Assembly (NCBI RefSeq): GCF_001854185.1
Contig: NZ_CP017603.1
Coordinates: 620,001 to 684,000, forward strand
DNA length: 64,000 nt
Reading direction: 5' to 3'
Source of the DNA: Clostridium formicaceticum
GTDB lineage: Bacteria > Bacillota > Clostridia > Peptostreptococcales > Natronincolaceae
Shown here: one piece after another, positions 1 through 64,000 of the stretch
Layout of the letters: each line of letters opens with the position of its first letter
How positions within the stretch are numbered: position 1 is the first letter of the stretch
Notes under the pieces: model-generated
Told to the model about the DNA's origin: nothing
What the model saw: only the letters and a program-made list of their open reading frames with translations
Database searches by the model: none
Made by a program: the position numbers and the translations under genes

Positions 1-593
1 TCTTCATACTGTCTACAGGTGATAATGCTGGTGATAATAATGCCACTTGCCAATAATAAACCTGGAATAATCCCTGCTATAAACATCGTACCAACAGATA
101 CTGAAGCTGTTACCCCATAGGTAACCATAGAAATACTTGGAGGAATAATTACCCCTAAAGTACCAGAAGATGCAGCAATAGCTGCCGCTTTATCCTTGGG
201 ATATCCTACCTTCACCATTTCTGGAACCATCAACCCCCCAATTGCAGCTACAGTAGCGGGATTCGAACCGGATATAGCCCCAAAAAAGGCTGAAGCTGCA
301 GTGGTAATAATTGCTAAGCTGGCGGGTAGTTTTCCTAAAATCATTTTTGAGAAACTGATAAGTCTTTTGGAGATTCCTCCTTTTTCCATCAAATTCCCGG
401 CTAATATAAAGAAAGGAACTGCCATAAAGGGAAAGTTATCTACCGCCGTAAACATTCTTTGAACAATCACCAGCAAAGGTGTAAAAGCGTCGCTTGTATA
501 TAGGGCTACTAGTACCGCTACCCCCATGGATATTGCGATAGGTACAGTCAGCAATAACATCAAAAATAATGTTCCAAATAATGCTACTGTCAA
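1..593 (-). CDS. dctM: TRAP transporter large permease DctM, partial
   Basis: Membrane subunit that carries substrate across the membrane in a sodium-driven TRAP transporter. The minus-strand frame reads about 197 residues before running off the window start. It is hydrophobic throughout, with the family-typical stretches FFGAISGSNPATVAAIG and LGVIIPPS. I place the start at TTG (593-591), directly after the dctQ stop and preceded by GGAAGGGGTGAG. The gene lies in the same frame as dctQ, separated only by that stop codon. The C-terminal half is outside the window. Family assignment is firm; substrate is unknown. Confidence 0.93.
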   Translation of the reverse strand, partial: MTVALFGTLFLMLLLTVPIAISMGVAVLVALYTSDAFTPLLVIVQRMFTAVDNFPFMAVPFFILAGNLMEKGGISKRLISFSKMILGKLPASLAIITTAASAFFGAISGSNPATVAAIGGLMVPEMVKVGYPKDKAAAIAASSGTLGVIIPPSISMVTYGVTASVSVGTMFIAGIIPGLLLASGIIITSIITCRQYE

Positions 594-1103
594 TTAACTC
601 ACCCCTTCCTTAATTTCTTTATTCTTTGACATCCATTCATTCTTAAATTTATTTATAGAAAATTGCAGTGTTCTAACCACCATCAAGAAGCATCCTACCG
701 GTATAGAAAAGTATGCCATCCATATAGGTATCCCTAGCGCTGGAGATGTCTGTCCCATCCTCATCTGAGCTTTTAATATGCCAAAAGCCAAGTAAACAAT
801 GATTAGACAGAAGGCAGTAACTACAAGTATTCTCACGATGTATAATACTTTTTTAAAAAAACTTGGTGAAATTTCATCTAAAATTTGTACAGAAAAGTGT
901 GCATTTTTTTTAGCGGCTGTACCTATTCCTAAGAATATAATCCAAACCAAAATATATCTAGCTAATTCTTCCGCCCATGGCACCGCTACTAACTGTGTGT
1001 ATCTAAAAAAGGTAGCCATAAAAACAAGAACGCACATTAGTGGAAGTAATATAGTGATGAGAATTTCTTCAAAATTATCTATAATACTAAGTATTTTTCG
1101 CAT
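594..1103 (-). CDS. dctQ: TRAP transporter small permease DctQ
   Basis: Small four-helix membrane subunit that pairs with DctM. The chosen start MRKILSIIDNFEE has AAAGGAGG about 7 bases upstream; an ATG 27 bases further up lacks a ribosome binding site. Four hydrophobic segments are visible over about 170 residues, and the motif VPWAEELARY is typical of DctQ. It lies 138 bp downstream of dctP, across a stable hairpin, and abuts dctM. Confidence 0.93.
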   Translation of the reverse strand: MRKILSIIDNFEEILITILLPLMCVLVFMATFFRYTQLVAVPWAEELARYILVWIIFLGIGTAAKKNAHFSVQILDEISPSFFKKVLYIVRILVVTAFCLIIVYLAFGILKAQMRMGQTSPALGIPIWMAYFSIPVGCFLMVVRTLQFSINKFKNEWMSKNKEIKEGVS

Positions 1104-1188
1104 CTTCTTCCTCCTTTGAAGATATAACATGCAAATAACAATGATACGTTACTGAATAAACCAATTTTTCTAAACCTATTTTTTGGGT

Positions 1189-1223
1189 GAATAGAGCACA
1201 ATATCTTGCATTGTGCTCTATTC
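1189..1223 (-). promoter_or_regulatory. Intercistronic hairpin between dctP and dctQ
   Basis: A perfect 13-bp inverted repeat, GAATAGAGCACAA / TTGTGCTCTATTC with a 9-base loop, sits 19 bp past the dctP stop. It has no T-tract on the minus strand, so it is more likely an mRNA-stabilising or partial-termination structure. Such structures are common behind binding-protein genes that are expressed above their permeases; that role is inference here. Confidence 0.6.
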
Positions 1224-1241
1224 CTTTGTACCTCTGGCCAA

Positions 1242-2252
1242 CTATTCTGTTAATGCTTTGATGTAATCCGCATTGATTTGATCTGTAAATTTATCATATA
1301 CAGGCATAACAGCTTGTTGCCATTCTGCACTATCAACTTCTGTAACAACCATGCCTCTTCCACGTAATGTTTCTATTAATGATTCATCTAAGCTTCTGCT
1401 GTAATCTCTTTGCCAATCTCTAGCCTCATTTTCTGCCTTTAGTATGGCTTCCTGTATTTCTGGTGAAAAGCTGTTGAACAGGTCTTGATTAATCATCACT
1501 ACAGCTGGAGAATAAAAGTGCCCTGTTAAAGATACATTTTTTTGTACTTCATATACATTTGCTGTTTCCAAAATAACTAATGGATTTTCTTGTCCGTCAA
1601 TTACTCCCTGTTGTAATGCCGTAAAAACTTCACTCCATGCCATAGGTGTAGCTGTTGCTCCTAAATGTCTAAAGGTTTCGATATGAATTGGATTTTCCAT
1701 GGTTCGAACCTTCATTCCTCGCACGTCTTCAGGATGTACGATTGGCTCAGCACTATTTGTAATATGTCTGAATCCGTTTTCCCAAAAACCAAGTGCTTTT
1801 ATTCCGGAAGGCTCTAATGTTGCTAATATCTCTTGTCCAATGGCGCCATCCATAACATCATAAGCTTTATCTCTATCTGTTATGATGAAAGGTAAATCAA
1901 ATAGCATAAAGTCTGAAGAAAAGTTAGGTAGCGGACCTGATGAACTAATAGCCATTTCAATGGTTCCTAAAGCAACGCCTTCAACTAAGTCTCTCTCATT
2001 TCCTAATTGAGAACTGTGGAAAATTTGAACCTCTACTTGGTTATTAGAGTACTCTTCTACCTTTTCTTTAAATACTTCTAAACCTCTTACATAGTGTCCA
2101 TCTGGAGCTGCTGTTGTACCTATCCTTAATACCCTTGCCTTTGAATCACCATTTGCTTGATTAGCATCTCCACCAGTAGATTGCTGTTTACCACATCCTA
2201 TCAAAGAAATCAACATCATTAAAGCAATTACCAATGCAAAACCTTTTTTCAT
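1242..2252 (-). CDS. dctP: TRAP transporter substrate-binding lipoprotein DctP
   Basis: Extracytoplasmic solute receptor of the TRAP system, 336 residues. The N-terminus MKKGFALVIALMMLISLIGCG is a lipoprotein signal with a lipobox ending at Cys20. The family signature is present around GMKVRTMENPIHIETFRHLGATATPMAWSEVFTALQQGVIDGQENP, including the conserved Arg that binds a substrate carboxylate (here written only as part of the family pattern). First gene of dctP-dctQ-dctM. The ligand is probably a carboxylate, not identified. Confidence 0.95.
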   Translation of the reverse strand: MKKGFALVIALMMLISLIGCGKQQSTGGDANQANGDSKARVLRIGTTAAPDGHYVRGLEVFKEKVEEYSNNQVEVQIFHSSQLGNERDLVEGVALGTIEMAISSSGPLPNFSSDFMLFDLPFIITDRDKAYDVMDGAIGQEILATLEPSGIKALGFWENGFRHITNSAEPIVHPEDVRGMKVRTMENPIHIETFRHLGATATPMAWSEVFTALQQGVIDGQENPLVILETANVYEVQKNVSLTGHFYSPAVVMINQDLFNSFSPEIQEAILKAENEARDWQRDYSRSLDESLIETLRGRGMVVTEVDSAEWQQAVMPVYDKFTDQINADYIKALTE

Positions 2253-2828
2253 ATTTTTCCCCCCTGTAATAAATTCAAATTTAAATGATACAAAACTAAT
2301 TTCTCTCTTTTTTTCATTACTTAACTACTATTTTTTAATGTCACCACCTTTCTTATCTTATTTATTTATGCTTAATTACATCGTTGTCATTGATTAATAA
2401 TTAACGATTTATTTGAATAATCTTCCTTAATTCTCCAATATATGAGATTTTTTTTACATATTTCACCTATTTTATTTTGCGCTACATTTTGTTGATAACG
2501 TTATCTTTTATGGGAATAAAATTTTTATGTTTTTTTCAAATTAATAAACATTACTAATTACAAGCTTTTATCTATTTAAGTTTATATTTTGCGAAATTTT
2601 TCCGAGTTGTTCTTAATTATAGAACATATATCGTAATTGTAGAACATCTTTGTTATGATAATAACAAAACTCGACATAAAAGGCAACCCATTTTTTTCTT
2701 TTTTTAGAATATTTTTTATTTCATGTATAATTTATGGTGCTTAGGTACTATGTTCTATATTTGCAATCATCTTTAGTGCACCTTGTATTTGCTTTGTTTT
2801 GCAATACCTTTTTATCTATTGGTACTAA
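2253..2828. promoter_or_regulatory. Upstream region of the TRAP operon: CcpA-like palindrome and tandem operator-like repeats
   Basis: AT-rich noncoding region. At 2492-2508, TTGATAACGTTATCTTT matches the CcpA cre consensus at all but one position and contains a perfect 12-bp palindrome (GATAACGTTATC). At 2614-2627 and 2634-2647, TAATTRTAGAACAT occurs twice with 20-bp period; the first copy also forms the inverted repeat GTTCT-N7-AGAAC (2609-2625). These could bind CcpA and a local regulator. No regulator gene is adjacent. I found no convincing -35/-10 pair. Confidence 0.4.
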
Positions 2829-2832
2829 AAAT

Positions 2833-2884
2833 AAAAAACTACTTTTTCAATGATTGTTTCTATCACGGAAAAGTAGTTTTTAAT
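2833..2884 (-). terminator. Terminator of the permease operon
   Basis: Hairpin with arms AAAAACTACTTTTTC and GGAAAAGTAGTTTTT around a 20-base loop. On the minus strand it ends in a T-run, as expected downstream of the gene ending at 2964. Confidence 0.75.
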
Positions 2885-2963
2885 AAAAAAAATTCCATAT
2901 TCTATTGTAAAGATTTCAAGCAGATGGTTTTAGGGGCAGGAGCCCCGTAGCACGTATCACACT

Positions 2964-3494
2964 TTACATTGCTTCAGCATTTTCGTAGATTCTTTTTATT
3001 TCCTCTGTATCTACAAAGAAACATAAGATATAAGCCATTAAAATAATTCCTGGAATATCTACAAGCAATCTCGTGATGGCAAATTTTCCCCCTAATGCAG
3101 AAAGCTCAAATAAGAACATCGGTATTTTTGTAGTAGACCATGCCCCTATAAAAATTAATACGTTACTAAATTTCACGCCTTTTTTCATAAATACAGCTGC
3201 TATAGGAAATGCACCGTACAACGGTCCTGCTGCTGCTGAGCCCAGTATAATCGCTAAAACAATCCCTTTAACACCAGATTTCTCTCCCATATATTTCATC
3301 ATTATTTCCTTTGGAACCCATACATCTAGCAGACCTAGAAGTACAAAAACTGGCGGTATCACTAAAATCATTTCTTTAAAACTATAACCCGTGATGTTCA
3401 TAGCTTTTGCTGCCATTTCTTTATTTATAAGAAATATAAGGAGCATAATAAAGGTAGTAGTAAGAAAAAACCTATATTTCTTTAATAAAACCAT
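2964..3494 (-). CDS. ArsP/DUF318-family permease, second half
   Basis: Membrane protein of 176 residues with about five hydrophobic helices. GSAAAGPLYGAFPIAAVFMKKG and the IGAWSTTKIPM stretch are typical of the ArsP_1 (YraQ-like) permease family. It is about half the usual length (300-350 residues), and the gene before it encodes a similar half, overlapping by 13 bp, so the two probably form one transporter. The family includes exporters of organoarsenicals; the substrate here is unknown. Confidence 0.75.
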   Translation of the reverse strand: MVLLKKYRFFLTTTFIMLLIFLINKEMAAKAMNITGYSFKEMILVIPPVFVLLGLLDVWVPKEIMMKYMGEKSGVKGIVLAIILGSAAAGPLYGAFPIAAVFMKKGVKFSNVLIFIGAWSTTKIPMFLFELSALGGKFAITRLLVDIPGIILMAYILCFFVDTEEIKRIYENAEAM

Positions 3495-3976
3495 ATTCCA
3501 CCAGCCACCTTTCCGATAATATATGCTACAACAAAGGAAAACAAAAATGCCAATACGTTTCTCATAATAGTGAGCCGTCTGCCAAAATACTTCATTTCAA
3601 CAGGTGCGGTTACAACACCTACCATCATCAGTGCGGATACAAAGGCGCCTATTTGCATATAACCTGCCCCACTATTTAATAGCATAGCTGCTGTAGGAAA
3701 TGCTACAAATCCAGGAATTAATGTAATAGCACCAACAACAGCGGAAAAAATCACACCTAACCATCCTGATTCACTGCCTATTATTTTCGATATCACTTCA
3801 GCATTAAAAGCAGCAAGCAGTATACCTACCAACATGATCACCCCTAAAAACTGAGGAAGAATATTTTCAAAGGATTTCCATGCCTTTTTTAGAGCTAATT
3901 TTGTCTTTTTCTTATCTTTAAAACTAGAAATGATTAAAAGCACTATTACTACTATATACATCACATAACTATTCAT
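3482..3976 (-). CDS. ArsP/DUF318-family permease, first half
   Basis: Integral membrane protein of about 164 residues starting MNSYVMYIVVIVLLIISSF; the start has GAGAGG about 10 bases upstream. A longer reading from 4072 overlaps the arsR gene and is less likely. GFVAFPTAAMLLNSGAGYMQIGAFVSALMMVG matches the ArsP_1 permease fold and mirrors the partner gene. Lies 34 bp after the ArsR regulator, so probably in an arsR-permease-permease operon. Confidence 0.75.
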   Translation of the reverse strand: MNSYVMYIVVIVLLIISSFKDKKKTKLALKKAWKSFENILPQFLGVIMLVGILLAAFNAEVISKIIGSESGWLGVIFSAVVGAITLIPGFVAFPTAAMLLNSGAGYMQIGAFVSALMMVGVVTAPVEMKYFGRRLTIMRNVLAFLFSFVVAYIIGKVAGGIWFY

Positions 3977-4010
3977 AGCCTCAGTCCTCTCAAAAGGTTT
4001 AAATTTATTT

Positions 4011-4376
4011 TTATTTATTATTCCTTTGACAGCATTTATTTTGATTTGATTTGCAGGATATACTGCATTCATTTGGTATATGCATACCTAACTGGCAGCT
4101 ACTCACTATATAATCATTATTCATTTCCTCAATAAACTTTATTATTTCTGAAAGCTTTGACTTTTGCAAATCGTAATGAACATAATACCCTACCTTCTCA
4201 CCAACAATAATGCCTGCCTCTTTAAGAACTCTTATATGTTGTGACACTGCTGCTTCAGACACACCTAAGTGTTTTGCTATTCCTTTACCGCATATTCTTT
4301 TTTTTGAAAGTATAATTAATATTTTTAGTCTCGTTTCATCGCTAAGTGCTTTAAATATTTGCAGGATTTGATCCAT
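4011..4376 (-). CDS. ArsR-family metalloregulator
   Basis: Winged-helix repressor of 121 residues. The HTH is clear (LKILIILSKKRICGKGIAKH followed by LGVSEAAVSQHIRVLKEAG). A C-terminal tail carries CSISCKSNQNKCC, four cysteines that, with Cys at about 29 and 96, could bind a metal or metalloid. It probably represses the operon that it heads. The promoter at 4413-4441 overlaps its likely operator. Confidence 0.88.
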   Translation of the reverse strand: MDQILQIFKALSDETRLKILIILSKKRICGKGIAKHLGVSEAAVSQHIRVLKEAGIIVGEKVGYYVHYDLQKSKLSEIIKFIEEMNNDYIVSSCQLGMHIPNECSISCKSNQNKCCQRNNK

Positions 4377-4412
4377 TCTCTACTCCTTTTGATTAAGAAT
4401 TTTATTAATTGA

Positions 4413-4441
4413 ATCATATTATACTTAATTGATACTGTCAA
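4413..4441 (-). promoter_or_regulatory. Sigma-A promoter of the arsR operon
   Basis: On the minus strand, TTGACA (4441-4436), a 17-base spacer and TATGAT (4418-4413) form a near-consensus promoter 37 bp upstream of arsR. The heptamer TCAATTA occurs twice here and may be part of the ArsR operator. Confidence 0.65.
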
Positions 4442-4565
4442 GATTAAAAACAAACTAAATAGCAATTTTTTAAGAAAATCCGGTCTAGCAAGTATATGGA
4501 CAATTATTTGTTCCATCATTATTTAAAGAACTTTTTTGCTTGCAAAAAATTCATAGTAAGTTAAA

Positions 4566-4720
4566 ATAAAATGAGACTAAATTCAGGGAGCGTTTTTACT
4601 GCTTCTGAATTGCAGCCGAATTTATTTAGAAGATGTAGTGCTTGATCTCCCACTGTTTAAAGTGGCGTCTTAGCAATACACCGAAGGATAAATAGTCGTC
4701 CAATAGAAAATTACTTATAC
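4566..4720 (+). repeat. Structured repeated sequence, copy 1 (possible ncRNA)
   Basis: Starts ATGAGACTAAATTCAGGG. The arms ATTCAG and CTGAAT enclose GTTTTTACT, followed by GCAGCC and AATTTA. The first 55 bases closely match 63357-63412 near the other edge of the window. After it comes a second small hairpin (CCCACT/AGTGG) and ACACCGAAGGATAAATAGTCG. It lies just upstream of the diguanylate cyclase gene. I do not recognise it as a named RNA. Confidence 0.45.
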
Positions 4721-4738
4721 TAAGGAGGCAAAAATAAT

Positions 4739-6688
4739 TTGTTGCATAAAAAAAGTTCTTTTTCAAAACATTGGCTTTATATTTCTTCTATTTTTGTAAT
4801 AATGTCCTTGTTAACGATGCTTTTGGTCTTAGTAGAATTATTACCGCAGCCTAATGAGTGGCATCTTTTATGGCGAAGCATTTATTTGATGCTTTCTCTT
4901 GGAAGTATTGCTACTATCATCTATTCATTTAAAATCTTTGATAAAGTCTATAGGTCTTTAGAAAATATCTATAGAGATAATCTCTATAAATTAGATAATA
5001 ATACTTTCCCTGAAGAATCAATATCCGCTATGTATATAGTTAGTAAGTTACATAAATATATCGATATCGTCACGTTGGAGAGCCAAATCTTATATGACAC
5101 CGCTTTAACGATACATACATCTTCATCCTTGCAAGAATTATTGGATACAGTGATGGCTAGAATTAATACCCACTTAAAGGGAGATTTTGCCTTAGTATTT
5201 CTTTTAGAAGACAATCATCTCCAATTGGTGGCCAGTGCAAATGTAGATGAAAAGTTTATCTATAAAACTAGTTTCCGAATGGGGGAAGGTTTAGTTGGTT
5301 ATGCAATTCAAGAGGGGGAAGCCTTTCTTACTGAGGATGTACAAAAAGACAAACGATACATTAAATGTGTTGCTGGATGTAAGTCGCAGTTAACTATCCC
5401 ATTAAAAGTCTATGGCGAGAAATTAGGTGTTCTTGTTTTAGGTAGTTATCAAAGCGTCCACTTTGAGGAAAAAGACTTATTATTGCTAAAAACCATGTCT
5501 AGCGAAATCGCATTAGCCATCAATAACACTAAGCTGACAGAGGAATTACGAAAAGAGAAAAAGCGGGTGGATACTTTGTATGAAACCAGTCAACAAATTG
5601 CCGCAAGTATCCAAATTGACCAGGTGATGGAGATTGGATTAAAAAATCTTTCCCATATTACTGATGCAACCTCCTGCTCACTAATGCTCTTTGATGAAGA
5701 GGATGAACTGTTAAAAATCAAGGCTTCTAGAGGCTTATCTCAAGAAACCGTCGCTAATATAAGTTTTAAAGTAGGAGAAGGCATAGCCGGCAGAGCTTTT
5801 CAAGAGAGAACACCTTTGCTGGTGGCAGATGTAAATGAGGACCGTCAGTTTAAAATCATACCCTGCCAAAAAGAAGGTTTTAAATCTCTATATGCCATAC
5901 CATTAGGTTCAAAAAAGAAATGCATAGGAGTAATTAATATAGCTACAAATCAGCCTCTTACCCAAGAAAAATGTAACCTTGTAGAAACCCTTATATCTCA
6001 ACTATCTATGTCAATAAAAAACGCTTTACTTCATCAGTCTATGCAAAACCTAGCCATTAGAGATGAACTAACAGGGCTTTACAATCACCGATACTTCCAA
6101 CAGTCTCTAGAAAAGGAAATAATCAGAGCCAAAAGGTATCAACGTGATCTAAGTCTTATCTTAATAGATATTGATAATTTTAAAAAGCACAACGACAGCT
6201 ATGGTCATATGGTGGGGGATCATATATTACAAACCGTCAGTACTATGTTGCAAGAAAATATTAGAGATAGCGACATCTTGGCTCGTTATGGCGGCGATGA
6301 ATTGGTAATAATCCTTCCTGAGACAAATATTGAAATGGCAAGAAGTTTAATGGAAAGGCTCAAGGATAAAGTAGCTAAGCATTCTTTTAATATATCTAGC
6401 AGAGAAGTTGCCTCTACTAAAGAGACTAATCCTGATGAGCCAACTACCGCCTCATCCTTTAAAAATCAGCTTATAGATTGGCTAAATAAAAAAAGCATCT
6501 CCTTCAAAAACACATTTGATCAAATGCCTAACCAAGTCACTCTTAGTGTAGGAATTAGCAGTCTACGGGACTTAGATGAACCTGTTAATAAAGAGATGCT
6601 GATGAAAAGAGCCGATAAAGCATTATTGTATGCTAAGGAAAAAGGTAAAAACCAAGTAGCTTCGTGGTGTGACATGCAATCCAAATAA
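4739..6688 (+). CDS. Membrane GAF-GAF-GGDEF diguanylate cyclase
   Basis: Makes cyclic di-GMP from two GTP. Of 649 residues, two membrane helices (about 14-65) are followed by two GAF sensor domains (about 125-265 and 285-430) and a GGDEF domain (440-645). The signature reads GGDEL (518-522), a variant of GGDEF; the inhibitory I-site RxxD is present as RDSD (509-512). About 45 extra residues (roughly 550-598) interrupt the domain before its last strands. TTG start with AAGGAGG 10 bases upstream. Activity is likely, but the Phe-to-Leu variant leaves some doubt. Confidence 0.9.
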   Translation: MLHKKSSFSKHWLYISSIFVIMSLLTMLLVLVELLPQPNEWHLLWRSIYLMLSLGSIATIIYSFKIFDKVYRSLENIYRDNLYKLDNNTFPEESISAMYIVSKLHKYIDIVTLESQILYDTALTIHTSSSLQELLDTVMARINTHLKGDFALVFLLEDNHLQLVASANVDEKFIYKTSFRMGEGLVGYAIQEGEAFLTEDVQKDKRYIKCVAGCKSQLTIPLKVYGEKLGVLVLGSYQSVHFEEKDLLLLKTMSSEIALAINNTKLTEELRKEKKRVDTLYETSQQIAASIQIDQVMEIGLKNLSHITDATSCSLMLFDEEDELLKIKASRGLSQETVANISFKVGEGIAGRAFQERTPLLVADVNEDRQFKIIPCQKEGFKSLYAIPLGSKKKCIGVINIATNQPLTQEKCNLVETLISQLSMSIKNALLHQSMQNLAIRDELTGLYNHRYFQQSLEKEIIRAKRYQRDLSLILIDIDNFKKHNDSYGHMVGDHILQTVSTMLQENIRDSDILARYGGDELVIILPETNIEMARSLMERLKDKVAKHSFNISSREVASTKETNPDEPTTASSFKNQLIDWLNKKSISFKNTFDQMPNQVTLSVGISSLRDLDEPVNKEMLMKRADKALLYAKEKGKNQVASWCDMQSK

Positions 6689-6737
6689 AAGTCAGCCGAT
6701 CATTAGCGATTAACTAATAATTCATTTGAAGTTATAT

Positions 6738-6785
6738 AAAAAAGCTTCTATACTAGATTCTAAATCTAGCATAGGAGCTTTTTTA
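6738..6785 (+). terminator. Terminator of the GGDEF gene
   Basis: Strong hairpin AAAAGCTTCTAT..CTAGAT / ATCTAG..ATAGGAGCTTTTTT ending in a T-run, 50 bp past the stop codon. Confidence 0.9.
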
Positions 6786-6826
6786 TCAACCAATTAATTT
6801 TTAAATTTCTTTAACATCCACATGTT

Positions 6827-6941
6827 ATAGATGTGCGCCCTTAAATCTTAATATGCTAAGGGCTACATTTGCAACCCACGGTTTTGCTGTGAAACCGTAG
6901 ACCGTGTATATTAAAATTTAACTTTAGAAGCGCGCATCTAT
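6827..6941. other. 115-bp multi-hairpin element
   Basis: ATAGATGTGCGC (6827-6838) pairs with GCGCGCATCTAT (6930-6941) over 12 bp with one G-T wobble. Inside lie GCCCTTA/TAAGGGC and ACGGTTT/AAACCGT hairpins, giving a closed multi-branch shape. It is more GC-rich than its surroundings and lies upstream of the next promoter, so it is not that operon's leader. It may be a small RNA or a small mobile-element remnant. Confidence 0.45.
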
Positions 6942-6954
6942 AAGAGAAACACTA

Positions 6955-7017
6955 TTGAGGAAAACAAATTAGTATGGTATAATCGTATCATATTTCGATA
7001 TCGAAATTCGAAATATG
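6955..7017 (+). promoter_or_regulatory. Promoter and palindromic operator of the PadR/ABC operon
   Basis: TTGAGG (6955-6960), 17-base spacer and TATAAT (6978-6983) form a clear sigma-A promoter. Just downstream, ATTTCGATATCGAAAT (6992-7007) is a perfect 16-bp palindrome, nested in longer arms CATATTTCGA (6989-6998) / TCGAAATATG (7008-7017). Its position at the start point fits a repressor site, most simply for the PadR product. Confidence 0.7.
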
Positions 7018-7051
7018 AACTATATATTTTATATACTAGGGGGGAGTAAAA

Positions 7052-7363
7052 GTGCAGGATCAGATTTTAAGAAAGTTTTTTTTAGGTTTTATACAAATTC
7101 ACATACTTCATCATGCAAAACAAGAACCTTTCTACGGTGCCTGGATGATGGACGAACTTAAAGAACATGGGTATGATATGAGTCCAGGAACGCTTTATCC
7201 CTTACTTCATAAAATGGAAGCTAAGGGGGTTTTAGAAAAAGAAGAAAAAAACATAGATGGTAAAATTCGAAAATACTATAAGATCACTACACTGGGTAGT
7301 GAAGTGCTAGAGGAAGCTCGAAGAAAAGCCTATGAATTATTTAAAGAGATTAAAGATAAATAA
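7052..7363 (+). CDS. PadR-family transcriptional regulator
   Basis: Small winged-helix regulator of 103 residues. GYDMSPGTLYPLLHKMEAKGVLEKEEKNIDGKIRKYYKIT is the PadR recognition helix and wing. GTG start preceded by a GGGGGAG ribosome binding site. First gene of an operon with an ABC exporter, 15 bp before the ATPase gene, which suggests that it controls the exporter in response to its substrate. Confidence 0.9.
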   Translation: MQDQILRKFFLGFIQIHILHHAKQEPFYGAWMMDELKEHGYDMSPGTLYPLLHKMEAKGVLEKEEKNIDGKIRKYYKITTLGSEVLEEARRKAYELFKEIKDK

Positions 7364-7378
7364 AAAAGGGGAATGACT

Positions 7379-8023
7379 ATGTTTTTGCTCAAAGAAGTAA
7401 AATATAAAGATATCCTTGATATCAAAAAACTTACGATTAAAAAACATAAAGTGACTTGTATTGTAGGGGAAAGTGGCAGTGGAAAAACAACACTACTAAA
7501 GCTCTTAAACAAACTAATTAGTTGCGACTACGGAGAAATATTTTATGAAAATCAATCTTTAAAAGAGATAAATTCAGTAGACTTAAGAAGAAATGTAGTG
7601 ATGTTGCCACAATATCCTGCTATTTTTGGCGGTAGCATAAAAGATAATCTATTGATAGGGCTAAAGTTTTCTGAAAAACAACCAATCTCAGATGACAAAC
7701 TATTCCAGGTGTTAGAAGTGGTGAAGTTAAATAAGAAATTAGATGAAGATGCCGAAAAGCTATCAGGTGGGGAAAAACAAAGAATCGCCCTCGCTAGGGT
7801 CATTCTTATGGAACCAGAAGTTCTTTTGTTAGACGAACCATCTTCTGCACTAGATGAAGATACAGAACATATCATTATTGATGCATTAGTGAACTATACG
7901 AAGCAAAACAACAAGACCCTAATTATGGTCACACATTCCAAAAAAGTAGCAAATGATTTTTCAGATGAAATCATTGAAATTAAGAAGGGTATGGTAGTAA
8001 GTCAAAGGGGGAATAAGGAATGA
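7379..8023 (+). CDS. ABC transporter ATPase, FetA-like
   Basis: ATP-binding subunit of a putative metal exporter. Walker A GESGSGKTT, signature LSGGEKQRIALARV, Walker B VLLLDEP and the switch His in MVTHSKK are all present. About 214 residues, typical for FetA (YbbL). I prefer the second ATG (7379), about 7 bases after AAGGGG; the first ATG at 7373 is too close to it. Its stop overlaps the permease start by 4 bp. Confidence 0.9.
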   Translation: MFLLKEVKYKDILDIKKLTIKKHKVTCIVGESGSGKTTLLKLLNKLISCDYGEIFYENQSLKEINSVDLRRNVVMLPQYPAIFGGSIKDNLLIGLKFSEKQPISDDKLFQVLEVVKLNKKLDEDAEKLSGGEKQRIALARVILMEPEVLLLDEPSSALDEDTEHIIIDALVNYTKQNNKTLIMVTHSKKVANDFSDEIIEIKKGMVVSQRGNKE

Positions 8024-8805
8024 ATGGTGTGATAAATCTTCAGTTATGGCAAATGGCAGCATCTTATATCTTTATTGTTATTTTGCTATTTATCGTAAGG
8101 GCCAGAGGTATCTCAAGAGAAAAAGAAATTCTTATCTCTACTATAAGAATGACAATACAGCTTATATTAACAGGCTATATCCTTGTTTATCTATTTGATC
8201 ATATCAATCCACTATATACAATTATCGTGGTAGCAGTCATGGAGATATTTGCTATTTATAATATATTTAAAAGAGTAAAGGTCAAACTTTCAAAACCTCT
8301 TAAAAAGATTATTACTATTTCTATGCTATTTGGCACTTTATCAAGTCTTATCTATTTCTTATTTGTTGTAGTAAATATTTCTCCCTGGTATGATCCTAGA
8401 TATTTTATACCCATCGCAGGAATGCTTGTTGGGAATTCAATGACAGGCATCTCGCTTGGAGTTACAAGACTTGTAGATGGCATGCATGCTCAAAGACATC
8501 TTGTTGAATCGGCATTGATGCTTGGTGCAACCCCTAAAATAGCTGCAAAAGAAATTGTAGATAATGCTTTTGATGCTGCAATCCTTCCAACAATCAATTC
8601 TATGGTAGGCATGGGTATCGTATTTTTACCAGGGATGATGACAGGGCAGATTTTATCTGGCACCTCTCCTGTTACAGCTATCGAATACCAAATAGCAATT
8701 ATGCTTGGTATTCTTGGAAGTGTTGCACTAAGCGTTATATTATTTGTACAATTAGGCTATAAGACTTTCTTTAATGATCAGAGTCAGTTAATCATTGGTG
8801 ATTAA
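8020..8805 (+). CDS. FetB/UPF0014-family ABC permease
   Basis: Membrane subunit paired with the preceding ATPase; 261 residues with about seven helices. IAGMLVGNSMTGISLGVTRLVDGMHAQRHLVESALMLGATPKIAAKE is the hallmark of the YbbM/FetB family. E. coli FetAB has been linked to iron export and oxidative-stress resistance; the substrate here is inferred from family only. A terminator follows at 8830. Confidence 0.9.
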   Translation: MNGVINLQLWQMAASYIFIVILLFIVRARGISREKEILISTIRMTIQLILTGYILVYLFDHINPLYTIIVVAVMEIFAIYNIFKRVKVKLSKPLKKIITISMLFGTLSSLIYFLFVVVNISPWYDPRYFIPIAGMLVGNSMTGISLGVTRLVDGMHAQRHLVESALMLGATPKIAAKEIVDNAFDAAILPTINSMVGMGIVFLPGMMTGQILSGTSPVTAIEYQIAIMLGILGSVALSVILFVQLGYKTFFNDQSQLIIGD

Positions 8806-8829
8806 GCGTTAGTTTATTTAAATTTATAT

Positions 8830-8880
8830 AATAAAGCCCTTATATTGGATACTAAGCCTAATATGGGCTTTATTGTCTTT
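8830..8880 (+). terminator. Terminator of the PadR/FetAB-like operon
   Basis: Hairpin with arms AATAAAGCCC and GGGCTTTATT plus inner pairing ATATT/AATAT, followed by a T-rich tail. The rest of the intergenic region up to 9116 is AT-rich and shows nothing further that I can support. Confidence 0.85.
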
Positions 8881-9116
8881 TGTCCATTAGCATATTTATA
8901 TTTAAAATTTAAAAAATACAAGACATATAAAATGATATAATATATACTATAGCAAAGTATGATAGCATACCGAAGATATATCAAAAAAATCAATTTCGTA
9001 AGTAGTAATAATGATAGCTAAATTAAGAAAAAAGGTATAAATTAAATGAATAAAAGATCCAGTGAAAAGTAACGTGAAGACACGATTTATTTAATAACAA
9101 AGATAGGGGTAATAAC

Positions 9117-10832
9117 ATGGAAATAACGACTTATGATATATTTAGAAGTCTTTTAAACAACCTTGGAATCATTGTTCTCATAGCTTTTTTATTAACTAAG
9201 GTTCGACACTTCAAAAGCCTAGTTGCAGACAATGAAAGAATTGGGCTTAGGGGACAGCTTATCCTAATTATTATATTCGGACTTTTTGGTATACTTGCCA
9301 CATACAACGGATTTCCTGTTAAAGGAGCAATTGCCAATGCTAGAGTTGTTGGTGTGGTAACTGGAGGTATCATCGGTGGTCCTGTAGTTGGGCTAGGAGC
9401 AGGTCTAATAGCAGGTATACATCGTTACGCAATTGATATAGGCGGATTTACTGCTGTTGCCTGTGGAATAGCCACCATAATAGAAGGATATATGGGGGGA
9501 TATATAGGAGATTATATTAAAAAGAGACACAAAGGAAAAAATATAAAACCTACAACAGCTTTTTATATAGGAGTTGTTGCTGAACTTACTCAAATGGTCA
9601 TGATTCTACTTTTGGCAAAACCCTTCCATGAAGCCTTGGAATTAGTAAGGATGATAGCTATACCCATGACTGTACTAAATAGTTTAGGCATAGCTGTATT
9701 TATCATGGTAATTCAAAACATATATGGTGAAAAAGAACAAATTGCTGCCCAACAGGCTCAAAAAGCCCTGATCATTGCCAATAAAACACTTCCTTACTTT
9801 CGCCATGGCTTAGACTACGAATCAGCCCAATGGGCAGTGAAAGTAATTCACCAGTACAACGCGTCTGATGCTGTTGCAATAACTGACACAGAAAAGATAC
9901 TAGGTTTTGTAGGCCTTGGAGAAGATCACCATAAAGCTGGTATGGAAATAAAGATGTTTCTTACAAAACAAGTTATTGCAACTGGAAACTATAGTATAGG
10001 ACATACAAAATGTGAAATAGGTTGCAACCACGAGAGCTGCAAGCTAAGCTCTGCTGTCATGGTACCGTTGAAAAATAAAGATACCTCCATCGGATCTCTT
10101 GTATTTTTTAGCAAATCACCCCATGGTATTTCGTCAATAGATATGGAATTGGCCAGCGGTTTAGCCCAACTTTTTTCCACCCAGATAGAATTAAGTAATA
10201 TAGAAAAACAAAAAAGCGACTTAAGTAAAGCTGAACTTAGAGCTCTTCAAGCTCAAATTAATCCTCATTTCTTATTTAACGCAATAAACACTATCGTTTC
10301 TTTTATTAGAACAAAACCGGATAGTGCTAGAGAACTGTTACTGCACTTAGGTGATTTCTTTAGGAAAAACCTTCAAAGAACAACTGACCTTGTATCACTT
10401 AACACAGAGATAGAACATGTAAAATCTTATCTTGCTATAGAAAAAGCAAGGTTTGGTGAAAAACTAAATGTAGAATTTGATATCGTTGAAGGAGAAAGTT
10501 GCTTTGTGCCACCGTTAATCCTTCAGCCCCTTGTAGAAAACGCTATCAAACACGGATTATTACCAAAAAAAAGTGGCGGAAACATAAAAATAAGTGCTGG
10601 AAAACAAGGAAAAGATATGCTCATAGCTATTGTAGATAACGGTGTTGGGATAAAATACGCTTTAGATAAAGGCACAAAAAAAGGCTGTGGGATAGGTCTA
10701 TCAAATGTTAATGAAAGGCTGAAGAATCTGTATGGTGACAAGTACGCCATAGATATTAAAACAGAAGCTGGACAAGGAACAACAGTACTGCTTCGAATAC
10801 CTTTAGCACAAGGAGGATTGAAAAATGGATAA
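9117..10832 (+). CDS. LytS/BtsS-type sensor histidine kinase
   Basis: Membrane sensor kinase of 571 residues. The 5TM-5TMR_LYT sensor spans about 1-205, a GAF-like domain about 215-360, and the His_kinase domain carries ALQAQINPHFLFNAINTI with phospho-acceptor His384. The ATPase part has LVENAIKHG, DNGVGI and GIGLSNVNERL. Cysteines in CEIGCNHESC (299-308) of the GAF region might bind a metal or sense redox state (inference). The response regulator gene overlaps it by 8 bp, and a CstA carrier follows, as in pyruvate-sensing BtsSR-BtsT systems. Confidence 0.92.
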   Translation: MEITTYDIFRSLLNNLGIIVLIAFLLTKVRHFKSLVADNERIGLRGQLILIIIFGLFGILATYNGFPVKGAIANARVVGVVTGGIIGGPVVGLGAGLIAGIHRYAIDIGGFTAVACGIATIIEGYMGGYIGDYIKKRHKGKNIKPTTAFYIGVVAELTQMVMILLLAKPFHEALELVRMIAIPMTVLNSLGIAVFIMVIQNIYGEKEQIAAQQAQKALIIANKTLPYFRHGLDYESAQWAVKVIHQYNASDAVAITDTEKILGFVGLGEDHHKAGMEIKMFLTKQVIATGNYSIGHTKCEIGCNHESCKLSSAVMVPLKNKDTSIGSLVFFSKSPHGISSIDMELASGLAQLFSTQIELSNIEKQKSDLSKAELRALQAQINPHFLFNAINTIVSFIRTKPDSARELLLHLGDFFRKNLQRTTDLVSLNTEIEHVKSYLAIEKARFGEKLNVEFDIVEGESCFVPPLILQPLVENAIKHGLLPKKSGGNIKISAGKQGKDMLIAIVDNGVGIKYALDKGTKKGCGIGLSNVNERLKNLYGDKYAIDIKTEAGQGTTVLLRIPLAQGGLKNG

Positions 10833-11547
10833 ACTAAAAGCACTCCTAGTGGATGATGAAATGCCTGCTCGCGAAGAACTAAAGTATCTATTATCAAGGA
10901 ATGAAGATGTGGAAATTATCAAAGATGTAGATAACCTAGACGATGCCGTCATAGTGCTAAATACTCATCAGATAGATATTATTTTTTTAGATATTGAAAT
11001 AAACGATGACAATGGGATCGCGTTTGCTCAAATTATAAAATCAAGAGAAATTGCTATTATCTTTGCCACTGCCTACGATCAATATGCTGTTGAAGCCTTT
11101 TCTCTGAATGCAGTTGACTACTTGCTTAAACCATTTTCACAAGAGCGCGTAGATCAAAGCGTAGACAAGGCGGTAAAAAAACTGAGAAAAGATAAAACAA
11201 CAAAAAGACTTCTAAAAAAACTAACTTTTTGGAAAGGTGATAAGATGGTGGTGGTAGGGCCAGAGGATATCTTATACCTAACGGTTGATGATAGAAAGGT
11301 CATCATCGAAACTACAAAAGGTACACTAACAGATGCAGGACCACTACAGACAACCTATGAAAAACTAGACCCCTCTCTTTTTATTCGCACCCACAGGAGT
11401 TATATTGTAAACTTAGAAAAAATAGAAGAAATTATACCGTGGTTTAACAATACCTACATTTTAAAGATGGTAGGGCTTGAGGATACAGAAATTCCTGTTA
11501 GTAGAAGCTATCTGCAAGAATTCAAAAAAATAATAGGCGTTGTGTAA
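10825..11547 (+). CDS. LytTR-family response regulator
   Basis: Receiver domain with likely phosphorylation site Asp56 (IIFLDIEIND) and conserved Lys in DYLLKPF, followed by a LytTR DNA-binding domain (about 135-240, including IRTHRSYIVNLEKI). 240 residues, usual for the family. Cotranscribed with the kinase. The likely target is the cstA gene starting 112 bp downstream, by analogy with BtsR/YpdB systems. Confidence 0.93.
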   Translation: MDKLKALLVDDEMPAREELKYLLSRNEDVEIIKDVDNLDDAVIVLNTHQIDIIFLDIEINDDNGIAFAQIIKSREIAIIFATAYDQYAVEAFSLNAVDYLLKPFSQERVDQSVDKAVKKLRKDKTTKRLLKKLTFWKGDKMVVVGPEDILYLTVDDRKVIIETTKGTLTDAGPLQTTYEKLDPSLFIRTHRSYIVNLEKIEEIIPWFNNTYILKMVGLEDTEIPVSRSYLQEFKKIIGVV

Positions 11548-11659
11548 TGCATTTCATGTGCTTTATTATGTAACTCATGATAAATCTCAACAATTAGAAA
11601 ATAAGAATAAGTATAATTTACCTATATCACTTAAATTAAAATAAAAGGAGGATATAGCA

Positions 11660-13066
11660 ATGTACTCATTTTTATTATCAATTGTTGCACTTGTCTTAGG
11701 TTACTTTATTTATGGTAAGTTTGTTGAAAAAGTATTTGGTGTAAATGAAGAAAAAACTACGCCAGCAAATGAGCAAGAAGATGGTGTAGACTATGTGCCA
11801 ATGGATTGGAAAAAAATATTCCTAATCCAGTTTTTAAATATTGCAGGTCTTGGTCCTATATTTGGTGCTATTTCTGGAGCTCTTTGGGGACCTGCTGCAT
11901 TTTTATGGATTGTATTTGGTTCAATATTTGCCGGTGGCGTGCACGATTTCTTTTCAGGTATGCTTTCAATTCGTCATAAGGGTGCTAGTATATCAGAAAT
12001 TGTTGGTATTTATCTTGGTAACGCTGTCAAACAAGTTATGCGTGCTTTTTCTGTAATACTATTAATCCTAGTGGGAACAGTATTTATGACCGGCCCGGCA
12101 GGACTACTAGCTAACCTTACAGGTATTCATCTTTCTATTTGGGTAGCCATAATCATTGCTTACTATTTCCTAGCAACCATTTTACCTGTTGATAAAATCA
12201 TCGGTAAAATTTATCCACTATTTGGAGCCGCTCTAATCATTATGGCTGCTGGTATCGTAGGGGGACTAGTCTTTAAAGGGTACCAAATTCCAGAGATAAC
12301 CCTTCAAAACATGCATCCTAACAATCTTCCAATCTGGCCGCTATTATTCGTAACGATTGCCTGTGGTGCAATCAGTGGTTTCCATGCTACGCAATCACCG
12401 ATGATGGCCCGTTGTGTAACAAATGAAAAATACGGTAGAAGAATATTCTACGGTACAATGCTGGCAGAAGGTATTGTCGCTTTAATCTGGGCAGCAGCAG
12501 CCATGACTTTCTTTGGTGGTACTGAAGGGTTGCTGGCAGCAGGAACACCTGCAGTTGTTGTAAACGCTATCTCTAGAGAATTAATGGGGCCCATTGGTGG
12601 TTTCCTTGCCATGCTAGGTGTTATTGCAGCACCTATCACATCTGGTGACACTGCCTTTAGAAGTGCTAGACTTACAATTGCCGATTCCATTAATGTTACG
12701 CAAAAACCAATTGCAAAAAGGCTTTTATTAGCTACACCACTTTTTGTAATAGCTTATGGCTTAACATTAATTGACTTTACTATCATTTGGAGATACTTTG
12801 CTTGGTCCAACCAAACGTTAGCTATGATGGTTCTTTGGACATCTGCAGCTTATCTAGCAGTTAATAACAAGCTTCACTGGATTGCCACTATACCTGCTAC
12901 ATTTATGACGGCAGTTTCAGTGACCTATATACTACAAGCTCCAGAAGGTCTTAGTTTAGCTACCAGCATCTCATATCCAATGGGTATATCAGTAGCCCTA
13001 GCACTATTAGTAGGTTTCTTGCTGCTTGGTAAAAAACTGCCAGACAAAACAAAAATATCAGCATAA
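11660..13066 (+). CDS. CstA-family carrier, short form
   Basis: Membrane carrier of 468 residues with AAGGAGG 7-10 bases before the ATG. DGVDYVPMDWKKIFLIQFLNIAGLGPIFGAISGALWGP and GAISGFHATQSPMMARC are CstA hallmarks. CstA proteins import peptides or pyruvate. Placement behind a LytS/LytT pair favours pyruvate or a related small acid (inference). A longer paralogue is at 48036. Confidence 0.92.
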   Translation: MYSFLLSIVALVLGYFIYGKFVEKVFGVNEEKTTPANEQEDGVDYVPMDWKKIFLIQFLNIAGLGPIFGAISGALWGPAAFLWIVFGSIFAGGVHDFFSGMLSIRHKGASISEIVGIYLGNAVKQVMRAFSVILLILVGTVFMTGPAGLLANLTGIHLSIWVAIIIAYYFLATILPVDKIIGKIYPLFGAALIIMAAGIVGGLVFKGYQIPEITLQNMHPNNLPIWPLLFVTIACGAISGFHATQSPMMARCVTNEKYGRRIFYGTMLAEGIVALIWAAAAMTFFGGTEGLLAAGTPAVVVNAISRELMGPIGGFLAMLGVIAAPITSGDTAFRSARLTIADSINVTQKPIAKRLLLATPLFVIAYGLTLIDFTIIWRYFAWSNQTLAMMVLWTSAAYLAVNNKLHWIATIPATFMTAVSVTYILQAPEGLSLATSISYPMGISVALALLVGFLLLGKKLPDKTKISA

Positions 13067-13093
13067 TAATAAAAACCCCTTGCTTGGTCTGAT

Positions 13094-13260
13094 CTCAAAA
13101 AGTTAGACATATCGTTTTAAGCAGCTACTAAGGATTGAATCCTAAATCTAAAGGACTCAATCCTTTTAGTTTAATTTTTTCTTCATTCAATATGTATTGT
13201 GCCACAGAAACAAATGCTAAAGTTGAATCTATTCACTTTTAAAATTAAAATTATTAATTT
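13094..13260 (-). mobile_element. IS3-family (IS150-like) 3' remnant
   Basis: On the minus strand, a short open frame reads EEKIKLKGLSPLDLGFNP and stop, resembling the C-terminus of IS3-family OrfB (consensus RIKLKLKGLSPVEYR). It is followed by TGTCTAACTTTTTGAGATCA, which resembles an IS150-group terminal repeat. No upstream transposase is left. The arms AAGGATTGA/TCAATCCTT (13130-13165) also form a hairpin with a T-rich tail that could terminate cstA. Confidence 0.45.
13127..13178 (+). terminator. Hairpin terminator behind cstA
   Basis: ACTAAGGATTGA pairs with TCAATCCTTTTAGT around an inner TCCT/AGGA hairpin, followed by TTAATTTTTT. It probably derives from the insertion-sequence remnant that overlaps it. 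Confidence 0.55.
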
Positions 13261-13261
13261 A

Positions 13262-14125
13262 TCAGCGGTGTCTATGCAAAGTCACCACCACTAGTTCTGG
13301 TCGATTGAATACCCTCAATGGAAAAACGCTATTCCCTAGGCCTCGACTCACAACCATTGATGATGCTCCCTTATTATACATTCCATTCGTATACTTTGGA
13401 AATAAGCCTTGGTGTGGTGCAATCAGCCCTCCAATAAAGGGGATTCTAATTTGTCCCCCATGAGCATGCCCGCTAAAGATCAAATCAACATTCATATCTC
13501 TATAAATATCAAAGTGTTCCGGCCTATGAGAAAGCAAAATATTGAAATTTGTATCTACATCTTTAAACAATTCTTTAAGACTATTTTTAATATAATTACT
13601 ACTGTCAGCCCAAAGATAATTTCCTTCTCTCTGCAATATTGCAGGATCGGCTATCCCCATCAACCCTATTTTATCTCCATTTTCAATTAGCGCTACAAAT
13701 GCGTTATCAACAATTTGTACATTTAATTTTTCTAGCTCTCGTTTTAATAGATCATATTTTCCTGACAATTCCTCATGATTGCCTGAAACATAGTATATAG
13801 GTGCTATCATGTTTATTTGTTTCACGAACTTCACTGCTATGTCAATGCTGGTATTTCGCCTATCAATCAAATCTCCAGTAATTACAATAATATTGGGATT
13901 AATTTCTTTTATTTTCTTCGAGAGTCTTCCATGATAATCCTTATTATGCAAGTCGGAAACTTGAACAATAACATAATCCTCAAAATTTCTAGGGAGCTTT
14001 GCATCTTCGTATCGATGCTTTGTGATGACAACAGCATTATTCTGCCATAGACAAAATACGATGAATCCTATCGTGATAAAAAATAGTATTAAAAAGAACT
14101 TTCTTCCTTTTGGCTCAATTTTCAT
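13262..14125 (-). CDS. Membrane-anchored metallophosphoesterase
   Basis: Calcineurin-like phosphoesterase of 287 residues with one N-terminal membrane helix (about 10-28). Metal-binding motifs in order: VSDLHN, GDLIDRR, SGNHE and FSGHAHGGQ. The layout resembles YkuE/YaeI-type enzymes, some of which act on lipid A precursors or other phospholipid-like substrates; the substrate here is unknown. Good ribosome binding site GGGGTGAAG. Downstream gene of a loose minus-strand group. Confidence 0.9.
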   Translation of the reverse strand: MKIEPKGRKFFLILFFITIGFIVFCLWQNNAVVITKHRYEDAKLPRNFEDYVIVQVSDLHNKDYHGRLSKKIKEINPNIIVITGDLIDRRNTSIDIAVKFVKQINMIAPIYYVSGNHEELSGKYDLLKRELEKLNVQIVDNAFVALIENGDKIGLMGIADPAILQREGNYLWADSSNYIKNSLKELFKDVDTNFNILLSHRPEHFDIYRDMNVDLIFSGHAHGGQIRIPFIGGLIAPHQGLFPKYTNGMYNKGASSMVVSRGLGNSVFPLRVFNRPELVVVTLHRHR

Positions 14126-14150
14126 GAAAAGACTTCACCCCAATACTGTC

Positions 14151-14171
14151 ATACTAAAATTATTTTAGTAT
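14151..14171. repeat. Short perfect inverted repeat
   Basis: ATACTAAAAT-T-ATTTTAGTAT lies between the acetyltransferase and the phosphoesterase genes. It may be a weak terminator or an operator. Confidence 0.4.
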
Positions 14172-14192
14172 ATATCTCTAAGTACATTATTT

Positions 14193-14747
14193 TTAAACTT
14201 GTTTAATTATTTTTGCAGGATTTCCACCTATCACAATATTATCTGGTACATCTTTTGTTACCACTGTGCCAGAAGCAATAACGACATTATTGCCTATTTT
14301 TACGCCAGGGTTTATAATAACCCTCCCACCAATCCAAACATTATCACCAATGCTTACTGGTATTCCGTATTCCGCCCCCGATACTCTTTCATTTGGATCT
14401 AATGGGTGGGTTGCCGTATATATATGTACACCTGGTGCAATAAAACAATTATCACCTATTCGAATTTCACAAACATCTAAAAATACACAATCAAAATTAG
14501 CAAAGAAATTCTCACCAACGTGTATATTGTAGCCATAATCACAACGAAATGTTGGTTCTATATATATATTTCTTCCAGTTGAACCCAACAGTTCTTGCAA
14601 TAATGCCACTCTTTTGCTCTGATCCGTTTCTAATGTTTGATTGTATAGTCTCGTTAATCTTCGAGCATTTAGTCTTTCCTTTACTAGCTCCGGATCAGTT
14701 GCATTGTAAAGTTCACCATTTGCCATTTTTTCTTTTTCTGTTTTCAT
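14193..14747 (-). CDS. Maltose/galactoside O-acetyltransferase family protein
   Basis: Left-handed beta-helix (hexapeptide repeat) acetyltransferase of 184 residues. It has the N-terminal Mac domain (about 8-60, [21 protein letters not shown]), catalytic His in [13 protein letters not shown], and the C-terminal [28 protein letters not shown]. Uses acetyl-CoA to acetylate sugar hydroxyls. Start preceded by GGAG. Sugar specificity cannot be read from sequence. Confidence 0.92.
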
Positions 14748-14792
14748 TTTTCAACAGCTCCTTATTAAATATAAGCATAAAAACTCTCTTTT

Positions 14793-15542
14793 TTACTTCA
14801 TTAATATATCTAACATTTTTTTAGTGTTATTTAAAAAGTCCCTCATAATCTGATAATGCTCTGTTTCTTCGTATTTAACTTTTTTAAAACTTTCTTTTAT
14901 TTCGTAAATAACAGCATCTGGATATGCCATGATGATTGGAGAATGGGTTGCGATTATAAACTGGCTTCCCTGCTGTACTAATTCATGTATTCTAGCAATC
15001 ATAGCCATTTGTCTTGTAGGAGATAAGGCAGCCTCTGGCTCATCTAATATATATACGCCTTCTCCTCGAAATTTATTTATAAACAAAGAAAAAAACGCTT
15101 CTCCGTGGGATTGCTGGTGCAATGAACATCCACCATAGAAATCAATAATCCTCGGACCTCCTCCACCCCTATCTAATTCATCAATATTAGTTGCCACATT
15201 ATAAAAACTTTCTGCCCGAAGAAAAAAACCGTCTTTGGGTTTATTCACGCCTTTAATTAGCTTAATATAATGATGTAAGTCTGAATGTGTATCCATAGAT
15301 GCAAAATTAAAGTTTTTTGTTCCACCTTCTGGGTTAAAACCGTATGCTGTTGCAACCGCTTCTAAAATCGTTGACTTTCCAGTTCCATTTTCCCCCACAA
15401 TAAATGTAACCTTAGGATGAAATTTTAAATGAAATAAATTATAAATGGCCGGAAGACAAAATGGATATTTAGTAAATTCAGCTATTTTACCTCGTTGCAA
15501 TTCCACACTTCTAATATATTGATTGATGGTATCTAAATTCAT
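14793..15542 (-). CDS. AAA/ABC-type ATPase (COG3910-like)
   Basis: Soluble ATPase of about 249 residues. Walker A is VGENGTGKST, the SGGE-like region is QQSHGEAFFSLF, Walker B is VYILDEPEAALS, and the His switch is IATHSP. Resembles predicted ATPases related to SMC/RecF and OLD-type proteins, but has no nuclease domain. I place the start at MNLDTINQY, 7-10 bases after TAGGAGAG. Its cellular role is unknown. Confidence 0.85.
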   Translation of the reverse strand: MNLDTINQYIRSVELQRGKIAEFTKYPFCLPAIYNLFHLKFHPKVTFIVGENGTGKSTILEAVATAYGFNPEGGTKNFNFASMDTHSDLHHYIKLIKGVNKPKDGFFLRAESFYNVATNIDELDRGGGGPRIIDFYGGCSLHQQSHGEAFFSLFINKFRGEGVYILDEPEAALSPTRQMAMIARIHELVQQGSQFIIATHSPIIMAYPDAVIYEIKESFKKVKYEETEHYQIMRDFLNNTKKMLDILMK

Positions 15543-15581
15543 AAACACTCTCCTAAAGCCATTCAACTTAAGAATCGATAT

Positions 15582-15632
15582 CTATTTACGCTTCTTAGGT
15601 CTATTTTTTACTTTTTTAATTCTTCTAGACAT
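15582..15632 (-). CDS. Possible tiny basic peptide, 16 residues
   Basis: ATG at 15632 with GAAGGATGA about 7 bases upstream reads MSRRIKKVKNRPKKRK then stop. Eleven of 16 residues are Lys or Arg. It lies between a hairpin (15634-15675) and the ATPase gene on the same strand. It may be a leader peptide or chance; no homologue is known to me. Confidence 0.25.
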   Translation of the reverse strand: MSRRIKKVKNRPKKRK

Positions 15633-15633
15633 A

Positions 15634-15675
15634 AAAATCATCCTTCAGGTAAATTTTACCACAAAGGATGATTTC
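15634..15675. terminator. Hairpin upstream of the ATPase gene
   Basis: AAATCATCCTT pairs with AAGGATGATTT, enclosing a second pairing GGTAAA/TTTACC. It lacks a long T-run, so it could be an attenuator, an operator or a weak terminator. Confidence 0.45.
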
Positions 15676-16046
15676 GATTCAAATTTATTCAAGTTAATTT
15701 AACTTTTTTAAAAACAGTTCATCTTTTTTAAAACGGTTTAATTTTTTTTAAGCCAACAAATGTATAAACATATTAATCTCCGCTCCATCCATCCCCCTCA
15801 AACCATTGAAACTTCGTTGCCATTTTCTGTTAAAATATTAAAGTCAACTCCAGATTTCCATTCTTCTTTTCTATTTTTTAGCCCATAATCCTTAATTCTT
15901 GACCCTATTTATGATAATAAAGTCGGCTCCAAATAGGGGTAAGGTGCAAGGAAAAAGGAGTAAAGATTCAATTTCTAATGTCTTTAATCAATACTCCTTT
16001 CAATATTCTTTTCATCTATTTTCCAATCAACAGTTCTTTCAATGCC

Positions 16047-16076
16047 TTTAAAATCAATACTTTTATCTATTCTTTT
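16047..16076 (+). repeat. 30-bp direct repeat, left copy
   Basis: Identical to 18648-18677; begins TTTAAAATCAATAC and abuts the left IS66 terminus exactly. Much longer than the 8-bp duplication usual for IS66. Confidence 0.85.
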
Positions 16077-16178
16077 GTAAGCGCCAAGGAATTAACGTAT
16101 AGAAATCCAATTTAATAGCTGATAAAATAAATCCAGTAGAAGTTAGATATGTTGCTAACTCTACTGGATTCTATATTT

Positions 16179-17789
16179 TTACTTAGCTTGAACTTTTAAA
16201 CTTTCAGGTAGTTCCTTTGAAAAGGGTAGTAGTTTTAACAAGCTTCCCTTGTCTTGAGGGTCTATATTTGAAAAGTTGTTCATTAAGTAAAGTAAATATT
16301 TTTCAACAACTAAATTATTGTTCTTAGCCGTTTCAGTGATGCTATAGATTAATGCACTAGACTCTGCACCTTTGGTTGAAGCTGAGAAAAGCCAGTTGCT
16401 ACGACCCACTACAAATGGTCTTATGGATCGCTCTGCAGAGTTATTATCTATTTCTAAAGATCCATCTTCTAGAAATACTTTTAAAAAACTAGGAAGTAGT
16501 GGTTTGGTATATGCTAAGGCTTTACCAAGGGCACTTTTGGGAACAGCATCTTTTATTTCTTTATCTACATAATCTATAAATTCTTCTATTATTGACTTGG
16601 ATGCGTCAAGTCGCTTTTTATAACGCCTCTCATAGAAATCTTCTTTTTCACCATGCTGTTCTTTTAGGTCTTTTTCGATTTCATAAAGCTGGGCACAATA
16701 ATTAAACCCTATCAATGCTCTTGAAGACTTTAGGGCTTCTTCGTCTAGATTCACTATTATTTCATGGAATTTTCTTCTTATGTGGGCTAGGCAATAAAGT
16801 CTTTTCACATTTTCAACTTTATTATATCCAGCATAGCCATCTGTTTGAATATATTTTGAAAATCCACTTAAAAAACCCTTAGGACAAGAACCAGATCTTG
16901 TCTTTTGGTAGTCGTAGATGATAATAGGTTGATCTTTATCTGGGCATTTATAGAGCCACATATACTTTTGTTTATTGGACTCCTTGCCCCTATCATCTAA
17001 AACTTTAACAACTGTTTCATCAGCCTGGATATAGTTTCTCTTAAGGAGCTCTTCCTTCATAAGCTGATAAATTGGATCTAGTTCATGGGCTGCACCAATA
17101 ACCCAGTTGGCAAGGGTTTGTCTAGAAAGATTTGCCCCCATCATCTTGAAGTAGGATTCTTGTCTATTTAAAGGCAGTGCATGCTGGTATTTTAAATTTA
17201 TGACATGACTAAGAAGCTCGTTAGATGTCATACTTTTGTGTAGTAGGGTCTTTGGAGCCTTTGTTGTAATTATATTTGCTTTATCATTATTTTCTTCACA
17301 TGATCTGCAGGCATAGCTGTAGGTTAGATGTTCTTCTACATACAGCTTTGCAGGTATATACTTTAACACTTCCTTTGACTTCTTACCTATAACCACTAAA
17401 TCACTGGAACAATCTCTGCAGGACTGTTGATCTTCATCAAGCTTATGCTCAATTACTATTTTTTCTAGGTTTGCTAAGTTATCTTTTTTTCCAGTATTGC
17501 TGGTTGGCTTCGTTCTCTTGTAAGTAATTTCCTCAATAGTAGGCTCAGCTGCTTTTAAGTTACTATCTTTTTCAGCTTCATCAAAAAAGGATACCTGTAT
17601 AGTATTAGCCTGTTCACTGGAAGAGCCAAATATTTTTCTGTTTTTATTAAGTACTTGATTTTTAAGATAAGCTAACTCATTTTTCAAGTTTTCTATTTCC
17701 TTATCCTTTGCTTCAAGCTCTTCTTCCATTTTTAAAATCAGTTCTTTCGTCTTTTCATCCAGTTGGTTTTGTACATTTATCTTCGTCAT
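16179..17789 (-). CDS. tnpC: IS66 transposase TnpC
   Basis: DDE transposase of about 536 residues. An N-terminal coiled coil (about 8-50), zinc-finger-like CRDCSSDLVV and CRSCEE, and a DDE core with IQADETVVKVL, YIQTDGYAGYN and the C-terminal IDNNSAERSIRPFVVGRSNWLFSASTKGAESSALIYS are present. Start chosen at MTKINVQNQLDEK after a GGGG ribosome binding site. Appears intact. Confidence 0.93.
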   Translation of the reverse strand: MTKINVQNQLDEKTKELILKMEEELEAKDKEIENLKNELAYLKNQVLNKNRKIFGSSSEQANTIQVSFFDEAEKDSNLKAAEPTIEEITYKRTKPTSNTGKKDNLANLEKIVIEHKLDEDQQSCRDCSSDLVVIGKKSKEVLKYIPAKLYVEEHLTYSYACRSCEENNDKANIITTKAPKTLLHKSMTSNELLSHVINLKYQHALPLNRQESYFKMMGANLSRQTLANWVIGAAHELDPIYQLMKEELLKRNYIQADETVVKVLDDRGKESNKQKYMWLYKCPDKDQPIIIYDYQKTRSGSCPKGFLSGFSKYIQTDGYAGYNKVENVKRLYCLAHIRRKFHEIIVNLDEEALKSSRALIGFNYCAQLYEIEKDLKEQHGEKEDFYERRYKKRLDASKSIIEEFIDYVDKEIKDAVPKSALGKALAYTKPLLPSFLKVFLEDGSLEIDNNSAERSIRPFVVGRSNWLFSASTKGAESSALIYSITETAKNNNLVVEKYLLYLMNNFSNIDPQDKGSLLKLLPFSKELPESLKVQAK

Positions 17790-17880
17790 TTTTATCCCCG
17801 TTTTCATTTTATTTACAAAATAATTATACCACAAAACCCTTGTAATTTGAATACTTACAAAGGTTTTGCGGTATCTCTTT

Positions 17881-18231
17881 TTAAAAGTAGTTTCTCTCTT
17901 TAACGGGCTTAAATTTTGATGCAGTTCTTACTTCATATCCCTTAAGTAGCCATCGTAATTCTTCTATGGAAACCTTTAGAGCTTCTTCTTTTGACATAGG
18001 CCATTTAAATTTATTTCTCTCTAGTCGATGATAGTATAGCCAAAACCCATCATCAAAATGGAGTATTTTTAGTTTATTCATCTGCCTATTACAAAAGACA
18101 AATAGTGCCTTTTCAAAAGGATCCAGATTAAACTGCGTTTGTACAATCATACTTAATCCATCTATATTTTTTCTAAGATCCGTTACCCCGCAAGCTAAAT
18201 ATACCTTATCCACTTTATCTATATTTAGCAT
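17881..18231 (-). CDS. tnpB: IS66 accessory protein TnpB (Orf2-like)
   Basis: 116 residues with the family signature VYLACGVTDLRKNIDGLSMIVQ and LFVFCNRQMNKLKILHFDDGFWLYYHRLE. Required with TnpA for transposition of IS66-type elements. Overlaps tnpA by 7 bp. Not related to the IS605 nuclease of the same name. Confidence 0.94.
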   Translation of the reverse strand: MLNIDKVDKVYLACGVTDLRKNIDGLSMIVQTQFNLDPFEKALFVFCNRQMNKLKILHFDDGFWLYYHRLERNKFKWPMSKEEALKVSIEELRWLLKGYEVRTASKFKPVKERNYF

Positions 18232-18563
18232 GATGCTATAATTTCCTTAAAAACATTAGATAGAGATACCTTGTCATTGCTTGGTATATATATCTTAGCT
18301 TTGCCTATTTCGATTTTTATAGTTGCCGTTGGGGAAGGATTAGATGGGGTATTTTCTTGATTTACAGCCTCATCAGCTTCCGTATCTTTAAAGCTAACAG
18401 CATGAAATACAGGAGTATTATTGTTTTCTAGCTTTTTTCTCCGATAATACAGCTGATGAATACCTATATTATTCTCTTCACAAAAGGCTTTGATGGTCCC
18501 TTCACGAGAAGAGAATTTATCTAAAATATCTTCCCAATCAATGTCTAGTGCTTCATTCGTCAT
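18225..18563 (-). CDS. tnpA: IS66 accessory protein TnpA (Orf1-like)
   Basis: 112-residue DNA-binding accessory protein with an HTH-like N-terminus (ILDKFSSREGTIKAFCEENNIGIHQLYYRRKKLE). First gene of IS66 copy 1; differs from copy 2 at several positions around residues 55-85. Confidence 0.92.
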   Translation of the reverse strand: MTNEALDIDWEDILDKFSSREGTIKAFCEENNIGIHQLYYRRKKLENNNTPVFHAVSFKDTEADEAVNQENTPSNPSPTATIKIEIGKAKIYIPSNDKVSLSNVFKEIIASC

Positions 18564-18647
18564 AACAGATACCTCCTATTGCTTATTATCTGTTATTCTA
18601 GCAAAACTTCTTGGTACAATACTAGGCAGAAATTCCTTGGCGCTTAC

Positions 18648-18677
18648 TTTAAAATCAATACTTTTATCTATTCTTTT
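18648..18677 (+). repeat. 30-bp direct repeat, right copy
   Basis: Identical to 16047-16076 and abuts the right IS66 terminus. Confidence 0.85.
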
Positions 18678-18737
18678 TCTATTCACAAATCTATTTATCC
18701 TTTTCACTTATTCCTTAATCCGTCCCCCTAACAAAGC

Positions 18738-18851
18738 AATTCCCGCAGCAAACGAGGATTTCTCCTGCGTCTACTACGGGAATTTGGAATCGACTTTATT
18801 CTCTTGGAGTCGAGTTTAATATTTTGGAGTCGAAATTATTATCAATATACA
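18738..18851 (+). repeat. Tn7-like right end, family A copy 1
   Basis: Begins with an imperfect hairpin (AATTCCCG / CGGGAATT, 18738-18785), then three TnsB-type sites GGAATCGACTTTATT, GGAGTCGAGTTTAA and GGAGTCGAAATTATT starting at 18786, 18806 and 18826, and terminates at ACA (18849-18851). The same hairpin-plus-sites order is found in canonical Tn7R. A related copy is at 43573-43669. Confidence 0.7.
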
Positions 18852-18901
18852 TGGTTAGGGTTATGTCTTTATTAACTCTTGGATTAAGGTTTATATTAAT
18901 A

Positions 18902-19417
18902 TTATGTTGGAAAAAAACTTCTATATATTCTGCTTTTATTTTCCTTTATCCAATAATAAAGAGATGTAAGAATGAGAAGAGCAATAATAAAAAATTGTCC
19001 AGTAAAAGAATATAATTTATATGTCATATATATTATCAACGACCATATGCTTAAATCTCCACCGTATCTACTACAAGACTTAATAAACATGTAATTTTCA
19101 AATAATGTATGTGCGACAACAACTACAAATATTGAAGAAATAAAAAGCAAAACAGTAAATATCTCCCAAATTCTCTCATTATCTTTTAAAAATTTTAGTA
19201 TTAGTTCATTATACTCTAATATCCAATCTATGTTTGATAAATCAAATGATTCATTGTCAATCTTTGATAGAAAACTATATAATGAATTCATTACAAAAAA
19301 ATACAAAGAAATAATCCATAAGAATTGCAATAAAGTAAATCTATTAAGCTTAGAAAAAATTCCCTTTACAGGCTCTGTAACTATATTAGCTATCCCCATC
19401 CCTATTGATACCTCCAT
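18902..19417 (-). CDS. Unknown membrane protein (cargo)
   Basis: 171 residues with four hydrophobic segments (about 29-49, 85-103, 120-135, 140-157) and no motif that I recognise. Last gene of the graspetide-associated cargo, separated from the next membrane protein by 72 bp. Very AT-rich. It may serve export, immunity or be unrelated; there is no sequence basis for choosing. Confidence 0.6.
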   Translation of the reverse strand: MEVSIGMGIANIVTEPVKGIFSKLNRFTLLQFLWIISLYFFVMNSLYSFLSKIDNESFDLSNIDWILEYNELILKFLKDNERIWEIFTVLLFISSIFVVVVAHTLFENYMFIKSCSRYGGDLSIWSLIIYMTYKLYSFTGQFFIIALLILTSLYYWIKENKSRIYRSFFPT

Positions 19418-19489
19418 TTAAAACTTTCCTACGAAAATAAGGCTTATTTTCATTCTACTTGGTGATTATGAATCATGAATGTTTCCTAA

Positions 19490-20368
19490 CTATTGATTAG
19501 CTCCAGTATCATTCTCTAATCTATCTAACTTTTCAAATAAATTTTGATAGTTAGTTTCAATTAGCTTCATTTCATCCATCAATTTATCAATTTGTTCTTG
19601 TAATTTCTTTTCATTATTTAACGTGTTAATATTATGATTAATCTCATTTAAAACTTTATGAGCATTATCTAATTGTCTCTCAATATCTGTCAATTCTATT
19701 TGATTGTCAATCCTTACTATTTCAATGGATTCAGTCGTTCCAAAGTACTCACCCACACCTAAAAGAAATCCAGTTGTGCCAATAATTACAGCCAATACTA
19801 ATGTATATCTTGCTGCCTTTAGAATATCCGCTGTATTATCCGCAATATTTTGATTATAAATAGCTGAATTAAGTAATGTCTTAGATATACTCTTTCTATC
19901 AAAATTTTCGGCTGGTACTTCTGAATTAAAGTCAAATATGTCTGGTAAAAAGAAGGTTTTTCTCCCTTTGACATTAACGCATCTAAAAGATATTAATATT
20001 GATAATATTAATAAACCCATTGAAAATATCAGCATTGTTTTCGTAACCCAATTTGAAGCGTTTATAAATATAAAAGAAATAAATGCAAATAAAGCTGAAA
20101 CGTATGATAATAATGTAATTGCTTTATCTTCTAATTTATCAATTCTTGAGTTAGCATTATCAAAGAATTCCTTGCAAACATTATATATTATGTCTGTATC
20201 TTCGGAAATAAAGTCAGGTAGTTGTTCAGCTGGTTCTTTAGGCTGTTCATGGAAAGATAACGAATGCTTAAAAAGAAAAGTAAAATCTTTAATTATTTTT
20301 TTTATTTTGCTATAACTAACTTTTTCTCTTTCAATAAAAGGACTTAAATATTTATCTTGCCAATTCAA
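19490..20368 (-). CDS. Unknown membrane protein with C-terminal coiled coil
   Basis: 292 residues. A soluble N-terminus (1-85) is followed by helices at about 88-107, 111-130 and 185-210, and a long heptad-rich coiled coil (about 225-288). The helix-pair after a charged SRIDKLEDKAITLLSYVSALFAF stretch is reminiscent of small membrane effectors near defence genes, but similarity is weak. Follows the ATP-grasp ligase by 14 bp, so it is probably cotranscribed with the graspetide genes. Confidence 0.65.
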   Translation of the reverse strand: MNWQDKYLSPFIEREKVSYSKIKKIIKDFTFLFKHSLSFHEQPKEPAEQLPDFISEDTDIIYNVCKEFFDNANSRIDKLEDKAITLLSYVSALFAFISFIFINASNWVTKTMLIFSMGLLILSILISFRCVNVKGRKTFFLPDIFDFNSEVPAENFDRKSISKTLLNSAIYNQNIADNTADILKAARYTLVLAVIIGTTGFLLGVGEYFGTTESIEIVRIDNQIELTDIERQLDNAHKVLNEINHNINTLNNEKKLQEQIDKLMDEMKLIETNYQNLFEKLDRLENDTGANQ

Positions 20369-20382
20369 AATGCTCCACTCCC

Positions 20383-21324
20383 CTAATTCAATAGTTCATA
20401 AATAATTGCATCGCTTATTGGAAGATTAAGTTCTCTTTCTAACCAAACCCACTCCCCTGCAGGGTTAGTTTCAAGAAAATAATATTCTCCTGAAGGTGTT
20501 AATACAAAATCAAACGCTGAATATACCAAATTTAATTCTTCGTGAAGCCTAAACATTAAATTTGTTAAGGGTTCAGGTAACTTGTGTAGCTTATATTCTT
20601 TAATAATATTAGGTTTTCTCCAGTCTGTTTTCTCGGAATCATTAGTTTCTATTTCCACCGCAAATATTTCTTTGCCTACAACAGTTGCCCTTATATCACG
20701 ATAATTTTTTATTTTATTTTGAACGAAAACTGGAGACTCGAAAATTATATCCTGCTTAAGCCAATTAATATCTTTTATTTCAGATGTATAAATTGAGTAT
20801 GATCCTTGAGGTGTAACTTGTAATCCATGACAAATCGGTTTAATGATGCATGTACCGTTGTTTTCTATAAAATTGAGTAACTGCTTAGAGCTATTTGACA
20901 CTATTGAATTGGGTGTCTTAAAACCTAATTCCTTTGCAAGAGACAATTGATAGATTTTTCTTTCTGCTTTGTAGGTTGCAAATATTGGGTTAACCCATTT
21001 ACAATTTAATGATAGATATAATCCTTCAAAAAAATCCTTTCTTTCTCCATTTATAAATTTCATATCATTTAAATCATGTGTATTAGGAAATATTGAAGGA
21101 GCTCTCCTAAAATAAGCTGATTGCAACTTCTCAAAAGAATATTCATAATCTTGATATTTTAAATTAACACTCTTACCAAAACCATAAGTCATTCCTATTT
21201 GTGTTATATCTTCTGAATTCAACCTTAAATAGGGTATTTTCCTATCCATAAATTTATAGATTAAATAATCAATCGCCAAGTCATCTTTATTGGTAACAAA
21301 CAATACTTTTGGATATACTGTCAT
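20383..21324 (-). CDS. Graspetide-type ATP-grasp peptide ligase
   Basis: 313-residue ATP-grasp enzyme of the MvdC/MvdD-like group, which links Thr/Ser/Lys side chains to Asp/Glu side chains on a precursor peptide. Visible are the nucleotide-binding CIIKPICHG, the RDIRATVVGKEIFAVEIE strand pair and the C-terminal metal/ATP motif FLETNPAGEWVWLE, typical of graspetide ligases. Its start overlaps the precursor stop by one base (position 21324). Assignment is strong because the precursor has a repeated Thr/Glu/Asp core. Confidence 0.9.
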   Translation of the reverse strand: MTVYPKVLFVTNKDDLAIDYLIYKFMDRKIPYLRLNSEDITQIGMTYGFGKSVNLKYQDYEYSFEKLQSAYFRRAPSIFPNTHDLNDMKFINGERKDFFEGLYLSLNCKWVNPIFATYKAERKIYQLSLAKELGFKTPNSIVSNSSKQLLNFIENNGTCIIKPICHGLQVTPQGSYSIYTSEIKDINWLKQDIIFESPVFVQNKIKNYRDIRATVVGKEIFAVEIETNDSEKTDWRKPNIIKEYKLHKLPEPLTNLMFRLHEELNLVYSAFDFVLTPSGEYYFLETNPAGEWVWLERELNLPISDAIIYELLN

Positions 21325-21806
21325 TACGATTGTTCACTCCTATCAATCGATTCTCTTGTAAAAGTAGTTAAAGTTTGAAATAATGTATTTTGGCTATCGG
21401 TGGCTCGTTCGGACCTATCAATTCCTTCTCGTGTACATGTTTCTAAAGTTTGTCCTAATATTTTAGAATAATTTTGTTTAGGTTCTTCAGAATATTGGCA
21501 AGATATTTCGGCTCTATCTATCCCCTCTCGTGATTCTGTAATCAGAGTTTTATCGACAAAAAACTGATTAGATTCATTGTAACTGGAAGCTTCTGACCTA
21601 TCTATTCCTTCTCGTGTTCTCGTTATCAAGGTTTCTTGGCACTCATTTGAATACTGCGTTGATGTAATGTATTTTTTAATTAGGGGTTGCCCTGATTCAT
21701 CCATCCATAATCCTGTAGAAAAATCATACTTAATATTTTCGAATTCCACACCTTCATTAGTATTGCACTTCGTTCTATATTGAAGTAATGGACTCCTTTG
21801 ATTCAT
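21324..21806 (-). CDS. Multi-core graspetide precursor peptide
   Basis: 160-residue precursor starting MNQRSPLLQYRTKC, with GGGAGGAG 9 bases upstream. A leader (1-58) is followed by four core repeats at residues 59-72, 87-100, 120-133 and 145-158 with consensus TLxTxTREGIDRSE. Each has three Thr/Ser donors (positions 1, 4, 6) and three acids (Glu8, Asp11, Glu14), suited to three side-chain ester links per repeat. The spacers between repeats are variable and of low conservation. The motif differs from the microviridin (TxKxPSD) and plesiocin (TTxxxxEE) cores. Confidence 0.88.
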   Translation of the reverse strand: MNQRSPLLQYRTKCNTNEGVEFENIKYDFSTGLWMDESGQPLIKKYITSTQYSNECQETLITRTREGIDRSEASSYNESNQFFVDKTLITESREGIDRAEISCQYSEEPKQNYSKILGQTLETCTREGIDRSERATDSQNTLFQTLTTFTRESIDRSEQS

Positions 21807-21913
21807 ATTCAACACTCCTCCCGAAAAAGTTATAAATATATATTTCGTCAACAGTATATATTTTCCTTTTTATTTCTTGTTTAAAATGCTATATTCTACA
21901 ATATTAAATCATG

Positions 21914-21944
21914 CAAAAAAAGACTGAATAACAAATTCAGCCTT
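21914..21944 (-). terminator. Terminator of the tnsA2BCD2 operon
   Basis: On the minus strand AAGGCTGAAT-TTGTT-ATTCAGTCTT is followed by seven T bases. It separates the transposition genes from the graspetide operon. Confidence 0.8.
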
Positions 21945-22006
21945 GTGGGCAATTATTTAAATAATAAAACTTTCCTTAATATTTATAATTCCTTTATTTG
22001 ATTCTT

Positions 22007-22249
22007 TTAATTACCTCTATTACTATATCCCATATAAATCACCCAGCAACCATATCCAAAGGAAATAATCCAATTTATCACAGGTGTAAAAAGTATTAGA
22101 AACACTACGATTATAAATATTGCTCTATGTCGAATATCAGATAACTCAATTTCAATATTGATTTTCTTTTCTTCATCTCCCCCGAATACTTTTGGAAAAT
22201 TATTTTCTGCTATTGTGGAAATTAAGATGATACTCAATTGAGTTGTCAT
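22007..22249 (-). CDS. Small membrane protein behind tnsD2
   Basis: Up to 80 residues with a strong hydrophobic segment (about 43-73). The reading frame overlaps the tnsD2 end by 50 bp; the ATG at 22249 lacks a clear ribosome binding site, whereas GGGGGAG occurs before residue 27, so the true protein may be shorter. It lies before the operon terminator. No function recognised. Confidence 0.45.
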   Translation of the reverse strand: MTTQLSIILISTIAENNFPKVFGGDEEKKINIEIELSDIRHRAIFIIVVFLILFTPVINWIISFGYGCWVIYMGYSNRGN

Positions 22250-24176
22250 TAATTATAACTGAATTCTCATACCCATTCCCCCTTATTGTTTGATTATTTA
22301 GCAGTTCAGTAATAGCATCTATTAAGTCCTCTTGATATTCCTGTCTTATTGCAGCTCTTCTAAAAATTCTCCATATCATCAATTCATGCCCTTCTTTTTC
22401 TATCTCTCTTATCGCCCACTTAATTTTTCTGATATGAAACTCTCTACTGGATTCTCTAACCGTTTCAATATATTCTTTTGTCCTTGGTAGCTTATCTAAG
22501 TGCTTCTCCATCAAAGCCTTTACTCCTAATTTCTTAGCAATGGAACCAATACATATTTTCTCTGGCTTATTATCAGTAGTGAGCATGTTTTCTACCAGCT
22601 CCTTAACCTTTATATTAATAGCATTGTCTCTGCTTACCCAATCAACTCTTACACTGGTATTAGCAGTGGATTGTTTTAAGGGAGAATTTTCATTAAGCCA
22701 ATTTTTATCATATTTATATAACCACATATAAAGGGATTTATTAATATTTCTTAACTCTGTTTTACCTTTATCAGGATATAAATGCCGTAGTTTCAACCAT
22801 TCTTCTCTATTCTTAATTCTATTTTCTTCAATTAAAGAATTTTCTTTACTCTCACTTGCTGTTTGAATTGTTTTATCACTTCTCCTTTCCCAACAGCTTT
22901 CTAATTGCATTTTGTCAACATACTTCTTCACAGTACCTGGGTCTACACCCAATTCATTTGCAGTCGCCCTTAGTGTTAATTTCGACTCTACCAAATCCTT
23001 CAATCTCTGCTCCCATATATGCCCAAATTCTTTGATTCTGGAGAACTGGTATTTATTATTATCATCCACATCTGGACCTCTGCGGGTATAGGTAAAACCA
23101 CAATTACACCTAAAAACTCCAATTGGAATTTTAAATTCCGAATCATAGTTTATTTTTAAGTCGTTTACTACAGGATTTTTATAGTGTTCAGCAGCCTTAT
23201 TTAAGCAAGGCCAAGGTCCAGTACCGAAGGGCTTATACTCTATTTTTTTATAGAATAAATCATCTAAACTAAGTCTAAGAAACCCTGCCAATAATAGGTG
23301 TCTCATCGGATGGCTTGTCTTATTTTTTCTTCTAATCATATCCAAAAGCCAGTTTATTTCACTTTTAGTATCCACAGGAGATTGAAGTAAATTTAATAAG
23401 TTACCCCCATAATAATCCATAAAGCTTTGTAAAAATTCTTTTCTATTGATGTTCCCATTAATATTTGCAAAGCCGTATTTCTTCAACTTGCTAATGTATT
23501 GTTCTCTAAACCATTCCAATGGCTTGTTGCCGTATTTTCTATTAAGTAGAGATTCTGCACCTTTAGCTAATACTATTAAATTAACCAACATATTTTTAGG
23601 GTACTGAACTCCTATATCATGACTTACACAGTTTATAATTGTAGGAATTACATACTCATGCTTATTACTTCCTCTAACCTCTACACTACTATCCAGTAAA
23701 GGAACTTCATGGGTTGGACAGACTAATACTCCTGGTATTTGGTGTACTCGATGCCAGTATAACTCTCCGTACCTTTCTAAATCCTCTTTGTTGCATTCAG
23801 GGCAAAATCTGAAGAATCGATTTAAAGTAATTGAGCTGGCCATTATTCCAATTCTCGTATAGATATCTCCTCCATTTTCTCCTTCCATAGACTGTATAAT
23901 TTCTTCAGCTCTGTTTAGTGGAAGAAATGAACCATAGAATGGATATAAAGTATGCTTGAAGATTAATTCTGATGTTGTATATTGATGATTAATAGGCATA
24001 TTTTCTATGAGCTTTTGAAAATGGGAGGGTATCTCCATTACTGCTGTTGTATGGTTTGAACTGAAAAGGTCCTCCATTGTAGACTTAATACTGATATTGC
24101 CACTTCTAATATGATACCTGGCAAAGGTACTATACATTATTTCATCTTCATAAGGTACTGGAAAAAAAGTTAACAT
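22200..24176 (-). CDS. tnsD: TnsD-type TniQ target-selection protein (full length)
   Basis: 658 residues starting MLTFFPVPYEDEIMYSTFARYH after GGAGGGG. The TniQ domain (1-300) holds a zinc-binding group FCPEC...CPTH (Cys125, Cys128, Cys153, His156). The long C-terminal part has HTH-like segments (ATANELGVDPGTVKKYV, IAKLGVKALMEKHL-like), as in TnsD, which binds the 3' end of glmS. Its start overlaps tnsC2 by 7 bp. With glmS at the array end, it is the likely attachment-site selector. Confidence 0.9.
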   Translation of the reverse strand: MLTFFPVPYEDEIMYSTFARYHIRSGNISIKSTMEDLFSSNHTTAVMEIPSHFQKLIENMPINHQYTTSELIFKHTLYPFYGSFLPLNRAEEIIQSMEGENGGDIYTRIGIMASSITLNRFFRFCPECNKEDLERYGELYWHRVHQIPGVLVCPTHEVPLLDSSVEVRGSNKHEYVIPTIINCVSHDIGVQYPKNMLVNLIVLAKGAESLLNRKYGNKPLEWFREQYISKLKKYGFANINGNINRKEFLQSFMDYYGGNLLNLLQSPVDTKSEINWLLDMIRRKNKTSHPMRHLLLAGFLRLSLDDLFYKKIEYKPFGTGPWPCLNKAAEHYKNPVVNDLKINYDSEFKIPIGVFRCNCGFTYTRRGPDVDDNNKYQFSRIKEFGHIWEQRLKDLVESKLTLRATANELGVDPGTVKKYVDKMQLESCWERRSDKTIQTASESKENSLIEENRIKNREEWLKLRHLYPDKGKTELRNINKSLYMWLYKYDKNWLNENSPLKQSTANTSVRVDWVSRDNAINIKVKELVENMLTTDNKPEKICIGSIAKKLGVKALMEKHLDKLPRTKEYIETVRESSREFHIRKIKWAIREIEKEGHELMIWRIFRRAAIRQEYQEDLIDAITELLNNQTIRGNGYENSVIINDNSIEYHLNFHNSRK

Positions 24177-25849
24177 ATCTTCTTCCCCTCCATACAGCAA
24201 TCTACATCCGAATGTTTTATATATCCCTTTTCTTTTAACATCGTGTAGGCTGAAACTTGCTTATGTTTATCTTCTTCCACTATTGCTCTAATATCATCTC
24301 TACCTCTTGCTTTAACATCTTTCTTCTTTCTTTGCTTTTTTTTCTGTCTCTTCTCGCTATCTGCAATTTTTTGAAGTGCTTTGATTACAAGTTCACCAGT
24401 CCCTATAGATTCTCCATCAATAGTAATTACCTCGGCAATTGCCGTTTCTGCGCTTTCTGTATCTATTTCCAACTCAATCAATTTCATTATTGCCTTTTCT
24501 CTTGATGTCTTATTTTCTTCTGCTTCTTTTTTCCGTTTCTTTAACAATTGTAATTCTTTCATGTTGATATCTAAATCATATCTTGGCCTCTGTAGACTAA
24601 TAAACTCTTCAAAATTAATAGGGCATATATCCTCAAACTGTGCAATTCTTCTTATATCTCCAGACTTAAGAGCCTCAATCATTGGTTTTACCAATTTGAA
24701 ATTTTCCTCTGCCACTTGTCTTATAAGGGCTTCATCCACTAATTCACTACCACTCAATATAGCTCTTATCTGTGCCATTGCATAGAGTTTAACTGCTATA
24801 TCAATAATTCCTTGGGAATGTTCATACATCATATTGCTGATTCTCGATGTAAGAAAAACAGGAGTTTTTGTCCATTGGTAATCCCATAATGCACTAAGCA
24901 ACAATTCCCAATTATCATCTTGCTTTAATCGCTCATAGGTTAAATCTCCTTGTCCAGAGCCTCTCCTTGCTTGTCTAAATTCACCTTGTAAGAGAGATAG
25001 TGCCTTCATTGTACCAATCAGAACTACAGGAACTCCGATTGTATTCACCAGGGTAACAAAGAAATTTAACATCCGCTCACTTCCACCACTTTTAGCTTGT
25101 TTTAAATGTTGTATTTCATCAATGATTAATAAGCCTAATCCAATGCTCCTTGCAATTTGAGACATGACTGAAAGCATTGTATCTACAGTATGCCGACCGT
25201 TAATATGTTTTTGATAATACTTGGTTCCCAATAGACTATCTACTTTATTAAAAAACTCCATACATAGACCCCTAATGCTGCCATCGTAGGGGCAGTCCAG
25301 TTTCAGCCAAACTAATTGATAAATACTAAAATTATTTTCTTTGTATTTAGAATGGACTATAATTTGAGGAATCATTGACAGAATACGATTTACTGCTGTT
25401 GTTTTTCCCATCCCACTTACCCCTACGATTGAAAATCCTGCTGCTGTTGTTCGAAATGAACTATTAACAGTCAAATCGAGACTTAGGTTTTGTATCATCC
25501 GATAGCCATCTTGAAGTCCAGATGCAAATTCAGGGCGAAACGGGTTTCTTGCAAGGTAACTCTGCCGTATAACCCTCGATAATCTACTTTCTATATCTAA
25601 ATGGATTTCTAAAGGTTGAAAGCATTGAAATAATCTCTGAACAAGATGAACTCTATAATGACTCTCAAGTATTCGCTCTTTATCATCATACTTAGGATAC
25701 ACCGATAATTTATCAATAACTTCTATCTTCGAACTTATTTGGGGGAGAGCTTCTATCAAGGGATTCCCACTATATTCTTGTATCAACTGTTCTTTATATT
25801 CTGCTTTTATAGCCTCACCGCCATTTGGGATTATAATTTTTCTATTCAT
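24170..25849 (-). CDS. tnsC: TnsC AAA+ transposition regulator
   Basis: 559 residues (Tn7 TnsC has 555). Walker A GVSGMGKT (143-150) and Walker B LLIIDEIQHL (Asp244, Glu245) are intact, followed by sensor-1-like VPVVLIGTMKAL. It links target-bound TnsD to the TnsAB transposase. ATG overlaps the tnsB2 stop by 8 bp (ATGAATAG), indicating translational coupling. Only TnsC gene in the window. Confidence 0.93.
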   Translation of the reverse strand: MNRKIIIPNGGEAIKAEYKEQLIQEYSGNPLIEALPQISSKIEVIDKLSVYPKYDDKERILESHYRVHLVQRLFQCFQPLEIHLDIESRLSRVIRQSYLARNPFRPEFASGLQDGYRMIQNLSLDLTVNSSFRTTAAGFSIVGVSGMGKTTAVNRILSMIPQIIVHSKYKENNFSIYQLVWLKLDCPYDGSIRGLCMEFFNKVDSLLGTKYYQKHINGRHTVDTMLSVMSQIARSIGLGLLIIDEIQHLKQAKSGGSERMLNFFVTLVNTIGVPVVLIGTMKALSLLQGEFRQARRGSGQGDLTYERLKQDDNWELLLSALWDYQWTKTPVFLTSRISNMMYEHSQGIIDIAVKLYAMAQIRAILSGSELVDEALIRQVAEENFKLVKPMIEALKSGDIRRIAQFEDICPINFEEFISLQRPRYDLDINMKELQLLKKRKKEAEENKTSREKAIMKLIELEIDTESAETAIAEVITIDGESIGTGELVIKALQKIADSEKRQKKKQRKKKDVKARGRDDIRAIVEEDKHKQVSAYTMLKEKGYIKHSDVDCCMEGKKIC

Positions 25850-28004
25850 GAATTTTAGATAATGCCTCCTTTTGCTTTTTTCTAAGTAGCTCCAAATCAT
25901 TTACTGCATTACTTTTCTTCTCTTTTATTTCTAAATCTATCACCTGTGAATTTATATTGACCTTTTCCTGCTTCAGCTCAAAGGTTTCACTTTCTCTGTT
26001 CAACATTCTTTCTATTTTTCTATTTTTTCTAATCCCTCCTAAACGCTTTCTATCGCTCTCCTCTGTTTTTTTATTCATTTTCAGTTGCTTATCAGATTCT
26101 TTAACGATATGTTCTATTTCTGTTATCAATTCTATTTTATTCTGCAAGTCTTTTTCGGAAGCAATTTTTGCATCTATTTTCTCCTTCTCAATTAGATACT
26201 CAATTTCTTCATAACTTTTATCTTGGTATCCACTTTGGTACTCCAACAAATAGCATTTATCAAAATCCATTTCATTAGGGTTTCTAATATAGATATAGTC
26301 CAAATTTCGCGGGTCATAGCAGACATTTACTCTCCAAGACCCTTTATTTCGTGCTTTCTCAAACCATCTCTCTTTTAACGTTATAGATGACCCATAATAT
26401 AGATTTTTAAATTTAATACCTTTACCAGTCACTGTAGCAGTAGCAGTTGGCATTAAGTTTAGTTTTACAATTTCTTCTGATACCTGTCGCAACTTCCCTG
26501 AACGATTTTCTATCCCCCAGTTCCACAACTCCCTTGGTATGCATTTAACGTCATCATTTATCATCATTTCTTCTCGACAGTAATTCTTTAGATAATGGTG
26601 GTTGTTGTGGTAAAGGGCACATTTTATCATGATTTGAGTAAATTGAAATATATCCAATTTTGCATCTAATCTATAATCTTTGTCCCCTCTCTCCCTTACA
26701 TTAGAGTCAATTGTACCTGGTAAAAAAGGTTTTACTCTTGTATTAGTAATTTTAAAATGCTGTTCAACTATACCTTTCCAATCTGCTCTGTAGGGTGGTG
26801 TATTCTGGATTTTTATATGTAGTCCATTGATTAGATTTTCAATATTTTTTCCTTCTAACTCTCCTCTGTCTGCAAGTATTGCTTCTGGAAGATGATGAAC
26901 TGGCCACTGATTTTCTTCTATTTCTATATCAAACCTTTTGCAGAATTCTACTTTATTACTGGCTGTGTTTTCTAAAGCCATCATAGCTCCAATCCAACTG
27001 GGTCCTTCAAGTCCAATATACAGGCCAGCAATTGCCCTTGAAAACACATCTATAGCAACGTAAATTACTGGTCTACCAATTATCCAATTGCGATTAAATC
27101 TACTGACGAGATAAATATCTCCCACCGTCGCATCTATTTGATAAATACTTCCAGGGCCTAATGCTTCTACAGTAGAATTTCCAATGATTGCTCTATTCTG
27201 TTGCTCATATTTCTTTGCACTTTTCCTTAGTGTTATTTCTTTTTTTATATTTCTTTCCTTTTCAAACCAATACTTAAATTGTGCATAGGTTGGAACTTCA
27301 TTATCTGGTTTAATAATTGGAATAAGAATTCCATTTTCTGTTTTATAGTCACTTACAAAGAATTCTTTTCTCATTAGTTCATATGCAAGCTTTAAGGAGT
27401 TTTGAGCCTTTGTGTTGTAGAATTTATTGATTGCAGCTCTAAATACTTGTTTAATTTCCTCATCAACATTTATCCCTTCCCCCAGTAATTCTTTATTCAT
27501 CCTTTTTCGTCCCCGTTTCGCAGCGCCTGACGATTTTTCTTTACCAGGGCCTCCACAGCGATAGTAGTCTGGTAAAAGAGCATTAATCGTCTTACCTCTT
27601 ATCCAATAATTTTTCAAATATTTATAGACAGTCTTTTCATGTACATTATGAAATTTAGCATATTTCATTATTAACTCTTTCCTCGCTTTTGGAACAAAAA
27701 TCATAGGCTCCTGTGCAATCAATTCACAAATAATTTGCCATGCTTTGTCCCTTCGCTCTTTAGCCAGTTCCGATATATCTTCTTCATGAATGATTTTTGT
27801 AAAAGGGTCATCTTCATATAATAGAGCAGTATACTCTGATATGGCTCCTTCAATCTCCGAAACACATCTGCTAAAGGGACTGTTATTAAGAAAAATATCA
27901 ATTACATAAGCTATATCCTGCTTTCTATCTATCCATAGAATTCTTTCAATTTTTTCTACTTCGTCGGTCTTTTTCCATCTAATTAATGTATTAACAGCAA
28001 TCAT
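25842..28004 (-). CDS. tnsB: TnsB DDE transposase (complete set)
   Basis: 720 residues. Catalytic Asp291 (YQIDATVGD), Asp379 (ILADRGELEG) and Glu414 (GIVEQHFKI) have the same spacing (88 and 35 residues) as D273, D361 and E396 of Tn7 TnsB. N-terminal HTH domains and a charged C-terminal tail (about 600-720) that would contact TnsC are present. It binds the end repeats and joins 3' ends to target. Overlaps tnsA2 by ATGA. Confidence 0.95.
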   Translation of the reverse strand: MIAVNTLIRWKKTDEVEKIERILWIDRKQDIAYVIDIFLNNSPFSRCVSEIEGAISEYTALLYEDDPFTKIIHEEDISELAKERRDKAWQIICELIAQEPMIFVPKARKELIMKYAKFHNVHEKTVYKYLKNYWIRGKTINALLPDYYRCGGPGKEKSSGAAKRGRKRMNKELLGEGINVDEEIKQVFRAAINKFYNTKAQNSLKLAYELMRKEFFVSDYKTENGILIPIIKPDNEVPTYAQFKYWFEKERNIKKEITLRKSAKKYEQQNRAIIGNSTVEALGPGSIYQIDATVGDIYLVSRFNRNWIIGRPVIYVAIDVFSRAIAGLYIGLEGPSWIGAMMALENTASNKVEFCKRFDIEIEENQWPVHHLPEAILADRGELEGKNIENLINGLHIKIQNTPPYRADWKGIVEQHFKITNTRVKPFLPGTIDSNVRERGDKDYRLDAKLDIFQFTQIMIKCALYHNNHHYLKNYCREEMMINDDVKCIPRELWNWGIENRSGKLRQVSEEIVKLNLMPTATATVTGKGIKFKNLYYGSSITLKERWFEKARNKGSWRVNVCYDPRNLDYIYIRNPNEMDFDKCYLLEYQSGYQDKSYEEIEYLIEKEKIDAKIASEKDLQNKIELITEIEHIVKESDKQLKMNKKTEESDRKRLGGIRKNRKIERMLNRESETFELKQEKVNINSQVIDLEIKEKKSNAVNDLELLRKKQKEALSKIHE

Positions 28005-28846
28005 ATTACCCTCACTTCCTTAAATCCTATTTTATTGGTAATACTGATATCTTCAATTGACTCGCTAATATTTATCTTCTTAAGCATATCAATCTGAATT
28101 TTTTTTGATGCTATTAAATGTTTAAAAATGAACAGTCCTGTCCCTACATCGAGATTAAATTCTTTATCAAAATCTGCTGTAAAGACTCTAATGGACTTGG
28201 AATTTCCATGTATTCTTTCAATAAAACGAATACAATAATAGTTCATTTCATCTATAGTTAAGCCTCTTTCAGCGCTTGAAAGCAGTGAAGAGTGTATCCA
28301 TGCAATATTCTTAGCTTTAATTACAGAAATATCTTTTTGTGTAACGATACCCCAGTCAATATTTTTACTCCTCCAATATCTTCTCTCTATTTCCAGTCTT
28401 TCTAAAACTAACTTTCTTTCTAATTCGTAGTCTGCTTTTATAGACCTGGCAGCATAAAAAGTATCTCCTTTTTCATCCTTCAAGGTTATAAGAAAAGAAG
28501 TTGATAGGACATAGAGGACTCCAGATTCTTTATCTTTAAATAAATCTATATATAAATCTTCCTTTTCTTTAACAATTTCCTGAAAGTCCAGTAAGGGATA
28601 ATGTTCTCTAATATCAACTACGGAATCATTCCATTCTAATAGATAAAAATATCTGGTTTCAGTATCAGTAAGGAAATGATGTATCCTATCTGTTTTCCAG
28701 CCAACTAAACGGGAAGCCCTACCCTTCGAAGGGAAATCCTGAATGGTAAGCCACGGAATATAATTTTTTCCTGTTCCTTGTCCCCTTCCTTCTCTAATCA
28801 TTCTATTTAATTTATCCATTGAAAAATTTGAATTTCTTTTTGCCAT
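28001..28846 (-). CDS. tnsA: TnsA endonuclease homologue, catalytic Asp replaced
   Basis: 281 residues, colinear with Tn7 TnsA (RGQGTGKNYIPWL matches RGQGHGKDYIPWL). TnsA cuts the 5' strands at transposon ends. Glu63 (TDTET) and Lys137 (RSIKA) align with catalytic E63 and K132, but the catalytic Asp (D114, in STDFL) is Ser117 here (STSFL). In Tn7, loss of this Asp abolishes 5' cleavage and produces cointegrates. Start preceded by AGGAGGTG. Its upstream region is interrupted by IS66 copy 2 only 57 bp away. Confidence 0.92.
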   Translation of the reverse strand: MAKRNSNFSMDKLNRMIREGRGQGTGKNYIPWLTIQDFPSKGRASRLVGWKTDRIHHFLTDTETRYFYLLEWNDSVVDIREHYPLLDFQEIVKEKEDLYIDLFKDKESGVLYVLSTSFLITLKDEKGDTFYAARSIKADYELERKLVLERLEIERRYWRSKNIDWGIVTQKDISVIKAKNIAWIHSSLLSSAERGLTIDEMNYYCIRFIERIHGNSKSIRVFTADFDKEFNLDVGTGLFIFKHLIASKKIQIDMLKKINISESIEDISITNKIGFKEVRVI

Positions 28847-29004
28847 TCATCCACCTCCTATAAAAAAGTAAATTTATTTCTTGAAAAGAACCTATTAACT
28901 CGGTAAGTGCCAAAAAATTGACGTATAGAAATCCAATTGAATAGCTGATACAATAAATCCAGTAGAAGTTAGGTATGTTACTAACTCTACTGGATTTTAT
29001 ATTT

Positions 29005-30612
29005 TTACTTAGCTTGAACTTTTAAATCTTCAGGTAGATCCTTTGAAAAAGGTAGTAGTTTTAATAAGCTTTCCTTGTCTTGAGGGTCTACATTTGAGAA
29101 GTGGTTCATTAAGTAAAGTAAATATTTTTCAACAACTAAATTATTATTCCTAGCCGTTTCAATGATGCTATAGATTAATGCACTGGACTCTGCACCTTTG
29201 GTAGAAGCCGAGAAAAGCCAATTGCTACGACCCACCACAAATGGTCTTATAGATCGCTCTGCAGCATTATTATCTATTTCTAAAGATCCGTCTTCTAGGA
29301 ATACTTTGAAGCTTGGAAGTAGTGGTTTGGTATATGCCAAAGCTTTACCAAGGGCACTTTTGGGAACAGCATCTTTTATTTCTCTATCTACATAAGCTAT
29401 AAACGCTTCTATTATTGGCTTAGATGCCTTAAGTCGTTTTTTATAACGTCTCTCATAGAAATCTTCTTTTCCACTATGCTGTTCTTTTAGGTCTTTTTCA
29501 ATCTTATAAAGCTGAGCACAATAATTAAACCCTATTAATGCTCTTGAAGACTTTAGGGCTTCTTCATCTAGGTTTACTATTATTTCGTGGAACTTTCTTC
29601 TTATATGGGCTAGGCAATAAAGTCTTTTGACATTTTCAACTTTATTATACCCAGCATAACCATCGGTTTGCATATATCCGGAGAATCCACTTAAGAAATT
29701 CCTAGGACAAGAACCAGACCTTGTCTTTTGGTAATCGTAAATGACAATAGGCTGGTCTTTATCTGGGGATTTATAGAGCCACATATACTTTTGTTTATTG
29801 GACTCCTTGCCCCTATCATCTAAAACTTTAACAACTGTTTCATCAGCCTGGATATAGTTTCTCTTAAGGAGCTCTTCCTTCATAAGCTGATAAATTGGAT
29901 CTAGTTCATGGGCTGCACCAATAACCCAGTTGGCAAGGGTTTGTCTAGAAAGATTTGCCCCCATCATCTTGAAGTAGGATTCTTGTCTATTTAAAGGCAG
30001 TGCATGCTGGTATTTTAAATTTATGACATGACTAAGAAGCTCGTTAGATGCCATACTCTTATGTAGCAAGGTCTTTGGAGCCTTTGTTGTAATTATATTT
30101 GCTTTATCATTATTTTCTTCACATGATCTGCAGGCATAGCTGTAGGTTAGATGTTCTTCTACATACAGCTTTGCAGGTATATACTTTAACACTTCCTTTG
30201 ACTTCTTACCTATAACCACTAAATCACTGGAACAATCTCTGCAGGACTGTTGATCTTCATCAAGCTTATGCTCAATTACTATTTTTTCTAGGTTTGCTAA
30301 GTTATCTTTTTTTCCAGTATTGCTGGTTGGCTTCGTTCTCTTGTAAGTAATTTCCTCAATAGTAGGCTCAGCTGCTTTTAAGTTACTATCTTTTTCAGCT
30401 TCATCAAAAAAGGATACCTGTATAGTATTAGCCTGTTCACTGGAAGAGCCAAATATTTTTCTGTTTTTATTAAGTACTTGATTTTTAAGATAAGCTAACT
30501 CATTTTTCAAGTTTTCTATTTCCTTATCCTTTGCTTCAAGCTCTTCTTCCATTTTTAAAATTAGTTCTTTCGTCTTTTCATCCAGTTGGTTTTGTAAATT
30601 TATCTTCGTCAT
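29005..30612 (-). CDS. tnpC: IS66 transposase TnpC
   Basis: About 535 residues, nearly identical to the copy at 16179. The two differ by scattered substitutions in the C-terminal third and a one-residue difference (SFKVFLED against SFLKVFLED). DDE residues and IDNNAAERSIRPF motif present. Start at MTKINLQNQLDEK. Confidence 0.93.
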   Translation of the reverse strand: MTKINLQNQLDEKTKELILKMEEELEAKDKEIENLKNELAYLKNQVLNKNRKIFGSSSEQANTIQVSFFDEAEKDSNLKAAEPTIEEITYKRTKPTSNTGKKDNLANLEKIVIEHKLDEDQQSCRDCSSDLVVIGKKSKEVLKYIPAKLYVEEHLTYSYACRSCEENNDKANIITTKAPKTLLHKSMASNELLSHVINLKYQHALPLNRQESYFKMMGANLSRQTLANWVIGAAHELDPIYQLMKEELLKRNYIQADETVVKVLDDRGKESNKQKYMWLYKSPDKDQPIVIYDYQKTRSGSCPRNFLSGFSGYMQTDGYAGYNKVENVKRLYCLAHIRRKFHEIIVNLDEEALKSSRALIGFNYCAQLYKIEKDLKEQHSGKEDFYERRYKKRLKASKPIIEAFIAYVDREIKDAVPKSALGKALAYTKPLLPSFKVFLEDGSLEIDNNAAERSIRPFVVGRSNWLFSASTKGAESSALIYSIIETARNNNLVVEKYLLYLMNHFSNVDPQDKESLLKLLPFSKDLPEDLKVQAK

Positions 30613-30702
30613 TTTTATCCCCGTTTTCATTTTATTTACAAAACAATTATACCATAAAACCCTTGTAATTTTAATATATACAAAGGTTTTATGGTATTTT
30701 TT

Positions 30703-31053
30703 TCAGAAGTGATTTCTTTCTTTAACGGGCTTGAATTTTGATATGGTTCTTACTTCATACCCCTTAAGCAGCCACCTTAGTTCTTCAATGGAAACCTTTA
30801 AAGCTTCTTCCTTTGACATAGGCCATCTGAATTTATTTCTTTCTAGCCGATGATAGTATAGCCAAAAGCCATCATCAAAGTGAAGTATCTTTAGTTTATT
30901 CATCTGCCTATTGCAAAAGACAAATAGTGCCTTTTCAAAAGGGTCCAGCTTAAACTCGGTCTGTACAATCATACTTAGTCCATCTATATTTTTCCTAAGA
31001 TCCGTTACCCCACAAGCCAAATATACTTTATCCACTTTATCTATATTTAGCAT
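30703..31053 (-). CDS. tnpB: IS66 accessory protein TnpB (Orf2-like)
   Basis: 116 residues, nearly the same as the protein at 17881-18231. Signature GVTDLRKNIDGLSMIV present. Overlaps tnpA by 7 bp. Confidence 0.94.
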   Translation of the reverse strand: MLNIDKVDKVYLACGVTDLRKNIDGLSMIVQTEFKLDPFEKALFVFCNRQMNKLKILHFDDGFWLYYHRLERNKFRWPMSKEEALKVSIEELRWLLKGYEVRTISKFKPVKERNHF

Positions 31054-31385
31054 AATGCTATGATTTCCTTAAAAACATTAGATAGAGATACCTTATCATT
31101 GCTTGGTATATATATCTTAGCTTTGCCTATTTCAATTTTTATAGTTGATGCTGAGACAGGATTAGGTGGAATAATATTTTGATTTACAGCCTCATCAGCT
31201 TCCTTATCTTTAAAGCTAACAGCATGAAATACAGGAGTGTTATTGTTTTGTAATTTTTTTCTCCTGTAGTAAAGCTGATGGGCACTTATACTATTCTCTT
31301 CACAAAAGGCCTTGATGCTTCCTTCATGAGAAGAGAATTTATCTAAAATATCTTCCCAGTCAATGTTCAGTGCTTCATTTGTCAT
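31047..31385 (-). CDS. tnpA: IS66 accessory protein TnpA (Orf1-like)
   Basis: 112 residues, homologous to 18225-18563, with differences concentrated in the middle (for example NIIPPNPVSAST). First gene of IS66 copy 2. Confidence 0.92.
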   Translation of the reverse strand: MTNEALNIDWEDILDKFSSHEGSIKAFCEENSISAHQLYYRRKKLQNNNTPVFHAVSFKDKEADEAVNQNIIPPNPVSASTIKIEIGKAKIYIPSNDKVSLSNVFKEIIALC

Positions 31386-31465
31386 AACAGATACCTCCCT
31401 ATTGCTTGTTATCTGTTATTCTAGCAAAGCTTCCTGGTACAATCTAGGTAGAAATTCTTTGGCGC

Positions 31466-33268
31466 TTACAAATCAACTATTTCTTCATACGTCTTATTTT
31501 CAAATACATCGTTTGTGTTCTTTACCTTACACGGGATAAATTTATTCTCTGAAACAATGTAGATGATTGATAAATCTCTCTTATCATACACTATAGTAAT
31601 GTAGGAAACTCCATTTATCCTTGCGTTCGTATACCATCCTTCTCCTTCCGCTATAGATGTTGAATATAATACGTTCTTAAACTTTATTCCTCTTTCTGTA
31701 ATTGTTGCTCTACCTGATTTCATTAATTTTAGTCTTAGTAAATCTAATGGTACACTTCTTAGAGAACCAGTTTTATTTTTAAGTCCCCATGACCACAATT
31801 CAACAGGTATAGCACTAATCCTATCATTTATCATCTCTTGTTCAAGTACATAATCCTTTATTAAGCATTTATTTCTATGCAAAATAGAATGTATTATAAT
31901 TTTTGAAAATTGGTAAATATCTAACTTCGCATCTAATCTATAATCACGCTCGCCTCTTTCTCTAAACTCCTTTTTTACTGCTCCAGGAGACCAATCTCTG
32001 ATATTGCTGTTCAATATTCTAAAGTTTTGTTCTACTATTCCTTTAGCATCACCGCGGTAACTTGGTGTATTTTCTAAGCTTATACCTAAATCAACAACCA
32101 ACTTTTCACCTAATGGTCCCACCAGCTCCCCTCTATCTGCAATTATGACCTCGGGCAAACCTCTTGCAGGCCAATCATCATCCGTAATTTGTATACCATA
32201 CTTATTACAAAAATCAACCTTATTTTCATAACAATTATAAATTAAACTTGAAGCCCCCTCCCAAGATGGACCTTCAAGAGCTATATGGACTCCAGTAATT
32301 AATCTACTAAATACGTCAACTGCTAAGTATACAACGGGGCGCCCTATTACAGAAGTTCTATCAATTCTGCTTACTAAGAATACATCCGCAATTGTGGAAT
32401 CAACCTGATATCTAAATCCTGGGGAAAATGCTTCTATTTTTGTATTTGAGTTTAATCCTTTATAATCGGAAGCAAATTTCTTCTCTCCTTTTCTGCTTTT
32501 TATTGTCGTCTCACTACTATAATTTTTCTTAAACCAATACCAAAACTGCTTATAAGTGGGAATAACTTGGTAATGATTGACTACTTTGCTTCCACCTATA
32601 TATTCAGTAAAAAAGTCTTTAATCATCAATTCATATGTTTTTCGCAAACTAATCTCTTTTGTATTATGATAGTACCTTGAAATTGAGATAGTAAATACTT
32701 TTTTTATTTCTTCGTCTATAATAACACCATTGTTCTGTCCAGTAATTTGGGCTTCGTAAGTTTTTCTACCTGTCTTGATTGAAAAAGTTTTTTCCTTATC
32801 TTTACCTCCACAGTTATCATAACGAGGAAGTAGTGCATCTTTAATTTGGCCTCCTTTCCAATAGTTTTTTAAATACTTATATAGAGTTGCATTAGATATA
32901 TTTAATTTTCTCTGGGTCTCTTTTATGACCTTAAATCTCTTTTTTTCGTCAAAGATATCTGGTTCACCTATTACATTTATAATTTCTTTAACCGCATTAA
33001 AAGCTTTATCCCTAATTTGTTTATTTCTTTCGTTTATAATGTCCTCAGGTTTCAGTCGAGTTATGAAGTCATCTTCTATTATCTTTGCTAATCCATTTTT
33101 AATTAATTCCTCTAAATCAAACAATTGCCTTGTATTAATATTTAATGATTCTGATAGCATATCAATTGTAAAGCAAAAATTATTTTCAGGACTTATCCAA
33201 AGAATTCTCTCGCAACGCTTATTATTGTCTACATATAACTCGAATAAATCATTTACTAAAAACATCAT
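31466..33268 (-). pseudogene. tnsB: TnsB transposase, second set, C-terminally truncated by IS66
   Basis: About 600 residues with intact catalytic triad (Asp290 in YQVDSTIAD, Asp378 in IIADRGELVG, Glu413 in GIVEQNFRI, same spacing as Tn7). The frame ends where IS66 copy 2 begins: the final codons run GAT TTG TAA, the TAA being the first bases of the IS end (GTAAGCGCC). Compared with the other TnsB it lacks about 120 C-terminal residues, the part that contacts TnsC in Tn7. Probably non-functional, or able to bind ends only. Start ATG 33268 after AAAGGAGC. Confidence 0.88.
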
Positions 33269-33282
33269 CAATCATAGCTCCT

Positions 33283-34098
33283 TTATACATTAGTTTTAGT
33301 TTCTATAATATCATTATCGAATACTTTCATATTTGAATAATTAAACAATTTATTCATATCGACTTGGACTTTTTTGTGTAGAATTAGGTATTTAAGAAAT
33401 GATAATCCTTCCCCATCTTTTAAGCTATTCATTCTCTCAAATTGAAGTGTACTTTCTATTACAATATTGTTATTATCATTTAAAATCATCTTAAAATCAT
33501 TTATATATTTTAACAGTTGATAATCGCTTATCAAATTTCGTTGATTCCAATCATAATAATTGTATATGGAATATAAATTTTGGGCTTTTATTTTATCTAT
33601 ATGAATATCTAATACAATTCCCCAATCTATTTTCTTATGCTGAAAATATTGCTTTTCTATTAACAGTTTTTCTCGTGTTCTTTGCTTATCGAAATCTTTT
33701 TTCGCTTTTACAGTCCTTACAATATTTTTAAAATTATTATTATCCTGTATGGTAATGAGAAAATCTGTTGTCATTACATATTCTTTACCTATTTTATTTT
33801 TTTCTGCTGGATGTCTTATACCCATTTCATTTGCAAGTAGAATCGTTTGCTCTATAGGTAATAAAGGAAACTGTTCTCTAATATCAATTACTTTATCTTC
33901 CCACTGTATTATTAGAAAATAATACAGTTCTAAATCACTCATTAATTGATGTATCCTACCCGTTTTCCAACCTTTAATTCTATGTACCCTTGAATGAGCG
34001 CCAAATTCGTGTACCTTTAACCAAGGTTTATATTGGTTGTAAGCTCCAACGCCTCGTCCTTCTATTAATTTATATTTATCTGATTTTTGCCTTGCCAT
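33283..34098 (-). CDS. tnsA: TnsA endonuclease, second set, active site intact
   Basis: 271 residues with all three catalytic positions: Glu57 (SDLEL), Asp112 (MTTDFLI) and Lys131 (RTVKAKK), matching E63, D114 and K132 of Tn7 TnsA. REQFPLLP is identical to Tn7. ATG preceded by AGGAGG. Lies 14 bp before tnsB1. It is only distantly related to the TnsA at 28001, so the two sets were not formed by recent duplication. Confidence 0.93.
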   Translation of the reverse strand: MARQKSDKYKLIEGRGVGAYNQYKPWLKVHEFGAHSRVHRIKGWKTGRIHQLMSDLELYYFLIIQWEDKVIDIREQFPLLPIEQTILLANEMGIRHPAEKNKIGKEYVMTTDFLITIQDNNNFKNIVRTVKAKKDFDKQRTREKLLIEKQYFQHKKIDWGIVLDIHIDKIKAQNLYSIYNYYDWNQRNLISDYQLLKYINDFKMILNDNNNIVIESTLQFERMNSLKDGEGLSFLKYLILHKKVQVDMNKLFNYSNMKVFDNDIIETKTNV

Positions 34099-34136
34099 AA
34101 ATCCTCCTGTGTTATTCTAATTTCTTGTGTAACACA

Positions 34137-34168
34137 TAAAAAGACACTGTTGATTTTTCAACAGTGTC
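34137..34168 (-). terminator. Terminator of the short tniQ gene
   Basis: On the minus strand GGACACTGTTGA and TCAACAGTGTC form an 11-bp perfect stem ending in TTTTT. It isolates tniQ1 from tnsA1. Confidence 0.9.
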
Positions 34169-34328
34169 CTTGATTATACTCACTATTTTATTATTATTTA
34201 GAGAATTGTTAATAATTGGATGCCGCTTATTGTTACACCATTTCCTTCTCATTAAATCACATCCTTATAATTCTGTATCGTAGATTATTATAATATATTT
34301 ATAGCCCTCTTGCAATCACGTCTCATAT

Positions 34329-35264
34329 TTAATATTCCAAGAAATCATTATAGCTACCAAATAGCATTCTAATAAATAATAAATGTTTTATGGGATTTGT
34401 AACATTTCTGGACTTTATCATCATTCTGTGCAACCAATTATCTTTATTTTTTTCATCAATATAAGCATTCTGGATAACTAAAAATTCGCTCGAATAACAA
34501 TCATACATCATTTCGGTAAGTTTAGTTTGCTTTAAATATCCTTTTGGAGTAATTAATTTCTTATCAAATAAAACATCTTTATATTTATCTTTTGTTAATT
34601 GCAGATTAATCTCAATGTCTTTTGTTTTGAATATATCAGCTATACTAATGGCTAAATCTAAATGTTCATAGAAAGTATCACCAATAAAAACTTGTCTGAA
34701 ATAATCTTCAATCAAGTTTTTCCTTATAATTTCATTAATTTTAATAATAGTATCATTTTTATAATCCCTTATTTTATGTTCATACAATACTTCATTATGC
34801 TTCCAACAGACATTATTGCCTTTAATTTGATGTTCTATACGTAAATATGTTTCTCCAAATTTTTGATAATCCATTTTAATACATTCTAAGCAAATTTTTA
34901 TACTATCTACTTTTATAAAAGAATCTTTCATTGTCAATCCTAATTTAGCATTTATAGCCTTTTCCTCATATTCTTCCAATAGTACTTGAATACTTTCAAA
35001 GGAGTCTTTACATATAAAGGGTTTAAACAACGGAAGGATTGTGTTATCCATCATATATTTATTAAAGTCTTGATTATTAAATAGTTCAGCTTTGCCCATA
35101 AATCGCTTGAGATATTTGGGAAACATCGTATATATGCAGGGTGTACTTGTTCCAAATAAAGTAATTAAAGCTTCTTTAACGCCTATTAAACCTGATAGTT
35201 CAAAATACCTTGTAAAAATGCTATAAATAATTTCATCATCATAAACTGGCGGATAGAAAACCAT
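34329..35264 (-). CDS. tniQ: Short TniQ-family protein
   Basis: 311 residues beginning MVFYPPVYDDEIIYSIFTRYFELSG, similar to the N-terminal half of the TnsD at 22200. Zinc ligands are ICLEC and VCWKH. It ends at KHLLFIRMLFGSYNDFLEY, where the long TnsD continues into its DNA-binding part. It has its own strong ribosome binding site (AGGGGGGGG) and terminator, so it is a stand-alone gene or a tidy truncation. Short TniQ proteins act as adaptors for alternative targeting in Tn7-like systems. Confidence 0.85.
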   Translation of the reverse strand: MVFYPPVYDDEIIYSIFTRYFELSGLIGVKEALITLFGTSTPCIYTMFPKYLKRFMGKAELFNNQDFNKYMMDNTILPLFKPFICKDSFESIQVLLEEYEEKAINAKLGLTMKDSFIKVDSIKICLECIKMDYQKFGETYLRIEHQIKGNNVCWKHNEVLYEHKIRDYKNDTIIKINEIIRKNLIEDYFRQVFIGDTFYEHLDLAISIADIFKTKDIEINLQLTKDKYKDVLFDKKLITPKGYLKQTKLTEMMYDCYSSEFLVIQNAYIDEKNKDNWLHRMMIKSRNVTNPIKHLLFIRMLFGSYNDFLEY

Positions 35265-35267
35265 CAA

Positions 35268-35483
35268 ATTATTTCCCCCCCCTACGCTGTGTTTTGATTT
35301 TTTTTAAATGATTATACCACACATTATTCAAGTATTTGAAATTATATTAAGTTTATTGAGTTAGTACTACATTTGAGTAAATCCTTAGACATAGTAATAT
35401 ATAAAGTTTTAGAATGTTTCGTAAAATTTCTAATAATTAAATGATATAATTATACTTAATTAGAATAAAAAGGGGTTAACAAT
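35268..35483. other. Noncoding region upstream of tniQ1
   Basis: AT-rich, about 215 bp, between divergent genes. It should contain both promoters, but no consensus pair stands out. Confidence 0.3.
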
Positions 35484-35618
35484 GTGAGTATCATGCATTT
35501 ATTAAAAGCAAAATTTACTAAGCAAATAGAAAATACTTACACTATAGGTACTAATATACTCAATTGTCCTTATTGTAGCTATAAGTTGATAAAAATACCA
35601 ACGAAAAACGAAATATAA
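35484..35618 (+). CDS. Small zinc-knuckle-like ORF, probable gene remnant
   Basis: GTG start with AAAGGGG upstream; 44 residues containing one CPYC pair (NILNCPYCSYKLIKIP). It lies directly upstream of a broken reading frame in another phase and may be the intact start of that gene before a frameshift. Not recognised. Confidence 0.4.
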   Translation: MSIMHLLKAKFTKQIENTYTIGTNILNCPYCSYKLIKIPTKNEI

Positions 35619-35627
35619 CTATAATAA

Positions 35628-36260
35628 TATAATGTATGTAAGAGCATCATTAAAAACGAAAGAAAAAGTGCTCGTTACAGAGACCGAGCTACGGAGATAG
35701 ATAAAGCAAAAAATGAGCAGGCTTATCAAAACTGGATAAATAAAACGCTATCATATAATGGACTAACAGAAAAAGACTTTATAAAAGAAAAATCAGCTTT
35801 AAAATTAAGGCTGAATAAAATGCCATCCAACGTGGATGTTCTCTGTTCTCTTTTAAACAAACAGTCTATTAATTATGCTAAAGAAATGAACTTTGGGTCA
35901 TATAGAAATGTAAAACTGTCGATGGCTGAAGTTCTGGATAAAGAAAATAGACAAAATGATAGGTTGTCTACATAATTAGCTATTGGCTTCATCGATTTAA
36001 ATGGACCTAAAAATGTAGGTTCAATTACAGATGAAGTATTATTGATGAGATATCCTCCTTTTAATCAGGAAAGAGGGGATACGACCCCAGATATTGTTTC
36101 AATGATAATTGATATTATTTGAAAAGAAAATATAGCTTTGAATAAAGTAGAGGAATTATTCCTTCGAATAGGTCATTCTGAAAAACTATCTATTATGCCT
36201 CTCTCACCAGCAGAAGCATGGGCCATATTTAAAAAGCAACTTCAATCTAATATTACTTAA
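35628..36260 (+). pseudogene. Broken gene with two in-frame stops
   Basis: One frame gives about 210 residues of protein-like sequence (for example NEQAYQNWINKTLSYNGLTEKDFIKEKS and LLMRYPPFNQERGD), interrupted by TAA at 35973 and TGA at 36120 and ending at 36258. Both parts have ordinary coding composition. It is the only plus-strand gene in the array. Family not recognised. Confidence 0.6.
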
Positions 36261-36283
36261 TGTCTATTTTTATGTACCACTAT

Positions 36284-36323
36284 CTAAAAAGGCTAATAAG
36301 TTTCTCTTATAGCCTTTTTAGAT
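36284..36323. terminator. Bidirectional terminator
   Basis: TCTAAAAAGGCTAATAAG pairs with CTTATAGCCTTTTTAGA with one bulge, giving A- and T-tracts on both sides. Serves the pseudogene (+) and the restriction gene (-). Confidence 0.9.
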
Positions 36324-36356
36324 TACATAAATATTAGGTCCAAATATATGTTTTTT

Positions 36357-38978
36357 TTACTTCCTTTTTCTAACCAATTCTGCTATTTTACCTAAGTTAT
36401 CTTTAGTAGCCATAATAAATAAACAATTTCCATCACTTCGTTCGGACCAAAATTTACCTAAAACATTCTTCTCATCCGAATCTAAAGTTTGGCTCCAGGG
36501 CTCTCCTTTATATTCAACAACTAAAATTCTCCCATCTTCTAAAAGTGCCACAAAATCAGGATAGAATTTATCTGTAGATGTTTGAAGCCAGAATGAGTAT
36601 AATGGTTGCCTTTCAAGATTTCTAAACCAGTATTTTACTTCAGGTAAACTATCTAAATAGACAGCACAATCAAACTCCTCACCTGACTCCTTCAACTCTC
36701 CAACTTCAGAAAAATAATGTTTATTGAATTTATATCTTCCAGTGTATGCCCAATTGGCAGGATAAATTTCTGGATTGAAAGTAAAAGTCTTGCTTTCATC
36801 TACAGTTATACTTTCACTCAATAAGGCTGTTTGATAATTTTCCTTACGTGCTTTTTTTCTATAGTTGTTTATTAATACCTTGATTTTATCTCTTAAATTA
36901 AATTTATAGTATACAATTTTCTTTAATTCCATCTTCTGATTTTCAACTAAGTCTTTAATTATCTTATGAACAAAAACAACAAACTTTGCTTGAGATATGT
37001 CCTGATGCTCGACATTTCTATCTAACCAAAAGATTAATTCTTCCTCTGCCCACTCTTTATCTGTAACTAAATACGATAATTGCTCATGTAATTCTTCAAT
37101 AAAACGGTACTCAATATTTCCCTTTGTATCCACTTCTATTTTTCCTAATCTGCTTTTATCTTCTATTTGTGTAAGTGAAGTACCATCCAGCTTTGCATCA
37201 TATTTTAGTATATCCCATTGAGCATTTAAGAAATGAATATCTTCAAATATCTGTAGTTGCCCTTCTACCTTAAAGGATAGTGAAGGAACTAAAATATTTT
37301 CGGTTGGTTTCATCCATGCATTCTCTTGGTTTTTAGTAGTTATACCAATTTTCTTTTTTATATCAGCAAATATTGTTTCAACTACTGTTTTGTCCTTATC
37401 ATTGATAAAACATTTTTGTATCTGCTCTTTTTCTTCTTCATTAATAAAACCTTTTACCTCTATTTCTTGTGTTTCAGGCTTATAAGCCACTTTTTCTACT
37501 AAATTCCCAAATAGTTTATTTAAATCTGGAACACTATTTACTTTTTTTGTATGTACCACCGCAAGGTTTAGTAAATTGGGTTCCTCTCCCATCGATTTAA
37601 TGATTGATTTCGCCTCAAATTCAGTAAACCCATTTTCAATTAACCCACTTCCAAGCGTAGCAAGGGTTTGGTGAAATTGATTAGATACCACATAGGCATA
37701 TGCATTATTTAATTCATCGTTTACTTTTTTGATAGCATTAGGAAGTCTTAGTATTCTCCCTATTAATTGTTCGGCAGCAGTAGCAGAACCTATATCAGGA
37801 ATGGAGCATAGTACATATGCAAATGAGCAATCCCAACCTTCTCTAAGTGCTTGTACTGTTATAATGTATCTAACATCACAAGTATCGTTAAATAAGTCAA
37901 TATCCTCAAGCTCCTTAATATCTCCTGTTTGGATTTTGACTTGGTCTTCAGGAATTTTAAAATCATTAATTAGAGACTGTCTAACTACCTCAACAGTTAA
38001 ATTTTCTCGTTGTTGACTTCTTGGTTGTGCTTGTATTAGTAAGATAGGTCGAATATATTCCTTGGATTGCTTTTGTTCGTTTAATGCAATTTTCTCAAGG
38101 TCATTTCTTTTTGCAATTGCTTTATTTAAAATATCTTGCCAATTATTATTGGTTTCTAAATAAATAGGCATTTTAATCATCCACTCAGCTTTTAATTCTG
38201 CAGCAGAAACAGAATGCAAAACATTACTTGCATAAAGCCCTTTATCTGGCTCATGTATTTGTTGTGGTGTAGCAGTAAATTCTACAATTGCAGATGGACT
38301 AAATCTTGCAAGTGAATCAAAAGAGAGTTCTGTTCTGGCATTATGCGCTTCGTCCATTATAATAATAGGTCGCCTTAAACGAAGTACATTTGCTAAGGAG
38401 TAAAGGATTTCTCCATTTTCTCCTTTTTCAAGATTGTTTTTTTGCATCTCACTCATTCCAATGAAGTGGTTAAGTAAATGTCCATTTGATTCATATATCT
38501 TTCTACCATTTATATCTTCTATTCTTAGAGCTGCAAGTGTAGTAACTATAATACAAGTAGACTGTTCATAATCTGCCGCACCTGTAAAATTAGCCTCTTG
38601 TAAATCGAGCACATGTATGTCTCCATCATTCTTAGATTCAAGCGCTAATCTATATGGATGGTTTCTATCCTTTAAAGCTTTTAGTGTTTGTTCTTTTATT
38701 TGATTGGTTGGAACAATCCATAAAACAGTACAGTTATCTATACGAAGATATTCTTTTCTTACAATAGATACAGAGTGAGAAGCAATTAAAGTTTTTCCTC
38801 CGCCTGTAGGTACTCTCAAACAAACATAAGGTAGTCCCGGCAATTGCCTAATTCCAAGGTAGCTTCTTCCTGTATACTCTAAGAATGCAGTTTCTGCTGC
38901 TCCTTTTGTTATGCAAAGTTTGCAAAAATTTTCCAAATGCTCGAGTACTCTTTCTTGATATGTCTTTAATGGTAACAT
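36357..38978 (-). CDS. res: Type III restriction enzyme, Res subunit
   Basis: 873-residue ATP-dependent helicase-nuclease. Motif I is PTGGGKTLIASHS, motif II is IIMDEAHNAR, motif III is FTATPQQ, and motif VI is EQLIGRILRLP. The C-terminal nuclease has PDFVALLEDGRILVVEYKG (PD-ExK). Works with the adjacent Mod subunit to cleave unmodified DNA between head-to-head sites. ATG with GGAGGTGA, 2 bp after mod. Confidence 0.93.
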   Translation of the reverse strand: MLPLKTYQERVLEHLENFCKLCITKGAAETAFLEYTGRSYLGIRQLPGLPYVCLRVPTGGGKTLIASHSVSIVRKEYLRIDNCTVLWIVPTNQIKEQTLKALKDRNHPYRLALESKNDGDIHVLDLQEANFTGAADYEQSTCIIVTTLAALRIEDINGRKIYESNGHLLNHFIGMSEMQKNNLEKGENGEILYSLANVLRLRRPIIIMDEAHNARTELSFDSLARFSPSAIVEFTATPQQIHEPDKGLYASNVLHSVSAAELKAEWMIKMPIYLETNNNWQDILNKAIAKRNDLEKIALNEQKQSKEYIRPILLIQAQPRSQQRENLTVEVVRQSLINDFKIPEDQVKIQTGDIKELEDIDLFNDTCDVRYIITVQALREGWDCSFAYVLCSIPDIGSATAAEQLIGRILRLPNAIKKVNDELNNAYAYVVSNQFHQTLATLGSGLIENGFTEFEAKSIIKSMGEEPNLLNLAVVHTKKVNSVPDLNKLFGNLVEKVAYKPETQEIEVKGFINEEEKEQIQKCFINDKDKTVVETIFADIKKKIGITTKNQENAWMKPTENILVPSLSFKVEGQLQIFEDIHFLNAQWDILKYDAKLDGTSLTQIEDKSRLGKIEVDTKGNIEYRFIEELHEQLSYLVTDKEWAEEELIFWLDRNVEHQDISQAKFVVFVHKIIKDLVENQKMELKKIVYYKFNLRDKIKVLINNYRKKARKENYQTALLSESITVDESKTFTFNPEIYPANWAYTGRYKFNKHYFSEVGELKESGEEFDCAVYLDSLPEVKYWFRNLERQPLYSFWLQTSTDKFYPDFVALLEDGRILVVEYKGEPWSQTLDSDEKNVLGKFWSERSDGNCLFIMATKDNLGKIAELVRKRK

Positions 38979-38980
38979 AC

Positions 38981-40627
38981 TTATTTCACCTCCACTTGGT
39001 ATGGAATTTGTTTAAACATAATGTCATGGGCTTTTAAATGCGTACTACTAATTACATTTCTGTCAGCATAAACAATTTTCGTTCCATTATATTTTTTTAT
39101 TTCAGCCAGAATATCATTATCTAATACTGTTTCTTGGTCATTTTCAAATAGCAAGAAATAAAAAGTATTTCTAAACTCTGCAATCAATGGTTTTTCTAAC
39201 AAATCATCTTCCGATACAGAATGTCCTGTTTCGGTAAAATAAATGTGCCTCGCTAAATGCTCATAAGATACACTTTTATTAATTTGACCATATCTATCAG
39301 TAAGTGGAACAGATAATTCATAGAAGCGGAATCCGCCACCACCATTCCAATTAAATTGAGAATCAGTTCCTTTGACAACTGATAATAACCTCTTTTGTAC
39401 ATGGGTATAGCAGTGGTCTCCCATCTCTATTGCAATCCACTTACGCTTCATTTTATGAGCTACAGCAGCTGTAGTACCGCTGCCTGAAAATGAATCAATC
39501 ACAACATCATCTTCTCTTGTAAAATACTCCATCAGCGTTGCAAGTAACTTCTCTGGTTTCTTACCACTTTTAAACTCTACTCCACCTTCATGCCTACAAT
39601 TACCAAAATCAGCAGCCATATCATAAAAATTAGGTATAGATTTTATACTCTCCGCATCATCACTCATTTTATCTAATGGTACACCTTGATAATATTTTCC
39701 CTTAGTAGCATTACTACGCTTTGGTCCTGTGAAATAACGATAATCGTACATGTCCTCACCAATACCATAGACTTTATATAAGACTCCAAGTCCATCTCCT
39801 TCTTTACGACCAGTTAGATAGTCTCTAAAAAATCTTCCAGAAGAATTCCCATCAAGAATTGTTCCACTTGCCCATATTTCTTTAAGTCCTTCCTTAAATC
39901 CTTCTTCCTTGTTTATTATTTCATATTCACCAGGATTAAAAATTACAACTCTCTTCCCACCAAGTTCTATTTCTCTACCTTCAGCTTTTTCTTTGATAGT
40001 ATAAGTAAATTTATCATATGAGTATTCTTCAGATTTCATATAAGGTTTAGCTTTAGGAGTTCTTCTATAAACAAGTATCTGTTCAATTTGCTTATGGAAA
40101 TTCATATCTTGCTTTAATGTTTTATCAGCATATCTAACTTGTACATAGATAGTTGCAAGATAATTGGAACTATGGAAAATTTCATCCATCATTACTCGTA
40201 AATGAGCACCTTCAGAGTCATCAATTTGAACACAAATAAATCCATCATCACGTAAAAACTTCTTTAGTAATTGAAGTCTGGGATACATCATACAAAGCCA
40301 CTTATCATGCCTGGAAAGGTCATCCAATTCTTTGCCGACCACTTGTCCTAACCATTTTCTTATTTGAGGGTCATTGACATTGTCATTGTAAATCCATTCT
40401 TCATTACCAGTATTATAAGGTACATCTATGTAGCAAAACTTTGCACTCTTCGAATAGTATGGCAAAAGTGACTTCAGTGCCACTAAATTATCTCCATGCA
40501 CAATAATATTTCCTTCTGCCTCTTCAATATTATATGATAGTTCTTTTTTGGTGTCTAATAAGTGGTAAGGCATTTCTTTATAGTGATTAATAACTGCTTG
40601 TCTCCCAATCCAATTAAGTGAGGGCAT
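38981..40627 (-). CDS. mod: Type III DNA methyltransferase, Mod subunit
   Basis: 548-residue adenine-N6 methyltransferase of the beta class. The SAM motif is VVIDSFSGSGTTAAVAHKM near residues 378-396. The catalytic motif IV reads YIDVPYNTGNEEW where DPPY is standard, so one conserved Pro is Val. The middle part (about 150-330) is the variable target-recognition domain. Gives target specificity to Res. Start after GGAAAGGGG. The variant could lower activity or be tolerated. Confidence 0.93.
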   Translation of the reverse strand: MPSLNWIGRQAVINHYKEMPYHLLDTKKELSYNIEEAEGNIIVHGDNLVALKSLLPYYSKSAKFCYIDVPYNTGNEEWIYNDNVNDPQIRKWLGQVVGKELDDLSRHDKWLCMMYPRLQLLKKFLRDDGFICVQIDDSEGAHLRVMMDEIFHSSNYLATIYVQVRYADKTLKQDMNFHKQIEQILVYRRTPKAKPYMKSEEYSYDKFTYTIKEKAEGREIELGGKRVVIFNPGEYEIINKEEGFKEGLKEIWASGTILDGNSSGRFFRDYLTGRKEGDGLGVLYKVYGIGEDMYDYRYFTGPKRSNATKGKYYQGVPLDKMSDDAESIKSIPNFYDMAADFGNCRHEGGVEFKSGKKPEKLLATLMEYFTREDDVVIDSFSGSGTTAAVAHKMKRKWIAIEMGDHCYTHVQKRLLSVVKGTDSQFNWNGGGGFRFYELSVPLTDRYGQINKSVSYEHLARHIYFTETGHSVSEDDLLEKPLIAEFRNTFYFLLFENDQETVLDNDILAEIKKYNGTKIVYADRNVISSTHLKAHDIMFKQIPYQVEVK

Positions 40628-40850
40628 TCAATTTTCCCCTTTCCTTTTTATGTATGAAGCTCAAACTAAAATAAAGGCTTTTTATATTTGATTTAATCGT
40701 TCTCTATACTAAAATTTAGTATATCTTATATCATGCTAAAACTCAAACTCAATAATAAGCAACTTCAATTAATATTTATCGGTTTTTACTATATAACTAT
40801 TTTTGATAACCTAATCTCCCATTTATTATGTAAGTAATATAATCCAGAGA

Positions 40851-40890
40851 AAATTTAAGTGGTAGGTTAACTAACCTACCACTTAAATTT
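40851..40890 (-). terminator. Terminator of the CBASS operon
   Basis: A 40-base palindrome with 19 of 20 pairs (core AAGTGGTAGGTTA / TAACCTACCACTT) overlaps the cyclase stop codon. It is symmetric, so it may act in both directions. The remaining upstream region of mod, 40628-40850, shows no other clear feature. Confidence 0.85.
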
Positions 40891-42307
40891 AATTTGCTTC
40901 TATTGGAACAATGATGCTATCCTTAGCCACACACTCACCATCTTTAACTATATAGCAATATACTATATGATTTCCTGAAAATTTTGTGTTTTCTATACGG
41001 ACATCATCGCCACTATTACCTTTAATAATTTGTCCTCTAATCTCATTTCTTCTTTCTGCATCTTTTCCTCTATTTAAAACTTTCCAAAATATTTTATATG
41101 GATAAGGTACTGTGTTTTCAATAATTTTGAAATGCAACTTTTTATGGGGATTTAAAAACTTATTGAATCTCAAGAAATTTTGCAGAGAATCAATTCTATA
41201 TCCTTTTTGTTCCACTTTACATTCAATTTTGAGAGAATATTGAGTAGAAGATATAGGATATAAATCTTCTATAAACTCTTCTGTCTCATCAAAATCATAT
41301 ATATCATCTTCAATTCCTGCAAATTTAGAAAATGTTTCACTTAAAGATTTCTGTACGGAGTTCTCTGCTAATTCAGTCCAATAATTATGGTTAAAAAAAT
41401 CTGCCCAAGCTGTGAATGCCTGTTCTTTTGTACAACTTTCGTCGAATAGTACTGACAGTTTCTTTATTCCTTTATCTAAATAATTCTTCATTTTAGTCAT
41501 TTTATCCTTATGACTTTCAGTTGTTAATAAAGTTATCTTGTTTCCGTTATCGTCAGTGTCTACAGGATTATATGCTTCAGTGTCAATATCTAATCTATTA
41601 ATAATTTCTATTATAGTATCATATAACATTTTATCTAATCTATCTGAAATTTGTATACATTCGTCTGCCAATACACTCTGAATAAGACCTCCAGGTACAC
41701 TCCATGAACTATCTTGCTTTAAATATGCTTTTAGTAACCTAACAATCCTCTTTAGATTAAAACTATGGACTCTATCTCTTTCTTTAAACCACTTTGTTAT
41801 CGACCTTGGATTCCTGTAGTTCCAGTCTGCGCCACAATGCTGATAAATATATTCGCCTTGCTCATTCTTTTCTCTTCTATATATAGCAAAGTCTATATGA
41901 TAGCCGTTAGCATACTGAATCCGAATACAGTTTGTACGTTTTTCAGGTGGTGTTTTAAAAAAAGAAGATTTTTTTAAAAGAGCATCATGGACTATGTTTT
42001 TAACAGTTGTAGTATTATTCTCTGAAGATTTAGGTGCTGGAAGATTTGACTTATTGAATACTATTCCAACATCTATATCGTAATTATTTTCTTCTGCTTG
42101 TACCACAGTTTGCATAGCAACACTGCCTTGTACCATTGAATCTACAATTTTATAATTTGTATCATTTTCTTCATTGTATTCTTTTAAACCACCTTTTAAC
42201 CTATCTAAATTTAGGTCCTTTTTTTCTATTAAAGATTTCTGTTCTGATTGAGCTAATACTACTTTTGTTCTATAAAACTTTCGCATTTCCTTGTCAATAT
42301 TATACAT
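40889..42307 (-). CDS. CBASS CD-NTase (cyclic oligonucleotide synthase)
   Basis: Makes a cyclic nucleotide signal on phage infection. About 472 residues. The nucleotidyltransferase core has MVQGSVAMQT (GS motif, near 61-70), the metal-binding pair NYDIDVGIVF (Asp near 77 and 79) and third Asp in YHIDFAIY (near 139). The C-terminal 100 residues (FLNPHKKLHFKIIEN to the end) match the AGS-C sensor domain. ATG at 42307 and GTG at 42313 are both possible after AAGGGGGGGG. Effector gene lies 23 bp upstream. Confidence 0.92.
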   Translation of the reverse strand: MYNIDKEMRKFYRTKVVLAQSEQKSLIEKKDLNLDRLKGGLKEYNEENDTNYKIVDSMVQGSVAMQTVVQAEENNYDIDVGIVFNKSNLPAPKSSENNTTTVKNIVHDALLKKSSFFKTPPEKRTNCIRIQYANGYHIDFAIYRREKNEQGEYIYQHCGADWNYRNPRSITKWFKERDRVHSFNLKRIVRLLKAYLKQDSSWSVPGGLIQSVLADECIQISDRLDKMLYDTIIEIINRLDIDTEAYNPVDTDDNGNKITLLTTESHKDKMTKMKNYLDKGIKKLSVLFDESCTKEQAFTAWADFFNHNYWTELAENSVQKSLSETFSKFAGIEDDIYDFDETEEFIEDLYPISSTQYSLKIECKVEQKGYRIDSLQNFLRFNKFLNPHKKLHFKIIENTVPYPYKIFWKVLNRGKDAERRNEIRGQIIKGNSGDDVRIENTKFSGNHIVYCYIVKDGECVAKDSIIVPIEAN

Positions 42308-42330
42308 ACTCACAGTTCCCCCCCCTTATG

Positions 42331-43482
42331 TTATATCCATCTATGCAATTCGCCTTGCTTTTTATAGTGGTTTATATAAATCCCCCAAGGATACCTATTA
42401 TCATCTTGTTGAGTATATTGATAACTTATAATTACAGGCATTTGGGTATCATCTATAAGTTGACCTAACCTAAACATTAAAGAGGGCTTTGATGAACATA
42501 CTAAATGTATAGTTTTAAGTTTCGGCTTAATTTTTTTTATATTTAAAATTTCTCTTGATATAACTTCAGCATATTCGTTTATTTGTTTTACTGAAACAAT
42601 GCTCTTATGATTTGGATTTTCTAAGAATATGTGCTTTACTTCAATTCCTTTATTAATGAATTGTAGTAAATCATTATTGTCTATTTGTTGAGTGGTTGAC
42701 ACAGCAACTACCACTTCGTCATCTTCGTTTGAAGTGGTTAAATTGTTTTCTACCTGTAATTGGGAATACTGTATTTTACCAGTAGTATCTAAAGGTATTA
42801 AATCATTTTCATTTTCTAATTTTTGTATTTCGAGGTACTCTGAAAATCCTAATTTAGGTATAAGCCTGCCAGTATAAATCAATAAAGGAATAGGTGCTAT
42901 TCCAGTAAAGGCCCTTTTATATTTTGAAGTTCCTGCTTTAAAAAGAGTTACTTGCTTGTCAACCACTCCTACCATTTTATCAATGATTCTCTTAAATTCG
43001 GCGCTGGAAGTTTTTCTTGCCCTTAACTCTTCCCATAATCCTATTAAATCGATGTAAATACCCTCAACAATTTTTCCTTTGCATTTTTTTGTCGATAGAT
43101 ATTCTAACCTGTTATCATCATAAGCCTGAATATTTAACAATCGTATTGACCTATCAGTTGAAAGAGCTTTATGTACAAAACAACTAATAATACACATTAG
43201 AATTCCCAAACCAATTAAAGTAAATTCTGTCTGGGCCATTGTTATGTAATCAAGAATTGACAGTTGCTGATTTTCACCTGACATAGCATACATAGCTATA
43301 AGGGAACTATCAATAGAAAATACACCAGCAGTAATTAATGAAATTCCCGTTTCAAGTATAGCAAAAGGTGCAATTTGTTCAAAATACCCCTCTTTTAACC
43401 TAATGCCACCTTTATAAATATTAAAAATAGTAAGTCCAATAAATAAAACTGCAACGATAGTTTTATAAACAGTTATGGTCAT
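42331..43482 (-). CDS. CBASS effector, transmembrane-SAVED protein
   Basis: 383 residues. Three membrane helices (about 6-24, 36-58, 86-108) precede a cytosolic linker and a SAVED ligand-binding domain (about 185-383), recognised by FTGIAPIPLLIYTGRLI and HLVCSSKPSLMFRLGQLIDDTQMPVIISYQY. SAVED domains bind cyclic tri- or dinucleotides; TM fusion suggests membrane disruption on activation. First gene of the operon, with AAGGGGGAA before ATG. No Cap2/Cap3 genes, so a minimal two-gene system. Confidence 0.88.
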   Translation of the reverse strand: MTITVYKTIVAVLFIGLTIFNIYKGGIRLKEGYFEQIAPFAILETGISLITAGVFSIDSSLIAMYAMSGENQQLSILDYITMAQTEFTLIGLGILMCIISCFVHKALSTDRSIRLLNIQAYDDNRLEYLSTKKCKGKIVEGIYIDLIGLWEELRARKTSSAEFKRIIDKMVGVVDKQVTLFKAGTSKYKRAFTGIAPIPLLIYTGRLIPKLGFSEYLEIQKLENENDLIPLDTTGKIQYSQLQVENNLTTSNEDDEVVVAVSTTQQIDNNDLLQFINKGIEVKHIFLENPNHKSIVSVKQINEYAEVISREILNIKKIKPKLKTIHLVCSSKPSLMFRLGQLIDDTQMPVIISYQYTQQDDNRYPWGIYINHYKKQGELHRWI

Positions 43483-43503
43483 ATGATTCCCCCTTTTCTT
43501 CTT

Positions 43504-43530
43504 TTAGCACTCTATATATGAGAGTGCTAA
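43504..43530 (-). promoter_or_regulatory. CIRCE operator (HrcA site) of the CBASS operon
   Basis: TTAGCACTC (43504-43512), nine bases, GAGTGCTAA (43522-43530): an exact match in sequence and spacing to the CIRCE consensus bound by the heat-shock repressor HrcA. It lies 22 bp before the effector ATG and directly downstream of the -10 box, as in groESL and dnaK operons. Confidence 0.92.
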
Positions 43531-43538
43531 TAATTAGC

Positions 43539-43567
43539 ATTATACATTATTTTCCTATATTAATCAA
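43539..43567 (-). promoter_or_regulatory. Sigma-A promoter of the CBASS operon
   Basis: On the minus strand, TTGATT (43567-43562), 17-base spacer and TATAAT (43544-43539). The expected start point near 43532 is at the edge of the CIRCE element. Confidence 0.85.
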
Positions 43568-43572
43568 ATTAT

Positions 43573-43669
43573 TAATTTCCTCGCAACAAACAAGAATTTT
43601 TCCTACATTCATTACGAGAATTAGGAATCTACTTAATTCTAATGGAGTCGAGATTATGCAAATTATACA
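43573..43669 (+). repeat. Tn7-like right end, family A copy 2
   Basis: Related to 18738-18851: shares the CGCARCAAAC...TCCT hairpin region and two TnsB-type sites (GGAATCTACTTAATT and GGAGTCGAGATTATG), ending in TTATACA at 43669. It lies beside the CBASS promoter and is probably the right end of the large cargo-bearing element; no matching left end is visible directly after 18851. Confidence 0.65.
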
Positions 43670-43840
43670 CCAAGATTATGATAAGACCTTAGTTAGACAA
43701 AAAAACATAGGAGAGATGTATAATACAAAAAAACTCCACCTAAAACCTCCACCACCCTCAACCCCTTTTCCCATCAGGCTTTCAGCCCATTTTTTATCCA
43801 TTTTTCATTTTCAAAATTACAATAAAGTTCACCGAAAAAC

Positions 43841-43864
43841 AGGCTCTTTCATGAGCCTTTTTCC
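43841..43864. terminator. Hairpin in element B, left part
   Basis: AGGCTC-TTTCAT-GAGCCT followed by TTTTT on the plus strand; the minus strand also ends in a short T-run. Confidence 0.6.
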
Positions 43865-44086
43865 TTGAATCTTGGCTCTAAAAATTACAATAAAGTTGAC
43901 CGAAGTTTAGAGATAAGGATTAAGAATTAAGGGTTAAGATTGGGGCTTTTTCTGCTTTAAATATCAATAAAATCAATCAATATAAAGAATCAATACATGG
44001 ATCAATTCCTTTGTTTTCAATGGTTTTATCAATATTCTTTTCAATATTTCAATCTCAATAGTTCTTCTATTTTATCTGCTGCTATA

Positions 44087-44138
44087 AAAAAATCATGGAA
44101 GATTCAGTCTCAAAAACTGATATCTTTCCATGATTTTT
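44087..44138 (-). terminator. Hairpin in element B right end, likely glmS terminator
   Basis: AAAAATCATGGAAGAT pairs with ATCTTTCCATGATTTTT and encloses TCAGT/ACTGA. On the minus strand it ends in seven T bases 120 bp past glmS. A hairpin just inside the end sites also occurs in Tn7R, where it shields the element from outside transcription. Confidence 0.75.
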
Positions 44139-44258
44139 AGGTCAACTTTTTTTGTTCTAGGTGGACTTTATTGTCATTAGGTGAACTTTATTTGGAGTGT
44201 ACAGCATAGTATAGAACTTTGTTGAAAACATACAACACTATTTGTGCTTACATTCTCC

Positions 44259-46085
44259 TTATTCCACAGTAACCGACTTAGCTAAATTTTTCGGCTTATC
44301 CACATCACAACCTCTAGCCACAGCAATATAGTAAGCTAATATTTGTAGAGGAATCACTGATAAAACCGGCGTAAGCTCATCCAATGTGTTTGGTATATAG
44401 ATAGCAATATCCGCTGATTTTTCTATCTCTGTATTACCCTCCTTCGCCACCGCTACTACATAAGCACCCCTTGCCTTCACCTCTTTGATGTTGGAAAGCA
44501 TCTTATCATATAGATGATCCTGCGTAGCTAGAGCAACTACTAGTGTTCCTTCTTCAATTAAAGCAATGGTTCCATGCTTTAATTCTCCCGCAGCAATAGC
44601 TTCAGAATGAATATAGGAAATCTCTTTTAATTTTAATGACCCTTCCCTACCCACATGATCATCAATACCTCTACCAATATAAAATACATTTTGATTGTTA
44701 AACTGCTTATCCGCTAACTCTTGTAGGAGTTGTTTATCCTGTAAAAGCTTTTCTGCTTTTTCAGGGAAGGTTTTAAGTTCATTTAGCACTGCATCATATT
44801 TTCCCTTAGTAATTGTACCTTTCTTTAATCCCATATCTAATGCAATTAAATACATAGCCACCAATTGTGTAGTATATGCCTTTGTAGAAGCTACAGCGAT
44901 TTCTGGTCCCGCCCATGTATAGAAGACATCATCTGCTTCTCTAGAAATTCTACTACCTACTACATTGGTTACTGCCAATACCCTAGCGCCCTTTTCCTTG
45001 GCCTCTCTAAGAGCAGCTAAAGTATCTGCTGTTTCACCAGACTGGCTTACAGCAATAAATAAAGTTCTGTCATCCACAAAGGGATCTCTATATCTAAACT
45101 CTGATGCTACGTCCGTCTCTACTGGAATTTTAGCAAATTTTTCTATAGCATATCTTCCCACTAAACCTGCATGATAGGCAGTACCGCAGGCTACGATTAC
45201 GACCTTATTAATTTTTTCTAGATCTTCTTTTGTCAGCTTAATATCATCCAGTACAATTTCATTCTTATTGTTAACTCTTGGAGATATGGTTTCTTTTAAG
45301 GCCTTCGGCTGTTCATAAATTTCTTTAATCATGAAGTGCTGATAGCCTCCCTTTTCTGCCGCTTCCACATCCCATGTTACTTCAAATACTTCTTTTTCAA
45401 CTTTTTCCCCGAACTCATTTAACATTGTAATATTATTTTCATCTAAAACAGCCATTTCGCCATCATTTAAAAAATAAACATTTCTTGTATACTTTAATAA
45501 AGCTGGAATATCAGAAGCTATAAAGTTTTCACCCTCACCTATTCCTACTACTAACGGGCTATCTTTTCTAACTGCCACGAGTTTTTCAGGATTTTTTCTA
45601 CTGATGACACCAATAGCATAGGCACCTTCCATTCTGCTTATAGCTTTTTGTACTGCCTCTACTAAATCTTCCTTGTAATAGTAATCTACTAAGTGCGCAA
45701 TAACCTCTGTATCCGTTTCAGAAACAAATATTTTTCCCTGTGCAGTTAACCATTCCTTTAGCTTCATATAGTTTTCTATAATACCATTATGCACTACAGC
45801 AATATCCCCTGCATAATTGGTATGAGGATGAGCATTCACATCATTTGGTTCTCCATGTGTTGCCCATCTAGTATGACCAATGCCTAAGGTACCTGGTATA
45901 CTTTCATTATTTAAATGTTCTTCTAATACACTTAGTCTTCCTTTGTACTTTCTAACAACGATATCTTGATCAGTATAAACCGCTATCCCAGCTGAATCAT
46001 ATCCTCTATATTCTAATTTTTCTAACCCATCTACTAAGATAGGAGCAGCCTCTTTTTTACCTATATATCCAACAATTCCACACAT
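44259..46085 (-). CDS. glmS: Glucosamine-6-phosphate synthase
   Basis: Converts fructose-6-phosphate and glutamine to glucosamine-6-phosphate, the first step of UDP-GlcNAc synthesis. 608 residues: N-terminal Cys2 glutaminase domain (MCGIVGYIG), then two SIS isomerase domains (SQSGETADT, DVGREGSLKLKEISYIHSEAIAAGELKHG) and the conserved end DKPKNLAKSVTVE. Those last codons form the usual TnsD-binding part of attTn7. Controlled by the ribozyme at 46255. Confidence 0.98.
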   Translation of the reverse strand: MCGIVGYIGKKEAAPILVDGLEKLEYRGYDSAGIAVYTDQDIVVRKYKGRLSVLEEHLNNESIPGTLGIGHTRWATHGEPNDVNAHPHTNYAGDIAVVHNGIIENYMKLKEWLTAQGKIFVSETDTEVIAHLVDYYYKEDLVEAVQKAISRMEGAYAIGVISRKNPEKLVAVRKDSPLVVGIGEGENFIASDIPALLKYTRNVYFLNDGEMAVLDENNITMLNEFGEKVEKEVFEVTWDVEAAEKGGYQHFMIKEIYEQPKALKETISPRVNNKNEIVLDDIKLTKEDLEKINKVVIVACGTAYHAGLVGRYAIEKFAKIPVETDVASEFRYRDPFVDDRTLFIAVSQSGETADTLAALREAKEKGARVLAVTNVVGSRISREADDVFYTWAGPEIAVASTKAYTTQLVAMYLIALDMGLKKGTITKGKYDAVLNELKTFPEKAEKLLQDKQLLQELADKQFNNQNVFYIGRGIDDHVGREGSLKLKEISYIHSEAIAAGELKHGTIALIEEGTLVVALATQDHLYDKMLSNIKEVKARGAYVVAVAKEGNTEIEKSADIAIYIPNTLDELTPVLSVIPLQILAYYIAVARGCDVDKPKNLAKSVTVE

Positions 46086-46254
46086 AATTTATTCTCCTTT
46101 CAATTCTTTATAATAAAGAATCTCTAGCCTATTTATTTTTTTCAAAAGAAACAACATTTATCCAAATTAAATCATTTCATCGACTTTACAGTTCAACATA
46201 AAAAAGGCCATAAAAAACCAAGCCTCTAAAAACATAACAAAAAATTTTACAGAC

Positions 46255-46410
46255 TTTTTCACTTAGATCTCTTTGTGTTATCAATCACTTGATAATTTTG
46301 TAGATCCGTTATCGATGGTGAATACACCGCAGGGCACCCGCCGATATCTCGATTAACCCTGTCCCTCGTCAACTGAAGTTTTTTCTTAAACTTCAGTCCA
46401 GGCGCTTTTG
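46255..46410 (-). ncRNA. glmS ribozyme-riboswitch
   Basis: On the minus strand, AGCGCCTGGACTGAAG opens the P1/P2 core, followed by GTTGACGAGGGACAGGG, TTAATCGAGATATCGGCGG, GTGCCCTGCGGTGTATTCACC and a final CTAAGTGAAAAAG, all in the order of the glmS ribozyme. Self-cleavage occurs between A46406 and G46405 (minus-strand order) when glucosamine-6-phosphate binds, lowering glmS expression. The P1 loop is extended by an ACTGAAG/CTTCAGT hairpin. Confidence 0.96.
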
Positions 46411-46463
46411 TTTTAATTTTTCAAGTCTTTTTCCATCCTCATTCCCCCTTCAGTGATAAATTT

Positions 46464-46493
46464 CTTGGGGCCAGCTACACCACTAACCCCAAG
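46464..46493 (-). terminator. Hairpin behind glmM
   Basis: CTTGGGG / CCCCAAG stem just past the glmM stop codon; no T-run, so termination is doubtful. Confidence 0.4.
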
Positions 46494-46498
46494 CTGTT

Positions 46499-47845
46499 TT
46501 AATTTAATCTTTCTTCAATCAACTTTGCCAGTGCTGTAGCTAACCGATTTAGTTCTTCTTGATTTTTACCCTCCAGCATTACTCTTACCAAGGGCTCTGT
46601 TCCAGAAGGACGAATCAATACTCTACCCTGACCGTTCATCACTTCTTCAATTTTTCTAATTTCCGTCATGATCACTTCGTCTTGCATGTAGGCTTCTTTG
46701 TTTTCATTTTTCACCTTAGCATTTATCAGTACTTGAGGATAGGAAGTCATCATAGCTGAGAGCTCTGATATCTTTTTTCCTTCTTCCTTCATGCTTGCTA
46801 TTAACTGCAGGGCTGTTAAAAGCCCATCCCCTGTAGTATTATATTCTAAGAAGATGATATGTCCTGATTGCTCCCCGCCTAAAGAGTAGCCTTTGCCTAT
46901 CATTTCTTCCAGAACATATCTATCCCCTACCTTTGTTTTTACAATCTGGCACCCCTGTTGTTGCAGAGCTATATCTAGTCCTATATTACTCATTACTGTA
47001 GCTACAATGGTATTTTTGCTTAATTTATCATGCTTCTTTAAATTGTATCCACATATATTCATTATATGATCACCATCTATAATTTGACACGCTTCATCTA
47101 CTGCAATTAATCGATCAGCATCTCCATCGAAAGCCACCCCAATGTCTGCCTTTGTCTCTTTAACAAGCTGCTGTAGCACCTCTGGATGTGTAGAACCACA
47201 ATTTAAGTTGATATTCATGCCGTCTGGCACGTCATTGATAACATATACCTCTGCTCCTAGCTCCTGAAGAATTTTAGGAGCCGCTTGATAAGCTGCTCCA
47301 TTAGCAGCATCAATGGCAATCTTAAACCCTTTAAAATCCTGCTTAACAGTAGTTTTTAGGTAATCTGTATATAATCCTATGGGATTTTCTAAAGTGATAT
47401 ACTTTCCTATTGCACTGCCCTCTGGACGAAGGAGGATCTCCTTATGATTAAGTATATAGTCTTCTATTTCTTCCTCTACTTCATCGGGAAGTTTATATCC
47501 CTGATGATTAAAAAATTTTATGCCATTATACTCTGCAGGGTTATGAGATGCTGAAATTACTACACCACAATCAGCTTGTAGATGCCTTGTTAAGTAGGCT
47601 ACAGCTGGCGTTGGTAAAACCCCCAGAGTAATGACATCTATACCCATGGATAAAAAACCTGCTGTCATAGCTGCTTCTAGCAAATCTCCTGATTTTCTCG
47701 TATCTTTTCCTATAACAACTTTTCCTTGTGTTTTTTCTCTTAAAAGAATATATGCGCCTACCCGACCTAACTGGTAAGCTAATTCTGGCGTCAGTTCTTT
47801 ATTAGCAATTCCTCTTACGCCATCTGTTCCAAATAACTTCCCCAT
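46499..47845 (-). CDS. glmM: Phosphoglucosamine mutase
   Basis: Interconverts glucosamine-6-phosphate and glucosamine-1-phosphate. 448 residues from MGKLFGTDGVRGIANKEL, with GAAGGGAGC before the ATG. The phosphoserine loop is GVVISASHNPAEYNGIKFF, the metal-binding loop is AFDGDADRLIAVD, and the C-terminal phosphate site is GRVLIRPSGTEPLVRVM. Followed by glmS, with the ribozyme between. In many Firmicutes it directly follows cdaA-cdaR; here those are 13 kb upstream. Confidence 0.97.
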   Translation of the reverse strand: MGKLFGTDGVRGIANKELTPELAYQLGRVGAYILLREKTQGKVVIGKDTRKSGDLLEAAMTAGFLSMGIDVITLGVLPTPAVAYLTRHLQADCGVVISASHNPAEYNGIKFFNHQGYKLPDEVEEEIEDYILNHKEILLRPEGSAIGKYITLENPIGLYTDYLKTTVKQDFKGFKIAIDAANGAAYQAAPKILQELGAEVYVINDVPDGMNINLNCGSTHPEVLQQLVKETKADIGVAFDGDADRLIAVDEACQIIDGDHIMNICGYNLKKHDKLSKNTIVATVMSNIGLDIALQQQGCQIVKTKVGDRYVLEEMIGKGYSLGGEQSGHIIFLEYNTTGDGLLTALQLIASMKEEGKKISELSAMMTSYPQVLINAKVKNENKEAYMQDEVIMTEIRKIEEVMNGQGRVLIRPSGTEPLVRVMLEGKNQEELNRLATALAKLIEERLN

Positions 47846-47980
47846 AGATTTTTGCTCCCTTCTATCTGGGTATCTTTTATATTTTAACATATCTATAATA
47901 CAAACTCAATAAAGTTACTGTAATGTTATTCAACAGCTTCTTCGTTACAATTATTTATAGATTTCCCTTTTTCATGCATA

Positions 47981-48012
47981 AAAACCCACTAGTACAGCTA
48001 CTAGTGGGTTGA
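47981..48012 (-). terminator. Terminator of the second cstA
   Basis: AACCCACTAGT and ACTAGTGGGTT form an 11-bp stem, ending in TTTTATG on the minus strand. Confidence 0.85.
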
Positions 48013-48035
48013 ATATGAATCATTCCTACTTTATT

Positions 48036-49655
48036 TTATACTTTTGTTATCTTTTTTGTATCAATTTCCTTCATAATATGGTAGCCTTGATAAGCCAATA
48101 TAATTGCCAATATAAATAACAACACAGGGAAGACTACCAAGATTAAACTTCCCTCTGGTCCTAGATTCGTCTTAATCAACAATATTAATGCAAGCAAAGT
48201 TGCCGCAAACATAAAAACCATTGGAATAATAAACATTTTATAGTTTTTGCCGGTTTTCTTCAGCCATACAGCTACAGCCATCAATGCAAGAGCAGCCAAC
48301 AGTTGGTTTGCAGAACCAAATACTGGCCAAATTTTTGCCCAACTGGTGATAGCTAATAAGCCGCCCACCACAACGGTTAATGCTGTGGCGGTATACATGT
48401 TGGTTAAAGGATGTTGTGATGCCGCCCCTTCTTCATAGAAAAATTCTTGCAGGATAAATCTACCTAATCTTGTTCCCGTATCCAGACTAGTTAGAGCAAA
48501 AGCAGATACTGCTAAAGCCACGAAGGACTTTCCCACAGTAAAGGATATGCCGAAGCTGGTCATAAAAGTACCAATACCATCAGAAAATACATTTACTGGT
48601 CCACCGTTGTTTAGTAGAGCCGCAAGCTTATCGTGACCAATATAAGCAGCTGTGATAATAGCAATCACCGCCAATACTCCTTCAATTAGCATGCCACCAT
48701 AGCCAACAATCTTTGCATCACTTTCTTTATCTAGCTGCTTTGCAGAAGTTCCAGAACCAACTAATGAATGAAATCCTGAAATCGCGCCACAAGCTACTGT
48801 TACAAATAGCATGGGAAACATCCATTGTCCTCCAACATTAAAACCCGTCACTGGAGCCAGTTCAAGAGCAGGTCTTGTTATAATTAAGCCTATCACTGCC
48901 CCTGCCATCATGATATAAAGTAAATATGAGTTCAAATAATCTCTAGGTTGTAATAAAATCCAAACAGGCGTTACAGAAGCTATAAAGATATAACCTAGCA
49001 AAATAACAATCCAAGCATTTCTACTTAATTCTAATGGAAACATGTTCCCTAAGGCTATGCACACAAATAATAAAATCACGCCGATAACGCTCCCAATCCC
49101 CAGGGAAACCCCTTGCCTATAAACAGCAAAGCCAAATACAATTGCTAACAGGATAAATAATACAGATGCTGTTGCTGCTTCAGGAACGCTTACAAATGTG
49201 TTTGCAACAATATTAGCAAAGGCTGCAACCACCAATAATAACGTTAACCACGCAAATATAGCAAAAAGCTTTTTTCCCTTCTTTCCCATGTTGATCTCAA
49301 TAACTTCTCCTATAGATTTGCCATTATGACGAATAGAAGCAAATAAGGAGCCAAAGTCTTGTACCCCGCCAAAGAAGATACTTCCTATGATAATCCATAG
49401 TAATACAGGCACCCAGCCAAATATGGCAGCGGTGATAGGCCCTACGATAGGTCCTGCCCCTGCAATAGATGCAAAGTGGTGACCTAACAATACTGGAGAT
49501 TTCGCTGGAACATAATCTACCCCATCACCTTTTGTATGAGCAGGCGTTTTCCTTCCATCATCCACCCCCCACTGTTTTGCTAACCAAGCTCCATAACTAA
49601 CATAAGCAATAAAAAATATTGCAATAGAAATAAGAACTAGTACCAATGCGTTCAT
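48036..49655 (-). CDS. cstA: CstA-family carrier, long form
   Basis: 539 residues, about 16 hydrophobic helices. DGVDYVPAKSPVLLGHHFASIAGAGPIVGPITAAIFGW and GAISGFHSLVGSGTSAKQL are CstA hallmarks; DTGTRLGRFILQEFF lies near residue 390. Imports peptides and/or pyruvate during starvation. Start at the second ATG, 6 bases after GGGAGG. Likely cotranscribed with the hypothetical gene upstream. Only about 70 residues longer than the plus-strand paralogue at 11660, but clearly a different subgroup. Confidence 0.93.
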   Translation of the reverse strand: MNALVLVLISIAIFFIAYVSYGAWLAKQWGVDDGRKTPAHTKGDGVDYVPAKSPVLLGHHFASIAGAGPIVGPITAAIFGWVPVLLWIIIGSIFFGGVQDFGSLFASIRHNGKSIGEVIEINMGKKGKKLFAIFAWLTLLLVVAAFANIVANTFVSVPEAATASVLFILLAIVFGFAVYRQGVSLGIGSVIGVILLFVCIALGNMFPLELSRNAWIVILLGYIFIASVTPVWILLQPRDYLNSYLLYIMMAGAVIGLIITRPALELAPVTGFNVGGQWMFPMLFVTVACGAISGFHSLVGSGTSAKQLDKESDAKIVGYGGMLIEGVLAVIAIITAAYIGHDKLAALLNNGGPVNVFSDGIGTFMTSFGISFTVGKSFVALAVSAFALTSLDTGTRLGRFILQEFFYEEGAASQHPLTNMYTATALTVVVGGLLAITSWAKIWPVFGSANQLLAALALMAVAVWLKKTGKNYKMFIIPMVFMFAATLLALILLIKTNLGPEGSLILVVFPVLLFILAIILAYQGYHIMKEIDTKKITKV

Positions 49656-49689
49656 GATCATCCTCCCTTTCCAGTTACCTTACTACATT

Positions 49690-50187
49690 TCAAGGAATCT
49701 GATAAAATTTTTTTACTTCCCTCCCTCTTTTATTGGTTATTACTTCCCCTTTGCTAAGATCAACTACAACTAGCCTAATATATGTCCAGCCTTTAAAACC
49801 AAAGGCGAAGCTGCACATAAACTTAAATTTTTTTATGGTTCTTCTTAATTCTTCACTTATTTCTTTTTCCACCACGATGATTCCTGTAATAATTGTGGAC
49901 ATATGCTCGGGATGAGGGTTTACTAGTTCTTCTGCAGCACTACTGAGTACACTTAAAAACCGTGAGATACTTTCTTCCTTTAACACTTGATAATGTTTAA
50001 TAAAATGATATTCATGATTCTCAAAGCCGTAAATAGCTATTTTCTTACTAGCGATGTATCTTTCATTTCTAACGAGGGATTTAGCAAATAAATCAAATTC
50101 TATCTCTTTATAGCTGTATGCCTTTTCTACATCGAAATATTTCCAAAGCCTTTCTCCCATATTTTTTATATAGTTTTGTGCCTTCAT
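49690..50187 (-). CDS. Conserved-looking hypothetical protein upstream of cstA
   Basis: 165 residues, soluble, mixed alpha/beta, ending GEVITNKRGREVKKFYQIP. No domain recognised. Start ATG 50187 follows AAAGGGTG at proper spacing. The 34-bp gap to cstA suggests one operon; a regulatory or trafficking role for the carrier is possible but only inferred from position. Confidence 0.75.
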   Translation of the reverse strand: MKAQNYIKNMGERLWKYFDVEKAYSYKEIEFDLFAKSLVRNERYIASKKIAIYGFENHEYHFIKHYQVLKEESISRFLSVLSSAAEELVNPHPEHMSTIITGIIVVEKEISEELRRTIKKFKFMCSFAFGFKGWTYIRLVVVDLSKGEVITNKRGREVKKFYQIP

Positions 50188-50310
50188 TTTCTTCACCCTT
50201 TAACTCTCAATATAGCTCTTAGCGTTCTTTATCAATACATTTATCCTTCCTCTTATATATATATTGAGAAAAAAGCATGAAAATGCATCTTTTATTTAAC
50301 TATGCAAAAG

Positions 50311-51573
50311 TTAACGTGAACTACCACCGAGACAGGCAACCCTTACTCTCAACGGGGAGGACACACTCCCTTTATCCCTCATAGCTTGCACTATTTCAGG
50401 AATACATTTTTCTTCTTTTCTTAATATATTTAACGAGCCATTCACATCACTATTGACTAATCCAAAGCTTGATTTGAATAACCCTCTAACTACTCTGCGC
50501 CTCTTATTATAGTGGTTTTTATCTATTGGCTCTAAATCCAAGGCACTACAACCACTTGTATAGCTTTCTTCTTTAAATTTAACTTCAATACCTTGTAGTT
50601 CAGCCTTGTATTTTATTAATTCAGTAAGTCTTTGTATAGGTATTTGAACAAAGGACTTATTGTAATTCATATCTTGCTTAATGCCTTTAATTTTACCTAT
50701 AACTATTTTCTTTACTTTATGTTCTATTGCTTTATCAATAATATTTTTACTTGTTTTATGAAGATAATCATTAACATAGTTATTTCTATATCTTCTTAAA
50801 GAATGAATCATTTTGGTATTTTTAAATTTATCTGAGCCTATTTTCTTCATTTCAATACTTTGGTAATAAGCGATTTTCTTGTTTACAAAAGCATTGATTC
50901 CTTTGAGTTTTTTACCACAAAATAAGTATGTTTCGTTACCTTCTTTAAATGTTATAGTAGCAAGATTATCAAGCCCTAAATCTATTGCCATGATGTTAAT
51001 ATTATTTACTGGTTCTAATTCTTGCTTGTTGTAGATGATAATTAAGTACCATTGTTTTAAAGAATGATCCCATTTTATTCTAACTTGTTGCAACTCATTC
51101 CAATTTATAAGGCTTTGAAGTTTATTAGAAACTTCAAAATTTAAACTCTCTACCTCAAATGTCTTCTGAATTGCTTTAGAAAGAGATAACATGAATGTAT
51201 TTTCCCTAAACCTTATAGCAAGATTAGTGAATACAATCTCATTCTTTTTATCTTCCATATTTTTAAATTTAGGTGGCTTAGGAAGTCCTTTGTATTTATG
51301 TGGATTTTCTTTATAGTCTTTGATACTTGCAAAATACGATTTCCAATTTTGCTCTACCATTTTAAAACAGTGTTGTCTTGTATGGCTATGTAGAAAATCT
51401 GAGTGCCAATTTGTCTTGTAGATATTTTCAATATCTACATAGGATTTAAAGCCTTTTTCTCTTAAATCATAATTCACTATATTATATAGTTTAGTTGTAT
51501 GGAAAGATAATTCTTGTATAATACTTAATTGCTCTACTGTAAAACTTGGTTTAAATTTAAACGATAACTTCAT
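50311..51573 (-). CDS. tnpB: TnpB RNA-guided nuclease (IS605 OrfB)
   Basis: 420 residues. RuvC-like catalytic residues Asp198 (MAIDLGLDNLA), Glu336 (KFKEESYTSGCS) and Asp376 (NSDVNGSLNIL) are present. The usual four-cysteine zinc ribbon is absent (only GCSALDLEP), as in one known TnpB subgroup. TnpB proteins cut DNA guided by an RNA from the element's right end; that RNA would overlap the 3' end of this gene (around 50290-50420). Seems intact. Confidence 0.92.
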   Translation of the reverse strand: MKLSFKFKPSFTVEQLSIIQELSFHTTKLYNIVNYDLREKGFKSYVDIENIYKTNWHSDFLHSHTRQHCFKMVEQNWKSYFASIKDYKENPHKYKGLPKPPKFKNMEDKKNEIVFTNLAIRFRENTFMLSLSKAIQKTFEVESLNFEVSNKLQSLINWNELQQVRIKWDHSLKQWYLIIIYNKQELEPVNNINIMAIDLGLDNLATITFKEGNETYLFCGKKLKGINAFVNKKIAYYQSIEMKKIGSDKFKNTKMIHSLRRYRNNYVNDYLHKTSKNIIDKAIEHKVKKIVIGKIKGIKQDMNYNKSFVQIPIQRLTELIKYKAELQGIEVKFKEESYTSGCSALDLEPIDKNHYNKRRRVVRGLFKSSFGLVNSDVNGSLNILRKEEKCIPEIVQAMRDKGSVSSPLRVRVACLGGSSR

Positions 51574-51650
51574 TTTCTCACCTCCTTAACATTGTTATAT
51601 ATGTTTTTGTTTTAACATATTATCGCTACATAGTCAACTATGTGTTAAAA

Positions 51651-51794
51651 GTGGCAAGAAAAAATATTAATACCACAATAGACGAAGATTTATATACTGA
51701 AATTAAAATATTGGCTATCAAATTAAAAACAAATGCTAATGACTTATTCACCTTTTCGTCTCTGCACCTCCAACTATTGCACCAGTTGATATAG
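51651..51794 (+). pseudogene. Ribbon-helix-helix protein, truncated
   Basis: GTG-initiated 47 residues: ARKNINTTIDEDLYTEIKILAIKLKTNANDL is a CopG-like RHH domain often found beside IS605 genes. After Asn-Asp-Leu the frame runs into tnpA sequence in another phase. A TTAACATA..TATGTGTTAA imperfect repeat just upstream may be its operator. Confidence 0.6.
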
Positions 51795-51967
51795 TTAGAA
51801 AACTTAAAAGGATTTCTGCTTATGAAATATTTAAAGGATTTCCCAAGCTAAAACAATCTAAATTTGGGGGTAGTGGATTATGGAGCAGGGGATATTATAT
51901 CGGTACTGCTGGAACTGTAAGTGCTGAAATAATTCAAAAGTATATTCAGAATCAGAAGTTAGTGTAG
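51761..51967 (+). pseudogene. tnpA: IS200-type TnpA fragment (C-terminal part)
   Basis: 69 codons reading APPTIAPVDIVRKLKRISAYEIFKGFPKLK and LWSRGYYIGTAGTVSAEIIQKYIQNQK, the C-terminal half of Y1 HUH transposases including the catalytic Tyr in KYIQNQ. The N-terminal HUH half is missing, replaced by the RHH remnant. The element cannot move by itself. Confidence 0.85.
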
Positions 51968-52080
51968 TATAAAATCAAGGTGGCATCGAACCATCTTGAT
52001 TCTATGCCCTTTCATCCTCCGAGATAAACAACGGAGGTTTTCGGGCATCTTTTATAAAATTTTTATGTTTTAGTGGCTAA

Positions 52081-52428
52081 CATACGGTCTGTATGTCAAT
52101 AATATTGAAGATTATCATAAACAACCTAAAATTCATGCTAAATTTTAAAAAGCAACCAACCGCAATATTTACCACCTTACTCATAATTATTATACTATAG
52201 ATTTGTCAATACTTATTGTTTTTTGTCTAATTTTTGTCTATCTACAATAATTAGAAATCTATCCCTCCTATAGGAAAATTTAGAATACAAATAAATCTTC
52301 TTATTTTTTTAACAATAATGGGATTCTTCTTTAATATTCCTTATGTACTATATTGAAGTGGGTTTGTATGCTTAGCATCTATTCTAGCTTTTATTTTATT
52401 GGACTTAATTATTTTCATATAAAAAAAA
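52081..52428. other. Noncoding AT-rich region
   Basis: About 350 bp with no open frame or structure that I can support, lying between the IS605 end and the oxidoreductase terminator. Confidence 0.5.
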
Positions 52429-52478
52429 TATAGGGTAAGATAGTATAATACACTACTATCTACCCTATATTTTTTCAT
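52429..52478. terminator. Terminator of the ptb-buk-oxidoreductase operon
   Basis: TATAGGGTAAGATAGTA pairs with TACTATCTACCCTATA (one bulge) with A- and T-tracts on both sides. Confidence 0.9.
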
Positions 52479-52512
52479 ACGCTATTTAGGATATAAAACA
52501 TACTTCCTCTCT

Positions 52513-53058
52513 CTATACATTTACCACTGATGCCCCACGTTCAAGGGCTTGTTTATTAAGGGTAATCAGATGCTCTTTGCTGGGACCATATACCTTTTTA
52601 AATGCTTCCACGATAGATTCTACAGATACCACATTCGTCAGCGCCAAGTAGGCTCCTAACATCACCATATTTGCCACCCTTAGGTTACCTATTTCATTAG
52701 CAATCTCATTAGCAGGTATATAATAGACCTCTACATCTTCTCTTTCTGCTTTTTTCTCTATCAAAGAACTATTAATAAGGAGTCTGCCTCCTGTTCTTAG
52801 GTTTTTTTCAAACTTCACTAAAGAGGGTAAATTCATTGCAATAACTGCGGTTGCATCCTCCGTAATAATAGGAGAACCAATCAAACTATCGGAAACAATG
52901 ACAGAACAGTTAGCGGTGCCTCCCCGCATTTCTGGCCCATAAGAGGGCAACCAAGATACTTGCTTATCTTCAATCATCCCTGAATAGGTTAAGAGCTGCC
53001 CCATAGACATCACCCCTTGACCTCCGAATCCTGCCATAATAATCTTTTCTGTTGTCAT
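52513..53058 (-). CDS. 2-oxoacid:ferredoxin oxidoreductase, gamma subunit
   Basis: 181 residues of the POR_C family: MAGFGGQGVMSMGQLLTYSGMIEDKQVSWLPSYGPEMRGGTANCSVIVSD is diagnostic. Completes the thiamine-diphosphate enzyme that oxidises 2-oxoacids to acyl-CoA with ferredoxin reduction. Last gene of the operon. Together with ptb and butyrate kinases the natural substrate is probably a branched-chain 2-oxoacid (inference). Confidence 0.93.
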   Translation of the reverse strand: MTTEKIIMAGFGGQGVMSMGQLLTYSGMIEDKQVSWLPSYGPEMRGGTANCSVIVSDSLIGSPIITEDATAVIAMNLPSLVKFEKNLRTGGRLLINSSLIEKKAEREDVEVYYIPANEIANEIGNLRVANMVMLGAYLALTNVVSVESIVEAFKKVYGPSKEHLITLNKQALERGASVVNV

Positions 53059-53059
53059 A

Positions 53060-53806
53060 TTATTTTCCCTCCTCTGGTGTACGGAAGTTTCCTAATGGAT
53101 AGTAAGGAATCATATTTTCTTCCAACCACTTTAAAGATTCAACTGGCGTAATACCCCAGTTGGTGGGACAAGTAGATAATACTTCAACAATACCAAAACC
53201 TTTACCTTCCAGTTGAATTTCAAAGGCTTTTTTAATGGCTTTTTTTGCTTTCCTAATGTTGGCTACATTATGGACAGAAACTCTTTCAACAAATACGGCT
53301 CCTTCAATGGTTGCAAACATTTCTGACATTTTTAAGGGCATGCCAGTTAATTCTTGCTTCCTACCTTCTGGAGAAGTTGTGGTTCTTTGCCCGATTAGTG
53401 TAGTGGGAGCCATCTGGCCACCAGTCATACCATATATGGCATTATTTACAAATATCGTAGTGAACTTTTCGCTTCTATGGGCAGCATGGATAATTTCAGC
53501 TGTACCAATAGAAGCTAGATCTCCATCACCTTGGTAAGTGAATACCACATGATCTGGCAAGACTCTCTTTATTCCCGTAGCTACTGCAGGGGCCCTACCA
53601 TGAGATGCCTCATGCATATCACAATTAAAGTAATCGTAAGCCAAAACAGAACATCCTACTGGTGCTACACCAATAGTTTTCCCTACTACATCTAGCTCTT
53701 CTAATACCTCCGCCACTAATCTATGAATAATACCGTGGGTACATCCTGGACAATAATGAAACTGCTTATCTGTTAAACCTTTGGTCTTTTCGAAGACAAT
53801 AGACAT
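53060..53806 (-). CDS. 2-oxoacid:ferredoxin oxidoreductase, beta subunit
   Basis: 248 residues with the thiamine-diphosphate site GDGDLASIGTAEIIHAAHRSEKFTTIFVNNAIYGMTGGQMAPTT and CPGCTHGIIHR at the N-terminus. Subunit size and sequence resemble KorB/VorA-type proteins. Overlaps the alpha gene by one base. Confidence 0.94.
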   Translation of the reverse strand: MSIVFEKTKGLTDKQFHYCPGCTHGIIHRLVAEVLEELDVVGKTIGVAPVGCSVLAYDYFNCDMHEASHGRAPAVATGIKRVLPDHVVFTYQGDGDLASIGTAEIIHAAHRSEKFTTIFVNNAIYGMTGGQMAPTTLIGQRTTTSPEGRKQELTGMPLKMSEMFATIEGAVFVERVSVHNVANIRKAKKAIKKAFEIQLEGKGFGIVEVLSTCPTNWGITPVESLKWLEENMIPYYPLGNFRTPEEGK

Positions 53807-54870
53807 TACTTTCCACCCCCTAAAATATCCTTTACCTTGGCTGCGATTGCCTCTGGCGTAGGAATCATTCCTCCTGATCTGCCATAGAATTCTACAGGAA
53901 GCCTACCTTCGTTAGCTATTTTAACATCATCGATCATTTGCCCCATACTCATCTCTACACTTAGTAATGCCTTTGTTGTAGCTGGTATGTCTTTAAAAGC
54001 TTTATAGGGGAAGGGCCATAGGGTGATGGGTCTAATTAATCCTACTTTTATCCCTTCTTCTTCAAGGGCATCAATGGCATTTTTAGCGATTCTTGCTGTT
54101 GTACCATAAGCTACCATGACTAATTCGGCTTCTTCCATCTTATACATTTCATATTTCACTTCTTTTTCTTCCATTTCTTTATACTTTTTATTTAATTTAA
54201 TATTGTGCTTTTCTAAACTTTCTGGTTCCAGCGCTAGAGAATTGATAATATTAGGCTGTCTTTTTCCCTTTGTTCCAGTTGTAGCCCAATCCTTTGGCGG
54301 AAGTTCTCTTTTGTTGGTAGATTCTTTGAACTCTACCGGTTCCATCATCTGACCGATCATGCCATCTCCTATTACCATCACTGGATTTCTGTAGTAATCA
54401 GCCGCGTCAAAGGCCTCTATCACTAAATCTACCGCCTCCTGAAGACTGGCGGGAGCATAAACCAATAATCTATAATCACCATTTCCACCACCTCTTGTGG
54501 ATTGAAAATAATCAGCTTGTGATGGTTGGATTCCTCCTAAACCAGGGCCTCCTCTGCTAATATTTACAATGACGCAGGGTAGTTCAGCACCAGCTATATA
54601 GGTAATACCTTCTTGCTTTAAAGCAATTCCCGGTGAAGAGGATGAAGTCATCACCCTAGCTCCTGTTCCTGCCGCACCATATACCATATTAATCGCAGCT
54701 ACTTCTGATTCTGCCTGTACATATACACCATCTACCTTAGGTAGTTCCCTTGACATAAATTCTGGCAACTCATTTTGTGGTGTGATTGGATAACCAAAGA
54801 AATACCTACATCCTGCTTTAATAGCAGCTGCACCTATTGCTTCGTTTCCCTTCATTAATATTCTAGTCAT
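53806..54870 (-). CDS. 2-oxoacid:ferredoxin oxidoreductase, alpha subunit
   Basis: 354 residues: GNEAIGAAAIKAGCRYFFGYPITPQNELPEFM and VYGAAGTGARVMTSSSSPGIALKQEGITYIAGAELPCVIVNISRGGPG mark the KorA/VorB family. Binds the 2-oxoacid and CoA with the beta subunit. Preceded by a ferredoxin-type subunit gene, giving the four-subunit archaeal/clostridial form. Confidence 0.94.
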   Translation of the reverse strand: MTRILMKGNEAIGAAAIKAGCRYFFGYPITPQNELPEFMSRELPKVDGVYVQAESEVAAINMVYGAAGTGARVMTSSSSPGIALKQEGITYIAGAELPCVIVNISRGGPGLGGIQPSQADYFQSTRGGGNGDYRLLVYAPASLQEAVDLVIEAFDAADYYRNPVMVIGDGMIGQMMEPVEFKESTNKRELPPKDWATTGTKGKRQPNIINSLALEPESLEKHNIKLNKKYKEMEEKEVKYEMYKMEEAELVMVAYGTTARIAKNAIDALEEEGIKVGLIRPITLWPFPYKAFKDIPATTKALLSVEMSMGQMIDDVKIANEGRLPVEFYGRSGGMIPTPEAIAAKVKDILGGGK

Positions 54871-54897
54871 TATATTCCCTCCTCACAATTCGTCCCT

Positions 54898-55122
54898 TTA
54901 GTCCTCTTTTTCCACCTGAATCACTAGGTCTGGACAGATACTAGCGCAGTTGGCACATCCGATACATTTATCCATCTCCTCTACGGTTGCTGGATGATAT
55001 CCTTTTACGTTAATCCTTTTTTTATCCATTTTAATAATCTTAACAGGACATGCAGTTGTACATAACTCACAGCCCTTACAACGATCTTCGTTAAATTTCA
55101 CTTTTCCCTTTGCTTTTGCCAT
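54898..55122 (-). CDS. 2-oxoacid:ferredoxin oxidoreductase, 2x[4Fe-4S] delta subunit
   Basis: 74 residues with two cluster motifs, CKGCELCTTACP and CIGCANCASICP. Transfers electrons from the catalytic subunits to ferredoxin. AGGAGG before ATG. Confidence 0.94.
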   Translation of the reverse strand: MAKAKGKVKFNEDRCKGCELCTTACPVKIIKMDKKRINVKGYHPATVEEMDKCIGCANCASICPDLVIQVEKED

Positions 55123-55150
55123 AATTTGACCTCCTCGTCCATCAATAAAT

Positions 55151-55822
55151 TTACATCCAGTCTTCTCGCATAATCATGTCAATTGGCATAATTTCTCCTT
55201 CTAGGGTTGGGGAGAGTTTTTCACCGACCTCTCGAAGTGCAGTAATATATTTAATAGGAATTCTAAGGACTTCTGACACTTTTCTACAAAGTTCCTGTCC
55301 CTTCAGAACTTCCTCTACAGTGGTATGTCTTAAAAGATGCGTATTGTTTACAAGCCCAGTTACTTTAGCGCCAGAGGTTTTTTCAATGGCATAAATATGT
55401 TCTAATACCCCCTCTAGTTCTGAGGTTTGGGGGCGATTGGCATTAACAACGCAGAACATATCATAGTCCTCTGTCTTCCAATATTCCTTATATCTGCCTA
55501 GAGCTCTAGCTCCTACCGCGTCTCCACCTACATCTAATACAACATCATAGCTTTTATCCTGCAGGGGACCTAATACATCTCCTGTAACAGCAGGTAAGTC
55601 TGAACCTGAACCTTTAATATAACTAGCGATTACTTTAATACCATATTCCTGTAGCATCCTTTCTTTCTCCCTGCTGCGAAAGTATGGATTAACAATATCT
55701 AAATCCGCCAATGCAACTTTTTTATTTGCTTTGGCTAAGTTCATAGCATAGTTTACAGCGAATTCTGTTTTTCCGCTGCCATAATGGCCTATGACAATTC
55801 TGATTCTATGATCATTTAACAT
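55151..55822 (-). CDS. MinD/ParA-like P-loop ATPase
   Basis: 223 residues from MLNDHRIRIVIGHYGSGKTEFAVNYAMNLA (P-loop GHYGSGKTE). DLDIVNPYFRSRE and DVGGDAVGARALGRY follow. Found within the operon between butyrate kinase and the oxidoreductase. Similar ATPases often neighbour these genes in clostridia; a role in cluster assembly or cofactor delivery is possible but unproven. Confidence 0.8.
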   Translation of the reverse strand: MLNDHRIRIVIGHYGSGKTEFAVNYAMNLAKANKKVALADLDIVNPYFRSREKERMLQEYGIKVIASYIKGSGSDLPAVTGDVLGPLQDKSYDVVLDVGGDAVGARALGRYKEYWKTEDYDMFCVVNANRPQTSELEGVLEHIYAIEKTSGAKVTGLVNNTHLLRHTTVEEVLKGQELCRKVSEVLRIPIKYITALREVGEKLSPTLEGEIMPIDMIMREDWM

Positions 55823-55861
55823 AATACTTATCACCTAATTTCGTAAACCTTCTTTTTCTTT

Positions 55862-56938
55862 TTACTGGTATTGTTTTGCTTCTTCTTCTTCCCTTAATAC
55901 CCTCAATGCACCTTCTGTTAAGGCAATCATTTCATCTTCACCAGGATATACTAAGACCTCCCCAATAAAAGAAACTTTTTCCCGAATCCAATCTGTAAAA
56001 ATTCTATCATAGGCAACGCCTCCCGTTAAAATAATGGCATCTATTTTTCCCATTAATACAGCAGCGGCAGCTCCTATCTCTTTAGCTACTTGGTAAGCCA
56101 TTGCTCTATAGATCAACTCTGCTTTTTTATCTCCTGCTTCTATCATTTTTACTACTTCTCTACCGTCATTTGTACCTAAATATCCAACTAAGCCACCCTG
56201 GCCTACATTTTTCTTTTTTACCTCTTCATAGGTATATTTACCAGAGAAGCATAGTTTTGCAAAGTCTCCTGTTGGAAGCCCACCTGTTCTTTCTGGAGAA
56301 AAAGGACCATCCCCATCTAGTCCGTTATTCACATCAATCACTTTTCCTTTTTCATGGGCACCTACAGAAATGCCTCCACCCAAATGAGCTACGATAAAAT
56401 TAAAATCTTCATACTGCCCACCCTTATCTTTTGCAGCTCTTCTAGCTACTGCTTTTTGGTTTAAAGCGTGGAAAATACTTTTTCGTTCTATTTCTGGCAT
56501 CCCAGAGATTCTTGCAATTTCCTGCATTTCATCCACCACCACAGGATCTACAATAAAAGGGGGAATGTTTAGCTGAGATGCAATTTCATAAGCCAATACG
56601 CCACCTAAATTAGAAGCGTGCTGTCCTAGTATTCCTTTCTTTAAGTCCTTCAGCATTGTTTCTTCTACCTTATAGGTACCACCAGCTATAGGTTTTAATA
56701 GTCCACCTCTTCCCACTACCGCTGAAAGCTTTGTAATGTTTATTCCCTTTTCACTTAGTGTTTCAAGAATAATATTTTTTCTAAATTCATATTGATCAAA
56801 GATTGTCTCATATTTACTTAACTCACTAGTGGAATGTCTTAACACCTCTTCAAACACTGGTTTTTCGTTATCAAATATAGCAATTTTTGTTGATGTAGAA
56901 CCTGGGTTAATCGCTAATACTCTATAAACTTCACTCAT
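55862..56938 (-). CDS. buk: Butyrate kinase family protein (second copy)
   Basis: Acetokinase-fold enzyme that makes ATP from an acyl phosphate. 358 residues from [22 protein letters not shown]; phosphate/ATP motifs [40 protein letters not shown] and ILTGGVAYD. Start follows GAAAGG. About 60% similar by eye to the copy at 57851. One of the two may prefer isobutyryl or isovaleryl phosphate. Confidence 0.95.
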
Positions 56939-56958
56939 GATTCTTTCACACCTTTCGC

Positions 56959-57867
56959 CTAAAATAATTTGGCTGTACACAATACTCCTAAAGCGATGGA
57001 GTATAGCTTTGCCTCATGACTGTCTGCCCTTGATGTTAATATAACAGGCGCTTTAGCTCCTACGATAACACCAGCATTTTTAGCCCCTGTAAGAAACACC
57101 AAAGACTTATATAGTACATTTCCTGCTTCGATGTCTGGCGTTAATAATATATCTGCGTATCCTGCTACAGGGTGATCAATTCCCTTAATTTTCGCTGCTT
57201 CTATTGATACTGCATTATCTAAACCAAAGGGACCTCCTACGATGCATCCTTTTATCTCACCTTTTTCGTTCATCTCCTTTAAGGCTACTGCATCCATCGT
57301 GTCTGGCATCTTAGGCGTTGGTTTTTCTTTTGCGCAGATCACAGCTACCTTTGGCTCATCAATATCTAAAGCATGGGCTACCTGAATTGCATTTTCTATG
57401 ATCTGTTTTTTGGTATTTAAGTCAGGTGAAATATTCATAGCTGCATCTGTTACAAAAAACAACCGATCCTGATCTTTTATATCAAATATAGCTACGTGAC
57501 TCAATACATTACCTGTTCTTAAACCAATCTCTGCATCTAAAACAGCGCTTAAAATAATAGATGTATCCACTAAACCCTTCATCACCATATCCGCCTTACC
57601 GGTTGAAACCAACTGAACAGCTTTTCTTGAAGCCTCTGTTATGTCTTCTATATCTATCATTTGAAATTGACTTAAATCAATATTTTCTTCTACAGCAATC
57701 TTTTTTATTGCTTCTCCATCTCCTACTAAAATGCCCTCAGCAATGCCCTCTTTTTTCGCTTCACTTACTGCTATCAGCACTTCAGGATCTTGTGCACAGG
57801 CTACTGCTATGGTTTTAGGACCACGTTCCTTCGCTATCTTCATCACATCATTAAAGTTTTTTATCAT
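56959..57867 (-). CDS. ptb: Phosphate butyryltransferase
   Basis: 302 residues converting acyl-CoA and phosphate to acyl phosphate. Family features include [48 protein letters not shown] and the C-terminal [25 protein letters not shown]. Lies between two butyrate kinase genes and overlaps the first by 17 bp. Confidence 0.95.
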
Positions 57868-58948
57868 GGGTTAACACCTCTTCTTCATATATCTTGGAGT
57901 TTTCTTCCCGTCTTATTACCCTCAAAACCCCTTCATTTAATGCCTTCATTTCATCTTCTCCTGCGTAAATCATGACAGGGGCAATAAAGCTTACCCTCTC
58001 AGCTATATTACTGGTTACATAGCTAGAATGGGCTATACCTCCTGTTAAAACAATAGCATCTATTCTACCATTTAGAACTGTAGCCATTGCCCCAATTTCC
58101 TTAGCTATCTGATAGCACATGGCATCATATATTAATTTTGCCCTTTGGTCGCCCTCTTCTATTCTTTTTTCTACTTCAATAGCATTATTTGTTAAGAGAT
58201 AAGCCGTTAAACCGCCTTTGCCCCTTAACTTTTCCTTGATTTCATTGTAAGTATATTCACCAGAAAAGCATAATTTAGCTAAGTCCCCTGTGGGTAGGTC
58301 TCCAGCTCTCTCTGGAGAAAAGGGTCCCGCTTCGTTGGCATTATTATAATCCACCAACCTTCCCAGTTTCACAGGAGCAACAGAAATGCCTCCACCTAAG
58401 TGGGCTACGATTAAATTTACTTCTTGAAAGTTTTTATTCAAATCAGCAGCTACGCTATGCCCTACTGCCTTTATATTTAAAGCATGGCCTAATGAGCGCC
58501 TTTGGATTTCTGGCATCCCAGAAACTCTAGCAACATCTTCAAATTCATCTACTGAAACAGGATCTACAATATAAGCATCGATTCCCTCTATATCAGCTAT
58601 TGCTTTTGCAAGAATACCACCGAGATTTGAAGCATGCTCTCCTTGAACCCCAGCCTTTAGGTCTTTTATCATTTCCTCTGTAATTTTATAGGTTCCACCA
58701 GGTATTGGGCGTAAAAGTCCCCCTCTACCTACCACTGCCAATAAGTTTTCAGAATGAATAGCTATTTCTTGAAGCCACGCCAAAATTATATTTTTCCGTA
58801 GTAGGTATTGGTCTGTTATCTTTTTATATTGATTTAGTTCTTCTAAAGGATGATCCAACCTTGTCTCAAATAGATTTTCTTTTCCTTTAAATACTGCAAC
58901 CTTTGTGGAGGTTGACCCAGGGTTAATCGCCAGCACATACTCTCTCAA
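57851..58948 (-). CDS. buk: Butyrate kinase family protein (first copy)
   Basis: 365 residues, [27 protein letters not shown], with [52 protein letters not shown] and IVLTGGIAHSSYV. First gene of the operon, behind a sigma-54-type promoter. Presence of two kinases flanking ptb suggests different acyl preferences. Confidence 0.95.
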   Translation of the reverse strand: MREYVLAINPGSTSTKVAVFKGKENLFETRLDHPLEELNQYKKITDQYLLRKNIILAWLQEIAIHSENLLAVVGRGGLLRPIPGGTYKITEEMIKDLKAGVQGEHASNLGGILAKAIADIEGIDAYIVDPVSVDEFEDVARVSGMPEIQRRSLGHALNIKAVGHSVAADLNKNFQEVNLIVAHLGGGISVAPVKLGRLVDYNNANEAGPFSPERAGDLPTGDLAKLCFSGEYTYNEIKEKLRGKGGLTAYLLTNNAIEVEKRIEEGDQRAKLIYDAMCYQIAKEIGAMATVLNGRIDAIVLTGGIAHSSYVTSNIAERVSFIAPVMIYAGEDEMKALNEGVLRVIRREENSKIYEEEVLTHDKKL

Positions 58949-59034
58949 TACTTTTCACCCCTCATACTTTTTAAGCTGTAAAAACATATGTAGTTGTCTA
59001 GCTTTATTAAAAAAATCTTCTATCTCTATTCATT

Positions 59035-59051
59035 CGCAAATTCTATGCCAA
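59035..59051 (-). promoter_or_regulatory. Sigma-54 (-24/-12) promoter of the buk-ptb operon
   Basis: On the minus strand TGGCATAGAATTTGCG carries GG and GC separated by exactly 10 bases, the sigma-54 spacing (consensus TGGCAC-N5-TTGC). It lies about 87 bp upstream of the first kinase. The next gene upstream encodes a sigma-54-dependent activator. Confidence 0.75.
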
Positions 59052-59167
59052 TTTATACTGGTTTTGAGACATTTTTTATCTATTGAGATTCCAATTTAAT
59101 TACTTGTACTAAATTTTTTTAATTTTCTAATATATTTTAGAGTTTTCTAATACTGCAATTTTTTGCA

Positions 59168-59203
59168 TGAAAAAAGTTGCACAATACTGTGCAACTTTTT
59201 TCA
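59168..59203 (-). terminator. Terminator of the activator gene
   Basis: TGAAAAAAGTTGCACA and TGTGCAACTTTTTTCA form a perfect 16-bp stem with a 4-base loop, 4 bp past the activator stop. Confidence 0.92.
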
Positions 59204-59206
59204 TAT

Positions 59207-60931
59207 TTAATCAATCTCATATTTTTCAATCTTATAATAAAGGTTACGAAGAGAAATTTGTAGTTCTTGAGCAGCTAATGTTCTATTCCCACGATATTTT
59301 TTGAGAACTTCCTTTATATAGGCTTTTTCTGCTTTTGCTACCATCTCTTTTAAGCTTTTATCTTCCCCTTTAGCTGTGTTATCTATATTTTCTTTTTCAC
59401 TTATTAAAAAACTGACATCTTTATGAATAAATTTGGGCAGATGTTCTTCTTCAATAATTTTTTCTGAATATTTCATATTGATAAAGGTTCTACCTATATA
59501 GTTTTGAAGCTCTCTAATATTTCCTGGCCAGTCATAATTCTCTAAACTTCTTAAAGCTTCCTGAGATATACCTTCTACTTTTCTCCCATATTCCTGATTG
59601 TATTTATTAATTAGGTGTAGCACTAGTGAATATAAATCTCTTTTTCTCTTTCTAAGAGGAGGTATTTCTATAGGAATAACATTAAGTCTATAATATAAAT
59701 CTTCCCGAAATTTACCCTCTTTGACAGCCTCCTCCAAAGCTATATTGGTAGCTGCTATTATCCTCACATCTATGCTGATAGGTTTTGTACTTCCCACTCT
59801 AAGAATTTCCTTCTCCTGTAATACTCTTAAAAGCTTTGCCTGTATACTGATGGGAATTTCCGTCACTTCATCTAAAAAGATGGTACCACCATGGGCTTCT
59901 TCAAAAAGTCCCCTTTTTCCCCCTTTTCTTGCCCCTGTAAAAGCTCCTTCAACATAACCAAAAACTTCACTTTCAAATAGATTTTCACTAATAGCAGGAC
60001 AATTCACCCGAACAAATTGATTATACCTTCTTTGTGATAAGTTATGAATGGCATGGGCAAAAAGTTCTTTACCTGTACCACTTTCACCTCTTAGAAGTAT
60101 TGTAGCTGGTGTTACAGCCGCCTGCTTTGCTTTTTGCAGCGCTGCCAACATACCTTCATCTTCAGCAATAATGTCTTCAAATAGATATTTTGCTTCTAAC
60201 TTTCGAATAATCTGCTTCGCTGTAATCAATTCATCCGTGAGTTTCTTTATTTCTGATAAATCATGTAATACCCCTACGCTGCCTTTTAATTCTCCATCTA
60301 CAATGATGGGAGCGGCATGTACTAACACATCTTTTTTTTGAGATCCTACTTTTAATCTAGCGTTTTTAACCGGCTGCTTTGTCCTCAGCACTTGTAAGTG
60401 CATGCTCTCTCCCTCCGCTATGTCAGCTGTAACAGGCTTTCCAATGATATCTTCTTCTGTAAAACCAGTCACTCTTGTATAAGCAGGGTTAATAAGAACA
60501 CCTATGCCCTTCTCATTGCATACTGAAATAGCATCCTGTGTAGAATGAAAAATCCCCTCTAGGAGACTTTGCATTTCCTTTAATTTGTAGATTTGGTGGG
60601 TTAAATCCATGACTTCGCTTATATCTCTAAAAATTGCTACAGCTGCTATTACTCTACCTTCCTCGTCCTTTACCGGCATTCGGCTAGTAATAATAGTGGT
60701 ATTTCCTAGTAATTGCCTTTGATTTAGTTCTGCTTCTCCTGAATTTAGAACATAAGGTAATCTCGTGCTAATAATCACTTCCTTTATGGGCTTTCCGATT
60801 ACCTCTTTTTCTTGAAAGCCTGTGATCCTTTCTGCCGCTGTATTAAACAAAGTAATCTTTTCTATAGCATTGATTACAATTACTGCATCATTGGTGCTTT
60901 TTAGGATAATATCCAATTCCTCTTTTTTCAT
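59207..60931 (-). CDS. PAS-PAS-AAA-Fis sigma-54-dependent activator
   Basis: 574 residues from MKKEELDIILKSTNDAVIVINAIEK after GAAAGGTGATAG. Two PAS sensors (about 1-110 and 125-235), then AAA+ core with GESGTGKELFAHAIH, the sigma-54 contact GAFTGARKGGKRGLFEEA and TIFLDEVTEI, and a C-terminal Fis HTH (RTLAAQELQISLRNLYYKIEKY). Likely activates the downstream kinase-ptb-oxidoreductase operon, as BkdR does with the sigma-L-dependent bkd operon of B. subtilis. Ligand sensed by PAS unknown. Confidence 0.94.
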   Translation of the reverse strand: MKKEELDIILKSTNDAVIVINAIEKITLFNTAAERITGFQEKEVIGKPIKEVIISTRLPYVLNSGEAELNQRQLLGNTTIITSRMPVKDEEGRVIAAVAIFRDISEVMDLTHQIYKLKEMQSLLEGIFHSTQDAISVCNEKGIGVLINPAYTRVTGFTEEDIIGKPVTADIAEGESMHLQVLRTKQPVKNARLKVGSQKKDVLVHAAPIIVDGELKGSVGVLHDLSEIKKLTDELITAKQIIRKLEAKYLFEDIIAEDEGMLAALQKAKQAAVTPATILLRGESGTGKELFAHAIHNLSQRRYNQFVRVNCPAISENLFESEVFGYVEGAFTGARKGGKRGLFEEAHGGTIFLDEVTEIPISIQAKLLRVLQEKEILRVGSTKPISIDVRIIAATNIALEEAVKEGKFREDLYYRLNVIPIEIPPLRKRKRDLYSLVLHLINKYNQEYGRKVEGISQEALRSLENYDWPGNIRELQNYIGRTFINMKYSEKIIEEEHLPKFIHKDVSFLISEKENIDNTAKGEDKSLKEMVAKAEKAYIKEVLKKYRGNRTLAAQELQISLRNLYYKIEKYEID

Positions 60932-60996
60932 CACTATCACCTTTCTCATGAAAAGAAAAGTCCCTAGGGACTTTTCTAAATAAAAATACAAAGTAA

Positions 60997-62226
60997 TCAT
61001 TGATTCTCTTGTGAAATTACCTTTATATTAACTGTTTTAGGAACCAACTCTATTCTTCTAGCTCTTCTTTGTACTAGGAAGGGCAATTCTATTATAGGTT
61101 CTATGGTATATTCATTCTCATCTAAGCCCTCCATATCTATGACAATATTTATATCTTCTTTGCTAATGGATTCAGTTAAAGTTTCATTTCCTAAGATTTT
61201 TACCTGCAATACATCAGGAATACCACTTGTGTCTAATGTTAACCCATCGCTAAGATTTTTAAAATCAATTTGTTCCCTGGCTATTTGAAAAACCACTTCT
61301 TTTATTTCTTCCACATTTACCGTAATGCTTACCTCTGTAGTATCTACTGCTGTCACACCTTCTGGCAGATTTAAAGCTACTGTTCTCGTCATACTTTCTG
61401 TAATATTATTAATGGTTACTTTTTCAGTCTCTATAACATCAATAGTATTCATGATTTCCTGCTGCCCTCGTATTGTAATTCTATTAGGGCTAACAGATAT
61501 ATTACTGATTTCATAGTTTTCTGCTGGTGTAGCCTCAATGTTTGGATTAACTTCAATGGTTTTTAGCTGATCAATAGGTAATGTTACATTTGCATAAACA
61601 GGTGTAATACTAACGCCTTGCACTTCTTCTCCCCTACTGTTTAGAGGTCGTAAAGGAAATTGAGATTCTACATTTTGAAATTCCTCTGACAGCTTTATAG
61701 AAGCTTCCACCACCTCTACAGCATTTACTAAACTTTCAGGGCCCTCCACCCATACTACTGTAGGCTCATAGGCTATATTTCCTAGCACATGACCACCGCG
61801 AGGGGTACCTTCGACAGCCACATTAACAGGTTTTTGTTTGCTAACAATTTCCTCCAATTCTACCCTTATAAACTTAGGATTATAGTCTGTATCTACTTCT
61901 CCTGGTACTACAATCTCAACCGGTATGTTATTAATCCCTGCCCTATAACCTAACAAATCCGCGGTTGCCTTGATTTGGTTTCTGGCTATTCTATAAACCT
62001 CATCTCTTCTTCCAGTAATTCGAACCCTTATAGTATAATCTATATCGCCCTTTATAACCAAACCATTTTGTCGCATCTCTTCAACATTAACAAACTCCAC
62101 TGGAATATTTTGTTCATCTCTAGTGATTCTAGGGTTAATTTCACTCATAACATACACCCATATAGTCAAGGCAAAAAGAATGGAGACTATTTTAGCCATT
62201 AGATTTTTACGTTTAAAAATATTCAT
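60997..62226 (-). CDS. cdaR: YbbR-domain protein CdaR
   Basis: Membrane-anchored extracytoplasmic regulator of the diadenylate cyclase, 409 residues. One N-terminal helix (about 10-27, KIVSILFALTIWVYVMSEI) and three to four YbbR repeats, for example EGTPRGGHVLGNIAYEPTVVWVEGPESLVNAVEVVEASI. Overlaps cdaA by 4 bp. Confidence 0.93.
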   Translation of the reverse strand: MNIFKRKNLMAKIVSILFALTIWVYVMSEINPRITRDEQNIPVEFVNVEEMRQNGLVIKGDIDYTIRVRITGRRDEVYRIARNQIKATADLLGYRAGINNIPVEIVVPGEVDTDYNPKFIRVELEEIVSKQKPVNVAVEGTPRGGHVLGNIAYEPTVVWVEGPESLVNAVEVVEASIKLSEEFQNVESQFPLRPLNSRGEEVQGVSITPVYANVTLPIDQLKTIEVNPNIEATPAENYEISNISVSPNRITIRGQQEIMNTIDVIETEKVTINNITESMTRTVALNLPEGVTAVDTTEVSITVNVEEIKEVVFQIAREQIDFKNLSDGLTLDTSGIPDVLQVKILGNETLTESISKEDINIVIDMEGLDENEYTIEPIIELPFLVQRRARRIELVPKTVNIKVISQENQ

Positions 62227-63056
62227 CTCTTATGCCTCCATTTTAACTTTAAAAATTGCCATTGTTTGTTTTCAGTTGGCCTAAAGCTATTAATTAATAT
62301 CTTTCTAAGAGTATTGGCATCTAAAAATCTTGTTAATTCACCATTTTCAGCTATAGAGATAGCACCTGTTTCTTCTGACACAATGACTACAATAGCATCC
62401 GAACGCTCTGTAATCCCCAAACCCGCTCTATGTCTAGTGCCTAAGTCTTTGCTAAGATAATTGCTTTCCGTTAAAGGTAAAAAACAGCCTGCTGCTAGGA
62501 CTTGACTTTTTCGGATAACAACTGCACCATCGTGTAATGGGGTATTAGGCATAAATATGTTAATGAGTAATCCTCTAGAAATTTTACCATTAATTTGTGT
62601 TCCTGTTTCTACCACTTCGTTTAATCCTGTCTCTTTTTCTAAAACCAAGAGAGCACCAATTTTTTGTCTTGATAGAGATCCCGTGGCTTCTACGATTTCC
62701 TCTGCCATCATATCAATTTCTTCATGTTCGATATCTACAATTGATTTTGTGAGAAATTTTGTTCTACCTATGTATTCTAAAGCCCTACGCATCTCAGGTT
62801 GAAATACAATTAATAGCGCAATTAATCCTACTGTCATGGTATTTCTTAATATCCAGTTTATAGCATGAAGTTGTAGCCATTCACTTAATTGCGTTGCTAG
62901 AAGCAAAACTACAATACCTTTTATAAGTTGCTCGGCTCTGGTTTCTCTTATCAGCATGTATAATTTATAAAATGCAAAGGCTACAATAGCCATATCAGCT
63001 ATATCCTTCATGCCAATGTTTCTAAATATCTCTATCAAATCCTGCATCCCAAACAC
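62223..63056 (-). CDS. cdaA: Diadenylate cyclase CdaA
   Basis: Makes cyclic di-AMP from two ATP, controlling potassium and cell-wall balance. 277 residues with three membrane helices (about 14-85) and a DAC domain with PLHDGAVVIRKSQVLAAGCFLPL and GTRHRAGLGITERSDAIVVIVSEETGAISIAENGELTR. DGA and RHR catalytic motifs intact. Usually followed by cdaR and glmM; here glmM is displaced. Confidence 0.96.
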   Translation of the reverse strand: MFGMQDLIEIFRNIGMKDIADMAIVAFAFYKLYMLIRETRAEQLIKGIVVLLLATQLSEWLQLHAINWILRNTMTVGLIALLIVFQPEMRRALEYIGRTKFLTKSIVDIEHEEIDMMAEEIVEATGSLSRQKIGALLVLEKETGLNEVVETGTQINGKISRGLLINIFMPNTPLHDGAVVIRKSQVLAAGCFLPLTESNYLSKDLGTRHRAGLGITERSDAIVVIVSEETGAISIAENGELTRFLDANTLRKILINSFRPTENKQWQFLKLKWRHKR

Positions 63057-63352
63057 CTCTTGATTCCTTCTTCTATATTTTGAAAACCTTTTTGATGACT
63101 TATAGCTATATCTCTATAAATCTTAATATGCGAAATATTATTTTTATATACTTACCTGCATCTTATAACAAAGAACGAAACCGTAGAGCCTTTCTGCTAA
63201 AATCCAAATGCAAAAGCCCATATCTATATATTTCCATGTGCTATAGAAAAAACCCTTCTTAATTATCTATAGGAAATTATATTTATTTCGCATTTATCTT
63301 ATGTATGTTTCATAAATCACTTTTCTTCCTCTTCAATATAGATATACATCTA

Positions 63353-63425
63353 TAAAATGAGATTTAATTCAGGGGAAGTTTTTACTCCCGCTGAATTGTA
63401 GCCAAATTTAAAGACTTATACCTAT
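63353..63425 (+). repeat. Structured repeated sequence, copy 2
   Basis: ATGAGATTTAATTCAGGGG, GTTTTTACTCCCGCTGAATT, then GTAGCC and AATTTA, colinear with 4566-4625. The ATTCAG/CTGAAT arms are kept while loop-side bases change together (GGGGAAG..CTCCC). The downstream part of copy 1 is not present here. The rest of 63057-63694 has no gene that I can support, only AT-rich sequence and a weak TAAGG/CCTTA hairpin near 63539-63573. Confidence 0.45.
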
Positions 63426-63694
63426 ATTATAAAGTCTTTATATGCATTTTTGAATCACTTTTAGTAAAATCCTACTCTAGAAGCATTTAAAAATTACTTT
63501 TTTTCTATTAGCCACATCAATCCTATAGTAGAAAAATATAAGGACTATCTACATAAGGACAGCCCTTATTACTATTATAGTCAAAAAAGTAATTTTTTAC
63601 ATATCCTCTGTAGGTTTTTATTAAGTTTTAAAACATATTTTCAATGATTTGAGATAAACTAAACATAAACCATATTAAAGAGAGGGAGATCAAT

Positions 63695-64000
63695 ATGTCA
63701 AATTCAGGAAACAACAAACGTAAAAATGTAATTATTGATGATAAAGTCCCTACAAAAGATCAATTAATCGTAGATTATATAAAAGATCAATTAGAAGAAA
63801 AAATGGAAGAAAGTGCAATGGATATTAATGTATTTTGCAAAGATGGTTATGTGCACATGTCTGGTATGGTAGATGTCTTAGCAGAAAAGAAATTTGCTGA
63901 AGATACCGCTTCAAAAATACCAGGGGTAAGAAAAATAGAAAATAAAATCACAATAGCAATGGATAGTAATATCACGGATAAACATATTGAAAAAGAAGTA
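63695..64000 (+). CDS. BON-domain protein, partial
   Basis: 102 codons before the window end, starting MSNSGNNKRKNVIIDDK after AGAGGGAG. KDQLIVDYIKDQLEEKMEE and INVFCKDGYVHMSGMVDVLAEKKFAEDTASKIPGVRKIENKITIA match the BON fold, thought to bind membranes or phospholipids in stress proteins. No signal peptide, so cytoplasmic. C-terminus unknown. Confidence 0.8.
   Translation, partial: MSNSGNNKRKNVIIDDKVPTKDQLIVDYIKDQLEEKMEESAMDINVFCKDGYVHMSGMVDVLAEKKFAEDTASKIPGVRKIENKITIAMDSNITDKHIEKEV

What the first reader, a model, noticed from the sequence alone, without database searches (positions are those of the whole stretch)
20383..21806. Graspetide with a four-fold TLxTxTREGIDRSE core
The precursor carries four repeats, each with three Thr/Ser and three acidic residues at fixed positions (1, 4, 6 and 8, 11, 14), followed immediately by a graspetide-type ATP-grasp ligase with NPAGEWVWLE. 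The core differs from the microviridin and plesiocin cores. In repeat 2 the third donor is Ser (TESRE) and in repeat 4 Gly9 is Ser, both conservative. Three nested esters per repeat, 12 in total, are predicted.
Basis: partly seen in the sequence, partly recalled or inferred. Interest (0 to 1): 0.8.

Follow-up and report, generated by a model that had tools for sequence, protein, structure and literature searches.

The report
Transposon-borne four-core graspetide gene cassette
A small gene set that makes a chemically cross-linked peptide of a known class (graspetides) is really present; its repeat pattern is a variant of known multi-repeat members, and the less expected part is that it rides on a Tn7-like jumping element, beside a membrane protein and among virus-defence genes.

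Summary
On the minus strand, 21806-21327 encodes a 160-aa precursor with four exact T1-T4-T/S6-E8-D11-E14 repeats. No one of 200,000 shuffles of the protein has two. A 1-nt-overlapping ATP-grasp ligase of the microviridin/graspetide type follows. Relatives in Caloramator, Geosporobacter, Lutispora and Clostridium tepidiprofundi keep precursor, ligase and a downstream 3-TM protein, with core residues 86% identical against 30% in linkers (window vs Caloramator) and omega 0.10-0.24. So it is a real graspetide cassette of the multi-core kind (thuringinin-like; Makarova 'cluster 13'). 'Three nested esters, 12 in all' is not established: Heliobacterium chlorum lacks E14 in two of three repeats and one C. 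tepidiprofundi repeat lacks D11, so 8-12 is the defensible range. Nearly identical copies (96-98%) occur in genomes whose glmS is only 67-68% identical. A SLATT-like membrane protein family sits near 46 of 87 graspetide ligases examined; several such loci border Gabija, BREX, Hachiman-like or Lamassu genes, Tn7 or phage genomes. A role in defence or inter-microbial conflict is plausible but unproven.

The parts
21327..21806 (-). graspetide precursor, 160 aa, four TxxTx(T/S)REx(I)DRxE cores
   Evidence: ORF; repeats and shuffles; orthologues
21777..21791 (-). leader motif PLLQY (Phhx(1,2)h type, proposed ligase-binding motif)
   Evidence: motif definition from PMC8939145
21591..21632 (-). core repeat 1 TLITRTREGIDRSE
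21507..21548 (-). core repeat 2 TLITESREGIDRAE
21408..21449 (-). core repeat 3 TLETCTREGIDRSE
21333..21374 (-). core repeat 4 TLTTFTRESIDRSE
20383..21324 (-). ATP-grasp graspetide synthetase, 313 aa; overlaps precursor stop by 1 nt (TAATG)
19490..20368 (-). 3-TM membrane protein with C-terminal coiled coil, weakly SLATT-like; family recurs next to graspetide ligases
18902..19417 (-). 171-aa membrane protein, last gene of the cassette, conserved in Caloramator, Geosporobacter and Lutispora
21920..21944 (-). terminator-like hairpin between the tnsD side and the precursor
   Evidence: consensus scan only
22200..24200 (-). tnsD (TniQ + TnsD domains)
   Evidence: Pfam TnsD 7e-119, TniQ 3e-27
24170..25900 (-). 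tnsC-like AAA ATPase (TniB)
   Evidence: Pfam AAA_22, TniB
25842..28004 (-). tnsB-like transposase
   Evidence: Pfam Mu-transpos_C 4e-10
28001..28846 (-). tnsA
   Evidence: Pfam TnsA N and C domains
18784..18843 (+). three tandem 20-bp TnsB-site-like repeats (Tn7-type end)
   Evidence: same layout in L007 10819-10878
15767..15931 (+). three spaced TnsB-site-like repeats (other Tn7-type end, IS66 inserted between the two sets)
   Evidence: same layout in L007 11033-11215
44135..44203 (.). Tn7-type end next to glmS, terminus TGTACA
44259..46085 (-). glmS, the attachment gene of Tn7

Best explanation
This is a multi-core graspetide biosynthetic cassette carried by a Tn7-like transposon. The precursor's N-terminal leader (PLLQY region) recruits the ATP-grasp ligase, which phosphorylates the Glu/Asp side chains of each 14-residue repeat and closes them onto the upstream Thr/Ser hydroxyls. 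That gives two to three side-chain esters per repeat (8-12 water losses in all) and turns the precursor into a string of four hairpin-like macrocyclic heads joined by variable linkers. The heads carry a conserved Arg between the third Thr and the first Glu and probably act as multivalent binders or inhibitors of an Arg-specific (trypsin-like) protease. The co-transcribed 3-TM protein is the functional partner, as exporter, receptor or membrane effector. Shown by sequence: gene order, motif, conservation, ligase family, mobility. Inferred: ester formation, protease target, role of the membrane protein.
For: Ligase family and solved relatives. Catalytic-type residues kept across diverse relatives, e.g. 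D-x-R (invariant R212), E285/N287 in ETNPAGEW, K162. Leader motif. Precursor-ligase 1-nt overlap. Four-gene order kept in Caloramator, Geosporobacter and Lutispora; precursor, ligase and 3-TM protein also in C. tepidiprofundi. Core identity 48/56 against linker 14/46 between window and Caloramator. Purifying selection, omega 0.10-0.24 for the precursor. T4 and E8 invariant and T1, T6, D11 in 17 of 18 distinct repeats. Transposon linkage: tnsABCD beside the cassette, tnsBCD or tnsD remnants beside all four close relatives, Tn7-type ends, and a cassette 96-98% identical between genomes whose glmS regions are 67-68% identical.
Against: No chemistry was or can be tested here. The ligase scores below every curated NCBIfam cut-off. 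No peptidase or transporter gene is in the cassette, so processing and export are unexplained. E14 is not universal and one repeat in a relative lacks D11, so ring number is uncertain. The protease-inhibitor role is borrowed from other graspetides.
Confidence: 0.82

Rival explanations
1. Mobile conflict or anti-phage module: the cross-linked peptide controls, or is sensed together with, a SLATT-like pore-forming membrane protein. In the resting state peptide and membrane protein are silent; attack (for example a phage protease cutting the heads, or loss of ligase activity) releases the membrane protein, which damages the membrane and stops the infected cell.
For: Membrane protein family found near 46 of 87 graspetide ligases, with leave-one-out HMM E-values of 1e-17 or better for all 30 aligned members. 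Weak SLATT matches (NCBIfam SLATT_5 1e-3, PADLOC RT-associated SLATT 3e-4); SLATT is a predicted pore-forming effector of conflict systems (PMC7159879). Loci lie in Tn7-like elements, whose cargo is rich in phage defence (PMC11406308), or beside CBASS and type III RM (window), HamB (Caloramator), Gabija (L041, L054, L064, L068), BrxL (L039), LmuA (L073). Cassettes also sit in a Leptospira phage and a gut phage scaffold.
Against: SLATT similarity is far below curated thresholds and absent from Pfam hits. The AlphaFold model gave only generic helical-bundle matches. The control comparison counts PADLOC families, not genes, and the control loci differ in taxonomy. Passengers of defence islands need not be defence genes. 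Published analysis proposed transport for a thuringinin-locus membrane protein (cluster 18).
Confidence: 0.3
2. Secreted multi-headed protease inhibitor or antimicrobial whose 3-TM protein exports it or protects the producer.
For: All graspetides characterised up to the 2022 survey were protease inhibitors, and a membrane protein specific to thuringinin loci was proposed as transporter (PMC8939145). The four heads resemble tetravalent plesiocin.
Against: The 3-TM protein has no transporter family match. No C39 peptidase, ABC transporter or signal peptide was seen in the cassette. Association with defence and mobile elements is unexplained by it.
Confidence: 0.4
3. Each repeat carries exactly three nested esters (T6-E8, T4-D11, T1-E14), 12 in total.
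For: Three donors precede three acceptors in all four window repeats; OEP6-1 has three nested cross-links.
Against: E14 is missing from two of three Heliobacterium repeats and D11 from one C. tepidiprofundi repeat although all three Thr remain. The inner T6-E8 ring would span only i,i+2.
Confidence: 0.35
4. The repeats are a structural or adhesion-type repeat and the ligase acts on something else; no ester-linked product forms.
For: No chemistry shown.
Against: The ligase belongs to the peptide-macrocyclase family, lies directly behind the precursor in all close relatives, and donor/acceptor positions are the most conserved ones.
Confidence: 0.05

Closest known systems
Thuringinin and related multi-repeat graspetides (Lee 2020 groups 3, 5, 6; Makarova 2022 precursor cluster 13)
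   Same: Several repeats of a Thr...Glu/Asp core behind a shared leader, one ATP-grasp ligase; a membrane protein specific to thuringinin loci is known (cluster 18).
   Different: Here four repeats with T1,T4,T6 / E8,D11,E14. From memory the thuringinin consensus is TxxTxxxExxDxD, which would share T1, T4, E8 and D11 but not the last acid; not verified because the papers are not held.
OEP6-1 (group 6 graspetide)
   Different: Exact spacing could not be compared; tandem four-fold repetition here.
Plesiocin (group 2)
   Same: Four tandem macrocyclic heads made by one ligase.
   Different: Two esters per head in a TTxxxxEE-type core (motif from memory; two per repeat).
Microviridin / AMdnA / chryseoviridin
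   Same: Homologous ligases, leader of the same general type.
   Different: Different core, two ligases in microviridin, lactam present.
SLATT-domain effectors of conflict systems, including RT-associated SLATT
   Same: Long helix plus TM hairpin, similar position next to defence genes; weak HMM matches.
   Different: Third TM segment, scores far below curated cut-offs, no fold match found.
Cargo of Tn7-like transposons (Benler 2021)
   Same: Position beside tnsD and in a glmS-linked island with defence genes.
   Different: The survey's main text names no graspetide or ATP-grasp RiPP cargo.

Membership tests
Graspetides | ATP-grasp ligase of the MvdC/MvdD/GRASP maturase type beside the precursor | tested here: met
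   1-nt overlap with the precursor
Graspetides | Donor residues (Thr/Ser/Lys) precede acceptor Asp/Glu in the core | tested here: met
   four window repeats and relatives
Graspetides | Conserved leader with Phhx(1,2)h motif near the N-terminus | tested here: met
   PLLQY at residues 6-10, kept in close relatives
Graspetides | Ligase-dependent omega-ester or amide formation | not testable with these tools
   needs co-expression and mass spectrometry
Thuringinin-like multi-core graspetides (cluster 13; groups 3/5/6) | Several tandem Thr/Glu/Asp core repeats with one ligase | tested here: met
Thuringinin-like multi-core graspetides (cluster 13; groups 3/5/6) | Exact group core motif | tested here: inconclusive
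   group-defining papers not held; only a remembered motif was available
Thuringinin-like multi-core graspetides (cluster 13; groups 3/5/6) | Membrane protein of cluster 18 in the locus | tested here: inconclusive
   a recurring 3-TM family is present; identity with cluster 18 could not be checked
Tn7-like transposon cargo | tnsA, tnsB, tnsC and tnsD/tniQ genes adjacent | tested here: met
Tn7-like transposon cargo | Element ends with TnsB-type repeats and TGT...ACA termini | tested here: met
   the end pair belonging to the cassette's own element is not uniquely assigned
Tn7-like transposon cargo | 5-bp target duplication at both ends | tested here: inconclusive
   no matching duplication found for the Caloramator element within the DNA read
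SLATT domain family | Score above the curated SLATT model cut-off | tested here: not met
   NCBIfam SLATT_5 18.1 bits against 60; no Pfam SLATT hit among those listed
Known anti-phage defence system | Cassette gene matches a known defence model | tested here: inconclusive
   only weak RTasSLATT and LmuB coiled-coil matches for the membrane protein; none for the ligase

The most novel reading that the evidence does not exclude
Graspetide plus SLATT-like membrane protein is a widespread, transferable conflict or anti-phage module. It is spread by Tn7-like transposons and prophages, in which an ester-cross-linked peptide gates a membrane-damaging effector; the four-core TREGID peptide is one lineage of it.
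Probability: 0.27. Interest if true: 0.88.

Novelty: new variant of a known kind. Interest (0 to 1): 0.52.

Why it matters
The natural roles and native targets of graspetides are still described as elusive (PMC9826346). A cassette with a constant membrane partner, moved by Tn7-like elements and phages and parked among defence genes, gives a concrete and cheap hypothesis to test: phage challenge and toxicity of the membrane protein with and without peptide and ligase. It also offers a compact four-headed scaffold, with a tolerant linker and strongly conserved heads, for macrocycle chemistry.

Tried and rejected
Thuringinin and group papers (ChemBioChem 2019, JACS 2020, Ramesh 2021) are not held, so the exact group of the core stays open. 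A first motif search with 'TREG' only found regulatory T cells. Precursor in plasmids: no match; in viral contigs: no relative. The ligase search in plasmids found only matches of about 32% identity or less among those listed, none in Bacillota apart from Ligilactobacillus. Structure of the 3-TM protein: pLDDT 78, only generic helical-bundle matches, Z up to 11.7, so no fold claim is made. The other end of the Caloramator transposon and the missing half of the macrodomain gene it seems to interrupt were not found in 9-34 kb of the contig. The idea that the tandem and spaced end repeats delimit the cassette element itself was weakened: they face away from each other and look like a mini-element beside the cargo. 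The PADLOC flank comparison (155 against 40 model families at E 1e-25) is only indicative. Rejected: chance repeat, pseudogene (omega), IS66 passenger (cassette is tied to tnsD in genomes without that IS arrangement).

Full report
OBSERVATION. The two genes are at the stated coordinates on the minus strand. The precursor has 160 codons from the ATG at 21806; its TAA stop shares one base with the ATG of the ligase (TAATG), a sign of translational coupling. Four repeats of the form T1 x x T4 x T/S6 R7 E8 G/S9 I10 D11 R12 x E14 occur at residues 59-72, 87-100, 120-133 and 145-158. In 200,000 shuffles of the same protein none contains two such matches. The ligase is an ATP-grasp enzyme of the graspetide type: NCBIfam GRASP_SAV_5884, MvdC and MvdD models match with E 9e-58 to 3e-40, below their curated cut-offs, and the nearest solved structures are AMdnB, an ATP-grasp ligase of entry 5ig8, and CdnC.

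RELATIVES. The genome-contig scan and the genome searches found five species with the same kind of cassette: the window's own genome, Caloramator quimbayensis (L007), Geosporobacter subterraneus (L003/L008), Lutispora thermophila (L010) and Clostridium tepidiprofundi (L009), ligases 62-74% identical. A more distant relative is Heliobacterium chlorum (L011, 37%, three repeats). It is rare: 4 of 391 genomes sampled from the class, the window's own included. Between window and Caloramator precursors the 56 core residues are 86% identical, the linkers 30%, and omega of the precursor is 0.10-0.24. This is what is expected if the repeats are the product and the linkers are not.

HOW MANY ESTERS. Over 18 distinct repeats, T4 and E8 never vary; T1 (one Ser), T6 (one Ser) and D11 (one Tyr) vary once; E14 is lost in two of the three Heliobacterium repeats. 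So the invariant heart is T1/T4/T6 with E8/D11, enough for two esters, and E14 adds a third only in some repeats. I therefore put the total at 8-12 and do not accept 12 as a prediction.

SURROUNDINGS. Downstream lie a 292-aa protein with three TM segments and a coiled coil, and a 171-aa membrane protein; in the three closest relatives both follow in the same order, and C. tepidiprofundi keeps at least the first. Upstream lie tnsD, tnsC, tnsB and tnsA. The same neighbourhood occurs in Caloramator and Geosporobacter (tnsB, tnsC and tnsD), and decayed tnsD pieces remain beside the precursor in C. tepidiprofundi and Lutispora. The window island ends at glmS (44259-46085), with a Tn7-type end (TGTACA, three 20-bp repeats) 56 bases from the end of the gene. 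TnsD-type proteins direct Tn7 to glmS (PMC11406308). Between glmS and the cassette are a CBASS pair (SAVED-2TM and a CD-NTase), a type III restriction-modification system, a second partial tns set, and IS66 genes. In Caloramator a HamB-like helicase lies upstream of tnsA. The cassettes of Caloramator, Geosporobacter and Lutispora are 96-98% identical in DNA although their glmS regions are only 67-68% identical: recent horizontal transfer.

THE MEMBRANE PARTNER. Collecting ORFs beside other graspetide ligases showed the same 3-TM family in 46 of 87 loci across several phyla; each of 30 aligned members is recovered by a profile of the other 29 at E 1e-17 or better. It may be the 'cluster 18' membrane protein of Makarova et al., who proposed peptide transport; I could not check this. 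It has weak matches to SLATT models, which are predicted pore-forming effectors, but it fails the curated cut-off and no informative fold match was found. Other graspetide types with this partner also sit beside tnsD remnants (L051, L094, L095), beside tnsBCD (L052) or downstream of glmS (L073); beside Gabija (L041, L054, L064, L068), BrxL (L039), LmuA (L073) and a PDC-M36A protein (L062); and in a Leptospira phage and a gut phage scaffold. Flanks of loci with the partner matched 155 PADLOC model families at E 1e-25 against 40 for flanks of graspetide loci chosen as lacking it (one control locus, L029, later proved to have a partner-like ORF); this counts models rather than genes, and the two sets differ in taxonomy.

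INTERPRETATION. Class assignment is close to certain; chemistry is inferred from homology. The most likely product is a four-headed cross-linked peptide. The conserved Arg in the ring suggests an Arg-specific protease as target (inference). Function remains open between a secreted inhibitor with a membrane protein for export or immunity, and an intracellular conflict or defence module with a membrane effector. The mobile and defence setting raises the second, but nothing here demonstrates it.

COMPARISON WITH THE KNOWN. Multi-repeat graspetides of groups 3, 5 and 6 share this architecture and leader, and thuringinin, plesiocin and OEP6-1 already show two or three cross-links per head. The core is therefore a variant of a known kind. 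The linkage to Tn7-like transposons is not named in the main text of the cargo survey that is held, and no held paper found by my searches links graspetides to SLATT-like proteins; absence from this library is not proof of novelty.

Noticed in passing
window 36357-43482: CBASS pair (2TM-SAVED effector 43482-42331, CD-NTase 42313-40889) and type III restriction-modification genes (40627-36357) in the same glmS-linked Tn7-like island.
   Followed up: partly
window 31466-35267: A second, partial Tn7-like set (tniQ/tnsD, tnsA, tnsB) without an obvious tnsC, in tandem with the complete tnsABCD set.
   Followed up: partly
window 43717-44203 and 15758-18853; L007 10808-11221: Apparent mini Tn7-like elements: two outward-facing ends (tandem 20-bp repeats and spaced repeats) with no tns genes between; the 15758-18853 one is split by IS66.
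   Followed up: partly
L007 11213-12103: The Tn7-type terminus ...TATACA at 11221 abuts a 5'-truncated macrodomain gene, as if the element had inserted into it; the other half was not found.
   Followed up: partly
L051, L094, L095, L073, L052: Single-core graspetides with a TKKxDxETGEDxKGE-type tail (shorter TKKHDVERGEDQK in L052) lie beside tnsD remnants, tnsBCD or glmS, so a second graspetide lineage also associates with Tn7-like elements.
   Followed up: partly
L041, L054, L064, L068: Graspetide plus 3-TM cassettes (Bacillaceae and an Oscillospiraceae bacterium) lie close to Gabija genes.
   Followed up: partly
L105 (KF114876.1 56617-62549): Leptospira phage vB_LalZ_80412-LE1 carries a graspetide-type precursor (TKTFTQRESDDEE-like cores), ligase and 3-TM protein beside HTH and ParB-like genes; a gut phage scaffold (L106) has ligase and 3-TM protein.
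   Followed up: partly
L090, L091, L092: Precursors with TKTxVxREDDDD-type cores and a 3-TM protein gene upstream (L090, L091) or downstream (L092) of the ligase.
   Followed up: no
L007 8369-10769: Further cargo genes shared by Caloramator and Lutispora: DUF4238/SEC-C protein, a 116-aa protein and a DUF2971 protein.
   Followed up: no
L029 6946-8631: A 562-aa ORF matching the 3-TM family after a graspetide-type ligase in a Chlamydiae MAG; possible fusion.
   Followed up: no
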